Below are positions 1-47,414 of a stretch of DNA of 47,414 nt, one piece after another. The translations under genes and the position numbers were made by a program. Numbering within the stretch: position 1 is the first letter of the stretch; every line of letters starts with the position of its first letter. Where the stretch lies: NCBI GenBank assembly GCA_018402765.1, contig JAGYIE010000007.1, positions 1 through 47,414 of the forward strand, read 5' to 3'. Source of the stretch: Vicingaceae bacterium (lineage in GTDB: Bacteria > Bacteroidota > Bacteroidia > Flavobacteriales_E > Vicingaceae). Under the pieces are notes generated by a model, which worked only from the letters and a program-made list of their open reading frames with translations, did not search any database and was not told the origin of the DNA.

Positions 1-122
1 ATATCAGACCATTTCGCTGTAAACAATCCCTCTGCTGCAAGAGATAATAAAATATCTCTGATTGGCGCTGGGTATAATACACAGGCATCTAATACAACAG
101 TAAATCTAGGTGAATGTATCAT
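1..122 (-). CDS. PIN-domain toxin (RNase), partial at window edge
   Basis: This is the first 40 codons of a gene that runs off the left end of the window. The start codon is at 122-120. The translation begins with a short beta strand ending in VVLDACVLYP, the typical opening of PIN_3-type VapC-like proteins in which the aspartate is the first metal ligand, and continues with helices containing DILLSLAAEGLFTAKW. The start overlaps the stop of the upstream antitoxin gene by four bases (ATGA, 119-122), so translation is probably coupled. By family knowledge the product would be a Mg-dependent ribonuclease inhibited by the neighbouring HTH protein. The other catalytic acidic residues lie outside the window, so activity cannot be judged. 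Confidence 0.82.
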   Translation of the reverse strand, partial: MIHSPRFTVVLDACVLYPAPIRDILLSLAAEGLFTAKWSD

Positions 123-577
123 TCGTAACCAAGGTTTAAGTCTTGTGCTTGATTAGATAAGAAATCAAGTTGAGCCTCTCTTTGTTTAGTTAGTTGCTCT
201 TTATATTCCATAATATCCTTTAATAGGATTCTTCTATGACTTCCTACTTTTTTAAAAGGGATTTTTTTAGATTCAAGAAGTTTTACTAAATGAGGTCTTG
301 ATACATTCAACATATCCGCAGCTTGCTGTGTACTTACTTCTGAATTAGAAGGTACAATTGAAATAGTTTTTCCTTCAGCCATATTTTGAATTATTGCAGA
401 AAGTAATGTTAATGCCTTTTTAGGGATAGTAATAAACTCACCTGTTTCTTGTATTTTTATTTTAATCCCTTTCTTTCTTGAAGATTTTATTCTTTGTGAT
501 ACAACCTGAAAGCCTTGTAAAGAGCTTATTGCAATCTTTTGGTCTTCTTTTGTAGTTCTTCTGATTAAAGTTTCCAT
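119..577 (-). CDS. Excisionase-family HTH antitoxin
   Basis: This 152-residue protein has a basic N-terminal region and a MerR/excisionase-like helix-turn-helix at about residues 80-128 (QQAADMLNVSRPHLVKLL, then a basic wing with GSHRRI). Proteins of this layout are the antitoxin and repressor partner of PIN_3 toxins in Bacteroidota and Proteobacteria. It lies directly upstream of the PIN gene with an ATGA overlap. Its promoter (594-624) is embedded in four 9-bp direct repeats (601-636), which fits autorepression. The family assignment is by motif and context; no homology search was possible. Confidence 0.85.
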   Translation of the reverse strand: METLIRRTTKEDQKIAISSLQGFQVVSQRIKSSRKKGIKIKIQETGEFITIPKKALTLLSAIIQNMAEGKTISIVPSNSEVSTQQAADMLNVSRPHLVKLLESKKIPFKKVGSHRRILLKDIMEYKEQLTKQREAQLDFLSNQAQDLNLGYE

Positions 578-593
578 AATTATTAGTTTTAAT

Positions 594-624
594 CAAATGT
601 AAACGAAATAAACGAAACAAACAA
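594..624 (-). promoter_or_regulatory. Promoter of the HTH-PIN toxin-antitoxin operon
   Basis: Reading the minus strand, TTG at 624-622, a 20-bp spacer and TACATTTG at 601-594 match the Bacteroidota sigma-A consensus TTG-N(17-23)-TAnnTTTG exactly. The start codon at 577 follows at a suitable distance. Confidence 0.7.
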
Positions 625-636
625 AATAAACGAAAT
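601..636. repeat. Four tandem 9-bp repeats, likely antitoxin operator
   Basis: Four back-to-back copies: AAACGAAAT (601-609), AAACGAAAC (610-618), AAACAAAAT (619-627) and AAACGAAAT (628-636). They fill the spacer of the toxin-antitoxin promoter and reach past its TTG element, so a protein bound there would block RNA polymerase. A helical-phase array of direct repeats suits cooperative binding by the excisionase-like antitoxin. The role is inferred; the repeats are seen directly. Confidence 0.6.
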
Positions 637-1000
637 GTTTTTAAATAACTGATAACATCCTTATAAAGTCAATTGCATTTATTTCTCTTGTGTCTGTAAG
701 TTATGTTGCACGTGCTAAACGATTAATAATTTACCACAAATACATCTTTTGCACCGCCTCGTTAAAAACGGCTACAAACACAGTTGTAATTGATTTAAAA
801 AAGTTAAGAGTAAACTATTAAGGGAGTAGGGTTTAGGAGATGCCTAAGATAATTAAAAAATCGAATAAAATAGTGGAAGTGCTAAAAATGAATGTGTTGC
901 AGTAAGAACGTAGACGTGAAAGTTCACGGACTGCAAGGCTGTATTAATGAGCAAAAAGATAAAAACTTAAGCGGTGTTTATAAAGTGGGTTGTATAAATG
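637..1000. other. Intergenic stretch with two small hairpins, no gene recognised
   Basis: No convincing ORF. Two short inverted repeats are present: TTAGG/CCTAA around 833-847 and CGTGA/TCACG around 915-928. The segment 780-1000 is slightly richer in G than its surroundings and could hold a small RNA or an old mobile-element remnant, but nothing in it is diagnostic. Confidence 0.3.
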
Positions 1001-2116
1001 CTAATAACTCTTTTTGAACTTCTTTTCTACAGAGAAATTGATCAGGTTCATGAAGTTTTCGTGCACACCTAAGGTAATGTCTAACTTCAATTGCTCAATT
1101 AGTTTTAGAATTTGATCTGGTTGAAACTGCAAATCAGGAATAGACACGTATTTCTCGAAAAGACCGCCAATGCTTTTGTAGTACAACTCCTCGAAAATAT
1201 TCAAGTTCTCTGGCATTTCTTCCATGTATTCATAATCGTTGATGTTAAACGATTCCAATACATCACCCACATAGTCTTTATGCAAGATTTGTTTGGGATT
1301 TACGATGTTAAGTTCTTTTATGTCAGAATTTAAGAAGGCGTATAATACTGCTTTAGAAACGAAATCTACCGGAACGATGTTTAGCCCACTCTTTTTATCG
1401 ATCCATATTCTGAAATTTTCCAATGACTTACTGGCGTATTTATCTAGAAAAATTGCCCAGGAGTAAAACACATCAAACTTTGGTGTTTCAAAAAATGGGC
1501 TATCTAATAAACGACCGCAAATAATACTTGGTCGCAGAATTTGGGCATTGATGTTTTTAGCGATGCAGGTTTCCTTTACATATCGCTCAGATTCGTATTT
1601 GGACTTTTCATATGGGTTTCTAAAACTAGTCACCTCATAATTCGATATGCTATCGTCTACTTTTTCGGATTGGATTCCAAAGGAATAAGCGGTGCTGATG
1701 TATAGAAAACGGGTTACACTTTTTGGTAATTGATCCAATAATTGCTTGGTAACCAAATAATTTTGTGTATGTACTTTCTCCTTTGAATCTGTTGTGTGCA
1801 ATAAACTTGTAGATCCTGCACAGTGGATTACCGTATCAAATGCATATTGGCTCAGCAATTCTTCGTTTACAGTTGACAAATCTTGCGCTATTACGGTTAC
1901 TTTCTCTAAACAAACTTCTAATGAATAATCGTTTAAGAAGGCAGGCCGTGATTTATCTTGGAGGATATCTAATAAACGCTGATGTGCTGATTTACTGCTA
2001 TCTCGAATTACAACAAATAGATGGTCTACCGTTTTTTCAACGATAGATTTTCGCATCCACTCAAAAAGAATGTGACTTCCAACAATTCCGGTTCCACCTG
2101 TTAATAAACAATTCAT
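1001..2116 (-). CDS. Thioester-reductase-like NAD(P)-dependent SDR
   Basis: This 371-residue extended short-chain dehydrogenase has the nucleotide-binding motif TGGTGIVG at residues 6-13, a serine/threonine pair in YISTAYSFG, and the catalytic YxxxK in YEKSKYESE. The spacing and N-terminus resemble the NAD_binding_4 (male-sterility, fatty-acyl reductase, thioester reductase) branch, which reduces acyl thioesters to aldehydes, rather than sugar epimerases. It stands alone between long intergenic regions, so context gives no substrate. A sugar-nucleotide or steroid-type SDR activity cannot be excluded. No clear TAnnTTTG element was found just upstream. Confidence 0.7.
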   Translation of the reverse strand: MNCLLTGGTGIVGSHILFEWMRKSIVEKTVDHLFVVIRDSSKSAHQRLLDILQDKSRPAFLNDYSLEVCLEKVTVIAQDLSTVNEELLSQYAFDTVIHCAGSTSLLHTTDSKEKVHTQNYLVTKQLLDQLPKSVTRFLYISTAYSFGIQSEKVDDSISNYEVTSFRNPYEKSKYESERYVKETCIAKNINAQILRPSIICGRLLDSPFFETPKFDVFYSWAIFLDKYASKSLENFRIWIDKKSGLNIVPVDFVSKAVLYAFLNSDIKELNIVNPKQILHKDYVGDVLESFNINDYEYMEEMPENLNIFEELYYKSIGGLFEKYVSIPDLQFQPDQILKLIEQLKLDITLGVHENFMNLINFSVEKKFKKSY

Positions 2117-2428
2117 ACCTATTCAATCAGCCGTTTTACAATTTACAATATTACTATTCCTCTTTTTAGTAAATGAACATAACAAAGAATAGTTTATGCA
2201 AAATCAACTAAGTGCGCATTTGAATAGTAGGTTTTCAAATTGTGTGCTGCACAATAACGATTAGTTCAGCTTTTTGCGCGTCTCATTCGGCGATTTAACG
2301 TGTTCTATAAATAATTTAAAATTAAATTTTTAAGAAATGGGCAAAACATGGATTATAACATCATCATTTATCAATGTGGACCAATTCGACTAATGAATAA
2401 GTATGATTTGGATAGAGAAATAGTAAGC
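2117..2428. other. Intergenic region between SDR and dps
   Basis: No ORF of interest. Near 2238-2252 there is a short dyad, TTGTG-N5-CACAA. The stretch around 2269-2308 resembles, when reverse-complemented, part of 22160-22190 (a GTTAA..CG, GAATG, AGA, GCAAAA order of blocks), which may be a degenerate intergenic repeat. Confidence 0.3.
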
Positions 2429-2905
2429 TTATTTATCTAGAAAAGAAGAATACATCCAAACCAATTTTTCTTGCATTCGTATGTAGTCACTCATTAATGC
2501 ATTTGTTCCTTCATCATCAGCTTCTGAAGCTAGAGTGAGAATATTACGTTGAAGAATTATGGTGATTTGAAATGATTTTAATAGTTCTTCAACTGCATTA
2601 ATTCCGTCACTTACTTGGTTGCTTTCTTTTATGCTAGAAATTGATCGATAGTCAGAATAATTGTGCTTCGGAGTGTGACCCAAGGTTAAAATTCTTTCAG
2701 CAACTTCATCAATTTTCAAAATCAAATCATTGTAAAGCTCTTCAAATTTTAAATGAAGTTCAAAAAACTTCTCCCCTTTTATATTCCAGTGATACCCTCT
2801 TGTATTTTGATAGAAAATAGAATAATTCGCCAAAAGCTCGTTGAGTTTTTCAGCTAAATGATCAGCCTTTTCTTTATTTAATCCGATAGCATTTGTATTG
2901 TCCAT
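2429..2905 (-). CDS. dps: Dps-family ferritin-like DNA protection protein
   Basis: At 158 residues it has the normal Dps length. The inter-subunit ferroxidase ligands are recognisable in the spacing H39-x11-H51-x3-E55-x10-D66-x3-E70 (TRGYHWNIKG, then FELHLKFEELY, then KIDEVAER). The third ligand is Glu instead of the usual Asp. Dps dodecamers oxidise Fe(II) with hydrogen peroxide, store ferric iron and shield DNA in stress. It is monocistronic with its own -7 element (TAAATTTG, 2935-2928). The N-terminal tail is short and not notably lysine-rich, so DNA binding is uncertain. Confidence 0.92.
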   Translation of the reverse strand: MDNTNAIGLNKEKADHLAEKLNELLANYSIFYQNTRGYHWNIKGEKFFELHLKFEELYNDLILKIDEVAERILTLGHTPKHNYSDYRSISSIKESNQVSDGINAVEELLKSFQITIILQRNILTLASEADDEGTNALMSDYIRMQEKLVWMYSSFLDK

Positions 2906-2927
2906 GGTATTTTATTTAGATGAAGTG

Positions 2928-2935
2928 CAAATTTA
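2928..2935 (-). promoter_or_regulatory. Candidate -7 element of dps
   Basis: TAAATTTG on the minus strand matches TAnnTTTG and lies 23 bases upstream of the dps start. No TTG occurs at the expected -33 distance, so an activator may be needed or the match may be chance. Confidence 0.45.
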
Positions 2936-3317
2936 TGAAACGAGATTGTTCTTTACGGTAACATAAGTTGCAGTAGTTTTTACTTTGTTAAATTTTAAAA
3001 TACGATTAGGCTTAACAACCTAAAGCACATAAAATTATCAAGCAGCTCAAAAATAGCTGTACAATTTGCGAAAGTCATATTTAGAATCTTGTTTAGTCCT
3101 TTCGTAGGTTAGGTTTTTAAGTCTTTAAGCAGTTTTTGAAATTTATGGGTTTAAATTTTTTACCTCTCTCACTATCAAATTGGTCAGCAGAGCCATCACT
3201 GTAAGGTAAATTTTATTACTTGGGTTTAGTACAGTGATATGACTGGTAAAGTCTTTTCTGTTTATATAAGTTAATGATAAAAAATTAATTAGATAGCATA
3301 GGTTAGGGATCGTTATA
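2936..3317. other. Intergenic region with one inverted repeat
   Basis: No gene recognised. A perfect 9-bp inverted repeat, ATCACTGTA (3195-3203) and TACAGTGAT (3230-3238), is separated by 26 bp. It could be a split operator or a stem. It lies downstream of the pseudouridine synthase gene, not at an obvious promoter. Confidence 0.35.
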
Positions 3318-3887
3318 TTAGACTGCTATTGTTTCCATCTCAATCACCTCGCCTAATTTTAAGTTAGCAAGCTGTAAGTTCCCTATGCGCACTCGCACTA
3401 ACCGAAGTGTAGGAAACCCAATCGCAGCTGTCATTTTGCGTACTTGTTTGTACTTCCCTTCTCTTAAGGTAATTGAAACCCAAGAAGTAGGACCATGTCG
3501 CTCATCTCTAATTTTTAGCGTTGTTGCAGGTAAAGAGCTTACATCAAAAATTATATGCGCTTTGGCTTCTTTTGTTTGATAGGTTTCACCACTAATTGCT
3601 ATCGCCACACCATGTATTAGTTGGTTTATAGCCTCCGTTGTAATTATACCATCTACTTGCGCCCAGTATTCTTTTTCAATGGCTGAACTGCGAATTCGTG
3701 CACTTTCTTTGCCATCAGTGGTTAGTAGAAGTAAGCCTTCTGTTTTACTGTCTAATCTTCCAATGGCCATTGTTCCTTCAGGGAACGGAAATAGGTCACC
3801 CAATACGTTCTTTTTTCTTCTCTTATTGTTTATAAACTGACTAATCATCCCTGCAGGTTTATTAATCAGAAAGTGTCGATGTTCCAT
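3318..3887 (-). CDS. rluE: RluE/RsuA-family rRNA pseudouridine synthase
   Basis: This 189-residue enzyme lacks the N-terminal S4 domain, as RluE does. It starts almost directly with the catalytic core: NKPAGMISQF near residue 9, the catalytic aspartate D46 in GRLDSKTEGLLLLT, and the C-terminal KYKQVRKM motif. RluE modifies U2457 of 23S rRNA in E. coli; the exact target here is inferred. It sits 26 bp downstream of a gene for a 141-residue unknown protein on the same strand and is probably co-transcribed with it. Confidence 0.85.
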   Translation of the reverse strand: MEHRHFLINKPAGMISQFINNKRRKKNVLGDLFPFPEGTMAIGRLDSKTEGLLLLTTDGKESARIRSSAIEKEYWAQVDGIITTEAINQLIHGVAIAISGETYQTKEAKAHIIFDVSSLPATTLKIRDERHGPTSWVSITLREGKYKQVRKMTAAIGFPTLRLVRVRIGNLQLANLKLGEVIEMETIAV

Positions 3888-3913
3888 AAAGGATAGCGTA
3901 TTGATAATAGCAG

Positions 3914-4339
3914 TTAAATTGTTTTGATGGTTTCGAATACGTCAATTCCTTGGTCTATCTTCTCCATAATGGTATCCATGTCCATATTGGCGATTTTATT
4001 GGCCCGATCTATTTGTTGCTGGTCACAGTTAACATGCCACACGAAAATAGTATTGCTAATAGCCCAGTCTGTTTCCCATTCTGCACCTCCGTATCTAGAA
4101 ATGGCTATAAAATCTGTTGAAGAATTGTTTTCAAAAGAAAGCCCTTTAGCAGTCAGTTTTTCTATATCAAATTCATTTAAATTCATTTGGGAGAGTGAAA
4201 AGAGTTCGTCATCCTCTTGATTTAGGGCGCTATTCGCTAGGTCATAATCTTTTCTAAATTGATTGATTCCGCCTTCATACTTTAAGGCGATTAGTTCTTT
4301 TGAAAAAATAAGGTTTGCTAATTCAATATAGATCGGCAT
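3914..4339 (-). CDS. Conserved-looking hypothetical protein, 141 aa
   Basis: I do not recognise this protein. It is acidic, probably cytosolic, with no signal peptide or membrane segment. It has a helical N-terminus (YIELANLIFSKELIALKYEGG), a central acidic linker, then a region with aromatic residues (YGGAEWETDWAISNTIFVWH) and a helical tail. Start and composition look like a real gene. It precedes the RluE-like gene by 26 bp and follows the orphan RluA-type domain by 89 bp, so the three may form a transcription unit. No function is proposed. Confidence 0.65.
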   Translation of the reverse strand: MPIYIELANLIFSKELIALKYEGGINQFRKDYDLANSALNQEDDELFSLSQMNLNEFDIEKLTAKGLSFENNSSTDFIAISRYGGAEWETDWAISNTIFVWHVNCDQQQIDRANKIANMDMDTIMEKIDQGIDVFETIKTI

Positions 4340-4428
4340 GTAAGGTTATTGATTTGTTTAAATCGTAAAAATATTACTTTCACTTTTATATTTCTTTGTG
4401 AATAGCTTGAAATAGACCTAATTTGTAA

Positions 4429-5205
4429 TTATTTACTATTTGCTTGATTGTAAATATCTTTATAATCAAGCATATACGCAAAAATAGGACGACATTTATT
4501 GGTACAAGCAGGGTAGAAGTGCAAATGTTTTCTTTCGTCATTTTTAATGGAGTTTCCCCACCAAAATTCTACCAACGCTATTGGTTTTATCTTATTTTTG
4601 AAGGCATAATGTAAGAGTTTTGGAGCTGCACATTCGCCTGCTGCAGAAGGTGGATTGTTAAGGTTGTCGACTTTAGAAATCTGTAAGACTGAACTAGTCT
4701 CTCGGTGTATATTTAAAAACCGATAATGACTAAATAGCTGTTGCTGTAAGCGTATCGATTTTTGCTTTCGTTTCGCTTTCAATACAGTCGATTCCGATAA
4801 ACTTGTGCTAGCATTAATTTGCTGTCCAATTTTCGTTAACTCACACATTCCTTTATTTATAAAAAAGTCATCAGCCGAATCATCAAATACCGATTGAATA
4901 AATTTATTGCAACCAACGCTTCCTTGAAGTTTTCCTGAATTGGTGCCTATAAATGCATAACACAGATTCTTTAATTGGATTACCAATACACCAAACATTT
5001 TCCCTTTTTGCATTTTAAAGTCATAATCCCATTTGGTAGCCTCCATTTCAATGAATAATTGAAATACTTTAGCCGCTTTTTTCGCTATTCCTGGTATTTT
5101 ATTACTAAATGGATTGTTGAGTTTTGAAGGCTTTTCTTCAAGAGTTGTATCATGATCAAAATAAAAAGGGTGTTCTTCCAAAGTGTTCTTATACCCCTCT
5201 TTCAA
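4429..5205 (-). CDS. Orphan N-terminal domain of a long RluA-type pseudouridine synthase
   Basis: This 258-residue ORF matches, from memory, the N-terminal half of the roughly 550-residue RluA-family proteins of Bacteroidota and gammaproteobacteria. The markers are PPSAAGECAAPKLL (residues 185-198), LVEFWWGNS (211-219) and HFYPACTNKCRPI (229-241). In those proteins the catalytic domain with its HRLD-type aspartate follows. Here the ORF stops soon after, and only 89 bp remain before the next gene, so no catalytic domain exists. There is no usable ATG: an in-frame stop lies at 5217-5215, and the start must be TTG at 5205 or, after a GAGGGG stretch, TTG at 5181. It may be a decaying remnant or a stand-alone RNA-binding domain. 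Confidence 0.6.
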   Translation of the reverse strand: MKEGYKNTLEEHPFYFDHDTTLEEKPSKLNNPFSNKIPGIAKKAAKVFQLFIEMEATKWDYDFKMQKGKMFGVLVIQLKNLCYAFIGTNSGKLQGSVGCNKFIQSVFDDSADDFFINKGMCELTKIGQQINASTSLSESTVLKAKRKQKSIRLQQQLFSHYRFLNIHRETSSVLQISKVDNLNNPPSAAGECAAPKLLHYAFKNKIKPIALVEFWWGNSIKNDERKHLHFYPACTNKCRPIFAYMLDYKDIYNQANSK

Positions 5206-5469
5206 ATTCGTATTTTATTAATTGATTACCCTTCTAACTGTATAATTCAAAACTAGGATTATTGCCTAATTTAAATACCATTTCCAATAAAATTGGATTA
5301 AAATTATTGATTCATATTGACATTAAAATAGGCCTTACCACTGAATCAAATATCAATAAACCAAAACTCGAATGTTATAAAACCAAAGGGACAAAGTTAA
5401 AATTCATCTTTTTTGGTGTTTGTTGCCAACTGCGTTTTTAGTTGAATTCAATATTGACACTCTTGCATT
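5206..5469. other. Intergenic region upstream of the RluA-like ORF
   Basis: AT-rich with no recognised gene. There is a small dyad CCAAT-aaa-ATTGG near 5283-5295. I see no convincing promoter with both elements for the ORF that starts at 5205. Confidence 0.3.
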
Positions 5470-5500
5470 AAGAAAATAGGGAGATGAATTACATCTCCCT
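5470..5500 (-). terminator. Intrinsic terminator of the PLP-enzyme gene
   Basis: On the minus strand the 9-bp stem AGGGAGATG / CATCTCCCT (5500-5492 and 5486-5478) with a 5-nt loop is followed by TATTTTCTT. It begins six bases after the stop codon of the PLP-dependent enzyme. Confidence 0.8.
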
Positions 5501-5505
5501 GCCTA

Positions 5506-7356
5506 TTAAATGGTGTTTACAAAGTCTAAAAAGACTTGTTTGTGTTTGTCTAAATCCATATTTGCTGACAACGATGCACGAACAATATAATCTTTATCTC
5601 CTTCTTTAGTAGTTCCTTGAGTGGAGGTTGCTGGAATTGTCCAATAGCATCCTTTTAGCTGGCCATAACTCACGCAGAACTTACTTTCATTAGGGATTTC
5701 AGTAATCATCAGATTAATTAATTTAAGGTTTAAAGCCCTTTTGTAGGCTTCTCTTTCTTCATCTGAATTTCCTTTAGTAGGTAAATCCAATGAGAAAACA
5801 GACGGAGTAAACCCTTGCTGTGCTAGCTCTTCCGAAACAAAGTTAATCTTAGCTTCCGGTAAAGTTTCATGAATAAAATTAACAAACTCACGCGTATTTT
5901 TATAGGCATCAATAATTCGCTGATTCATCGATGGCAATTGCTCAGCCAATAGCTCATATTGAAGATGGGTTGCTTCATTATCACAAAGCGTTAAATGGAG
6001 ATCAATTTTTTCCATTAATTCGTTGGTTCTGTTATTGCCGACACAATAGCCTGCCGTGCATTTTCCTCCGCTAGGAAACTTTGAACCACTAGCGTAAGAA
6101 ATGGTCTTTACTGTTGAAAGGATTTCATTTTCGGCTAAAAATTGTATATCAGGGCAAAATGTCTGGTCCAAAACAAAAACTGGCGCTATAGCAGTTTCGC
6201 CTTTCGCTGTTTTTCGCTCTAAGCTTAAAATATTTTTTAAGTCTTGTAAATTAGGAACTTCAACTCTAGGATTTGTTGGTATTTCAGCAATGATATAAGG
6301 TATAGCATCATCATGCGCTATTTTGGTTAAAACCTGATCAATGCTTTTCACCATATCATTATCACCATCAACAGGTAAGTCAACAATCTCAACATTATCT
6401 AAACATGCAGCAACTCTCCTTGCCTGGTCATTGGTACCCCCATAACAATTCGGTGGAACAATAAACTTTATGGCTTTATGTGGATGGTTTGCTAATGCAT
6501 CATCGATTAATCCCATCATTATTGCATACTGAATTGATAATCCACTAGAGGCAACTAACGGTGTTATCGTTGTTCCTGTAATCTTTTTAATGGACTGTAA
6601 TACGCTCTTTTTATTAATTTCTAAAGTTGTTTTTGCAGGGTCAATTGCAGGTTGGTTTAAGAGTACCTGTAATGCTAAAAGGCAGTTGGCCGGCGTCATT
6701 GCAATGGTTTCTCTTCTTCTTACATGTTGAATTAGAGAAATATAATCTGTATTTGATGCACCATTTACAACTAAATTGCTGCCTAAGTCTTTATACGTGT
6801 GTAGTAAAAAATCAATAGTATCATTTAATTGAACTTGACCGATTTGATCCGATGCAGATATAAAAATTGCACTTCCATTTGTTTGTTTGCTTTCTACTTC
6901 TTCTATGCTATTTACTTTTTGTAAGTCAAAATGATAGCCGTACACTTTTTTAATTTTATCGGCATTAAAAAAAGTAGGTAACTCTCCTGAATAAAAGATT
7001 CTAGTTTCCTTTTTAGCAAGCAAATTGCTTCTTAGAATGGCTAATACAGGAATGGTTTTTGATGAAAAACTGATTACATTTTCAGATTTAAGTCCATTTA
7101 GTTTAGCAATCGCCCATTCCAAAACGCATGATAATGGATGACCTAAACGAATATAATCATAAGCAGTTGGGAGTGCAGTCAGCGCGTCTGAGGTTGCGTT
7201 ATTAGTAGTAAATAAGTTTTCAAATTGCTCTAAAAATTCAGTTTTAGCTAATGCCTCATTATAAATATCTAGTCGATGGGTGGTGATGTTTAACCAACCT
7301 TCTGGCATATTTTCAACTACTGTTTTAATATAATTTACTATTTTATGTTCTTCCAT
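5506..7356 (-). CDS. Large Cys/Met-metabolism-type PLP-dependent enzyme
   Basis: With the chosen start it is 616 residues, against about 400 for cystathionine synthases and lyases. The C-terminal 350 residues carry the fold-type I signature: an SGLSIQYAIMMG segment, NCYGGTND, the PLP-ring aspartate in VLDQTFCP and the Schiff-base lysine in SGSKFPSGGK (about K426). The N-terminal 240 residues look like a second, degenerate copy of the same fold (GHPLSCVLEWAIAKLNG) without the lysine. The start at 7356 is preferred over the longer frame from 7389: AAAGGTGA lies just upstream, and a -7 element (7384-7377) overlaps the longer N-terminus. The reaction is unknown; C-S lyase or gamma-elimination chemistry is likely by family. 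Confidence 0.75.
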   Translation of the reverse strand: MEEHKIVNYIKTVVENMPEGWLNITTHRLDIYNEALAKTEFLEQFENLFTTNNATSDALTALPTAYDYIRLGHPLSCVLEWAIAKLNGLKSENVISFSSKTIPVLAILRSNLLAKKETRIFYSGELPTFFNADKIKKVYGYHFDLQKVNSIEEVESKQTNGSAIFISASDQIGQVQLNDTIDFLLHTYKDLGSNLVVNGASNTDYISLIQHVRRRETIAMTPANCLLALQVLLNQPAIDPAKTTLEINKKSVLQSIKKITGTTITPLVASSGLSIQYAIMMGLIDDALANHPHKAIKFIVPPNCYGGTNDQARRVAACLDNVEIVDLPVDGDNDMVKSIDQVLTKIAHDDAIPYIIAEIPTNPRVEVPNLQDLKNILSLERKTAKGETAIAPVFVLDQTFCPDIQFLAENEILSTVKTISYASGSKFPSGGKCTAGYCVGNNRTNELMEKIDLHLTLCDNEATHLQYELLAEQLPSMNQRIIDAYKNTREFVNFIHETLPEAKINFVSEELAQQGFTPSVFSLDLPTKGNSDEEREAYKRALNLKLINLMITEIPNESKFCVSYGQLKGCYWTIPATSTQGTTKEGDKDYIVRASLSANMDLDKHKQVFLDFVNTI

Positions 7357-7376
7357 ATTATCACCTTTAGAGAGTC

Positions 7377-7384
7377 CAAAACTA
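7377..7384 (-). promoter_or_regulatory. -7 element deciding the PLP-enzyme start
   Basis: TAGTTTTG on the minus strand fits TAnnTTTG and lies inside the first codons of the longest reading frame, so transcription should begin downstream of them and the ATG at 7356 is used. A partial inverted repeat (TTAGG at 7393-7397, CCTAA at 7410-7414) sits just upstream and could bind a regulator. Confidence 0.5.
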
Positions 7385-7437
7385 TACATTTATTAGGGTT
7401 ATAAAAAAACCTAAGCCCTAGCTTTTGCTACATTTTC

Positions 7438-7838
7438 TTAATATATAAGTACAATTATTTTTAAAAATCCTTTATTGTTTTTTGTTGGCTCTATTACAAT
7501 CCAAAGGAGTCCATATTAATTTTCAAATATGGCAGCGCAGTTCCATAGTCAAATTCTTTAGGAGATCGAATAAAGCGAACTTTTCGATCAAGCATTTTTA
7601 TGATAATCTCTCCAAAAATTATCTGCAAAAAGAAACAATCCAACTCTTCCACCTGTTTGATTGCCAATACCTGATGGTTGCCGTCTTAGCAAGAAAAAGA
7701 CAAGACTCCTTTGTACCCGTGCTACCACTTCGAATCTTTTTTTTTGTCAATTATAGTGTATTCTAAACATATGAAATCTTATTTTTTGGTGTAAAACTCA
7801 ATTGCTTTATCAACGTCTTTTACGAGTATGGTCGCTTG
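7438..7838 (-). pseudogene. VOC/glyoxalase-superfamily pseudogene
   Basis: Reading the minus strand in three frames reconstructs a VOC-family protein. The pieces are QATILVKDVDKAIEFYTKK, then a stop at 7781-7779 where a Leu codon is expected. Next, in another frame after a run of nine A, come KRFEVVA, GIGNQTGGRVGLFLFADNFW and RDY. A third frame gives VRFIRSPKEFDYGTA, and a further shift gives AIFEN, a stop and YGLLWIVIEP. These match the usual order of blocks in the VOC family (VKDxDxAIxFYTxxLGF, IGNQTGGRVFLFLYTDDFWRDY, FVRxPKExxYGTVAVFEDLYGNLWDLIEP). At least two nonsense changes and three frameshifts make it a clear dead gene. The start codon is also lost. The shadow ORF on the plus strand here is not a gene. 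Confidence 0.85.
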
Positions 7839-8034
7839 CCTTATTGGTTACTGTATTTTTTAGATAATAGGGATTAGAATACAAAGGAATTAACCTGCGA
7901 AACTGAATATTCAAGGGAGGTAAAGTATACATGAATTAGAGTAGATGGGATTGTACGATAAGTTTTTGTTCTGTTATACTGGGCTTTCTCCAAAAGAAAT
8001 TCTGAATTTCAAATTACGTAAACTTCATAAATCA

Positions 8035-8042
8035 TAATTTTG
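8035..8042 (+). promoter_or_regulatory. Candidate -7 element for the 130-aa hypothetical gene
   Basis: TAATTTTG fits TAnnTTTG, 40 bases upstream of the ATG at 8083. No TTG at the expected distance. Confidence 0.45.
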
Positions 8043-8082
8043 CAGTGAATAGTGTAAATTATTTCAACATTAATTTAAGTCA

Positions 8083-8475
8083 ATGGGATACGAAGAAGTT
8101 TTTGCTCAATTCTGGGAGCAGGTAAAAGAGAGTGCAGAACAAGGTCGTTTTGCCAAATTGACCATGGCTAAAACGATTGGAAAGCCGGAATTAAAAAATA
8201 TATTTGCTCGTCCTGTTTACTCAGATCAAGGTTTTATGGTATTGTTGAAACTGCGTTATCTTTCAAGAGAAACTGAGGATATAGAAAGACAACTCACTTT
8301 AGAGCAATCGCTTGAAGTAATAAAAGAACACCTTAGAAAACCATTTTTCTCTGTGATATTATTTACCACTACGGAGGATGTAACCTTTAAAATAAATAAA
8401 AAAGGTGCAGGCAGTATTTCTATTAATGTACCTTCTTTTACAGATATTGTCCAGCCCAAGAGTGATGAAGATTAA
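8083..8475 (+). CDS. Hypothetical cytosolic protein, 130 aa
   Basis: I do not recognise a named family. It has no signal peptide or membrane span. The N-terminus is amphipathic (YEEVFAQFWEQVKESAEQGRFAKLTMAKTIGKPELKNIFARPV), followed by alternating strands (FMVLLKLRYLSRETEDIERQL) and an FFSVILFTTTEDVTFKINKKG segment resembling an alpha/beta module. Coding character, an upstream -7 element and an uninterrupted frame support a real gene. It converges on the small ORF behind chrA, 31 bp away. Confidence 0.65.
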   Translation: MGYEEVFAQFWEQVKESAEQGRFAKLTMAKTIGKPELKNIFARPVYSDQGFMVLLKLRYLSRETEDIERQLTLEQSLEVIKEHLRKPFFSVILFTTTEDVTFKINKKGAGSISINVPSFTDIVQPKSDED

Positions 8476-8506
8476 TGGGTAATTTGATGATATAATTGAA
8501 GGTTCT

Positions 8507-8620
8507 CTAATCTTTAAAAAACATAATGTACAGCAGGCAAATCACTACCACTAAACCAAACCAGTTTCTCGGTGGAACGTCTTTTAGATCTTCTATTAAG
8601 TATTTAATTTGCCTTATCAT
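8507..8620 (-). CDS. Candidate 37-aa single-span membrane protein coupled to chrA
   Basis: The ATG at 8620-8618 shares its A with the TAA stop of chrA (TAATG), a classic reinitiation arrangement. The product starts MIRQIKYLIEDLKD, an amphipathic helix, followed by PPRNWFGLVVVICLLYIMFF, a hydrophobic segment, and ends in KD (stop TAG). The layout of a polar helix, a PP break, an aromatic belt and a membrane helix is not what random sequence gives. No function or family is known to me. The longer frame upstream lies within chrA and is a shadow. Confidence 0.5.
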   Translation of the reverse strand: MIRQIKYLIEDLKDVPPRNWFGLVVVICLLYIMFFKD

Positions 8621-9753
8621 TAGAATGGAAGTAGGTGTAAACCATATCCTGCTATGGCACCAATTAGTACTATTAACACAGCGTTCTTTTTCTTTAATCC
8701 AAAGTAGATAAAAGCAGTAATAATAGCTACGGTAATGGTTTTCCAATCGCTTAGAATTTCATTACCTAACTGCAATACTACTGCAAGCATAACACCGACG
8801 GCTCCCACGTTTACAGCATCTAAAAAGGCAGTAGCCAGTGTTGATGTTCTCAGTTTCGGTATAATTGGATTGAGTAGCCAAACAAACAAAAATGAAGGCA
8901 AGAATATTCCTGCTGTAGCCATTAACGCGCCTTTGTAACCATGTAAATAATAACCTATAAAACTTGCTGTGGATAAAACTGGTCCAGGGGTAAACTGTCC
9001 AATTGCAACAGCATCCAATAGTTCTGTTTTGGTCAGCCAATTTAAACGCTCTACTAATTCTGCATCTAAATAAGCAATCAATACATAGCCACTGCCAAAT
9101 AAAATAGCCCCTATCTTTAGAAAGGTCCAAAATATTCCTACTGAAGTAATTGCACCGACACCTGAAGAAGCCGCTGCAGGAATTAATAGGGGTAATAATT
9201 TACGCCCTCCTTTAGATGATTCTTGCTTTTGTAAAGCTGCAAAAAGTAAACCTATTGCGCCCGCGCCCAAAATGGCAATAATTTCACTTGTTCCAAATAC
9301 ACTAAAACCAACCACAAAAAAGGCCAACGCCAAATGGCTATTGTCCTTAATGGCTTTACTTCCTAATTTAAAAACAGCATTTAATATAATACACAAAACA
9401 GCCGCTTGAATTCCATAAAAGAAAGGTTCGATTGCAGGTACTTTCCCATAAGCAGAATAGAAAACAGCCAATAAAACGGTAAGAATGGTGGCCGGTAAAA
9501 TAAAGGTAATCCCTGCTATAAATAACCCTGCAACACCACCTCTATGATATCCGCAATGCATTGCCATTTCAGTAGAGTTAGGACCAGGAATTAGATTGGT
9601 TGCGCCAACCATGTCCAAAAAGTGCTGTCGGTCCATCCACTCGCGTTTATTTACAACTTCTTCCTCCATCATTCCAATATGTGCAGCAGGTCCGCCAAAG
9701 GCTATTAATCCTAACTTTCCAAACAGTTTTCCAATTTCTACCAATCGTCGCAT
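8620..9753 (-). CDS. chrA: ChrA-type chromate transporter
   Basis: This 377-residue inner-membrane protein has two homologous CHR halves. The first carries GGPAAHIGMMEEEVV and NLIPGPNSTEMAMHCGYHRGG. The second carries FGSGYVLIAYLDAELV and GQFTPGPVLSTASFIGY. About ten to twelve hydrophobic segments are evident. ChrA exports chromate using the proton gradient; family members in marine Bacteroidota are widespread and the physiological substrate is often untested. It is divergent from hisS with 106 bp between starts. A -7 element (TAAATTTG, 9777-9770) precedes it, and a small membrane ORF is coupled to its stop. Confidence 0.93.
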   Translation of the reverse strand: MRRLVEIGKLFGKLGLIAFGGPAAHIGMMEEEVVNKREWMDRQHFLDMVGATNLIPGPNSTEMAMHCGYHRGGVAGLFIAGITFILPATILTVLLAVFYSAYGKVPAIEPFFYGIQAAVLCIILNAVFKLGSKAIKDNSHLALAFFVVGFSVFGTSEIIAILGAGAIGLLFAALQKQESSKGGRKLLPLLIPAAASSGVGAITSVGIFWTFLKIGAILFGSGYVLIAYLDAELVERLNWLTKTELLDAVAIGQFTPGPVLSTASFIGYYLHGYKGALMATAGIFLPSFLFVWLLNPIIPKLRTSTLATAFLDAVNVGAVGVMLAVVLQLGNEILSDWKTITVAIITAFIYFGLKKKNAVLIVLIGAIAGYGLHLLPF

Positions 9754-9769
9754 TTTCTGTTTTTTTTTG

Positions 9770-9796
9770 CAAATTTAGCGGTTTTGAAGGGGACAA
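9770..9796 (-). promoter_or_regulatory. Promoter of chrA
   Basis: On the minus strand TTG (9796-9794), a 16-bp spacer, slightly short of the usual 17-23, and TAAATTTG (9777-9770). It is located 17 bases upstream of the chrA start. Confidence 0.5.
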
Positions 9797-9859
9797 ACCT
9801 GTTTTTATTTTATCAATCGATGTGCAGTGCGTAATTTAGCACCGAATTAATACTATAGC

Positions 9860-11224
9860 ATGAGCAAAGGACTAAGTATCCCAAAAGGAACACGCGATTT
9901 TTCACCACTAGAAATGGTGAGAAGAAACCATATTTTTGATACGATTAAGGTTGTATTTCAGCAGTATGGATATATGCCTATAGAAACACCTTCTATGGAA
10001 AATATGGAAACCTTAACTGGTAAATACGGTGAGGAAGGAGATCGATTGATTTTTAAAGTCCTTAATAGTGGTGATTATTTATCTAAAGCAGACCAATCAG
10101 TGCTAGATGCTAAAAATAGTCAGCAACTGACCAAAAGTATTTCAGAGAAGGCGCTTCGATATGACTTAACTGTTCCTTTTGCACGATATGTTGTGCAACA
10201 TCAGAATGAGATAACATTTCCATTTAAGCGCTACCAAATTCAGCCTGTTTGGCGTGCCGATAGACCACAGCGAGGCAGGTACAGAGAATTTTACCAATGT
10301 GATGCTGACGTAGTTGGTTCTGATGCGCTGATCCACGAAGTAGAATTGATACAAATTTTTGATCAAGTATTAACGAAATTGGCCATCCCTTCATTTTCTA
10401 TTAAACTAAACAATAGAAAAATACTTAGTGGAATTGCCGAGGTTATCGGGCAACCTGAGCAATTAATCAACATTACTGTAGCGATTGATAAATTGGATAA
10501 AATAGGGAAGGAGAAGGTTTTAGAAGAATTGAAAGATAGAGGAGTTGCAGAAGAAGCTATCCTAAAATTAGATCCATTATTTGACCTGTCTGGAAGTAAT
10601 CAAGAAAAACTTACTGTTTTAAAGCAGTTCTTAGCCAATTCTGAAATAGGATTGAAGGGAATAGAAGAACTAACATATGTCTTGAATTACACTAAAGAGT
10701 TGGGTTTACAATCAGCTAATTTAGAGTTTGATGTAACATTAGCTCGTGGATTGAACTATTATACAGGAGCTATATTTGAGGTGAAAGCTAACAATGTTAG
10801 TATCGGCAGCATTTGTGGCGGTGGACGTTATGACGACTTGACCGGAATTTTTGGATTAAAAGATGTTTCAGGAGTGGGGATTTCTTTTGGGGCAGATCGA
10901 ATATATGATGTATTAGAAGAGTTGAACTTATTCCCTGAAATGAATGGGGAGATAACTCGCTATTTGTTTTTAAACTTTGGACCGAAAGAAGAAGCATTTG
11001 TTTTTTCTATTGCAATGAAGTTGCGCGCAAAAGGTATAAACGTAGAAGTGTATCCTGAAGCGGCGAAATTAAAGAAGCAGATGAAATATGCTGACAGTAA
11101 AACTGTACCATTTACAGTAATTGTAGGTAGTGAAGAAATGGCTAACAATGTGTTGACCATTAAAAATATGAAGACAGGAGAGCAAGAGCAAATTTCTGTA
11201 AATGAATTTATTGAGCAATTTTAA
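9860..11224 (+). CDS. hisS: Histidyl-tRNA synthetase
   Basis: This 454-residue class II aminoacyl-tRNA synthetase shows the family N-terminus [11 protein letters not shown], motif 2 in [11 protein letters not shown], the substrate-binding [15 protein letters not shown], the GGGRYDDL loop and motif 3 around [11 protein letters not shown], followed by the anticodon-binding domain. It charges tRNA-His with histidine. The next gene, for histidine ammonia-lyase, begins 2 bp after its stop, so both sit in one operon. The start at 9860 is the only ATG that gives the conserved N-terminus. Confidence 0.97.
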
Positions 11225-11226
11225 TC

Positions 11227-12762
11227 ATGGGTAAGAAGGTACATCACATCAGTAAAGCGCGTTTAACGGTAGCGCAGATTGAAACAGTTATTTCAGGAGA
11301 TTATATTTTAACATTAAGCGATGAGGCTAGAACAGCTATTGTAAAATGTAGGGAGTTTTTAGATGCTAAAATAGCTAGAAGTGAATCTCCTATTTATGGA
11401 ATTAATACTGGCTTTGGTTCGCTTTGCGATACGGAAATAGATGCAAAAGATTTACAGAAATTACAACGAAATCTTGTTATTTCGCACGCTTGTGGAATGG
11501 GAGAGAAGGTGCCAAATTTAGTGGTGAAGTTGATGATTCTACTTAAAATTCAGAGTTTGTCTTATGGCCATTCAGGCGTTCAACTAGTTACTGTAGAGCG
11601 GTTAATCGAATTTTTTAACAATGGGATTTATCCAATAATTTATACCCAAGGTTCTCTCGGTGCTTCGGGAGACTTAGCTCCTTTAGCACATTTATCATTA
11701 CCCCTACTAGGTTTAGGAGAAGTGTATCACTACGGTGTTAAGCGCTCGGGAGCTAAGCTGAATGAAAAAATGGGTTGGGAGCCAATCGAGTTACAATCGA
11801 AGGAAGGTTTGGCATTATTAAACGGCACTCAATTTATGAGTGCTTATGCGGTGTATATTTTAATGGAGTTAAGACGGCTTTCTCCAATTGCTGATATTAA
11901 TGCAGCCCTAAGTTTGGAAGCATTTGATGGAAGAATTGAAGCCTTCGATCCTTTGGTACATGAAGTGCGCCCGCATAACGGACAAAAGGTTTCTGCTAAA
12001 AACATACGCTTAATACTTGAAGGTAGTGAATTGATTAGACGAGAAAAAGCACATGTGCAAGATCCGTATTGTATTCGCTGTGTACCACAAGTTCATGGAG
12101 CTTCTAAGGATACATTTGCTTACGTAAACCAAGTAGTAGAGACTGAGATTAATTCTGTTACAGATAATCCCGTGATTTTTGAATCAGCAGACAAGATTAT
12201 CTCTGCAGGTAATTTTCACGGGCAACCATTAGCTTTAGTAATGGATTTTGTTGCAATTGCAATGGCAGAATTAGCGAGTATTTCAGAGCGAAGAGTGTAT
12301 AAATTAGTATCTGGTCAGCGCAATTTACCTGCATTTTTAGTAAAAAAACCGGGACTAAATTCAGGTTTCATGATTGCCCAATATGCTGCTGCTTCTGCTG
12401 TAAGTCAAAATAAGCAACTGTGTACGCCAGCCTCTGTAGATACAATAGATTCAAGTAATGGGCAAGAAGATCACGTAAGTATGGGTGCAAACGCAGCTAC
12501 CAAGGCATTTAAAGTGCTAAAGAATTTAGAGAATGTTTTAGCTATCGAATGGTTTGCAGCTACCCAAGGGCACGAATTGAGAAATGCTAAAGAAAGAACG
12601 TCGAAATTTCTTCGAGAGCAAATTAAGAATTACCGAAAAGAAGTGGCATTTGTAGAGGAAGATATTGAAATGTACTTATCTATTCAAGCTACAGTTAAAT
12701 TTTTAAAGACGAGGAATATTCGATGCGCTATAGATGGAACCATAGAGAAGTTGTTGGATTAA
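11227..12762 (+). CDS. hutH: Histidine ammonia-lyase
   Basis: At 511 residues it has the normal HAL length. The MIO cofactor triad is A146-S147-G148 in GSLGASGDLAPLAHL. The active-site Tyr57 is in YGINTGFG, and SHACG with H87 is the histidine-type selectivity position, where tyrosine or phenylalanine lyases carry other residues. RCVPQVHG is also conserved. The enzyme deaminates L-histidine to urocanate, the first step of histidine breakdown. It follows hisS by 2 bp. No hutU, hutI or hutG is present in the window. Its stop codon shares TTAA with the stop of the convergent porin gene (12759-12762). Confidence 0.95.
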   Translation: MGKKVHHISKARLTVAQIETVISGDYILTLSDEARTAIVKCREFLDAKIARSESPIYGINTGFGSLCDTEIDAKDLQKLQRNLVISHACGMGEKVPNLVVKLMILLKIQSLSYGHSGVQLVTVERLIEFFNNGIYPIIYTQGSLGASGDLAPLAHLSLPLLGLGEVYHYGVKRSGAKLNEKMGWEPIELQSKEGLALLNGTQFMSAYAVYILMELRRLSPIADINAALSLEAFDGRIEAFDPLVHEVRPHNGQKVSAKNIRLILEGSELIRREKAHVQDPYCIRCVPQVHGASKDTFAYVNQVVETEINSVTDNPVIFESADKIISAGNFHGQPLALVMDFVAIAMAELASISERRVYKLVSGQRNLPAFLVKKPGLNSGFMIAQYAAASAVSQNKQLCTPASVDTIDSSNGQEDHVSMGANAATKAFKVLKNLENVLAIEWFAATQGHELRNAKERTSKFLREQIKNYRKEVAFVEEDIEMYLSIQATVKFLKTRNIRCAIDGTIEKLLD

Positions 12763-13976
12763 ATTCCAACCTCTACTTGAATTCTTCCATACCAGTTTTG
12801 GCGATTGGCTTGCTGTAAAAAATCTACCGTTTCTGTAGTTATTTCTGCTTGTAACTTAAAGGCATGTTCTTTTAAGTATTTGCTAATTCTAAAGGTATAC
12901 TGGTTGATTTCACCAACGTATGCTCTAATTTTTTTACCAGGTAAGCTGTAGGAATATCGTCCTATTAGTTCAATATTATTTTTAAATATGTAACTCAATT
13001 GGGTGTCATAACCGCTGCCGGTTAACGCATAATTGAAGCTAGTTCCTGTGGTGTCAAACAGATTATAGGCAATTGGACTACTATTCGTATAGCGTTGCAT
13101 ATAAGCTGACTGAAGGGCCCATCCTTGATATTTAAATACTCCATCTAAGAAAAGGTATTGTAAATCCTTCGCTTGTAGTAGTTCATTGCCCCGTTGTCCT
13201 TGTGTTTGAATAGCTTAATCATTTAACTGATATGCTGCGGAAAGCATAATTTTTGGTTTCTTTTCGCGCATTAAATCTCCTTCAAAATGAGCACCATCTC
13301 TAGAGAAGGATCCAAAAGGATAGAGTTCTACTTTTATTGTATAGGCTAGGCCAAGGTCTTCTTCATCCGTAAAGTTGCGGCCCTCACCTGTAGTTATCGA
13401 ACTTTTGATATTGTATGCTATACAACTATTTATTTCATGTAAATAATAGATATGAAGACCAAAATCTCTATCAATATTAAAACGGTTGTTATTGATAGAC
13501 CTATCCGTTAACTGAAGAGCTCCAGAAGAATTTATTCGTTGACGATTTCCTGGGATTTTTGTTTGACCAAAACCAATATTCCACCGGTCATTGGGTCGAT
13601 AAAAGAATACGGCATCACGTATGATATTGATATTCTCACCTTCTTCAATTTGTCCGTGGTCTTGAGGAGAAAATGAAAGCTGAATAACATATAAAAATCG
13701 TGGGTCCCCAACAAATCCGTCAAACCGCAACCGCAATCTTCTAATCTGAGCATCAATGTATTTTTTTTGTCCTTCATTGCTATAAAACGTTGCTCTATTT
13801 TGCATCCTAAATCGAATGTTAAACTGAAACAAGCTGTCTGGAGAGGTAATTCCCAAACCTTTTCCAAAGTTATAATACGGAAGTGCAGAAATTTTTAGAT
13901 CGTTATTATCGCTTTGCGCTCTTGCTGAAATACAGAATAAAAAGCTTGCAATAATCAGGATCAGATGTGTTCTCAT
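12759..13976 (-). pseudogene. OprP/OprO-type porin gene with one in-frame stop
   Basis: The reading frame from ATG 13976 encodes a signal peptide (LILIIASFLFCISARA) and a phosphate-selective porin O/P-type barrel start, and hits TAA at 13217-13215 after 253 residues. The same frame continues open without any shift: AIQTQGQRGNELLQAKDLQY follows the stop, then MQRYTNSSPIAYN (from 13100), to a natural end at 12759 after about 405 codons. QLND-stop-AIQTQGQRG matches the usual conserved strand order, so TAA replaces a single sense codon (CAA, GAA or AAA). This is either a very recent nonsense mutation, a read error or stop readthrough. The truncated 253-residue form could not close a barrel. Confidence 0.8.
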
Positions 13977-14054
13977 TGAAAAGAATCTTGGACTGCGAAG
14001 ATAAGTAATGCTCTAGATGAGATAAAACAAAAACGAATTCAAATTTTTAGAAAT

Positions 14055-15521
14055 TTATTCAAGGATAAAAAGGCACTCATATACAGCATTCATACCAGAT
14101 TCGCTATCAGAAAGGACGATCAAAATATCATTTAATTCAATAATGGTATTTCCGTTAGGAGTTAAGAATTTATCACCTCGTTTAATCATTGCAATAATGG
14201 CTGAGGCAGGAAAGTGCAGGTCTACAATTTTCTTCCCTATGGCATCATTATAAGCCTGTATTTCAATTTCTCGCATAGCAGTTTTTGCATGTTCTGAAAG
14301 AAAAATGTCTATAGGCGCTTTCTGCTTTACTTTTTCAGGAAGTGCTACGTGTAACCATTTGGCTATTAAAGTTAAAGTAGTACCTTGAATTAATACTGAT
14401 GTTAGTGAAATGAAGAATACAATATTAAATATCATCTCTGCTTTTTCAATTCCTGCAATTAATGGATAAGTAGCAAATACGATAGGTACCGCTCCTCGAA
14501 GCCCAACCCATGAAATATAGAATCTTCTGCGTAATTTCATTTTGAAGAAAAGTAAACTAATAAAAACGCTTACAGGTCGGGCAATGAAAATTAAAAATAG
14601 TGAAATAACAATTCCAATACCAAGAATAGGAATTATATGGCTAGGGTAAACTAATAGACCTAAGGTAAGGAACAATACAATTTGCATTAACCAAGCTAAA
14701 CCATCAAACATCTTCAAGATGGTTTTTTTATGAATTAAATCTTGATTTCCAAGATAAACTGCACATAAATAAACAGCCAAGAAGCCATTTCCACCAAAAA
14801 AGTTAGTTGCAGAAAAGGTGATAAACATAAGCGCAATTACCAATACTGGGTAAAGTCCTTCAAAGTCTAACTTAATGCGGTTGATGACCAATTGGCTAAG
14901 TTTTCCAAACCCTAATCCTAGAACACCGCCAACCAGCATTTGCTGCAAAAACAAGGGAATCATTGACCACAAGCTCATATCTTTATTAATGACTAGGCTT
15001 AAGAATGCAATAGTTAGAATGTAAGCCATCGGATCGTTACTACCGCTTTCTAATTCTAAAGTAGGCCGAAGATTTTTACGCAATGCTAAACTTTTGGATC
15101 TCAATATGGAGAAGACTGCTGCTGCATCTGTAGATGAAACAATTGCACCAAGTAGTAAACCTTCATAAATCGTAAAATCAGTAATGTACCACACAAAAGT
15201 TCCCAACGACACTGCAGTAAGTAAAACGCCTAATGTAGAAAGTGCAATTCCTTGCCAAAGCACAGGTTTAATGGTTTGCCAACTAGTATCTAAACCACCT
15301 GAAAACAAGATAAAATTTAAAGAAACAATTCCAATAAACTGAGCGAGTTTAAAATCGTCAAATTGAATGCCGCCAATACCTTCCGAACCTGCCAACATGC
15401 CTACCAAGAGGAAAAGCACCAATGTTGGAACCCCAAATCGATAAGATGTTTTGCCTGCTAGAATACTTATGAAAAGTAATAAAGACCCAATTAAGAGGAT
15501 ATTTTCAATGGTTAAATTCAT
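14055..15521 (-). CDS. nhaP2: K+/H+ antiporter of the NhaP2/CvrA type
   Basis: This 488-residue protein has about twelve membrane spans over residues 1-385 with CPA1 signatures: SGGLDTSW, the ion-site region SSTDAAAVFSIL and LESGSNDPMAY. A cytosolic TrkA_C-like domain follows at about residues 400-488 (DLHFPASAIIAMIKRGDKFLTPNG...LNDILIVL), as in NhaP2. It would exchange potassium (or sodium) for protons at the inner membrane. A -7 element (TATATTTG, 15549-15542) just upstream suggests its own promoter rather than read-through from the TonB receptor operon ending 43 bp before it. Confidence 0.9.
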   Translation of the reverse strand: MNLTIENILLIGSLLLFISILAGKTSYRFGVPTLVLFLLVGMLAGSEGIGGIQFDDFKLAQFIGIVSLNFILFSGGLDTSWQTIKPVLWQGIALSTLGVLLTAVSLGTFVWYITDFTIYEGLLLGAIVSSTDAAAVFSILRSKSLALRKNLRPTLELESGSNDPMAYILTIAFLSLVINKDMSLWSMIPLFLQQMLVGGVLGLGFGKLSQLVINRIKLDFEGLYPVLVIALMFITFSATNFFGGNGFLAVYLCAVYLGNQDLIHKKTILKMFDGLAWLMQIVLFLTLGLLVYPSHIIPILGIGIVISLFLIFIARPVSVFISLLFFKMKLRRRFYISWVGLRGAVPIVFATYPLIAGIEKAEMIFNIVFFISLTSVLIQGTTLTLIAKWLHVALPEKVKQKAPIDIFLSEHAKTAMREIEIQAYNDAIGKKIVDLHFPASAIIAMIKRGDKFLTPNGNTIIELNDILIVLSDSESGMNAVYECLFILE

Positions 15522-15541
15522 GAAGATTTTACGATTTTAGC

Positions 15542-15549
15542 CAAATATA
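15542..15549 (-). promoter_or_regulatory. -7 element of the K+/H+ antiporter gene
   Basis: TATATTTG on the minus strand fits TAnnTTTG and lies 20 bases before the ATG at 15521. No matching TTG upstream. Confidence 0.45.
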
Positions 15550-15564
15550 CTACACAGAATTTGG

Positions 15565-17976
15565 TTACCACTTAAATTGGAATGTCAAATACACGTTTCG
15601 GGGCTCAGCAGGTATAATGCCTGGTCCGGGATATCCGGTTGCCCTTCTTGTAAAATAACGATTATCGAGCAAATTATTAATACCTGAAAAAATGTTCAAG
15701 TATTTTTTAAAATGATAGCTCGCAGAGATATCCATTACTGCATACGAAGGGATTATGCCATTTACAGCATCAGCAGTGCTTTTAGAGTTAGTAGCATCTG
15801 TAAAATGCTCGGCAGTATACGAATATTGGTAGTTTATTTTAAATTCTTTAAAACCGTAACTCAGTCCACCTTTAAAAATAATAGGGGCTACCAATTCCAC
15901 TTCATTTCGATCTACAGCTGAACTTTCACTATTGATGTAACGCGCATCCATAATTGAAAAATTTGAGAAAATACTTAGTTGGTGGTCGGATTTAACTTTC
16001 GCCAATTTGAGTAATTCTATTTCAACGAATGATTCTATACCATAGCTTCTAGAGTCGGAGATGTTGGTTCTGAAAATATAGGTATTGAATAAACGCTCAT
16101 CTACTTTAGACAGCAATCCAATTCTGTCATCATAAGCTAATAGAAAAGCGGTAACATCATAATTAATTATGCCTTTATAATTTCCCCTAATACCAATATC
16201 AGCACTATACCCTTTTTCGTCTTGTAAATTAGAATCTACTCTAAAATTGGGATTAACAATCCGCATATCGTTAAAGTTAATCGAACGATAGTTCTGAGAA
16301 AAATTAGCATAATACTCCAGGTCTAACTGAGGTTTATAGGCCATACCAATGCCTCCTAACAAAAAGCTTCTCTGTTGCTCTCTATTATCTTCAATATTGT
16401 TTTCGAACAATACATTTCCGGCTAAATCTGTGGTTCGCACCTTATAGTATCCCTGAGAACGAGTGTCTATGTATTCAAATCTAATCCCGGGGGTAATGGT
16501 TATTTTATCGGTTAAATAGTAGATATTTTCGCTAAATATTGCTAAATTTTTACTTGGAAAATCATAATCAGAATGTTCTAAATTGTTTGGGCGAAGGTAG
16601 TTAAAGTCGGCACTGTATCCATCGGAGCCGTTTCCTTGTTTTCGATCAGTAAAACCACTGTAAAACCGCGCGCCAACTAGTACAATGCTATTTTTTTTGA
16701 GGAATTTGTATCGGTGGAGCAATCGAGATTCTATTCCATAATTACGAAAGTCGTCGACCAATAAATCTCTTTCTCCTAGGGGATCTGTGCGATTAATATT
16801 TCCTAAAAAACCTAACGCATCTCTTCCTGCGATTAAGCCGAATGCTCGCGTATTAAACGTTGTTTGATCAGAAATTCTATAGTCAAAATTTATAGCGGCT
16901 AAGTTCCAATCCACCTGAAACCAATTTCGTTCTCTAATCGATTGTTGTGCATCTTGATTAAATCGAATATCCGTGAGTCCTCCCGGTTGATGGGCTAGAT
17001 AATGCATAAATGTATATTCAATACCAATATCCATTTTAGAATTAATAGAATAACGAAGATTGGCATGGGCAGTATGTACGTCAAATTGAGCATTATCTCT
17101 CCATCCATTCCCTGTCTTATATTGATAAAATCCATAATACTTCCACTTCTTTTTGGTACCTCCAATACTTGTGAAGGTATTTGAAAACCCAAAAGAACCT
17201 ACTGTTTGACGCACCAAAACTTCAAACACTTTATCTTCAGGTCCATCTTTTAACTTGAAATTAATGAACCCACCAAACTGTGTTCCATATTGAAGCGATG
17301 CAGCTCCTCTTACCACTTCTATTCGCTCAACAGCTTCACTAGGAGGTGAGTAGTAACTCTCAGGATATCCAAGCGCATCTGCACTCATATCGTACCCATT
17401 TTGCCTTGTATTAAAGTTTGAAACTCTATTTGGGTTTAGGCCTCTACCTCCAATTCCTAATTGAATTCCTGCTCCATCGTTTTCCCAAATATTTAGTCCT
17501 GCAACTTTAGCAAACACCTGTCGTGCGTTATTGGTGGCTAGATTACCTGCGACATCTTCCATTACCACCACTTCTGACTTTTTCCCTGCGTAAATTGCAG
17601 TTCCTTCGACACTTTTTAATCGCGTGATTCCAAAATTATTTTCTTTCTTGGCGGCTATAGTTACTTCTCCAACTGTTTGACTAAATGTTTTTAAACTAAA
17701 GCTAATTGGTTGATTAACGGGAAATTTTATTGTTTTTACTTGAGTTTGATAGTCTAAACTAAATACAGAAATAGTCACGTTTTTCATTTCTTTTACTTCG
17801 AATGTAAAAATTCCTTTTTCATTTGTGGTAGTTCGCTGTTGCGTTTCTACAATAATTACTTCAGCTCCAAATAGAGGTTCATTTCCATGCAATACGACAC
17901 CTGAGACAAAATTGGTTTGTGCAATGAAAAACATAGAATAAAGAAGTAGAAATGAAAATAATATGGCGCCTTTCAT
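15565..17976 (-). CDS. TonB-dependent outer-membrane receptor, FecA-like
   Basis: This 803-residue receptor has a signal peptide (ILFSFLLLYSMFFIAQ) and a CarboxypepD_reg-like Ig domain at about residues 22-105. The plug domain follows at about 110-240 (VAGNLATNNARQVFAKVAGL, then ERIEVVRGAASLQYG). The rest is a 22-strand barrel ending in the OMP signature FQFKW. It would import a chelated metal or similar ligand using TonB energy. As the last gene of an operon with DUF4856, imelysin-like and HTTM genes, an iron-related substrate is likely. The best family match from memory is the Fe-dicitrate receptor group. Ligand identity is inferred. Confidence 0.92.
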   Translation of the reverse strand: MKGAILFSFLLLYSMFFIAQTNFVSGVVLHGNEPLFGAEVIIVETQQRTTTNEKGIFTFEVKEMKNVTISVFSLDYQTQVKTIKFPVNQPISFSLKTFSQTVGEVTIAAKKENNFGITRLKSVEGTAIYAGKKSEVVVMEDVAGNLATNNARQVFAKVAGLNIWENDGAGIQLGIGGRGLNPNRVSNFNTRQNGYDMSADALGYPESYYSPPSEAVERIEVVRGAASLQYGTQFGGFINFKLKDGPEDKVFEVLVRQTVGSFGFSNTFTSIGGTKKKWKYYGFYQYKTGNGWRDNAQFDVHTAHANLRYSINSKMDIGIEYTFMHYLAHQPGGLTDIRFNQDAQQSIRERNWFQVDWNLAAINFDYRISDQTTFNTRAFGLIAGRDALGFLGNINRTDPLGERDLLVDDFRNYGIESRLLHRYKFLKKNSIVLVGARFYSGFTDRKQGNGSDGYSADFNYLRPNNLEHSDYDFPSKNLAIFSENIYYLTDKITITPGIRFEYIDTRSQGYYKVRTTDLAGNVLFENNIEDNREQQRSFLLGGIGMAYKPQLDLEYYANFSQNYRSINFNDMRIVNPNFRVDSNLQDEKGYSADIGIRGNYKGIINYDVTAFLLAYDDRIGLLSKVDERLFNTYIFRTNISDSRSYGIESFVEIELLKLAKVKSDHQLSIFSNFSIMDARYINSESSAVDRNEVELVAPIIFKGGLSYGFKEFKINYQYSYTAEHFTDATNSKSTADAVNGIIPSYAVMDISASYHFKKYLNIFSGINNLLDNRYFTRRATGYPGPGIIPAEPRNVYLTFQFKW

Positions 17977-17978
17977 GG

Positions 17979-19322
17979 CTACAAGTTGGGGTTAAATGGT
18001 AAAATCCAATTTTTAGGTGCAAAAGTATCTTCTACTTTTGTTAAGTCTAATGTAGGATCAATCAATAATTGAGAAGAGCTCCCATTTAGGCTAGCATAAC
18101 ATTCTACGGTTATTATAGGTTCAAGAATTCCCTGTGTTTGATAGTATTTTTTTAAATAGTGAGCAAACTGTAGGAGCATGTCTGTTTGTGTACTCATCAT
18201 CTTTTCTTGATTTAGCGTGAGGAAGTCGTAATTATTAACTTCCCAACTTCGATTGGTTTTAGGATCTGTAACGTGAAATACTGCATAGCCTGCTTTTTCC
18301 ATTAACATTACTCTCCAAGAAAATCGGTATCCTTGCTCTGTCCAGAAGAGCTTTCCAGGATAGGCGATAAAACGAAGAGGAAATAGTAGCTGGAACAAAA
18401 AGAATACAGTAAACACTAAAATTAGAGGTCGATTTATCTTATTGGTTTCAACAGTTGACTGAGCTTGTTTTTTTACAGGAAGTAGATTCAACAGTTTTTG
18501 TTGGTATTTTAGGTGCCATTCACTGGAGAAGAAAATAATAGTAGCACCAATCATAACGAATGGAAACATCCCAATTTGGAATAAAAAATAGGTGGCTAGG
18601 TGGAATATTATCACAACTAAATACGCTATGTTTCTGTACTTTTTGACCAACAATAAGAAAGGGATAACTAAATCATAAATGGCCCCGAACCAAGAGAATA
18701 AATAGGCAATCCATGTTTTTGCTAAAAGACCACCTATCAAGGGAATATGCGCTTTTGCAGGCAACCATATTTTGAGCGGCAATGCCCTGAGTATCCAGTC
18801 CGAATTTAGCTTTGCTAGTCCTGCAAAAAAGTAAACGATACCCAGTTGCAATTTTAATACGCCAATCTGGTAAGCAGGCACATGAGATAGTTTATCTTCA
18901 GGTTTTAATAGCGTACGCAATGAAAAAAAGCGATCAGCAGGTAGGAAAATGAGAAGTAAACAAACAAGACTTACAAAGTAATAATGATTTAGGTAGTTGG
19001 TTTTGTCAATCAATTCAACATAGGTGAAGGTAATAAATGCTGAAATACTTGCGAATCTATACCAATATCCAATCGCCATCAGTAAAAAGCTAAGACCCAT
19101 GATGACGAACACAATATTCATCGAAACTTCCCCCAACGGCTTAATAAATTCAAACCCATAATACGTAAAGAAAAAAGTTGGGGTAACATATAGATCTGTT
19201 ATCCAGCCTTTAAAGGCGAAACGCAAAACCCCTGCGAAGAGAATCAATCCAAAAATGAATCGAAAACTTGCAAGGGGTGCGATGTGCGTTAAACCTGAGA
19301 GACGTTTAATTAATTCTTTCAT
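17979..19322 (-). CDS. HTTM-domain membrane protein (vitamin-K carboxylase-like)
   Basis: This 447-residue protein has about eight to ten membrane segments in the first 330 residues, with the HTTM/VKGC signature VELIDKTNYLNHYYFVSLVCLLLIFLP around residue 100, and a soluble C-terminal part. The family is named for horizontal transfer of the vitamin-K-dependent gamma-carboxylase membrane domain; bacterial members are mostly uncharacterised. It lies 11 bp downstream of the imelysin-like gene and 2 bp upstream of the TonB receptor gene, so translation is probably coupled and it should act in the same uptake system. Carboxylase activity is not established. Confidence 0.85.
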   Translation of the reverse strand: MKELIKRLSGLTHIAPLASFRFIFGLILFAGVLRFAFKGWITDLYVTPTFFFTYYGFEFIKPLGEVSMNIVFVIMGLSFLLMAIGYWYRFASISAFITFTYVELIDKTNYLNHYYFVSLVCLLLIFLPADRFFSLRTLLKPEDKLSHVPAYQIGVLKLQLGIVYFFAGLAKLNSDWILRALPLKIWLPAKAHIPLIGGLLAKTWIAYLFSWFGAIYDLVIPFLLLVKKYRNIAYLVVIIFHLATYFLFQIGMFPFVMIGATIIFFSSEWHLKYQQKLLNLLPVKKQAQSTVETNKINRPLILVFTVFFLFQLLFPLRFIAYPGKLFWTEQGYRFSWRVMLMEKAGYAVFHVTDPKTNRSWEVNNYDFLTLNQEKMMSTQTDMLLQFAHYLKKYYQTQGILEPIITVECYASLNGSSSQLLIDPTLDLTKVEDTFAPKNWILPFNPNL

Positions 19323-19333
19323 TTATAATAGAA

Positions 19334-20419
19334 TTAATCTCCATCATTGTCTTGATAAGTTATTAAGATTCCAAGTCTAGAAGGCATTTCAACTTTTATC
19401 AATAAGATTAATTTTTGAAGCTCTTGGTATGCTGATTCTACAGCTGCTGGATTGTTTTTAATTTGCTCAGATAACTCGCCTGATTCAATTCGTTTTAATG
19501 CTTCCTCTGCTGCAGTAAATTGTGTTTTTATCCTACTGTCTAACTGTTGTGCATCTATTGCCAATAAATAGTCATCAAAACTTGACCGATTAATGCCATC
19601 ATTACCAATTCCCAAGTATAGAGCTTCCATTTCTATTAAATTTTTAATAGCCAATGAAGTTGAAATTCCACTAAAATAAGCTTCTGCTTTTTCAGGTAGA
19701 GGTAGACCTAGTGAGCGTATCCCTAAAGGAATTCCAATTTTACCATCTCGGTAATTTCTTTCATAATGCTGGTTCCATGCATTTGTCAATATACCTATAG
19801 AGCTACCTATATCACTACCAATTTTATTTGAAAATGTACCTGCATAACTGCTTTTCCAAGAATTGTTTGTCGACTTTACTCGATAATTAATGTCGTCAAC
19901 TAGCGTATCCATGTAGGTGACATATTTTGCATCATTAAAAAGATTAACCGTTGCACTTGTACTCTTACTAAATAATAAATAGTCAATTGCAGGCAACCCC
20001 TTTTGATCAAAACTCCCTAATGTATTGATAGTTAAGTTGCCTGACTGAATATTGTTGATTATGGCGGCAGTATCGGTTGGGAAAGTATTTAGATTATTCC
20101 TCAGACTTACATCTGCTGCAGGACCAAATTCAGCATAATTGACTTTTTGATAAGAATGGTATACTTCCTTAAATTGCTCACTCAACTGAATAAAGTTGGC
20201 CTCATTTTTAATCCTCTTGAATGCTTCCCACCTCAAAATAAAATCTTCGACTTCACTTTCTAAAAGGGCATAATTCGGCAAAAATATATTTTCAGATAAG
20301 TTGCTAAGCATAGCCTGCTGATCAAAATTATCTTTAGGTGAATCGTTATCAGTATCGGCACAACTAAAAAGTGTTAGAATTACTATTCCTGAAATGAATA
20401 TGCGAAATTTTTTCATCAT
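19334..20419 (-). CDS. Imelysin-like lipoprotein
   Basis: This 361-residue protein has a lipoprotein signal (ISGIVILTLFSC with the lipid-bearing Cys20) and two helical-bundle halves typical of imelysin (peptidase M75/IrpA) proteins. The usual GxHxxE motif appears here as GLPAIDYLLFS, with Pro in place of the His. It is therefore probably a ligand-binding rather than a peptidase member. Imelysins are periplasmic or surface iron-regulated proteins near metal uptake genes. It sits between DUF4856 (35 bp) and HTTM (11 bp) genes in the operon. Confidence 0.9.
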   Translation of the reverse strand: MMKKFRIFISGIVILTLFSCADTDNDSPKDNFDQQAMLSNLSENIFLPNYALLESEVEDFILRWEAFKRIKNEANFIQLSEQFKEVYHSYQKVNYAEFGPAADVSLRNNLNTFPTDTAAIINNIQSGNLTINTLGSFDQKGLPAIDYLLFSKSTSATVNLFNDAKYVTYMDTLVDDINYRVKSTNNSWKSSYAGTFSNKIGSDIGSSIGILTNAWNQHYERNYRDGKIGIPLGIRSLGLPLPEKAEAYFSGISTSLAIKNLIEMEALYLGIGNDGINRSSFDDYLLAIDAQQLDSRIKTQFTAAEEALKRIESGELSEQIKNNPAAVESAYQELQKLILLIKVEMPSRLGILITYQDNDGD

Positions 20420-20454
20420 ATGTTTTTGTTACGTTATTTCTTTTAAAATGTGTT

Positions 20455-21600
20455 TTATAGAATATCTTTTACTGCATTCCAATTGTAAACACTGCTTAAT
20501 TCATCTTTAAGACTATTTAATCCATTAGGGGTAACATTCCATAAGTTTGTTCCAATATATTTATCAACTAAAGCATCAATTTCAGTAATGGTATATTTCC
20601 TAAATTCTGGATTAGAATACCTTAAACTTCTAGTAAATGCATATAATTCGGATAATACATGCATTCTATCGCCATTGTTACTTGCGTTTAAAGCAGCATT
20701 GGTATAGTGTATGGCGCAGGCAGCAATTAATCGATCTAGTTGTTCGTTGATTATTTGTACTTGTTCATCCAACACATCTCTTCTATTGTCTACTATAGCT
20801 TGTCTGCCTTTTTTAAAGGCATTCATTAATGGATTTGATAATTGTATATTGGCTTCAAATTCTTTAGCATAATGGGCCCAAAATCGAACAACATCTGAAC
20901 CGCTGTAATTGGCTTTGTAGTCTACAGGGGCTCCAAAATAACCAAATGCCTCATCAAAATGATGTTCAAGCTTTGTGTAGTTCTTGCCGTCTACCAAAGC
21001 AGTATTATCTACCGAAGGGCCTATTTTTTCTTCTGTGGTATATACATTAGCAATTTGATAGAATAGGGTAGCACCCATAATTCCTTTTTCAAAGACTTGT
21101 GTAAATTCAAATCCGTTTTCATCTACAAGAATTGTATTATTATTTCCTCTAGTTAGAAGCCCTGAAGTGCCATTGGCTGCCGTTATATTATTTGCTCCAT
21201 TATTACTTGCGTTAGCCGCACTAGTCAAAATGTCTTGAAAATAGGATACGTCAGGTGAGAAAGTTTTGTCTTCTAATTGTTTAGTAGAGCTAAATGAAAA
21301 GTTTCCACTTCCGTTACCGTTTGTATTCGCGTACATTGCTAACAGATCTGTACCTAGTATTTGGTTTCCGGCATCTGCTAATTTTAGTTTAGATTTAATT
21401 TCGCCTAACTGATCTAATCGTTCTGTTTGTCCGCTATATGAAACAGAACTACTTCCATTTCTCTCAAAAGAATAAGTTGCAGGAGTTGAAACTCCATTGA
21501 TACTTGGCTGAGGTACATCTTCATTTTTTTCACAGGAAGTAATTACTAGAGCTAAAATTGCTGGGAGTATTAATCGTTTGATATGCTTGTTGTTAATCAT
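20455..21600 (-). CDS. DUF4856 lipoprotein, first gene of the uptake operon
   Basis: The start at 21600 gives MINNKHIKRLILPAILALVI followed by TSC, a lipoprotein signal with the Cys in a proper lipobox. A longer open frame reaches 21690 but would overlap the promoter, so it is rejected. The mature part (381 residues in total) carries YSFERNGSSSVSYSGQTERLDQL, LKNLKS-like helices and the EAFGYFGAP segment that I associate with DUF4856. Function is unknown; the family recurs beside imelysin, HTTM and TonB-receptor genes in Flavobacteriia, so a surface role in metal acquisition is inferred. Confidence 0.88.
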   Translation of the reverse strand: MINNKHIKRLILPAILALVITSCEKNEDVPQPSINGVSTPATYSFERNGSSSVSYSGQTERLDQLGEIKSKLKLADAGNQILGTDLLAMYANTNGNGSGNFSFSSTKQLEDKTFSPDVSYFQDILTSAANASNNGANNITAANGTSGLLTRGNNNTILVDENGFEFTQVFEKGIMGATLFYQIANVYTTEEKIGPSVDNTALVDGKNYTKLEHHFDEAFGYFGAPVDYKANYSGSDVVRFWAHYAKEFEANIQLSNPLMNAFKKGRQAIVDNRRDVLDEQVQIINEQLDRLIAACAIHYTNAALNASNNGDRMHVLSELYAFTRSLRYSNPEFRKYTITEIDALVDKYIGTNLWNVTPNGLNSLKDELSSVYNWNAVKDIL

Positions 21601-21653
21601 GATTTTTATCTTATGTTTATTTAAACTAATTCTAAATAAGAAATTCCATGTTG

Positions 21654-21684
21654 CAAATTTACTGGTGAAGAAAGGTGTATACAA
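21654..21684 (-). promoter_or_regulatory. Promoter of the DUF4856-imelysin-HTTM-TonB receptor operon
   Basis: Minus strand TTG (21684-21682), 20-bp spacer, TAAATTTG (21661-21654), a full match to the Bacteroidota consensus. The leader before the ATG at 21600 would be about 45 nt. No clear Fur-type 19-bp dyad was recognised. Confidence 0.75.
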
Positions 21685-21905
21685 TACCACAAGCAGGGTA
21701 TTTTGCAGATTCGTAGTAAATTTAAGATGGTCTTAAAGTTTGTTTAATGCGCAGGAGGGCATGTAAAAAGAAGATGTTAAAGGATTATAGTTATAAAAAT
21801 CAATTGTTTGCGAATATTTTTAACAATTGTAATAAATGTATTGTGAAAAACTAAAGAAAGTAGTTAATTTGCATTCCTTTTAAAAGGCCTAGAAGCCTTA
21901 AAAAT
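21685..21905. other. Intergenic region between the uptake operon and tRNA-Arg
   Basis: It contains an inverted repeat CAATTGTT (21801-21808) / AACAATTG (21822-21829). A sequence at 21818-21835 matches the perfect palindrome at 23756-23773 in 15 of 18 positions. A short AAGGC/GCCTT dyad lies right before the tRNA. No ORF seen. Confidence 0.4.
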
Positions 21906-21979
21906 GGTCGAGTAGCTCAGCTGGATAGAGCATCTGCCTTCTAAGCAGACGGTCACAGGTTCGAATCCTGTCTCGATCA
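21906..21979 (+). tRNA. tRNA-Arg (anticodon TCT)
   Basis: A 74-nt cloverleaf. The acceptor pairs GGTCGAG with CTCGATC (one G-U), followed by discriminator A. The D arm contains AGCTCAGCTGGATAGAGC, the anticodon stem-loop reads CTGCC-TTCTAA-GCAG with TCT as anticodon, and the T arm holds GGTTCGAATCC. CCA is not encoded, as usual in Bacteroidota. It reads AGA (and AGG) codons, which are frequent in this AT-rich genome. Confidence 0.97.
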
Positions 21980-21989
21980 CTTCAAGAGT

Positions 21990-22028
21990 AGGGTAATAGT
22001 CTTTAAATAAGATTATTACCCTATTTTT
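21990..22028 (+). terminator. Intrinsic terminator after tRNA-Arg
   Basis: A 14-bp stem from AGGGTAATAGTCTT (21990-22003) and AAGATTATTACCCT (22009-22022), with a 5-nt loop and one G-U pair, is followed by ATTTTTAT. It sits 10 bases after the tRNA. Confidence 0.9.
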
Positions 22029-22033
22029 ATGTC

Positions 22034-22054
22034 TACAATTTCCCCGTATACTCC
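22034..22054. repeat. Short CCCCG direct repeat behind tRNA-Arg
   Basis: TCCCCGT occurs twice, 11 bp apart, in this stretch just after the tRNA terminator. Similar GC-rich pairs are often seen next to integrase attachment sites at tRNA genes, but no integrase or duplicated tRNA end is in the window. Confidence 0.3.
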
Positions 22055-22123
22055 CCGTTAAAGGCGTTTAATGTCAGTATTTTAGGGTTGATTTAGTTTT
22101 ATTTTTACCTTTATTGAATAGCT

Positions 22124-22150
22124 TAATTTTGTTCCTCTTTCGCAAAGAGG
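22124..22150 (+). promoter_or_regulatory. Orphan -7 element followed by a hairpin
   Basis: TAATTTTG (22124-22131) fits TAnnTTTG and is directly followed by the perfect stem CCTCTTT-cgc-AAAGAGG (22134-22150). No ORF follows on this strand before the terminator at 22303-22335. It may start a small RNA of about 200 nt; no TTG is found at -33. Confidence 0.35.
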
Positions 22151-22301
22151 TTTGGAGTGTTAAGCGACGATTTGACGAATGGAGATTTTTGCAAAAGTTT
22201 CGGTACTACCAAAGAAAAAAACGACAACCTATATAAGATCATCGTCTTTAGTGTAATTTTTAAATGTTTATTACTTTATTTCCTTGTTTCTATTTAAAAA
22301 T

Positions 22302-22335
22302 AGCCCATTTTTAGTTAAACTTAAAATGGGCTTTT
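22302..22335. terminator. Bidirectional terminator downstream of the sulfide:quinone reductase gene
   Basis: GCCCATTTT (22303-22311) pairs with AAAATGGGC (22323-22331). On the minus strand the stem is followed by TATTTTTA and would end the reductase transcript; on the plus strand it is followed by TTTT and could end a transcript coming from the tRNA side. Confidence 0.8.
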
Positions 22336-22356
22336 AATTATGTTTAGAAATTTGGT

Positions 22357-23652
22357 TTATACATTTTCTCCTTTTAACATTTTATTCCAGTAAAGATATG
22401 GAAGCATAAACTTTTTTAGCAACCATAAACGCCAGTGTTCTTTATCAGAGTTAAATACTAGCATTTGTTTAAGTTTAGGATCCGGAGTGAAATTTGAATC
22501 ATAATCAAATTCAGCCAATACCATTTTTCCGTATCCCGTTACTAATGGGCAAGATGAATAACCATTATATGTTTTTGTACTTATCGATTGTTCATTGGAT
22601 AATCTAGTTAGGTTTTCAACTACAATTGGAACTTGTTTTCTAATAGCTGCTCCTGTTTTTGCTGTTGGGAGTGCCGCAGCATCTCCTAAACCAAATATAT
22701 TTTTATACTTTTCATGTTGGAGCGTATGAATGTCTACAGCTAACCAACCCGCATCGTTTGACAAAACTGAATTTTTAATAAATTCTGGAGCTGTTTGAGG
22801 AGGTGCAAGGTGCAGCATATCGAAATGAATCCCGTAAAGCCCATTCTCTTTAGTTATCTTAACCTTTTTTGGATTGTAGTTAATCGTTTCATCTATACAG
22901 TTGTCGGTTGATTTGTCTTCTAAAATTACACAACCACCCACTTTAGGGTCTTTTGTAATTTTATACCATGCAATTTTTTTATCGCCATCCACTTTTACTA
23001 ATGCATGATGATATCGAACATTAATTTCCTTTCTATTGATTACATCCATTAGCGTATTAGCGATTGGTTTTACTCCGAAAATTACACCACCAGGCGTTGC
23101 AAAAATTATATTCGTATCTTTTTTAATACCTTTTTTGTAAAAGTAATCATCTGCTAAATACATAATTTTTTGAGGTGCACCTCCACATTTTATTGGAGTT
23201 GTGGGTTGGGTAAAGAGCGCAGTACCACCTTTAAAGTTTTTAATCACATTCCATGTAAATTCAGGGTCGGTGTAGTTACTACAAACGACACCTTTATCTA
23301 TTGCCTCTGTCAATCCTTCTACCATAGAAGTATCTATTTTTATTCCGGGTGCGACCACCAGATAGTCATAGCTAATTAGTTGACCACTTTTGGTCTCTAC
23401 TGTGTTATTTTCTGGGTGGAAATTCTCAGCAAACTCTTTTATCCAATTTACTCCTTTTGGCATTATCGAAGCCATTGATTTTCGGGTTTTGTCAAAGTTG
23501 TATGCATTAGCGCCAACTAAGGTCCATGCAGGTTGGTAATAATGATACTCGGCAGGTTCCAAAAGGGATACCTTAAAATTTTTACCTTTCAATAGCTGAG
23601 CAGCTGTCATTATGCCGGCAGTTCCACCACCTATAATAAGTACATGTTTCAT
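22357..23652 (-). CDS. sqr: Sulfide:quinone oxidoreductase-like flavoprotein
   Basis: This 431-residue FAD enzyme has the dinucleotide motif GGGTAGIM at residues 8-15, a second flavin motif in NIFGLGDAAALPTAKTG, and the two redox cysteines expected for SQR: C156 in PIKCGGAPQKIMYL and C368 in SSCPLVTGYGK. The spacing matches the mitochondrial SQOR-like type more than the bacterial type I. The C-terminal amphipathic helices (FMLPYLYW) fit monotopic attachment to the inner membrane. It oxidises sulfide, passing electrons to quinone and sulfur to an acceptor. It is monocistronic; no persulfide dioxygenase or rhodanese is nearby. An 18-bp palindrome lies about 105 bp upstream. Confidence 0.9.
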   Translation of the reverse strand: MKHVLIIGGGTAGIMTAAQLLKGKNFKVSLLEPAEYHYYQPAWTLVGANAYNFDKTRKSMASIMPKGVNWIKEFAENFHPENNTVETKSGQLISYDYLVVAPGIKIDTSMVEGLTEAIDKGVVCSNYTDPEFTWNVIKNFKGGTALFTQPTTPIKCGGAPQKIMYLADDYFYKKGIKKDTNIIFATPGGVIFGVKPIANTLMDVINRKEINVRYHHALVKVDGDKKIAWYKITKDPKVGGCVILEDKSTDNCIDETINYNPKKVKITKENGLYGIHFDMLHLAPPQTAPEFIKNSVLSNDAGWLAVDIHTLQHEKYKNIFGLGDAAALPTAKTGAAIRKQVPIVVENLTRLSNEQSISTKTYNGYSSCPLVTGYGKMVLAEFDYDSNFTPDPKLKQMLVFNSDKEHWRLWLLKKFMLPYLYWNKMLKGENV

Positions 23653-23755
23653 AAAAGTTTATTTTTAAATAATTACACCTACGGTTTAGTTAGAAGTATG
23701 CAGTTTAATTATTGGTTTAAAAAGAAGGCAATTTATAAAATGTGATTTACTTAAT

Positions 23756-23773
23756 TTGTAACAATTGTTACAA
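23756..23773. promoter_or_regulatory. 18-bp perfect palindrome, probable Crp/Fnr-type operator
   Basis: TTGTAACAATTGTTACAA is its own reverse complement. It lies between the divergent sulfide:quinone reductase gene (104 bp away) and the glycan cluster (149 bp to the ATG). Its form (TTGTnAC arms, dyad centre AATT) is like sites of Crp/Fnr-family regulators, which is inferred. An imperfect copy (15 of 18) is at 21818-21835. Confidence 0.6.
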
Positions 23774-23886
23774 TCAAAGCATTCCGTGCCTACAATTTTA
23801 TCCATCTATTCAGTTGTAAAAAGCTGGTCTGTAAAAAGAAATGGTTTTATAAGTCCATTTTTTCAAATAGTTGGACTATCTTTTTT

Positions 23887-23894
23887 TAAATTTG
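23887..23894 (+). promoter_or_regulatory. -7 element at the head of the glycan cluster
   Basis: TAAATTTG fits TAnnTTTG, 27 bases before the ATG at 23922. A TTG at 23871-23873 is only 13 bp upstream, too close for a standard -33. The position also excludes the longer TTG-started frame for the carrier protein. Confidence 0.5.
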
Positions 23895-23921
23895 GCCAAA
23901 CTTAAACCATTACATATTTCA

Positions 23922-24149
23922 ATGAAGGAAACGGATTTTTTAGAATTTACAGCAAAAGAACTATTAGTTGATGCTAATGAAATTGGTTTAAATACTGTTT
24001 TTAGAGATTTACCCAGATGGAGTTCATTAAATGCATTGATTTATGTTTCTAGAATTAAAGAGGAATATAATGTGATGATCTCTTCTCAACAATTGGCAGC
24101 ATCCAAATCCTTAAGTGATCTATACATGCTAATTCAAGCAGTGCATTAA
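23922..24149 (+). CDS. Acyl carrier protein
   Basis: This 75-residue, four-helix carrier protein reads KELLVDANEIGLNTVFRDLPRW and then SSLNALIYVSRIKEEYNV. The phosphopantetheine attachment site is S35 in WSSL, where most carriers have DSL, so the Asp is replaced by Ser. Its stop shares a base with the next start (TAATG), coupling it to a KAS III gene. It is an accessory carrier dedicated to the glycan cluster, not the fatty-acid synthase ACP. It probably supplies an acyl group for a sugar N- or O-acylation. The start at 23922 is the only one downstream of the promoter element. Confidence 0.8.
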   Translation: MKETDFLEFTAKELLVDANEIGLNTVFRDLPRWSSLNALIYVSRIKEEYNVMISSQQLAASKSLSDLYMLIQAVH

Positions 24150-25156
24150 TGGCAATATCAACTACAAAAGGCACATTAATTAAGGGCATTGTTACGGTAG
24201 TACCCGAAAACTTGGAGGACAATCTCACACTCGATGTATTAAGTAGAACGGATCAAAAAGCTCTTGTTGAGCATACTGGCATTCGATATAGAAGGCGCGT
24301 ATTGGATGCCAAAGCTTCAATCAAGGCATTGTTTACTCCTGGAATTAATAAAATACTTAAGGAATTAGATTGGGATAAATCTAGTATTGATGTTTTAATA
24401 TGTGTCACACAAACGGCTTCTATATCAATTCCTTCTGTAGCCTGTCAGCTACATGGTGATTTAAACTTTCACCAAGATGTAATCGCCTATGATATAAATT
24501 CTGGATGCTCAGGATTTGTATACGGTTTGCATACTGTTTCTCAATTATTATCAAGCCTTGATCAACCAACTCGTAGAGCTTTAATCTGTTGTGGAGATAT
24601 TTCTAGTGCTATTACTGATGATAAAGATTTGTCGGTAAGGCCCATTTTTTCTGATGCAATTTCAGTTGTAGCTCTAGAAAATGATGGAGGTATAGAAACC
24701 TCAGGAACGTTTAATTTGGAAACTATTGGTTCAGGGCAAAATGCAATTTTTACGGCTGAAACTGCGAATGGACGTAAAATGCGATTGGATGGAATAGATG
24801 TATTTAATTATTCAGTCTCTCATGTGCCGAACAATATAACTCGATTATTGAATCACCTAAGTAAACCAACTACCTTTCCTGATTTATATATTTTTCACCA
24901 AGCCAATCTAGTAATTAATGAATCAATAAGAAAGGCCATTAATCTGGAAAAAGAGAAAGTACCAAATTCTCTTTATGATTTTGGCAATACCGCTTCTGCT
25001 AGTATTCCGCTAACCTTATCTACTTCTTGGAATAAAGAGGCTGTAAGTTCCGGATGGATTTTAATTTCAGGGTTTGGTGTAGGTTTTTCTGTTGCTTCTG
25101 CGCTTGTGAAGTTTAATCCAAGTTGTATATTGCCACCATTAAGCATCGACTTATAA
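24149..25156 (+). CDS. 3-oxoacyl-ACP synthase III-like enzyme
   Basis: This 335-residue thiolase-fold enzyme has all three KAS III catalytic residues: C120 in NSGCSGFVYGL, H250 in FHQAN and N280 in FGNTASASIPLTL. By family it condenses an acyl-CoA starter with malonyl-ACP. Homologues in surface polysaccharide loci often act as acyl transferases or make short 3-oxoacyl groups for amino sugars. It is preceded by its own ACP (TAATG overlap) and followed after 11 bp by a glycosyltransferase gene. A housekeeping FabH role is unlikely given this context. Confidence 0.88.
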   Translation: MAISTTKGTLIKGIVTVVPENLEDNLTLDVLSRTDQKALVEHTGIRYRRRVLDAKASIKALFTPGINKILKELDWDKSSIDVLICVTQTASISIPSVACQLHGDLNFHQDVIAYDINSGCSGFVYGLHTVSQLLSSLDQPTRRALICCGDISSAITDDKDLSVRPIFSDAISVVALENDGGIETSGTFNLETIGSGQNAIFTAETANGRKMRLDGIDVFNYSVSHVPNNITRLLNHLSKPTTFPDLYIFHQANLVINESIRKAINLEKEKVPNSLYDFGNTASASIPLTLSTSWNKEAVSSGWILISGFGVGFSVASALVKFNPSCILPPLSIDL

Positions 25157-25167
25157 TTCATTTACTG

Positions 25168-26073
25168 ATGATAGAATTAGATATCGTAATTCCGCTATAT
25201 AACTCTCAAACGATAACTCCAAAGTTAATTCAACGATTAAATGAGTGGAGAGAAAGTGTTGACTTTGATTTTAGAGTCATATTTGTAGATGATGGGAGTG
25301 TGGGTAGTAGTAAAGAGTTAATAGAGCAAGAAGCTAAAAAGTTTGAATATCGATTGATAAGGTTATCTAGAAATTATGGACAGCATTCGGCTACTGCGGT
25401 TGGATTAAGTTATTGTAACGCCCCACTTATAGCAACTATGGATGATGATTTACAGCATGATCCTTTTGAATTGAATAAGATGATAGCTCATCTTAAAAAT
25501 AAAAATGTTGATTTGGTTTTTGGAAGTTATTCGGAGAAAAGACATTCCATTATTAGAAATTTAGGTAGTCGTTTTTTGAAGTTAGTATTTAGTTTTGAGG
25601 GAATCAATTATAAAGCAATTACATCATTTAGATTAATGCGCTCAAATGTGGCAAGCTCTTTTAAAAACAATCGGCGGCCAATTGTTTTTATAGAAGAGTA
25701 TTTGCTAAGGAATTCGAGAAGTACTTCTAATTGTTTAATTATACATAATTCTAGAGCCGATGGGGCATCCAGTTATTCCTATTGGAAACTATTTAAGTTT
25801 GCTCTAAAAATAGTGCTTTTTCACTCTTCTCTGCCACTAAATTTTATTGTGCGTTTTGGAATCTTAACAGCTGTTATTTGCTTTTTTATCGGTTGTTATT
25901 TCATTTATCAAAAGCTAGCATTTGATTCGCAACTAGGGTATTCGTCTACCATCGTTTCTATCTTCTTCTCAACAGGATTAATATTGATGACGCTTGGAAT
26001 AATCGGTGAATATATTCGACGTATTTGGATCTCGCATAACGAATTGGATCAAGTAACAATTTTTGAGGATTAA
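25168..26073 (+). CDS. GT2 glycosyltransferase, GtrB/ArnC/DPM1 type
   Basis: At 301 residues it has a GT2 catalytic domain starting DIVIPLYNSQ, with VDDGS and the metal-binding DDDLQHDP. It has the NYGQHSATAVGL motif typical of polyprenyl-phosphate glycosyltransferases and two C-terminal membrane spans (about 220-290) ending in GEYIRRIW. This class transfers a sugar from a nucleotide donor to undecaprenyl phosphate on the inner face. The lipid-linked sugar is then flipped and used by GT-C enzymes, such as the one at 41722-44205. The start at 25168 is chosen because the longer frame begins with TTG inside the preceding gene. Confidence 0.88.
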   Translation: MIELDIVIPLYNSQTITPKLIQRLNEWRESVDFDFRVIFVDDGSVGSSKELIEQEAKKFEYRLIRLSRNYGQHSATAVGLSYCNAPLIATMDDDLQHDPFELNKMIAHLKNKNVDLVFGSYSEKRHSIIRNLGSRFLKLVFSFEGINYKAITSFRLMRSNVASSFKNNRRPIVFIEEYLLRNSRSTSNCLIIHNSRADGASSYSYWKLFKFALKIVLFHSSLPLNFIVRFGILTAVICFFIGCYFIYQKLAFDSQLGYSSTIVSIFFSTGLILMTLGIIGEYIRRIWISHNELDQVTIFED

Positions 26074-26077
26074 ACTT

Positions 26078-26596
26078 ATGCACCTAAACGGTATACATTT
26101 AGAGCCACTAACAATAGAAACTTCTGAACTTGTCAGGGTATGGAGAAATAGTGCATCGGTCAATCAGTTTATGGATTATAAAGAGTTAATTTCTAAAGAG
26201 CTACAAATTGAATGGTTTAAATCAATTCAAAAATATGAGAGTTATTATTTTTTAATCAAAGAAAGGCATCAACCTATAGGGATGACACATTTAAACAGGG
26301 TTGATAAAGCAAATAAGACAGCCTATGCAGGTTTATTTATTGGTGAGGAAAGCTATCAAGGAACGGGTGCAGCTCTTTCAGCATCAATACTTTTATTAGA
26401 CTTTGGATTTGATCAATTACATTTAAAAAACATTTTCGCTAAAGTTCATACATCCAATATCACAGCGATTAATTATAATGCTTCCCTAGGCTTTAAATTC
26501 AAAGGAGAAGAAAATACTAACTTTACCTGTTACCAGCTTAATAAACAAAGTTTTGAAGCCAAAAGAGAAATGCTTTTTTCCTTATTATCGTTGTAA
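26078..26596 (+). CDS. GNAT acyltransferase
   Basis: This 172-residue GNAT-fold protein is of the RimJ/PseH/WecD-like kind. It begins LEPLTIETSELVRVWRNS, has the PIGMTHLNRVD strand, the acyl-donor loop GEESYQGTGAALSAS and the terminal LHLKNIFAKVHTSNITAINYNASLGF motif. It probably acylates an amino sugar nucleotide made by the WecE-type enzyme downstream. The donor could be acetyl-CoA or an acyl-ACP from the ACP/KAS III pair. The ATG at 26078 follows the previous stop by 4 bp with GAGGA upstream. Its 3' end overlaps the reversed gene by 12 bp. Confidence 0.82.
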   Translation: MHLNGIHLEPLTIETSELVRVWRNSASVNQFMDYKELISKELQIEWFKSIQKYESYYFLIKERHQPIGMTHLNRVDKANKTAYAGLFIGEESYQGTGAALSASILLLDFGFDQLHLKNIFAKVHTSNITAINYNASLGFKFKGEENTNFTCYQLNKQSFEAKREMLFSLLSL

Positions 26597-27490
26597 GAAC
26601 CTCCAGCGAAATTCGTCCAATTTTAATTTTATTCGTTCAACTCTTGATTTGCCTTCCAAGTTGAGATAGTCAATAGTGAAAAGACTCGGATTTAATCCCC
26701 ATTTAAATAATCTTTTGTATGCAGGTAGCTCTGCATAAGGGAATTTATCTAACTGATATTTATCTTTTAATTTTGGAGATATTTTTTTAAAGAAAGTCTG
26801 TTTGTTATGAAAATAATAGGCATTCTTATTAAAACCAAGTACATCCATACCCAAATGAAATGTTAAGTGTTTATCGAATAGAACTAATGGCTTTTCTGCA
26901 AATGCTAATAAATTGTGCAGTAAACTAACCTCTAAAAATGGTATGCCAACGCATATTTCATCGAGAATTAATTGGTTTAAAAGTTTCTTTTTAAAAATAA
27001 AACAATCGAATCCCGGATGTGATTTACCCAATTCTGCATACATGAGAGGTAATTCTTCTTTAGAACTGTATTTGTTAGAAATTCGTCTTCTATTCACAAT
27101 AATTGCATCGTGACCTAAATGGATGTATTCGTGTATTGTTTCATAAAAATTTGGCATCACCGCAATGTCCACATTGGTGTAAATGATGTAATCGACGTCT
27201 GACAATTCATTTGTCTTCTCGAGAATATCCTTAATCAAAGGAAGTTTTCTACCTTTTAAAGATGGATTTATTGATTCTACTGATCTGTTTAAATTTGATA
27301 ATTGATGAAAATAATCAGGAATAATTTCTTTATCTTCATCGTATTGTGTGGTGCAAAGAATAACCTCAATGGGACTTTTCTTTACATGCACTTGAGCTCT
27401 TTTCATGCTTTCAAAAGTGATGGGCTGAGCCGAAAACAGATTATTATTTTTCGGTACTTTTACCGGACCTACTATATGTACAATCTTCAC
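26585..27490 (-). CDS. Putative GT-A glycosyltransferase on the opposite strand
   Basis: About 301 residues from the GTG at 27490 (VKIVHIVGPVKVP); a TTG at 27502 is an alternative. There is no ATG near the N-terminus. Features include PIEVILCTTQYDE, a DxD-like motif in DYIIYTNVDIAVMPNFYE, and HPGFDCFIFKKKLL, which together suggest a nucleotide-diphospho-sugar transferase fold without a named family. It is the only reversed gene in the cluster. It overlaps the GNAT gene end by 12 bp, and its start is 2 bp from the divergent aminotransferase start. This arrangement suggests a later insertion or inversion. Confidence 0.65.
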   Translation of the reverse strand: MKIVHIVGPVKVPKNNNLFSAQPITFESMKRAQVHVKKSPIEVILCTTQYDEDKEIIPDYFHQLSNLNRSVESINPSLKGRKLPLIKDILEKTNELSDVDYIIYTNVDIAVMPNFYETIHEYIHLGHDAIIVNRRRISNKYSSKEELPLMYAELGKSHPGFDCFIFKKKLLNQLILDEICVGIPFLEVSLLHNLLAFAEKPLVLFDKHLTFHLGMDVLGFNKNAYYFHNKQTFFKKISPKLKDKYQLDKFPYAELPAYKRLFKWGLNPSLFTIDYLNLEGKSRVERIKLKLDEFRWRFLQR

Positions 27491-27492
27491 TG

Positions 27493-28626
27493 ATGAGACC
27501 AATTAAATTTAATTCAAGTTGTAAAAGTAATTCTTATACTTCACATTTTGAATTACTAAATTCAGACTACACGTTATTCAGGGACAAACATTTCTCTGCT
27601 AAATGTTTGAATTGGTTGGAAAATACTTATTCATCCTCCCATTTATTACTTACCCATTCTGCAACTGGAGGATTAGAAATTATAGCTCAGTTGATGAATT
27701 TGAAAGATGGAGATGAAGTGATTATGCCCTCGTTCACTTTTGTTTCGTCAGCGAATGCTTTTGTAGGATTAGGAGCTACTCCTGTATTTGTTGATATTAA
27801 TAAACAAACCTTAAATTTAGATCTTGATTTTGTAGAGGAAGCAATTACACCAAGAACAAAAGCAATAGTGGCAATGCATTATATTGGACATGCTTGTGAG
27901 TTGGGCCGCTTAAGAGCAATTTGTGATAACCATAATTTGTTTTTAATAGAAGATGCGGCTACGGGTTTTGGAGGGCACTATCGAGGCAAACCTTTAGGCG
28001 CCATTGGAGATTTTGGAGTGATTAGTTTTGATATCACCAAACATATTTCAGCAGTTCAAGGCGGCCTTTTGTTAATTAATAATGCTGATTTTGCAAAAAG
28101 AGCCAATCAAATTTATCACAATGGTACCAATAGAGTGGAGTTTGAGAATGGAGAAACTTCTTATTATGAATGGGTAGGAGCAGGGTCAAAGTATCAAATG
28201 AATGAGTTAAATGCAGCTTTTTTATACGAACAACTATTATATTCAGAAGATACACTGCAGCATCGGAAGCGTCTTTCTCAATTGTATCACGGACAGCTAA
28301 AAGATTTGGCGACTAAGGGAAGATTTAGTTTAATAGCAGATGATTTGGTAGCTTCAAATGTTCATGCTTATTATCTGATTACTGCTAATCAAAATGAGCG
28401 AGATGCATTACAATCGTTTTTAAAGGTCAATAATGTTGAAGCATTTTTCCATTACATTCCGCTACATTTATCAACCTACGGTAAAGCTATTGGCCAATAT
28501 ATTGGTGGGAATAATACAGAACAAGTTTCTGAATCACTTTTGCGTTTGCCATTCCACAGTAATATTACAGATGAAGATGTAGAAGCTATCGTTTTACTAA
28601 TAGAAAAGTTTTACGATGGAAGATAG
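27493..28626 (+). CDS. wecE: WecE-like sugar 4-aminotransferase (DegT/DnrJ/EryC1)
   Basis: This 377-residue PLP enzyme closely follows WecE/RffA landmarks: GDEVIMPSFTFVSSANAFV, KTKAIV-like AMHYIGHACE, EDAATGF and the PLP lysine K183 in SFDITKHISAVQGG. GTNRVEF and FHYIPLHLS near the C-terminus also match. WecE converts dTDP-4-keto-6-deoxyglucose to dTDP-4-amino-4,6-dideoxygalactose. The genes for the precursor (rmlA, rmlB) are not in the window. With the GNAT, ACP and KAS III genes it could give an N-acylated 4-amino-deoxy sugar. Its end overlaps the Wzm gene by 11 bp. Its upstream DNA lies inside the reversed gene. Confidence 0.9.
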   Translation: MRPIKFNSSCKSNSYTSHFELLNSDYTLFRDKHFSAKCLNWLENTYSSSHLLLTHSATGGLEIIAQLMNLKDGDEVIMPSFTFVSSANAFVGLGATPVFVDINKQTLNLDLDFVEEAITPRTKAIVAMHYIGHACELGRLRAICDNHNLFLIEDAATGFGGHYRGKPLGAIGDFGVISFDITKHISAVQGGLLLINNADFAKRANQIYHNGTNRVEFENGETSYYEWVGAGSKYQMNELNAAFLYEQLLYSEDTLQHRKRLSQLYHGQLKDLATKGRFSLIADDLVASNVHAYYLITANQNERDALQSFLKVNNVEAFFHYIPLHLSTYGKAIGQYIGGNNTEQVSESLLRLPFHSNITDEDVEAIVLLIEKFYDGR

Positions 28627-29440
28627 AAAGGTGGTAGTCTACTCGTCCAAGAACGATTCTTTGAAGGTTTCATTAAGAAAGGTTTGGGAATATAGCGCGT
28701 TAGTTTGGGTATTTGCAAAAAGGGATATCAAGGTTAAATATGCTCAAACTATTTTTGGTTTTGGGTGGAGTATTTTTAAACCATTGTTGGGTTTACTAAT
28801 TTATGTGTTCTTTTTTGGTTTGGTTTTAAATTGGAATACTGGCTCAATTCCTTTTCCCTTGTATGTGTTGACCGGTTTAATTGGTTGGAATTTATTTACA
28901 TACATTGTAAGTAATGGAGTCTCTAGTGTTCAAGAATCTAATGATTTAATAAAAAAGATTTATTTCCCCAAGAGTATATTGCCACTTTCAAAAACCGTAG
29001 TAGGTCTGATTGAAGCATCAATTAGTTTTCTATTATTAATTCCTCTATTAATCTATTACGAGCAGCCTATTGTTGGAAAAATAGCTTTTTTCCCGATTGT
29101 ATTACTTTTTAATGTTGTCTGCGGTTTGTCATTAGTTTTTTTTATTTCGTCCTTAGCGATAGTAAAGCGGGATTTATTGCAAGTGATTCCTTTTTTGTTA
29201 AACATGGCAGTTTGGTTTACACCTGTTTTCTTTTCGATTGATATTTTACCTGAAGACTTTCAATTTCTTATGATATATAACCCGATTGCCAATATGATTG
29301 ACTTGTGGAGGTGGGTGTTTTTTGAGAATATAGCATTCCAATTGGTATGGGGGGTTAATTTTTTAATAATGAGCTTATTTTTAGTGGTTTCATTCTATTA
29401 CTATACCTTAAAGGAGAATAAAATTACCGACTTTGCATGA
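28616..29440 (+). CDS. wzm: ABC-2 permease of a polysaccharide exporter (Wzm)
   Basis: This 274-residue inner-membrane protein has six hydrophobic segments and the ABC2 signature region VFAKRDIKVKYAQTIFGFGWSIFKPLL. IKKIYFPKSILPLSK and YNPIANMIDLWRWVFF are the typical motifs of O-antigen and teichoic-acid permeases. It pairs with the ATPase gene that follows (ATGA overlap at 29437). It would move a lipid-linked glycan completed in the cytoplasm across the inner membrane, so the polymer is made by the ABC-dependent and not the Wzx/Wzy route. Confidence 0.93.
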   Translation: MEDRKVVVYSSKNDSLKVSLRKVWEYSALVWVFAKRDIKVKYAQTIFGFGWSIFKPLLGLLIYVFFFGLVLNWNTGSIPFPLYVLTGLIGWNLFTYIVSNGVSSVQESNDLIKKIYFPKSILPLSKTVVGLIEASISFLLLIPLLIYYEQPIVGKIAFFPIVLLFNVVCGLSLVFFISSLAIVKRDLLQVIPFLLNMAVWFTPVFFSIDILPEDFQFLMIYNPIANMIDLWRWVFFENIAFQLVWGVNFLIMSLFLVVSFYYYTLKENKITDFA

Positions 29441-30540
29441 AGAGTAATATAGCCATAGAAGTAATTAATTTAGTTAAAACCTATTCACTTAGATCACAGT
29501 CTAGTGATGGTAAAGGAGAATTTAAAGCATTAGATGGAGTATCATTTAAAGTTGAGAAGGGACAAAGTGTTGCTATAATTGGTTCAAACGGAAGTGGTAA
29601 GAGTACCTTGTTGAAGATATTAGCGGGAGTAACTAAACCTACCTCCGGCAGTGTTGCTATAAGTGGAAAAGTTGCTAGCATATTAGATGTAGGAGCAGGA
29701 TTTCATCCTGAGTTATCAGGGAGAGAAAATATATTGGTAAATGGGCAATTGTTAGGATTTTCGAAGAAGGAAATAACACCAAAGATCAAGGATATAATTG
29801 ATTTTAGTGGTATAGGTCATTTTATACATGAACCGGTTAAAAATTATTCAAATGGAATGTTTTTAAGGTTGGCTTTTAGTATCGTTGTTCATCTTGATTT
29901 TGATGTTTACTTATTTGATGAAGTACTTGGGGTTGGGGATGCTGAGTTTCGGGAAAAGGTAAAAAAAGTATTTACAGATTTTGGTAAAACAATTATTTTA
30001 GTATCTCATGACTTTAATGAAGTGAATTCATACTGCCGCACCTCTATTCAACTTTCAAAAGGTCGCCTTCTTAGCGTAAAATCATTAACAGGGGAATTTA
30101 GCTCAGATAAGTTCCCTAATATAAATTCACCATCAGAATATTTAATTTTCGATGAGGGTAAGATTTATTTTGAATTAGAAGAAGAAGAAAATACGATGGT
30201 TATAAATTTAAAAACCGTATTTAATTTTAAGACAATATCTGAATTTAACTGGTTTATTTATTTAAGGGACATAAATGGAGCAGTGATAACATCAATTATA
30301 GAATATAGTAAGCTTTCCAATTCCTATTATATTGATGATTATACATTAATAAATAGAATAGTTATTAATAAAAGAATTCTGCGTTCTTCTACTTATTCAT
30401 TATCTTTTTATCTTTGTAAAGAAGGAATCCACTATAAAAAGCAACTCACAGATAGGTATTATTTTACTTTAAAAAACCCTAACCAATCAATTGAATATGA
30501 ATGTTCAAAATGTGGGCCTATTTATTATCCAAATATGTAA
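29437..30540 (+). CDS. wzt: ABC ATPase with C-terminal glycan-recognition domain (Wzt)
   Basis: At 367 residues the nucleotide-binding domain shows Walker A GSNGSGKST (49-57), signature YSNGM (137-141), Walker B VYLFDE (157-162) and the switch H191. Residues about 215-367 form an extra beta-rich domain like Wzt_C, which in E. coli O8/O9a binds the modified non-reducing end of the polymer before export. The tail has ECSKCGP with two close cysteines. The adjacent dioxygenase and methyltransferase genes may make that terminal modification. Confidence 0.92.
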   Translation: MKSNIAIEVINLVKTYSLRSQSSDGKGEFKALDGVSFKVEKGQSVAIIGSNGSGKSTLLKILAGVTKPTSGSVAISGKVASILDVGAGFHPELSGRENILVNGQLLGFSKKEITPKIKDIIDFSGIGHFIHEPVKNYSNGMFLRLAFSIVVHLDFDVYLFDEVLGVGDAEFREKVKKVFTDFGKTIILVSHDFNEVNSYCRTSIQLSKGRLLSVKSLTGEFSSDKFPNINSPSEYLIFDEGKIYFELEEEENTMVINLKTVFNFKTISEFNWFIYLRDINGAVITSIIEYSKLSNSYYIDDYTLINRIVINKRILRSSTYSLSFYLCKEGIHYKKQLTDRYYFTLKNPNQSIEYECSKCGPIYYPNM

Positions 30541-30543
30541 TGT

Positions 30544-31560
30544 ATGTATAAAATTTTTAAAAATGAAAATAATCAAATTCAATTTGAAAATAATGGTTTT
30601 GTTCAGTTATCCCTCTTAGGAATTAATTCAATTAATTCTTTAAAAAATCTATATGATGAATACATAAGAGAAAATAAACATATAATTAATTCGAGGTATG
30701 GGATGCATATTAGTTTAAACGACAAAGATATATCATCAAAGGAGAAATTAATTAAATCAATTCAATCAATTCTGAAAAATGATTTAGACAATATTTTTGA
30801 AAATTACAAAGTTCATCTCGGCGGATTCTTAACTAAATTACCTGATTCAAAATCCTACACATATCCGCATCAAGATTGGACTTTTGTAGATAATAATGAT
30901 ATTAATGCCTTTTCTTCAACTATTTGGATTAGCTTAAGCAACCTCTCTATCTCTTCAGGAAGTTTGGGATTTATAAAGGGTTCCCACAAACTTTTTGATG
31001 AAGTAATCGGATCTCCATCTCCTGTTACATATACATCTGCTCAGAATTACAGTGATTTATTTTTAGATTATTTACATGTACCTGAAGTTAAAGAAGGAGA
31101 TGCATTAATTTTTAACAACAAAACTATTCATGGAGCTTTCCCTAATTTAGATAGTTGTCCTAGAGTTGCAATCGCGATTGGTATAACTCCTGAAAAATGT
31201 GATTTATATCATTACACATTGACCCAGAATAAGAAGAGATTTAGAAAATTAAAGGTTGATGAGCTTTTCTTTATGAAGTATATGAATGAGGAGCTTTACG
31301 AAAAGTATCAACAGAACTATGAGTTTAATGAATATGAACAAGCAGGGGAGGTTGATGTTCGCTTTACATCTATTGAAAAAAGTGAATTGGAGAATAAGAT
31401 TATAGTATTAGAAAATACGCGTAATTTTTATGAAACTAATCCAATTCAGAAAGAGCAGCAGGCTTATATAGAAAAGGCAGATAGCAGAACGTTTTTTCAA
31501 AAATATTCTTTCAAAAATATTTTTAGAGAAGTAATATACAGATTTAGAATTTTAAAATAG
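30544..31560 (+). CDS. PhyH-family Fe(II)/2-oxoglutarate dioxygenase (first of three)
   Basis: This 338-residue jelly-roll oxygenase has the iron triad H109-x-D111 (YPHQDW) and H196 (TIHGAFP), with the 2-oxoglutarate-binding R207 (PRVAIAIG). GFIKGSHKL and a WI[SP]L strand are typical of the phytanoyl-CoA dioxygenase superfamily. It carries a roughly 90-residue C-terminal extension with a coiled region. It would hydroxylate or otherwise oxidise a sugar or acyl group in the glycan. It lies between the Wzt gene (3 bp) and a methyltransferase gene (4 bp). This gene is visibly more AT-rich than asnB further down. Confidence 0.85.
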   Translation: MYKIFKNENNQIQFENNGFVQLSLLGINSINSLKNLYDEYIRENKHIINSRYGMHISLNDKDISSKEKLIKSIQSILKNDLDNIFENYKVHLGGFLTKLPDSKSYTYPHQDWTFVDNNDINAFSSTIWISLSNLSISSGSLGFIKGSHKLFDEVIGSPSPVTYTSAQNYSDLFLDYLHVPEVKEGDALIFNNKTIHGAFPNLDSCPRVAIAIGITPEKCDLYHYTLTQNKKRFRKLKVDELFFMKYMNEELYEKYQQNYEFNEYEQAGEVDVRFTSIEKSELENKIIVLENTRNFYETNPIQKEQQAYIEKADSRTFFQKYSFKNIFREVIYRFRILK

Positions 31561-31564
31561 AACA

Positions 31565-32383
31565 ATGTCTTTAGATAAAAGTGTACTGCAAGTCAAAGAA
31601 TTTTACAATACGTATAATGATAAATTTTTAAGTGTTTATGGTAACGTAATTCAGGCGTTTAGAACAAATAATGTTGAGGATTATCTTGAATATACTTTCA
31701 ATTCAATTGGATTTAAGCCTGAAGAACTAGTTTTAGACGCAGGATGCGGTGTTTGCGGACCTGCAGCATATTTCGCCAATAAAATAGATAATCTACGAAT
31801 CGAAGCTTGTACTATTTCTGAAGCACAATTTCATGCAGGTAAAACAATCTTGTCTGATAATGATTTAAACGGTCAAGTCAATCTATTTTTACACGATTAT
31901 AATCAACTCGAAGATAAGTATCCATCTGAAAGTTTCAATAGAATCTATTTCTTAGAATCATTTGGACATTCTAGAAATCAGAATGCTCTTATTAATAGTT
32001 GTTGGAATTTGTTGAAAGAAGGTGGTGTTCTATATATCAAAGATTTATTTAGAAGAGAGTTTGATGATGAGTGGAAACAACTTAGGGCAGACGAAATTGT
32101 TGAATCTATTAATCGAGCATATTCTTATTGTGTTCCTGAGTTAAATAGCTTATTAACTGCTTTAAGAAAGTTAGGTTTTTTAATTGAGTTTATAAAGATG
32201 CCTGATATAGATAAAAATGATTTTGAACGCTTAAGTATTTCTAACGAATTTCAGGAACTATTTGGAGTTGATAAAATAAAAAGTTGGAAGAATTATATTT
32301 TTCCAATAGATTTTTTTGAGGTCAAAGTAGTTAAACCTGAGAAATTTGATACCAATAATCATTTATATTTTTTAAACAAGTAA
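31565..32383 (+). CDS. SAM-dependent class I methyltransferase
   Basis: This 272-residue protein has the SAM motif I VLDAGCGVCGPAAYF (56-70), an acidic strand-2 region, motif IV-like FNRIYFLESFGHS and post-motif LLKEGGVLYIKDLF. It resembles small-molecule O- or C-methyltransferases of the UbiE/sterol type. Placed between two PhyH dioxygenase genes right after the exporter, it may methylate the chain end or a side group of the polysaccharide. The substrate is inferred from context only. Confidence 0.85.
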   Translation: MSLDKSVLQVKEFYNTYNDKFLSVYGNVIQAFRTNNVEDYLEYTFNSIGFKPEELVLDAGCGVCGPAAYFANKIDNLRIEACTISEAQFHAGKTILSDNDLNGQVNLFLHDYNQLEDKYPSESFNRIYFLESFGHSRNQNALINSCWNLLKEGGVLYIKDLFRREFDDEWKQLRADEIVESINRAYSYCVPELNSLLTALRKLGFLIEFIKMPDIDKNDFERLSISNEFQELFGVDKIKSWKNYIFPIDFFEVKVVKPEKFDTNNHLYFLNK

Positions 32384-32386
32384 TAC

Positions 32387-33307
32387 ATGTTTTTTTCAAA
32401 AAGGAAACAACTTTTAAAAAGTAAAAGTTTAGACAAAGAACTTGATTGTAATGGATTTGTAAAGTTTGGAAAAATTAGTTCTTCTATTCTTGAGGATCTA
32501 ACTGATTTATATCAAAAATTATTAATCCCTGATTCTTATGGTTTTGGGTTTAATGTAGGTTTAAATACCGATAATAAAGAGGTAAGGAGTGAGATGCAAT
32601 CCAACATAACAAAAATTATAGAGTCTGTGCTTTTGGAACATTTTATAAATAGAAAGGTTTTTACTGCAACTTTTATGAATAAAGTTTCGGGTCAAAAGTT
32701 TTTACTACCACCACATCAAGATTGGACATATACCGATGAGTCCTACGACGATTCCATTATGTGTTGGATACCACTTATTGATGTTACTGCTGAGAATGGG
32801 GCCTTATGTCTTATGCCCAAATCACATAAACTCTTTAATTATGATAGGGCATTCCCTTTGTCATATATGCCTTCGCCTGTTAATAGTTTAAACTACAAAC
32901 TACTCCCATATATGGAAGTGGTTGAAGCTAAAGCAGGTGAAATTATTGTAATTAATCATAAAACTGTGCATGCCTCCTTACCTAATTACACTGCAAATGA
33001 AAGATTAGCAGTTGGAGTCAGCATATCTCCAGTAGAAAATGAATTTATTGTAAAATGTTTAAATCCTCAAAATGGAGGTAAAACTTCTTTTACATATGAG
33101 GTAAATCAAAATTTCTTGGTCGATTATAGACATGTAGATTTAGCAAAATGGTTTAACCAAAAGATAATATATCCGTTTGACTATAAATTAATTAAAGAAG
33201 AGCGACTAAGGATTGTAAATGTTAAAATGCAGGACGTAGAAAAATTTGTCAATAAGAATGGAATTATTTTTAATTCGAAGTTAAAACAAGAAAACTTTAC
33301 TACCTAA
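32387..33307 (+). CDS. PhyH-family Fe(II)/2-oxoglutarate dioxygenase (second of three)
   Basis: This 306-residue protein has a complete triad: H110-x-D112 (PPHQDW), H195 (TVHASLPN), and R206 (ERLAVGVS). IPLIDVTAENGALCLMPKSH follows the fold order of the family. It is clearly related to the products of 30544-31560 and 40871-41725 but divergent outside the motifs, so the three are not recent duplicates. It starts 3 bp after the methyltransferase gene and ends 1 bp before the UbiA gene, in an operon arrangement. Substrate unknown. Confidence 0.85.
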   Translation: MFFSKRKQLLKSKSLDKELDCNGFVKFGKISSSILEDLTDLYQKLLIPDSYGFGFNVGLNTDNKEVRSEMQSNITKIIESVLLEHFINRKVFTATFMNKVSGQKFLLPPHQDWTYTDESYDDSIMCWIPLIDVTAENGALCLMPKSHKLFNYDRAFPLSYMPSPVNSLNYKLLPYMEVVEAKAGEIIVINHKTVHASLPNYTANERLAVGVSISPVENEFIVKCLNPQNGGKTSFTYEVNQNFLVDYRHVDLAKWFNQKIIYPFDYKLIKEERLRIVNVKMQDVEKFVNKNGIIFNSKLKQENFTT

Positions 33308-33308
33308 T

Positions 33309-34388
33309 ATGTTGAGAATAAAAGATTGGCTCTATAGTTTTATTCCTATAATTCTTGGAAATTTATATTTGTGGATTTACATTTTTGGTATTAAGCGAGA
33401 TATTGAAACATTTTATCTGCTTGTACTCTCTTTGATTACCTCTTTAGGATTTTCATCTTTAGGTTATTTACTTAATGAGTTTTCAGACATTGTTGATGAT
33501 CGACTTGCAGGTAAGTTAAATGTGCTTTCTGGAAAAAAACATTATCAGATTGCTGGTTTATTTTTTTTCAGCAGCTTATTAACTTTTTTGCCTTGGTTGT
33601 ATTTACCTAGTGATTATATTAGTTTTTTTCTAATCGTTTTACAATTGAGCTCTTTTATTTTGTATTCGATAAGTCCATTTAGATTTAAGAAGATAGTTAT
33701 TATTTCTAATCTACTGGATACTTTTTATGCCTATTTAATACCCCAAATATTATCAGCTTACACTTTCTTTTTATTTTCAGACCTTTTGAACTTCCCTAAG
33801 TATCTGCTAATTTATTTCATTGTATTTTTCATAGTTGGCTTTCGAAATATACTGATTCATCAGATAGACGATATTTTTTATGATAAAAATATAAATAATT
33901 TGACACTGCCTAGGAAACTAGGTATTGGTAGAACAGATTTATTATTAAGAGGGTTAATTCTTTCAGAATTTTTTGCGATTAGCCTTTTTTTGATATTTAT
34001 GGCTATTAATATCAATTTATACTTAATTATTTCTTTAATTTTTGTGTTTTACAGAGCTTATTATCTTTTTGTTAAGAGAAAGGAAATGTTGAGTAACTTC
34101 ATCGTCTTCTTTGAAATTAGAGAAGGTTTTAACTCTATCTATCAGATTTGGTTACCTCTTATATTCATTACATTTTTAGCTTTCAATTCTATTTATTGGA
34201 TTTTGATTTATCCAATTCATCTATTATTATTTGCTGATAGAATAATGATATCAAAAATAGTTAGTGGGATTAAAACTGTTGTTAGTGTAACTATTAACTA
34301 TTCTATTTACTATCTCTTTAGAATTTTTAGGGTTAACCTTAAGAATGAAGAAAAAGACGCTGTAACTTATATAAAATCAAGATGGTAA
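33309..34388 (+). CDS. UbiA-superfamily prenyltransferase
   Basis: This 359-residue, roughly nine-span membrane protein has the first Asp-rich motif N56-E57-x2-D60-x3-D64 (NEFSDIVDDR), YSISPFRFKK corresponding to the YSxPPxxxK loop, and the second motif D188-x3-D192 (DDIFYDKN). UbiA enzymes use Mg-bound prenyl diphosphates. In a glycan locus the closest precedent is the decaprenyl-phosphate phosphoribosyl transferase of mycobacteria, which makes a lipid-linked pentose. The acceptor here is unknown. The gene overlaps the next one by 7 bp. Such a gene is unusual in an O-antigen-like cluster. Confidence 0.8.
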   Translation: MLRIKDWLYSFIPIILGNLYLWIYIFGIKRDIETFYLLVLSLITSLGFSSLGYLLNEFSDIVDDRLAGKLNVLSGKKHYQIAGLFFFSSLLTFLPWLYLPSDYISFFLIVLQLSSFILYSISPFRFKKIVIISNLLDTFYAYLIPQILSAYTFFLFSDLLNFPKYLLIYFIVFFIVGFRNILIHQIDDIFYDKNINNLTLPRKLGIGRTDLLLRGLILSEFFAISLFLIFMAININLYLIISLIFVFYRAYYLFVKRKEMLSNFIVFFEIREGFNSIYQIWLPLIFITFLAFNSIYWILIYPIHLLLFADRIMISKIVSGIKTVVSVTINYSIYYLFRIFRVNLKNEEKDAVTYIKSRW

Positions 34389-35365
34389 GTAGATTTCTTT
34401 GTTTTATATTAGGAGTAGGGCTAAGTTGTGCGTGTTGCTCAAAAGGATCAAATTCGGATAAAAAGGTCGTTGATGCTCATATTGTATTAAAAGAATTACA
34501 GTATATTAAAAGCATCCAATATACCAATTGTTTAGATTCTATACATTTTATTGAATGTGAGAAATTCTTAATCGACAGCATTAAATTATCTTATTCCTAT
34601 GCTATAAATAGAATCAATCAAGAGTTAAAAATTATTGATAATATTAATACTAATCGCAACACAAAGCTATATTTAAAGTCATTATTATTTGCTGATTTTG
34701 TTTACTCAGCTTTTAGCTTTCAGTTTTTTGGGGATCAGCTTGGAAAAGCTCAAGATTTTGAAAGTCAACAATTATGGAATACTTTAAACGTTAAACAACA
34801 ATATGAATTGGGCGTGTCTAATACACTTTCTCTTGACTGTGGATTAAGAACCAAATTTTTTATGAAACTCGTAAAAAACTACCTTAAGATACCCATTCGT
34901 GATACTTCAATTGAAAGCGTACACACTTATCCAATCGTTACAATCGGGAATCATGAGTATATTGTTGATCCATCTGATCCAATTATTTTTTTTAATGATT
35001 CAAATTCCCGAGTGTTAAATTATAAGGAATTAAAATCTACGAATAAAAAGATAAATTTTAGGAGGTTTACTAGGGTTTTCGGTACTACTAACTTGCTCCT
35101 CTCTAGGAACTTATTAAAGGAATTTTTACCACTTGGTATTATGTTTAAAAACCAGTTGATTAATTATTTAGATGTGATTGGACCCGAAATTAGTGGAAAA
35201 ATATCCAACTGTTTTCAACCAAAATTTGAAAAACAAATCTATGTTTACAAATTAAATAATCCAAATAATGCGCTAGCTATTAGTTCAAATGCTAGATATT
35301 TAGGATACACCCTAACCCAGCAAAGTTTTAAAAATAATTATTTTGGAGTGGTTTGTGATCTTTAA
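34382..35365 (+). CDS. Lipoprotein with transglutaminase-like papain fold
   Basis: This 327-residue protein has a lipoprotein-type signal (FILGVGLSCACC, with Cys16 or Cys18 as the modified residue). The central part matches the transglutaminase-like arrangement: C153 at a helix start (SLDCGLRTKFFMKLV), H181 (VHTYPIVTIGN) and D196 (EYIVDPSDP). I recognise the pattern, not a named family. It may act outside the inner membrane as an acyl or amide transferase or hydrolase, for instance attaching or trimming an amino group on the glycan or its protein carrier. It overlaps the UbiA gene by 7 bp and precedes asnB by 4 bp. Confidence 0.6.
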   Translation: MVSRFLCFILGVGLSCACCSKGSNSDKKVVDAHIVLKELQYIKSIQYTNCLDSIHFIECEKFLIDSIKLSYSYAINRINQELKIIDNINTNRNTKLYLKSLLFADFVYSAFSFQFFGDQLGKAQDFESQQLWNTLNVKQQYELGVSNTLSLDCGLRTKFFMKLVKNYLKIPIRDTSIESVHTYPIVTIGNHEYIVDPSDPIIFFNDSNSRVLNYKELKSTNKKINFRRFTRVFGTTNLLLSRNLLKEFLPLGIMFKNQLINYLDVIGPEISGKISNCFQPKFEKQIYVYKLNNPNNALAISSNARYLGYTLTQQSFKNNYFGVVCDL

Positions 35366-35369
35366 TTAA

Positions 35370-37148
35370 ATGTGTGGAATAATAGGTCATATAAAGCTAA
35401 ATAAAGAAAAAATTGATGAGCAATTATTTCATCAAATGTTGAGTACTTTACAGCATAGAGGCCCCGATGGAGAAGGTGTGTTCATTTCACCCGACCGGAA
35501 AATTGCGCTAGGCCATAAACGCCTGTCATTTATTGATTTAAGTGATAATGGGAAACAACCATTTATCAACTCGAATAATAAAATCGTATTAACGTTTAAT
35601 GGTGAAATCTATAATTACTTAGAATTAAAAAAAGAGCTCTCAACAGCTTATAGTTTCAATACGGAAACAGATACAGAAGTTGTTTTAGCTGCATATCAAG
35701 TATGGGGTATTGATTTCGTAAATAGACTAAAAGGAATGTTTGCTATTGCAATCGTTGACTTCAACTTGAACCAATTATTCCTAATTCGAGATCGATTTGG
35801 TATAAAGCCGCTTTATTACGGATTTTATGATAACCAGCTCGTGTTTGCTTCTGAATTAAAGGCAATCATCCAAGCGAATGTTTTTCCTAAAGAGTTGGAC
35901 AAGAGTGCTGTGGCTGATTTCTTCGTGTATAGATATGTCCCATCACCTAAAACAATTTGGAAAGGAATTAATAAGCTTGCTCCTGCTAATTATTTAAAAG
36001 TTCATTTAAAAACACTTGATTCAGAATTAACTGAGTATTGGTCGTTAAAGGCCTCTAATCACCAACCGTCTTTAGAAAAGTTATCAGCTGACACCAATCA
36101 ATTATTACTAGATTCTGTTAAACAGCACATTAGATCCGATGTGCCTATTGGCTCATTTTTAAGTGGAGGTTATGACAGCAGTGCTCTAGTACTTTGGATG
36201 ACTGAGCTTGGCTTAAAACCTAACACTTTTTCTATAGGTTTTGATAATTGGGTAAAGAGTGAGGATCATTACGCAAAAATTGTAGCTGATCACTTGGGAG
36301 TGCCTAATGATGCTACTATCGCCTCGAATTCGAGCATTGACTTGGTAGATAAAATGGCTTGGGTATACGATGAGCCAATCGCTGATATATCAATTGTACC
36401 AACTTATCTTGTTAGTGAATTGGCAAGAAAAAAGGTAAAAGCGGTATTGAGTGGGGAAGGAGCTGATGAATTATTTGGAGGATATACTTGGCAGCATGAT
36501 TTTTTTCAGCAAACGTACAACACTAGTTTGCTTCAAAAATTAAAAAATATTCTACGTCCGGCTGATCCGGTTCACTATTATGCGCTGTCAATGGCAATGG
36601 GTTGGTTTGATTATGCGGAGCTAAAACAATTGCTTCATGAAGAATATCATTCTTCGATACCTGAAGATGTTCATTGGTTTTACAGAAAGCATTTTCGTTC
36701 AGATTTAACACCAATTAAAGCAATACAGCACATGGATATTAAATGCTTTATGGGAGAATTGGTATTGACAAAAATTGACAGAGCTAGCATGGCCAACTCT
36801 TTGGAGGTGAGGGTTCCGTTTTTAGATCATCAGCTTTTTGAACAAATCTTCTCTATCGACGAAAAGATGTATTTATCTAAAAATCAAACTAAACAAGTGC
36901 TATTTGAAAATATAAAGATCAAATTACCCAAATCTATTTTGAGCCGTAAAAAACAAGGTTTCGTAGGTCCAGATACCTATTACATGAATATGGAATACTA
37001 CCGAAAAGAACTAGCGAATGCCAATTTAGTCAAATTTAATGTGATTAATCAGTCTTATTTAGAATCTTTACTTAAGCAAAACTATAATTGGAAGTTGTGG
37101 AAGATATTAATATTGGAAAAGTGGTTCTCTAATTGGATAGCTGCTTAA
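35370..37148 (+). CDS. asnB: Glutamine-hydrolysing asparagine synthase
   Basis: This 592-residue amidotransferase begins MCGIIGH, so Cys2 is the glutaminase nucleophile. The N-terminal domain has NGEIYNY (78-84) and DRFGIKPLYY. The synthetase domain has the PP-loop SGGYDSS (265-271), the GEGADELFGGY loop and a DRASMANSLEVRVPFLD motif. Members in polysaccharide loci often amidate uronic acids instead of making asparagine. It follows the transglutaminase-like gene by 4 bp and precedes a uronate-epimerase-like gene by 54 bp, which supports that role. Its codon composition looks less AT-biased than the genes before it. Confidence 0.93.
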   Translation: MCGIIGHIKLNKEKIDEQLFHQMLSTLQHRGPDGEGVFISPDRKIALGHKRLSFIDLSDNGKQPFINSNNKIVLTFNGEIYNYLELKKELSTAYSFNTETDTEVVLAAYQVWGIDFVNRLKGMFAIAIVDFNLNQLFLIRDRFGIKPLYYGFYDNQLVFASELKAIIQANVFPKELDKSAVADFFVYRYVPSPKTIWKGINKLAPANYLKVHLKTLDSELTEYWSLKASNHQPSLEKLSADTNQLLLDSVKQHIRSDVPIGSFLSGGYDSSALVLWMTELGLKPNTFSIGFDNWVKSEDHYAKIVADHLGVPNDATIASNSSIDLVDKMAWVYDEPIADISIVPTYLVSELARKKVKAVLSGEGADELFGGYTWQHDFFQQTYNTSLLQKLKNILRPADPVHYYALSMAMGWFDYAELKQLLHEEYHSSIPEDVHWFYRKHFRSDLTPIKAIQHMDIKCFMGELVLTKIDRASMANSLEVRVPFLDHQLFEQIFSIDEKMYLSKNQTKQVLFENIKIKLPKSILSRKKQGFVGPDTYYMNMEYYRKELANANLVKFNVINQSYLESLLKQNYNWKLWKILILEKWFSNWIAA

Positions 37149-37202
37149 AAAGTGTTTTCTTTACATGTTTTGTTTATTCAATGTTGATTTCAAACCAAAC
37201 AC

Positions 37203-38138
37203 ATGCCTAAAATACTGATTACTGGTGGTGCCGGATTTATTGGTTATCATCTAAATCAAAAGCTTAGACCGAATCATCAAGTAGTATTAATTGATGAGTT
37301 ATCAAATAATCGCTTTGCCTCTACAAAAAGGGCCGAGGCATTAGAAAATTTGAAAATGGCGTCAATTCTGCATCCTTTTATATCAAATCTGGAAGAAAAG
37401 CCTGAATTTGTAATTCATTTAGCTGCAGAAACCGGTATTGGAGGATCACTTATTTCTCCTGAATTGTATTTCAAAACAAATGTTGAAGGTACATATAATG
37501 TGCTTGAAGAATGTCGTAAAAATGGTGTTAAGTATCTTATTTATGCGAGTAGTTCTTCTGTATATTCTAAAGGACAAAGCATAACAGATGAAGGTAGTGA
37601 CACATCTCAGCAACTATCATTTTATGGGACAACAAAAAAAATGACAGAAGTGATGATTGAAAATTACTGTCATCAATTTAGTATCACAGCGATTGGATTA
37701 AGGTTTTTTACGGTATATGGCTCTTGGACTCGGCCTGATATGGCAGCTTATAAATTTATGTCTGCTATCGAGCAGAATAAAAAAATTAAGTTATACAACA
37801 ATGGAAATGTATATCGCGATTTCACCCATGTTTCAGACGTAGTTAATGCCATAAGTCTTCTTGTTGAGAAAATTAAAGAATTACCTGAAGGAGCTCATGA
37901 AATCTTTAATATTGGACTAGGCAAACCGGTTTCTATTAAGTATTATGCTGAAAAAATTGCGGAGAATCTGAACAAGAAGCTAAACTATGATTCACCTGCC
38001 CTTCCAATTAATGAACTAGAGAGCACACATAGTGATAGCAGTAAATTAGAGCAATTTATTAACTATCATCCTTCTAAAAGCATTGAGGACGGAGTGAAAG
38101 AAATGGTAGATTGGTTTAATCTTGTTCGCTATGACTAA
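37203..38138 (+). CDS. NAD-dependent sugar epimerase, UDP-glucuronate 4-epimerase-like
   Basis: This 311-residue extended SDR has GGAGFIG at the N-terminus, SSSSVYSKG, the catalytic Y-x3-K in FYGTTKKMTE, and RFFTVYGSWTRPDMAAYKF, which closely follows the VYGPxGRPDMA stretch of uronate 4-epimerases. It would interconvert UDP-GlcA and UDP-GalA. Paired with asnB it suggests an amidated galacturonic acid in the polymer. The next gene starts 8 bp before its stop. A UDP-glucose 4-epimerase activity is the main alternative. Confidence 0.85.
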   Translation: MPKILITGGAGFIGYHLNQKLRPNHQVVLIDELSNNRFASTKRAEALENLKMASILHPFISNLEEKPEFVIHLAAETGIGGSLISPELYFKTNVEGTYNVLEECRKNGVKYLIYASSSSVYSKGQSITDEGSDTSQQLSFYGTTKKMTEVMIENYCHQFSITAIGLRFFTVYGSWTRPDMAAYKFMSAIEQNKKIKLYNNGNVYRDFTHVSDVVNAISLLVEKIKELPEGAHEIFNIGLGKPVSIKYYAEKIAENLNKKLNYDSPALPINELESTHSDSSKLEQFINYHPSKSIEDGVKEMVDWFNLVRYD

Positions 38139-39312
38139 AGAAGTATATGTATTTGTAGTTTGTGGCAGTCAGGAACATATTGATACCTTGCACTTTTCGT
38201 TAGCATATTTAAAACAATACTCTAGTAAGTCTATTGTAATTATTACCGATTCGTCGCGTAATGAAGTAATCATAAATCACACTGATATAGTTGATGTTAA
38301 AACGCCATCAAATTTTAACCACCATCAAGCAAGTATTTATCTAAAAACAGGGATTCATAAGTTTTTGCCAAAAGATCACTTGTATTGCTACCTAGATACG
38401 GATGTAGTTGCCTTAGATGAGACTTGTGATCAAATTTTTGCTCAATATAATTCACCCATAACTTTTGCGCCTGATCACTGCAAAGTGAGAAGTTTTAGTC
38501 CTTATGCTGTTAATTGTGGATGCCAGGATAGATGCGCTGAGGATAGAGATAATTTTTTAAATAGTTTAAGAAAGTATGATAAAAATGGTGAATTAACTTC
38601 ATCATTTGCAGTCGTACAAAGGCGAAAAATAGAAGAGAAGTATCATCAAATTCAGCAATCATTTTTAAAGAAGGTAATCTATGCAATTAAATATTATATA
38701 AGTTTTCCTAGATTTTGGCTAAGCAGTAATATATACTTCGATAAAAAAAGACGCTATTGGGCGACTAAAGATGGAGTAGTTGTGAAGTATGAGTTAGATG
38801 TTAGAAGTATTGCTAAAGAAGCCAATTTAAAGTACACACTTTGGTTTAATAAATGGAAGAATAAAGATGGTCTGAACATTTTTGATATAAATTGTGACCA
38901 CCTTATTGAGAAAATTCAGAACACGTTTGATCTAAAAATATCTGAAAACAATTGGCAACATTGGAATGGAGGAGTATTTTTATTTGATAACGAAAGTCAT
39001 TCTTTTCTTGAGTCTTGGCACAACAAAACAATGCATATTTTTTCCTTAAAGGATTGGAAAACCAGAGATCAGGGTACATTGATAGCCACAGTTTGGGAGT
39101 TTAAATTGCAAAATCATCCAACTTTATCTAAAGAATGGAATTTTATAGCTGATTTTCATAACAATAACTTAGTTATCAGTAAGGAAACAAATACGCTTTC
39201 AGATGATTTGTTTCAAACGACGTATCAACCCAAGTTTATCCATGTTTTTCATGAATGGGGAAATGAGCAATGGGAAGTTTGGAATTGGTTAAAATTAAAA
39301 CAACAACTATGA
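38131..39312 (+). CDS. GT-A glycosyltransferase with DxD motif
   Basis: At 393 residues from the ATG at 38131, it opens EVYVFVVCGSQEHIDTL, has the donor-binding DxD in YCYLDTDVVALD, WNGGVFLFDNESH and a late KFIHVFHEWG. These are features of GT8-like or capsular GT-A enzymes. A Cys-rich stretch NCGCQDRCAEDRD near residue 130 is unusual for such enzymes and may bind metal. Its start lies in the end of the epimerase gene (8-bp overlap) and its stop overlaps the next ATG. Confidence 0.75.
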   Translation: MTKEVYVFVVCGSQEHIDTLHFSLAYLKQYSSKSIVIITDSSRNEVIINHTDIVDVKTPSNFNHHQASIYLKTGIHKFLPKDHLYCYLDTDVVALDETCDQIFAQYNSPITFAPDHCKVRSFSPYAVNCGCQDRCAEDRDNFLNSLRKYDKNGELTSSFAVVQRRKIEEKYHQIQQSFLKKVIYAIKYYISFPRFWLSSNIYFDKKRRYWATKDGVVVKYELDVRSIAKEANLKYTLWFNKWKNKDGLNIFDINCDHLIEKIQNTFDLKISENNWQHWNGGVFLFDNESHSFLESWHNKTMHIFSLKDWKTRDQGTLIATVWEFKLQNHPTLSKEWNFIADFHNNNLVISKETNTLSDDLFQTTYQPKFIHVFHEWGNEQWEVWNWLKLKQQL

Positions 39313-39989
39313 GTAATTCGAAACATAACCTTATTTTTTTCACCGTTGTTATGTTTACTATTTATCTATGGTCATTTCTGCATACAGAAAGTTGCATAAG
39401 GATATTAGCACCTGCCGAAAACAGAGAACTTGGGTTAATAGAACTGTCCCAAACTTTTTTTTTGATTGCTATTGGCAAGATTAGCTATTCTCAATTTAAC
39501 ATTGCTCAAATATTTAAAAGAGCTCAAGATTTTTTATGGTTTTTGTTTTTTTGCTTAATGGTTTTCGTCCTACTTGAAGAAATTGACTATGGTTTGCACT
39601 ATTATGATTATTTACTTGGAAATGATGCGTATTCAACTAATATAGTTAATTTCAGAAATATTCACAATCAAGGAAACAATAATCGTGTTTTTAAAGGTCT
39701 ATTTATTAGCATACTTACTCTGCTGTTTGTTGTGTTGCCTTTATTGAAATTGCGAATTGGGCGACTAGTATATTCAATGCATTATGCGGTGTTTTATTTA
39801 TTACATACAGTAAGTACGTATGTTATTTCTCTTGTTCTTCTAGATCAATTAACCATTCTTCAACAAGAAATATTTCATAAAAGTCAAATTTACAATGAGT
39901 TACGTGAATTGAGTTGGTATTTTATTCTTTTATCTTTTATCTACGAGTTTAAGAATGAACTAATAATACCTTTAAAGATTACAAAATAA
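39309..39989 (+). CDS. Polytopic membrane protein with EExxYG and NxHN motifs
   Basis: At 226 residues from the ATG at 39309 (ATGA overlap with the previous stop), it has about six membrane segments. Between them lie two polar motifs: LLEEIDYGLHYYDYLLG and NFRNIHNQGNNN. I recall uncharacterised membrane proteins with EEISWGQR and NLHN at the same places, so this may be a divergent member; that is from memory. Paired acidic and His/Asn motifs at membrane borders suggest a catalytic membrane enzyme, but no function is known. The longer frame from 39270 is rejected because it reaches into the previous gene. Confidence 0.7.
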   Translation: MSNSKHNLIFFTVVMFTIYLWSFLHTESCIRILAPAENRELGLIELSQTFFLIAIGKISYSQFNIAQIFKRAQDFLWFLFFCLMVFVLLEEIDYGLHYYDYLLGNDAYSTNIVNFRNIHNQGNNNRVFKGLFISILTLLFVVLPLLKLRIGRLVYSMHYAVFYLLHTVSTYVISLVLLDQLTILQQEIFHKSQIYNELRELSWYFILLSFIYEFKNELIIPLKITK

Positions 39990-39999
39990 ATAATTTATA

Positions 40000-40860
40000 A
40001 TGAGCATTTATTGTACGATATCAACTTTCTCTCATTTGTTTAAAGCCTTTGCTCTTGCAGACAGTCTTGCAGTATTTCAAAAAGACTTAAAAGTGCTTTT
40101 AATTGATGGTGATGTAGATAAGTTAAGTAAATCTGCTCCCAATAATATAACTTTCTTCTCCTTAACTGATTTAATTTCAGAAAGGGCTAATGCTGTAAAG
40201 GCAAAATACAAAGAGGACTATTTAAGATGGGCTTTAAAACCAGTTTTTTTACTTCATTTACTATCAGATTATCCAAGTGTAATTTATGTAGATAACGACA
40301 TCTATTTTTTTAATGATTCTAAGTTTTTAGAAGACTATTTATTAGAATATAATATATTGCTGACTCCTCATTTTTATCCGTCAGAACCAAATAGGAATCA
40401 GACGTGGTTAGAGGCAAATTTTAGAATAGGACTTTTTAATGCGGGGTTCATAGGAGTAAATACTGGAGCTAAAGAAGCTTTAGAATGGTGGGCTGATTGT
40501 TGTTTATATGAGTTACGAAAGGCTTATTGGAGAGGTTTGTTTGATGATCAAAAGTATCTAGACTTATTTCCTATACTATTTGAAAAAGTAAAGATTATAA
40601 AAGATAGAGGGTGTAATTTGGCTGGCTGGAATTCTGATATAATTTTGAAAATGGACAAGATAATATTTATTCATTTTAATGAATACACAATTAATAAGTT
40701 TAAGAATACAGGCAATCCATATTTTGCTTTTTTTTATCGATACAAAATGATGATGCGCTCTCATGGCTTTAATAAGGAAAGCAAAACCTTAAAACTTAAT
40801 AAATTTAAATTACAAAATTTTATTTATTTTATACGATGGAAGATAAGTAGATTACATTAA
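40000..40860 (+). CDS. Putative nucleotide-diphospho-sugar transferase
   Basis: This 286-residue protein begins IYCTISTFSHLFKAFALADSL, a Rossmann-like GT-A opening. It has the metal-binding DND at 98-100 (VIYVDNDIYFF), FNAGFIGVN, DDQKYLDLFP and ending helices rich in aromatics. It resembles GT8-like glycosyltransferases of surface glycan loci without a precise family. It is markedly AT-rich. It lies 10 bp after the membrane protein gene and 10 bp before the third dioxygenase gene. Confidence 0.75.
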   Translation: MSIYCTISTFSHLFKAFALADSLAVFQKDLKVLLIDGDVDKLSKSAPNNITFFSLTDLISERANAVKAKYKEDYLRWALKPVFLLHLLSDYPSVIYVDNDIYFFNDSKFLEDYLLEYNILLTPHFYPSEPNRNQTWLEANFRIGLFNAGFIGVNTGAKEALEWWADCCLYELRKAYWRGLFDDQKYLDLFPILFEKVKIIKDRGCNLAGWNSDIILKMDKIIFIHFNEYTINKFKNTGNPYFAFFYRYKMMMRSHGFNKESKTLKLNKFKLQNFIYFIRWKISRLH

Positions 40861-40870
40861 TAATTATACT

Positions 40871-41725
40871 ATGAGATTAAGGTCAGATAGATTACAGAGA
40901 ATTTACGAAGAAGACGGTGCGGTCATTATTCATAATTTTATAACTAAAGACAAATTAAAAGTTATACAGGATTATTTTGAAGAGCTAAAAATAAACGATT
41001 TAGATAAAATTCATTCAAATATGTTAGATCCTATACCTGAATTTAATCAACGATTTAGAAATAAGTGCGTTGAATTATTTGACGATCCAATTAAAAGACA
41101 TTTTAAAGATTACCGAGTTGCGGGAGGTGCCTTTCTTTTAAAAGGATGTGGAAAAAATAGTTTATCTTCATTACATCAAGATTGGAATATCGTTGATGAA
41201 TCAGTATATGAATCAGCTACAATTTTTTGTCCGGTAGAAGATGTAACCTTAAAAAATGGTTGTTTACAAATTATAAAGGGAAGCCATAAATGGTTTAATA
41301 ATGTTCGTTCAATCACAATGCCTTCGGTTTTTCTAAATTTCAACCAAGTTGATAAAGGAATTAAAGCCTTGCCTTTAAAAGCCGGAGATGTAGTTGTATT
41401 CAATCATCGTGTATTTCACGGCTCAAAAGCTAATTTATCAAAAAAAATAAGAGTTGCCGTTGCCGTTGGTATTACTTCAAAAAATGCTAAATTTATTCAT
41501 TATCATAGAAAAAATGAAGAAGTTAATATAATTGAGGCTAATGATGATTTTTCTTATCATGGAATAGCAAAACTTTTTAAAGGAGAAGAATTTGATTATA
41601 AGATAATTGAAAAGGTTAAATATAATCAACTAGAAGTAACTGATATTGAAAAGTTCAATGTTGCTTATCGAGAACACTATCCATTAAACATTTTTAATCG
41701 AGTATTGAACAAATTTAATAGATGA
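40871..41725 (+). CDS. PhyH-family Fe(II)/2-oxoglutarate dioxygenase (third of three)
   Basis: This 284-residue protein has the triad H102-x-D104 (LHQDW) and H183 (VFHGSKAN), with the 2-oxoglutarate ligand R194 (IRVAVAVG). FCPVEDVTLKNGCLQIIKGSHKW follows the family order. It lacks the long C-terminal tail of the first copy. All three copies share an HQDW motif, so they form one subfamily. Its TGA stop overlaps the next ATG (41722-41725), coupling it to the GT-C gene and suggesting that oxidation and sugar transfer belong to the same pathway. Confidence 0.85.
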   Translation: MRLRSDRLQRIYEEDGAVIIHNFITKDKLKVIQDYFEELKINDLDKIHSNMLDPIPEFNQRFRNKCVELFDDPIKRHFKDYRVAGGAFLLKGCGKNSLSSLHQDWNIVDESVYESATIFCPVEDVTLKNGCLQIIKGSHKWFNNVRSITMPSVFLNFNQVDKGIKALPLKAGDVVVFNHRVFHGSKANLSKKIRVAVAVGITSKNAKFIHYHRKNEEVNIIEANDDFSYHGIAKLFKGEEFDYKIIEKVKYNQLEVTDIEKFNVAYREHYPLNIFNRVLNKFNR

Positions 41726-44205
41726 AGTCAAAATTAGCTACTCCTTTATTATTCTTATTTTCAATACTGATATTTAGTAATGTCGTTTTTAATGGATACA
41801 ATTATGATGATGAGTTGGTTACCAGAAATAATAAACTTACTAAAAATGAAAGTTCTGCTACTCTTAAGGATATTTTTTCATCATCTTACCATGAGCAATA
41901 TGGATATAGCTATGGTTATAGGCCAATAACTACATTATCTTTTTTTTTAGAGCATCGTATTTTTAAGGAGTCTCCGACAGTCAGCCACTTGATTAATTTG
42001 TTGCTCTATGCAATTTCAATATTGCTACTTTATTGGTTAATATCCAAAATGTTTCCTTCAATTAACTCTTATATTTTATTCTTTATTTGTGTTTTTTTTA
42101 CAATTCATTCAACTCATTCTGAAGTTGTTGCAAGTATAAAGAATAGAGACGAAATCTTGTCATTTTTATTTTTACTGCTAAGCTTACTGTGTTCTATTTA
42201 TTGGATCGCTGAAAAAAAGATGAGTTCACTTTTACTAATTCTTTTATTTGTTAGCTTATCAATGTTATCGAAAAAAAGTGGATTGACTATCTTACTTATA
42301 TGGCCACTGTGGATTAATTTTAGGTATTATCTCAGTCTTAAAAATTTTATCATTTTAGCATTTTGCTTTCTGATACCACTTGTTTTTTTTGCTTTTAATT
42401 TCAACTTTGTTAAAGGAGTATTGCTGTTTTTAGCCGCTGGAGGTATTTATACTCTTTCTTGTTATGTTAAATCTAGTGGGTTTTTTGAGAAAAAATTTAA
42501 CCCATATAAATCCTTCCCTTTTTTACTAGGTATCTTATTTTTACTTGTTGGTATTTTTTTTTCTGAACTGACAATTGTATTTATTTCAGGGATTCTATTT
42601 CTCTATTATACTAAAAGATATGTTAATTTTTCCCTTCTCATTTTATCTTTACTATTTGTAATTTCTTACGGTATTTTCAGAAAAGTAGTTTTAATTGAAA
42701 TTCCTATTTTCTTTATTTCGGCTATATTTTTCTCAATACTTAACAGACATCGATTAGATTGGAGGCCGATTGTTTCTATATTGGTTATCGTTATGTATTT
42801 CGCGATACTTAAAGGAAGCTTGAGTTACTTTTTTATTTTTTTAATCCCTTTAGTAGTTTTTTATACCTCTTTTTATTGGAAATATCTACCTCTAGCACTA
42901 TCGATAATATCCTTCTTTGCTGGATTTATTTACTTTAATATTACATTTTTCCATTTTGGTTTATTGTTTTTTTCTTTAGTAATTTCCTTTTATAATAGCA
43001 GATTTAAATTATTCAAATTTTATGCCCTTACCTTTTGGATTGTATTTGGAAGTCTGTACATCATAGTGCCTGCTTATCAAGCCAATGGAAGCCTATTCAA
43101 AACTTTAGAACTAAAGGAAGAAATGGCTGAACAGTTTGTAGAAAAGAGGACTACTAATCTTCAAGAAGGCAGAAAGCTCGAATACATGGAGAATACGCTT
43201 ACAGCGCCTCATACCCTTGAGCAAAGAATAGCAACAGGAGCTATTGTTTTAGGCGAGTATTTTCGATTAATGATTTTTCCGAAAGAACTTTCTTTTTATT
43301 ATGGGTATTCAAGAATTCAAACAACAGATTTTACTGACTATAGCGTTTGGTTGAGTCTATTGATTCATTTAAGTATTCTCTTTTTAGTTGTCTACACTTA
43401 TAATAAGCATCTGTTGGTTTCATTTGGATTATTATGGTATTTCGCAGCAATTTTACTATTTAGCAATTGGCCTGTTTTGGTGGCTGGAATGGTAGGGGAG
43501 CGCTTGGCTTTCATTGCATCAGTCGGCTTTTGCATTGCAATAGGTGGGGTATTGAATTGGATTAAACCTAATTTTAATTTTAAGAAGCCTAAAGCTATAG
43601 AGATAGTTGCTTTAAGTGTACTCGTTTTATTATCTGTAAGAACAATTGCAAGAAATCGTTTATGGGAGTCACCTGAAAAATTAATGAGTAATGATATTGC
43701 TCATTTACAAAATTCAGCACAAGCCAATTATATGTTGGCGATGGCTATAGTAAAAGATGTCGTAAAAAATCCGCTTACACCTCAAGAGACTAACCCGCGA
43801 TTAAACAAGGCAATAAAGTATTTTAGGAAAGCCATTGAGGTGTATCCTGGTTTTTATAATTATCATTACGATTTAGGCCGAACATTTGTATTTTTGGAAA
43901 ATTATAGAGAAGCAAAAAATGCTTTTGAAGTAGCGTATAAATTAGAACCAAATGCATTAATCAGTCTTAATGAATTAGTAAAAACTAGTTTTGATTTAAG
44001 TGAATATGCTGATGTAATTAAATATGGAAAACTCTACCTCGAAAAGAATAAAAATGATTATATCATTTATGAACTTGTAGCTTATAGTGCCTATCTTGTA
44101 AAAGATTATCAGCTTGCAAAATCCTTAATTGTAGAGGGTTTAGGGTTTTATCCAAATAATCAAAATTTAAAAGGGCTATTTATTGATGTAAAAAAATCAA
44201 TCTAA
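41722..44205 (+). CDS. TMTC-like GT-C glycosyltransferase with C-terminal TPRs
   Basis: This 827-residue protein has about 15 or more membrane segments in residues 1-640. The first outer loop has the GT-C acidic motif D29-D30-E31 (YNYDDE), then YRPITTLSFFLEH. HSTHSEVVASIKNRDEIL corresponds to the HxxE/R-E motif of TMTC and PMT-type enzymes. Residues about 655-827 are TPR repeats (AIKYFRKAIEVYPGFYNYHYDLGRTFVFLENYREAKNAF pattern). GT-C enzymes transfer a sugar from a polyprenyl-phosphate donor outside the inner membrane, to glycan or protein. The GtrB-type enzyme at 25168 and perhaps the UbiA protein could supply the donor. Confidence 0.8.
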   Translation: MKSKLATPLLFLFSILIFSNVVFNGYNYDDELVTRNNKLTKNESSATLKDIFSSSYHEQYGYSYGYRPITTLSFFLEHRIFKESPTVSHLINLLLYAISILLLYWLISKMFPSINSYILFFICVFFTIHSTHSEVVASIKNRDEILSFLFLLLSLLCSIYWIAEKKMSSLLLILLFVSLSMLSKKSGLTILLIWPLWINFRYYLSLKNFIILAFCFLIPLVFFAFNFNFVKGVLLFLAAGGIYTLSCYVKSSGFFEKKFNPYKSFPFLLGILFLLVGIFFSELTIVFISGILFLYYTKRYVNFSLLILSLLFVISYGIFRKVVLIEIPIFFISAIFFSILNRHRLDWRPIVSILVIVMYFAILKGSLSYFFIFLIPLVVFYTSFYWKYLPLALSIISFFAGFIYFNITFFHFGLLFFSLVISFYNSRFKLFKFYALTFWIVFGSLYIIVPAYQANGSLFKTLELKEEMAEQFVEKRTTNLQEGRKLEYMENTLTAPHTLEQRIATGAIVLGEYFRLMIFPKELSFYYGYSRIQTTDFTDYSVWLSLLIHLSILFLVVYTYNKHLLVSFGLLWYFAAILLFSNWPVLVAGMVGERLAFIASVGFCIAIGGVLNWIKPNFNFKKPKAIEIVALSVLVLLSVRTIARNRLWESPEKLMSNDIAHLQNSAQANYMLAMAIVKDVVKNPLTPQETNPRLNKAIKYFRKAIEVYPGFYNYHYDLGRTFVFLENYREAKNAFEVAYKLEPNALISLNELVKTSFDLSEYADVIKYGKLYLEKNKNDYIIYELVAYSAYLVKDYQLAKSLIVEGLGFYPNNQNLKGLFIDVKKSI

Positions 44206-44215
44206 AACCAAACCA

Positions 44216-46006
44216 ATGCACCCATTAGAATCAATTAAGTTAATAGCAAAATATGGTTTAATATTTTTTTTAACCATCGGTTTTATTTCAATTGAAGGTT
44301 GTGGATCTGAGGAATTAGACAGAATTGAGCAAAAAGATTCAAAACCTATCCAATCAATTAATAAATTGGATTCCTTATTAGATGAAGCATTAGCGCTCAA
44401 AGAACAAGGAAGAAATGGCGAAGCTCTTGTTGTGATTGACTCGCTTTATGCTGATGCTCAACTTCTCAATGATCTAACATATTTGAGTTGTGCGGAATTT
44501 GAGAAAGGCATGAATTTGTTTATTTTAAATGAAGTAGATAGTTCTTTAATTCATTGGTTAAATGCACTGTATTTATCAAAGCAGCTTGATGATGAACCGA
44601 ATATGGCACAATTGTTATCAAATATTGGGATTGTCTATTTTGATAAAGGATATTATAGATCTGCAAGCGAATATTTTATTCAGGCCCGCAACAAAATGGA
44701 AGAAGTTGGAGATTCGTTAACAGAGAGCTATGCTTTTACAACAATTAATTTAGCCGTTGTTCATATTAACCAAGAAGAATTTGATTTAGCACGTAAAACA
44801 TTGTCTTCTGTTAAGATAGGGGCTTGGCCGACTGTGGATTTTTTATACTATTTGAATAGTGGAATTGTTGAAGCCGAGACGGGTAACTATGATCAATTTT
44901 TAGACTTAATCGACTCATCAAAGAGTTTTAAAGATGAAGTAAATCCATATTATTTAAAAGTTTTAGAAGGTGTTCTTTGGGATAAGGCTTTGAAAAAGAA
45001 GGATTTATTAAAATTAAGAGAACTTTTAAATAAAACTAAAGTAGAGTCTAATCAAAATGATATAGACCAAACAATAAGTTGGCTTTATGGTAACTTAATT
45101 TTGGATTCAACTTATACTGTACCCTCAAATTTAATCGATAGTTTAATAATCACTTGTTCAGAAGAAGGGCTAATTATTTCTAGATTGTCACTTTATTCAT
45201 TTTTAAAAGAATACTATAAAATAAAAGAAAATTTTACTCGATATGTTTTCGCAACGGAGAAGTATGATTTTTGGAAAAAAGAATCGTCAAGAATGAATGC
45301 CACATCTAATCTAATTGATTATTATTTAGTACTTGAATTGGATAAGTCAAAATTTGAAAATGAACAACTGAAATCTAAAAATCAGATTAGCGACCTAAAA
45401 ATAAAGAACCAGTTGTACTTGAATTACTTTCTAATTTTTATGGTTTCAACTATAATTCTTATAAGCTACTTGATTTATTTAAAACTGCAAAAGGAGAAAA
45501 AAGAAAGTGAACAAAAGTTGTCGAAACTTAGCGAAAATATTGAAGTTTATAAAGAAACGGAGAAGGATCTGAAGGAAACTATTGACTTTCAAAATCAGCG
45601 AATTAATGAAGTAATGGAAAACGTTAGTAAAATCGCGATATTGAGAAAGCAGTTAGACGATTTCTTTAATAAGTTAACCGATAGTGTTGAATTGGAAGTA
45701 TCACCTAAATCGTTAAAATCAGCGAAAATTGATTTGGAAGCATTCTTTAATAATTATACTGACTTAGCCATAATTGCCACAAAAGGCCAAGATACTATCA
45801 ACTTTGAACAACCACTTTTTGCTACCCTTACTGCGAAAGAAAAGAAGGTGTTGGAGTTTATAGCAGCTAAATATACTTCACGTGAAATTGGGGTTTTATT
45901 ATCTCGATCAGAAAAATCAGTAGAATACACAAGAAAAAATATTCGAAGAAAATTAAATATACCATTAGAAATGGGAATCGACATTTTTTTGAAGAATAAC
46001 GTTTAA
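44216..46006 (+). CDS. Membrane-spanning TPR regulator with LuxR-type HTH
   Basis: This 596-residue protein starts with a hydrophobic signal ending in a lipobox-like SIEGC (Cys29), followed by TPR repeats (about 45-380, e.g. NMAQLLSNIGIVYFDKGYYRSASEYF). A single membrane span comes next (about 396-420, YFLIFMVSTIILISYLIYL), then a coiled coil and a GerE/LuxR helix-turn-helix at about 535-590 (LTAKEKKVLEFIAAKYTSREIGVLL). The topology predicts a sensor outside and DNA-binding inside. It is one of the TPR-LuxR one-component regulators common in Bacteroidota. It follows the GT-C gene by 10 bp and may regulate the glycan cluster or the secreted protein downstream. Confidence 0.85.
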   Translation: MHPLESIKLIAKYGLIFFLTIGFISIEGCGSEELDRIEQKDSKPIQSINKLDSLLDEALALKEQGRNGEALVVIDSLYADAQLLNDLTYLSCAEFEKGMNLFILNEVDSSLIHWLNALYLSKQLDDEPNMAQLLSNIGIVYFDKGYYRSASEYFIQARNKMEEVGDSLTESYAFTTINLAVVHINQEEFDLARKTLSSVKIGAWPTVDFLYYLNSGIVEAETGNYDQFLDLIDSSKSFKDEVNPYYLKVLEGVLWDKALKKKDLLKLRELLNKTKVESNQNDIDQTISWLYGNLILDSTYTVPSNLIDSLIITCSEEGLIISRLSLYSFLKEYYKIKENFTRYVFATEKYDFWKKESSRMNATSNLIDYYLVLELDKSKFENEQLKSKNQISDLKIKNQLYLNYFLIFMVSTIILISYLIYLKLQKEKKESEQKLSKLSENIEVYKETEKDLKETIDFQNQRINEVMENVSKIAILRKQLDDFFNKLTDSVELEVSPKSLKSAKIDLEAFFNNYTDLAIIATKGQDTINFEQPLFATLTAKEKKVLEFIAAKYTSREIGVLLSRSEKSVEYTRKNIRRKLNIPLEMGIDIFLKNNV

Positions 46007-46122
46007 AGTAACCCTAAAAATGGGTGATATCTTGAATGCTTATTAGGTTTATATTATTAATAATTAATTCTTTATATATTACAAGGAATATAGTAATTAA
46101 CCCTTAATCTTTAATTTCTTAA

Positions 46123-46152
46123 TTGCGGGCTTAATTTACTTACTTAATTTTG
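46123..46152 (+). promoter_or_regulatory. Promoter upstream of the HxH collar-like protein
   Basis: TTG (46123-46125), 19-bp spacer, TAATTTTG (46145-46152): a full match to the Bacteroidota consensus. Confidence 0.7.
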
Positions 46153-46255
46153 AAGCTTAATTTAAACCTACCCCGAAATGAAAAAATCCGCCAGCAACCC
46201 CCAAATAAATTCTTCATTGAATCATCACCCTATTTTTTCTAGTAGAATACAATCC

Positions 46256-46283
46256 AAACTTTAAACAAGACAGTTTAAAGTTT
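46256..46283 (+). terminator. Leader hairpin, attenuator-like
   Basis: AAACTTTAAAC and GTTTAAAGTTT form a perfect 11-bp stem with a 6-nt loop, followed by TATTCTATTGTTTTTTTT. It is AT-rich, so it is a weak terminator or a regulatory leader structure between promoter and gene. Confidence 0.5.
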
Positions 46284-46378
46284 TATTCTATTGTTTTTTT
46301 TAAAACACGCTTTCCGGCCAAACTCTTTCGGTTGAAAAATTTCGTTTTATAAAAATTTTACCCTAAATGTTATATGAA

Positions 46379-47347
46379 ATGTTCAGATTTAAATTATTAG
46401 TGCTTTTTATTCTCTTCGCAAACGTTATTTATTCTCAGGTTGGTATAGGGACTGTATCTCCTGACGCATCTGCTATTCTTGAATTACAATCAACAGAACG
46501 AGGATTTTTATTGCCCCAACTCTCTACAATACAGCGTGAAGCTATTAATTCACCTGCCTCCGGATTACAAGTATATGATATTACCACTAACTCAATTTGG
46601 TACTACAATGGGTTGTATTGGGTTAATACTTTAGCCATGGCAAGTCCAGGCGATATTAAAAGTGGAATTCAATCTAACGATCATTCTGGCTGGATTCTAC
46701 TTAATGGTAGGCCATTTTCTTCTCTTTCCACAAATCAACAAGCAATAGCATCTTTATTGGGTCTTTCAGGAAATTTACCCGATGCTACAAATGCTTACTT
46801 AACACAAAATGGAAATGCAATAGCTTCTGTTTTAGGGGACAATACAACAGTACTTACACAATCAAATTTACCTAATGTGACGTTTAACGGCACGGCAGCA
46901 AGTGCAGGAGGACATGCGCATACAGCGACATCTTCTAGCAGCGGAGATCATACTCACTCAGGAAGCACATCTAGTAGTGGAAATCACAATCACACAGGAA
47001 CAACCACTACAAGTGGTAATCATAGTCACGGTCTTCCAGTAGATTTTTCGGCAAATAATGCCTTCTGGCCTATCAGTCCTGTCTCAGTTGCTGGTTTTAC
47101 TGTTCCAGGTTCGGCATCAACCAACTCTAGTGGTAATCATGTACATAGCCTCAACGTAAATAGCAACGGTGCACATACGCACAGTTTGACAATAAATTCT
47201 AATGGGGCGCATACACACAGTTTGACTGTAAATTCTTCAGGCACTCACTCCCACTCCGTAACCGTTTCGTCAGGTGGTACTGCAACCCCAATTAATATAG
47301 CTCCAAAGAGTTTGTCAGTCAATATGTTTATTTATTTAGGACTTTAA
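46379..47347 (+). CDS. Secreted tail-collar-like protein with eight HxH motifs
   Basis: At 322 residues from the ATG at 46379, it has a clean signal peptide (FRFKLLVLFILFANVIYSQ); an ATG four codons earlier is possible. The N-terminal GIGTVSPDASAILELQST and WYYNGLYWVNT are common in Bacteroidota surface fibres. GWILLNGRPFSS to GNLPDATNAY matches a phage tail-collar domain. Two blocks of 12-residue repeats follow, each with four HxH motifs (HAH, HTH, HNH, HSH; then HVH, HTH, HTH, HSH). In phage fibres HxH motifs bind iron along a trimer axis, so this is likely a trimeric, metal-binding surface fibre. It lies alone behind its own promoter. Confidence 0.8.
   Translation: MFRFKLLVLFILFANVIYSQVGIGTVSPDASAILELQSTERGFLLPQLSTIQREAINSPASGLQVYDITTNSIWYYNGLYWVNTLAMASPGDIKSGIQSNDHSGWILLNGRPFSSLSTNQQAIASLLGLSGNLPDATNAYLTQNGNAIASVLGDNTTVLTQSNLPNVTFNGTAASAGGHAHTATSSSSGDHTHSGSTSSSGNHNHTGTTTTSGNHSHGLPVDFSANNAFWPISPVSVAGFTVPGSASTNSSGNHVHSLNVNSNGAHTHSLTINSNGAHTHSLTVNSSGTHSHSVTVSSGGTATPINIAPKSLSVNMFIYLGL
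46913..47260 (+). repeat. Two arrays of 36-bp coding repeats (HxH fibre)
   Basis: Period of 12 codons in 46913-47030 and again in about 47138-47260, separated by a non-repetitive stretch. The second block is more uniform (SLTxNSNGAHTH pattern), indicating recent internal duplication. Confidence 0.75.
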
Positions 47348-47357
47348 TCTAAACACT

Positions 47358-47414
47358 ATGAAAAAAATTATTTATACCCTTTTAATCTTGTTTGGCGCAA
47401 GTCAAGTATACGCT
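47358..47414 (+). CDS. Start of a secreted protein, cut by the window edge
   Basis: Nineteen codons are visible: KKIIYTLLILFGASQVYA after the initiator Met, a typical signal peptide with an AxA-like end (VYA). It begins 10 bp after the HxH protein stop, so it is in the same operon. Nothing more can be said. Confidence 0.75.
   Translation, partial: MKKIIYTLLILFGASQVYA

Follow-up and report, generated by a model that had tools for sequence, protein, structure and literature searches.

A new family of predicted lipoproteins of the transglutaminase-like superfamily, encoded between a UbiA-type prenyltransferase and AsnB in a Vicingaceae glycan locus

The window, by which we mean the whole stretch of 47,414 nucleotides analysed here, contains a lipoprotein gene that lies between genes for a UbiA-type prenyltransferase and for the amidotransferase AsnB. 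The genes of the region are:

28616-30540, forward strand: ABC-2 exporter membrane subunit (28616-29440) and ATPase (29437-30540)
30544-33307, forward strand: PhyH oxygenase, SAM methyltransferase and PhyH oxygenase, upstream of UbiA
33309-34388, forward strand: UbiA-type prenyltransferase, with N56, D60, D64, D188 and D192 invariant in eight aligned sequences
34382-35365, forward strand: lipoprotein of the transglutaminase superfamily, 327 amino acids with an ATG start, from reading of the open reading frame
35370-37148, forward strand: AsnB, a glutamine-dependent amidotransferase, directly 3' of the lipoprotein gene
37203-44205, forward strand: epimerase, 396-aa protein, membrane protein, 286-aa protein, PhyH oxygenase and TPR-bearing multi-span protein

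The end of the UbiA gene and the start of the lipoprotein gene share 7 bases, and a gap of 4 bases separates the lipoprotein stop from the AsnB start. Because of this overlap and this short gap, the three genes probably form one transcription unit. The sequence-only reading had placed the lipoprotein gene next to asnB in a glycan locus. The neighbour is correctly named, and the locus assignment is right in outline, as a family-2 glycosyltransferase, the ABC-2 exporter with its ATPase, a DegT aminotransferase and an epimerase are encoded here. The operon seems to make a surface sugar product and to export it. AsnB retains the N-terminal glutaminase Cys, as do all six aligned sequences, and is one of three Asn_synthase genes in the Vicingaceae genome. 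The window UbiA protein by itself falls below the Pfam cut-off, while the UbiA profile matches chlorophyll synthase (4e-7), DGGGP synthase (3e-6) and Rv3806c (0.75). The idea that UbiA is a polyprenyl-phosphoribose synthase, suggested by PMC11127046 and PMC10994848, is not favoured, because the Rv3806c match is far weaker than the other two.

Further features of the locus and its counterparts are recorded here as observations. Three PhyH-type oxygenases are found in this one locus (30544-31560, 32387-33307 and 40871-41725), and a ketoacyl-ACP synthase III-like gene (24149-25156) lies close to where the glycan locus begins. The 827-aa multi-span protein with TPRs (41722-44205) is conserved across loci; L045 encodes a similar protein, which gives a weak TMTC O-mannosyltransferase match (0.002, below cut-off). 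The homologue of the 286-aa protein in L007 has a GT8 match, also below cut-off. One locus encodes a homologue of the lipase maturation factor LMF1 (L066:12390-13958). In L044:674-3298 a fusion protein combines a UbiA domain with another long membrane domain that has no significant Pfam match.

In six loci a P450 and a toroid domain precede UbiA. They are fused in L007:6806-8968, L008:6746-8902, L011:6798-8948 and L065:10782-12914 and separate in L010:6428-8636 and L064:5137-7441, the P450 being confirmed by Pfam for L007 and L010 only. The toroid-domain profile matches drimenol synthase in the PDB, a terpene cyclase, at 6e-13. These domains are encoded next to UbiA within an ABC-exported glycan locus, and a terpenoid-decorated glycan or glycolipid is a possible product. 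No terpene-cyclase-like domain was found in the Vicingaceae genome. With P450 and toroid domains elsewhere and PhyH oxygenases and a methyltransferase at the Vicingaceae locus, the lipoprotein occurs with both versions of the locus. More distant UbiA homologues are present in 5 of 394 other genomes, from other Bacteroidota. Three of the five loci, L024, L025 and L026, were read; here too UbiA lies near a cyclase-like domain, and neither the lipoprotein nor AsnB was seen in these three stretches.

The lipoprotein gene is rare and patchy. It is present as a single copy in the Vicingaceae genome, and 13 homologues were collected from 12 other genomes, which gives 13 genomes with an intact gene overall. 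Among 60 related genomes, the source included, matches occur in six, namely the source and five others, one of them with a broken copy. Profile searches found the gene in 5 of 46 genomes of the same family (source and the broken copy in G026 counted), in 9 of 64 genomes of a second family (one of them rejected), in 8 of 395 genomes of a class-wide draw (two weak) and in 1 of 395 genomes of a phylum-wide draw, the source genome itself. Absence in the class- and phylum-wide draws is soft, since scoring there was limited to the five top candidates of each genome. A contig search with the window protein as sole query returned no relative. With the alignment as query, it returned five: one belongs to a Vicingaceae genome, the other four to metagenome bins labelled Flavobacteriales or Bacteroidetes.

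Four candidates were left out of the final alignment, A7, or of the family altogether. G468 (E 6e-4) was rejected as antisense within a CoA-transferase-like reading frame, and the weak match G711 (E 6.9e-4, class-wide draw) was dropped. G624 (E 1.3e-6) resembles the family in the order of C, H and D, but its 5.7 kb contig showed neither UbiA nor AsnB and Pfam gave no match; it was left out of A7. The broken copy in G026 was excluded as well. In L062:783-3091, two diverged tandem copies of the lipoprotein gene stand ahead of AsnB.

The sequence-only reading had proposed a catalytic triad of C153, H181 and D196 and a lipoprotein signal at the N-terminus. Its residue numbering matches the 34382-35365 reading frame exactly. 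The relevant parts of the gene are:

34382-34429, forward strand: signal peptide with lipobox, from the alignment, with Cys in the C16 column
34577-35077, forward strand: core domain, residues 66-232, predicted by AlphaFold2 from six sequences (pLDDT 85.5, pTM 0.84)
34820-34822, forward strand: codon of N147, invariant in the alignment, 6 residues before C153
34838-34840, forward strand: codon of C153, the predicted nucleophile, which starts a helix in the model (alignment, model, profile)
34922-34924, forward strand: codon of H181, the predicted base, which starts a strand in the model (alignment, model, profile)
34967-34969, forward strand: codon of D196, the predicted third triad residue, with both residues of the Asp-Pro pair invariant (alignment, model, profile)

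A7 consists of 14 rows, the window protein and 13 homologues at 25-34% identity to it. Nine columns are invariant: G117, N147, C153, H181, P184, D196, P197, S241 and Y320. All three proposed triad residues are thus conserved in 14 of 14 sequences. The chance that three preselected residues all fall into 9 of 327 columns is 1.5e-5, a rough figure that treats positions as exchangeable. C153 and H181 are 28 residues apart, H181 and D196 are 15 apart. The invariant N147 may be an oxyanion-hole residue, as its offset of 6 residues from C153 is that of Gln19 from Cys25 in papain. According to PMC4866520, a conserved Cys-His-Asp/Glu triad in this order defines the transglutaminase-like (papain-fold) superfamily, and all 14 aligned sequences show it.

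The N-terminus carries a signal peptide that, judged by eye, ends in a lipobox Cys at S15-C16, as expected of a bacterial lipoprotein. Counted by eye, 12 of the 14 sequences have a Cys in the C16 column. L065 and L068 have no Cys in this column, and their N-terminus is still hydrophobic. The lipidated residue of the window protein could be C16, C18 or C19; C16 has no Leu at -3, and the alignment points to C16. The proposed lipoprotein signal is thus supported at the level of sequence.

The family is not recognised by the sequence libraries searched. Neither the window protein, nor 6, nor all 14 members matched a transglutaminase model in Pfam, Transglut_core (PF01841) included, the 14 being scanned at E up to 10. 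NCBIfam with 6 members and the PDB sequences with profiles of 6 and 14 members gave nothing of use. Six weak Pfam families, each hit by one member and mutually disagreeing, were discarded (the best was DXP_synthase_N, E 0.0083), and an alpha-fetoprotein match in the PDB (E 0.62) was taken as chance. We built a local PF01841 profile from ten aligned matches of four Bacteroidota genomes; PF01841 matches were absent in four of the eight genomes searched, the Vicingaceae genome among them. With hhalign, the lipoprotein family scores 26.6 against this profile, and C, H, D and the Asp-Pro pair fall in register. This score was reached by none of 200 column shuffles, the best of which gave 19.4, and it compares with 12.9 for the reversed family and at most 15.1 for the four unrelated profiles, which come from three families (two from UbiA, one each from AsnB and the cyclase). 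The similarity to a known member family comes with an hhalign probability of only about 9-10% (8.7% in one run).

The model of the whole protein is of mediocre quality (pLDDT 62.9); its core is confident and the part beyond about residue 230 is poor. DSSP on the core model gives a helix that begins with C153 and a strand that begins with H181, while D196 lies two residues past the next strand. The predicted core thus places the Cys at a helix N-terminus, the His on the following sheet and the Asp at the next strand, and the same order is seen in the full-length model. The structure prediction that had been suggested as a check of the sequence-only reading yields a papain/transglutaminase-type core with the triad placed as in that fold; the outcome named there as refuting, a structure that lacks such a core, did not arise.

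In the structural comparison, Foldseek gave no match at E < 0.001 for the full model or the core; its best match to the core is TglA (E 0.05, probability 0.80), and most of its top rows are proteins without relation to the superfamily, PNPase and kindlin among them. VIA-align 2 re-ranks Foldseek candidates only, and best Z values of 7-8 are common for models without a clear match. Among the matches listed, superfamily entries make up 47 of 50 for the core, many of them repeated vasohibin entries, and 46 of 50 for the full-length model. No listed match to the core has Z >= 8. The highest Z is 7.8 for peptide:N-glycanase (1x3w, rmsd 4.4, 138 residues aligned), second is LapG (4fgq, Z 7.4, rmsd 4.1, 119 aligned), and TglA (9crn, Z 7.1, rmsd 4.3, 119 aligned), 3isr (Z 7.0, rmsd 4.7, 120 aligned) and the arylamine N-acetyltransferase 4nv7 (Z 6.9, rmsd 3.8, 126 aligned) are also present. 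The superfamily rows listed for the core comprise peptide:N-glycanase, LapG, TglA, 3isr, arylamine N-acetyltransferases, vasohibins, the geldanamycin amide synthase ShGdmF, XPC, Ceg10 and menin, and of the three remaining rows fructose bisphosphatase accounts for two and an axonemal central-pair chain for one. These superfamily labels come in part from entry titles. PMC4866520 names 3ISR, 3KD4, 4FGQ and 2F4M as superfamily members. Since no Z reaches 8, no single score makes the case for the fold; it is made jointly by how well the rows agree, by where the triad lies and by the profile test.

The presence of menin and XPC/Rad4 among the structural rows raises the question of a catalytically dead transglutaminase fold with a binding role, as in these two proteins. 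We consider this very unlikely, because the 14 sequences, diverged and variable at most other positions, all keep C, H, D and N147.

We conclude that the lipoproteins are a new, unnamed family of a known superfamily, found in an unusual operon. AsnB lies directly 3' of the lipoprotein gene in 12 of the 13 genomes with an intact gene; the exception is a 6.3 kb contig where a radical SAM gene comes next. AsnB in L062-L067, like several other neighbours, was identified by reading translations. In those 12 genomes UbiA is the next gene upstream in nine, further upstream in two and off the contig in one. In G007 the same operon exists without the lipoprotein gene, only 42 bases separating UbiA and AsnB, and in G026 remnants of the gene remain between UbiA and AsnB, with its middle gone. 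As the UbiA-AsnB operon occurs without it, the lipoprotein gene is accessory to the operon, and AsnB does not need it. Such a pattern is more in keeping with tailoring or regulation than with an essential step, and it weakens the idea that the function is defined by partnership with AsnB. Of the sequence-only reading, the predicted papain/transglutaminase core, the triad placement and the lipoprotein signal are supported; the link to asnB is weaker than adjacency implied.

This bears on the reading of the lipoprotein as an amide-forming acyl transferase, in which AsnB would convert a carboxyl of the product to a carboxamide in the cytosol; after ABC export, the lipoprotein would take this carboxamide as its acyl donor and attach the product to an amine on a protein, a lipid or another chain. 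The position of AsnB directly after the gene in 12 of 13 genomes speaks for it, as do the retained glutaminase Cys of an AsnB that is not the sole Asn_synthase of its genome and the transferases among the structural rows (TglA, arylamine N-acetyltransferases, ShGdmF). With the operon of G007 lacking the gene, the broken copy in G026 and proteases and glycanases at tied Z among the same rows, we regard it as rather unlikely. A two-step variant, with the AsnB carboxamide placed on an exported prenyl- or terpenoid-bearing glycan that the lipoprotein would fix covalently to an envelope protein or lipid, appears improbable; no description of a bacterial glycan-to-amine ligation of this type was found in the literature searched. 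A further pairing of this kind is known from lasso peptide clusters, where PMC7533575 describes a transglutaminase-like LasB with an asparagine-synthetase-like LasC. The adjacency of the two genes in the Vicingaceae locus resembles such a peptidase and cyclase acting on a small peptide, but the lipoprotein carries an export signal and has about 300 residues, and none of the 14 sequences matches Transglut_core3. The locus is glycan-like, and its AsnB keeps the N-terminal glutaminase Cys that, to our knowledge, lasso cyclases lack. We consider a lasso-type pair so improbable as to be nearly negligible.

The reading that we prefer, and to which we give an even chance, is that of an exported, lipid-anchored transglutaminase-superfamily enzyme with an intact Cys153-His181-Asp196 triad, most likely a hydrolase like LapG and HvyA. 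Cys-His-Asp enzymes of this superfamily attack an amide, ester or thioester carbonyl and form an acyl-enzyme, which is resolved by water or an amine. From the above we infer catalytic activity, location, target and a preference for hydrolysis over transfer. The lipoprotein would be a thiol enzyme outside the cytoplasmic membrane that works through an acyl-enzyme intermediate and most likely hydrolyses an amide or ester bond, as the periplasmic LapG and HvyA do. If exported, it would come into play once the product has passed through the ABC transporter. Its target may be the product that the UbiA/AsnB/ABC-transporter locus exports, or else a protein involved in assembly at the surface, and its reaction would be an accessory step. 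Given the position of the gene between those for a prenyltransferase and for an amidotransferase, the target can be traced by removal of a single gene and mass spectrometry of the surface product. Among the open-licence PMC papers searched we found none on the lipoprotein family or on the UbiA-transglutaminase-AsnB operon.

The known relatives compare with the family as follows. TglA of Streptococcus pyogenes and 3isr, a putative cysteine protease of Cytophaga hutchinsonii, share 14-15% identity with the lipoprotein over about 120 residues and come from different organisms. Arylamine N-acetyltransferases and ShGdmF are of the same fold class (Z 4.9-6.9, 8-12% identity) and work in the cytosol with CoA thioesters or a bound polyketide. 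Peptide:N-glycanase, at 12% identity, is a eukaryotic cytosolic deglycosylase (PMC9102325). Transglut_core has its triad and Asp-Pro in register with the family, yet its Pfam model recognises none of the 14 members. LapG, which we count with HvyA among the bacterial transglutaminase-like cysteine proteinases (BTLCP), stands second in the structural list. The BTLCP Pfam family is not among the matches of the 14 members, and we therefore do not file the lipoprotein as a BTLCP member, only as possibly working alike. HvyA of Caulobacter, as described in PMC4241560, is a periplasmic transglutaminase-like protein that is encoded in a capsule-export locus and can govern surface polysaccharide. Its function is lost in C192S/A, H226Q/A and D241A, and D241N works (PMC4241560). 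On that account HvyA differs from the lipoprotein in being soluble in the periplasm, in a C-H spacing of 34 versus 28, and in phylum and operon. The two are alike in the Cys-His-Asp triad and in the H-D spacing of 15 (PMC4241560), and with its signal peptide and lipobox the lipoprotein may be exported as HvyA is. A family invisible to the domain libraries tried is added to the superfamily of HvyA, an exported bacterial member that controls surface polysaccharide.
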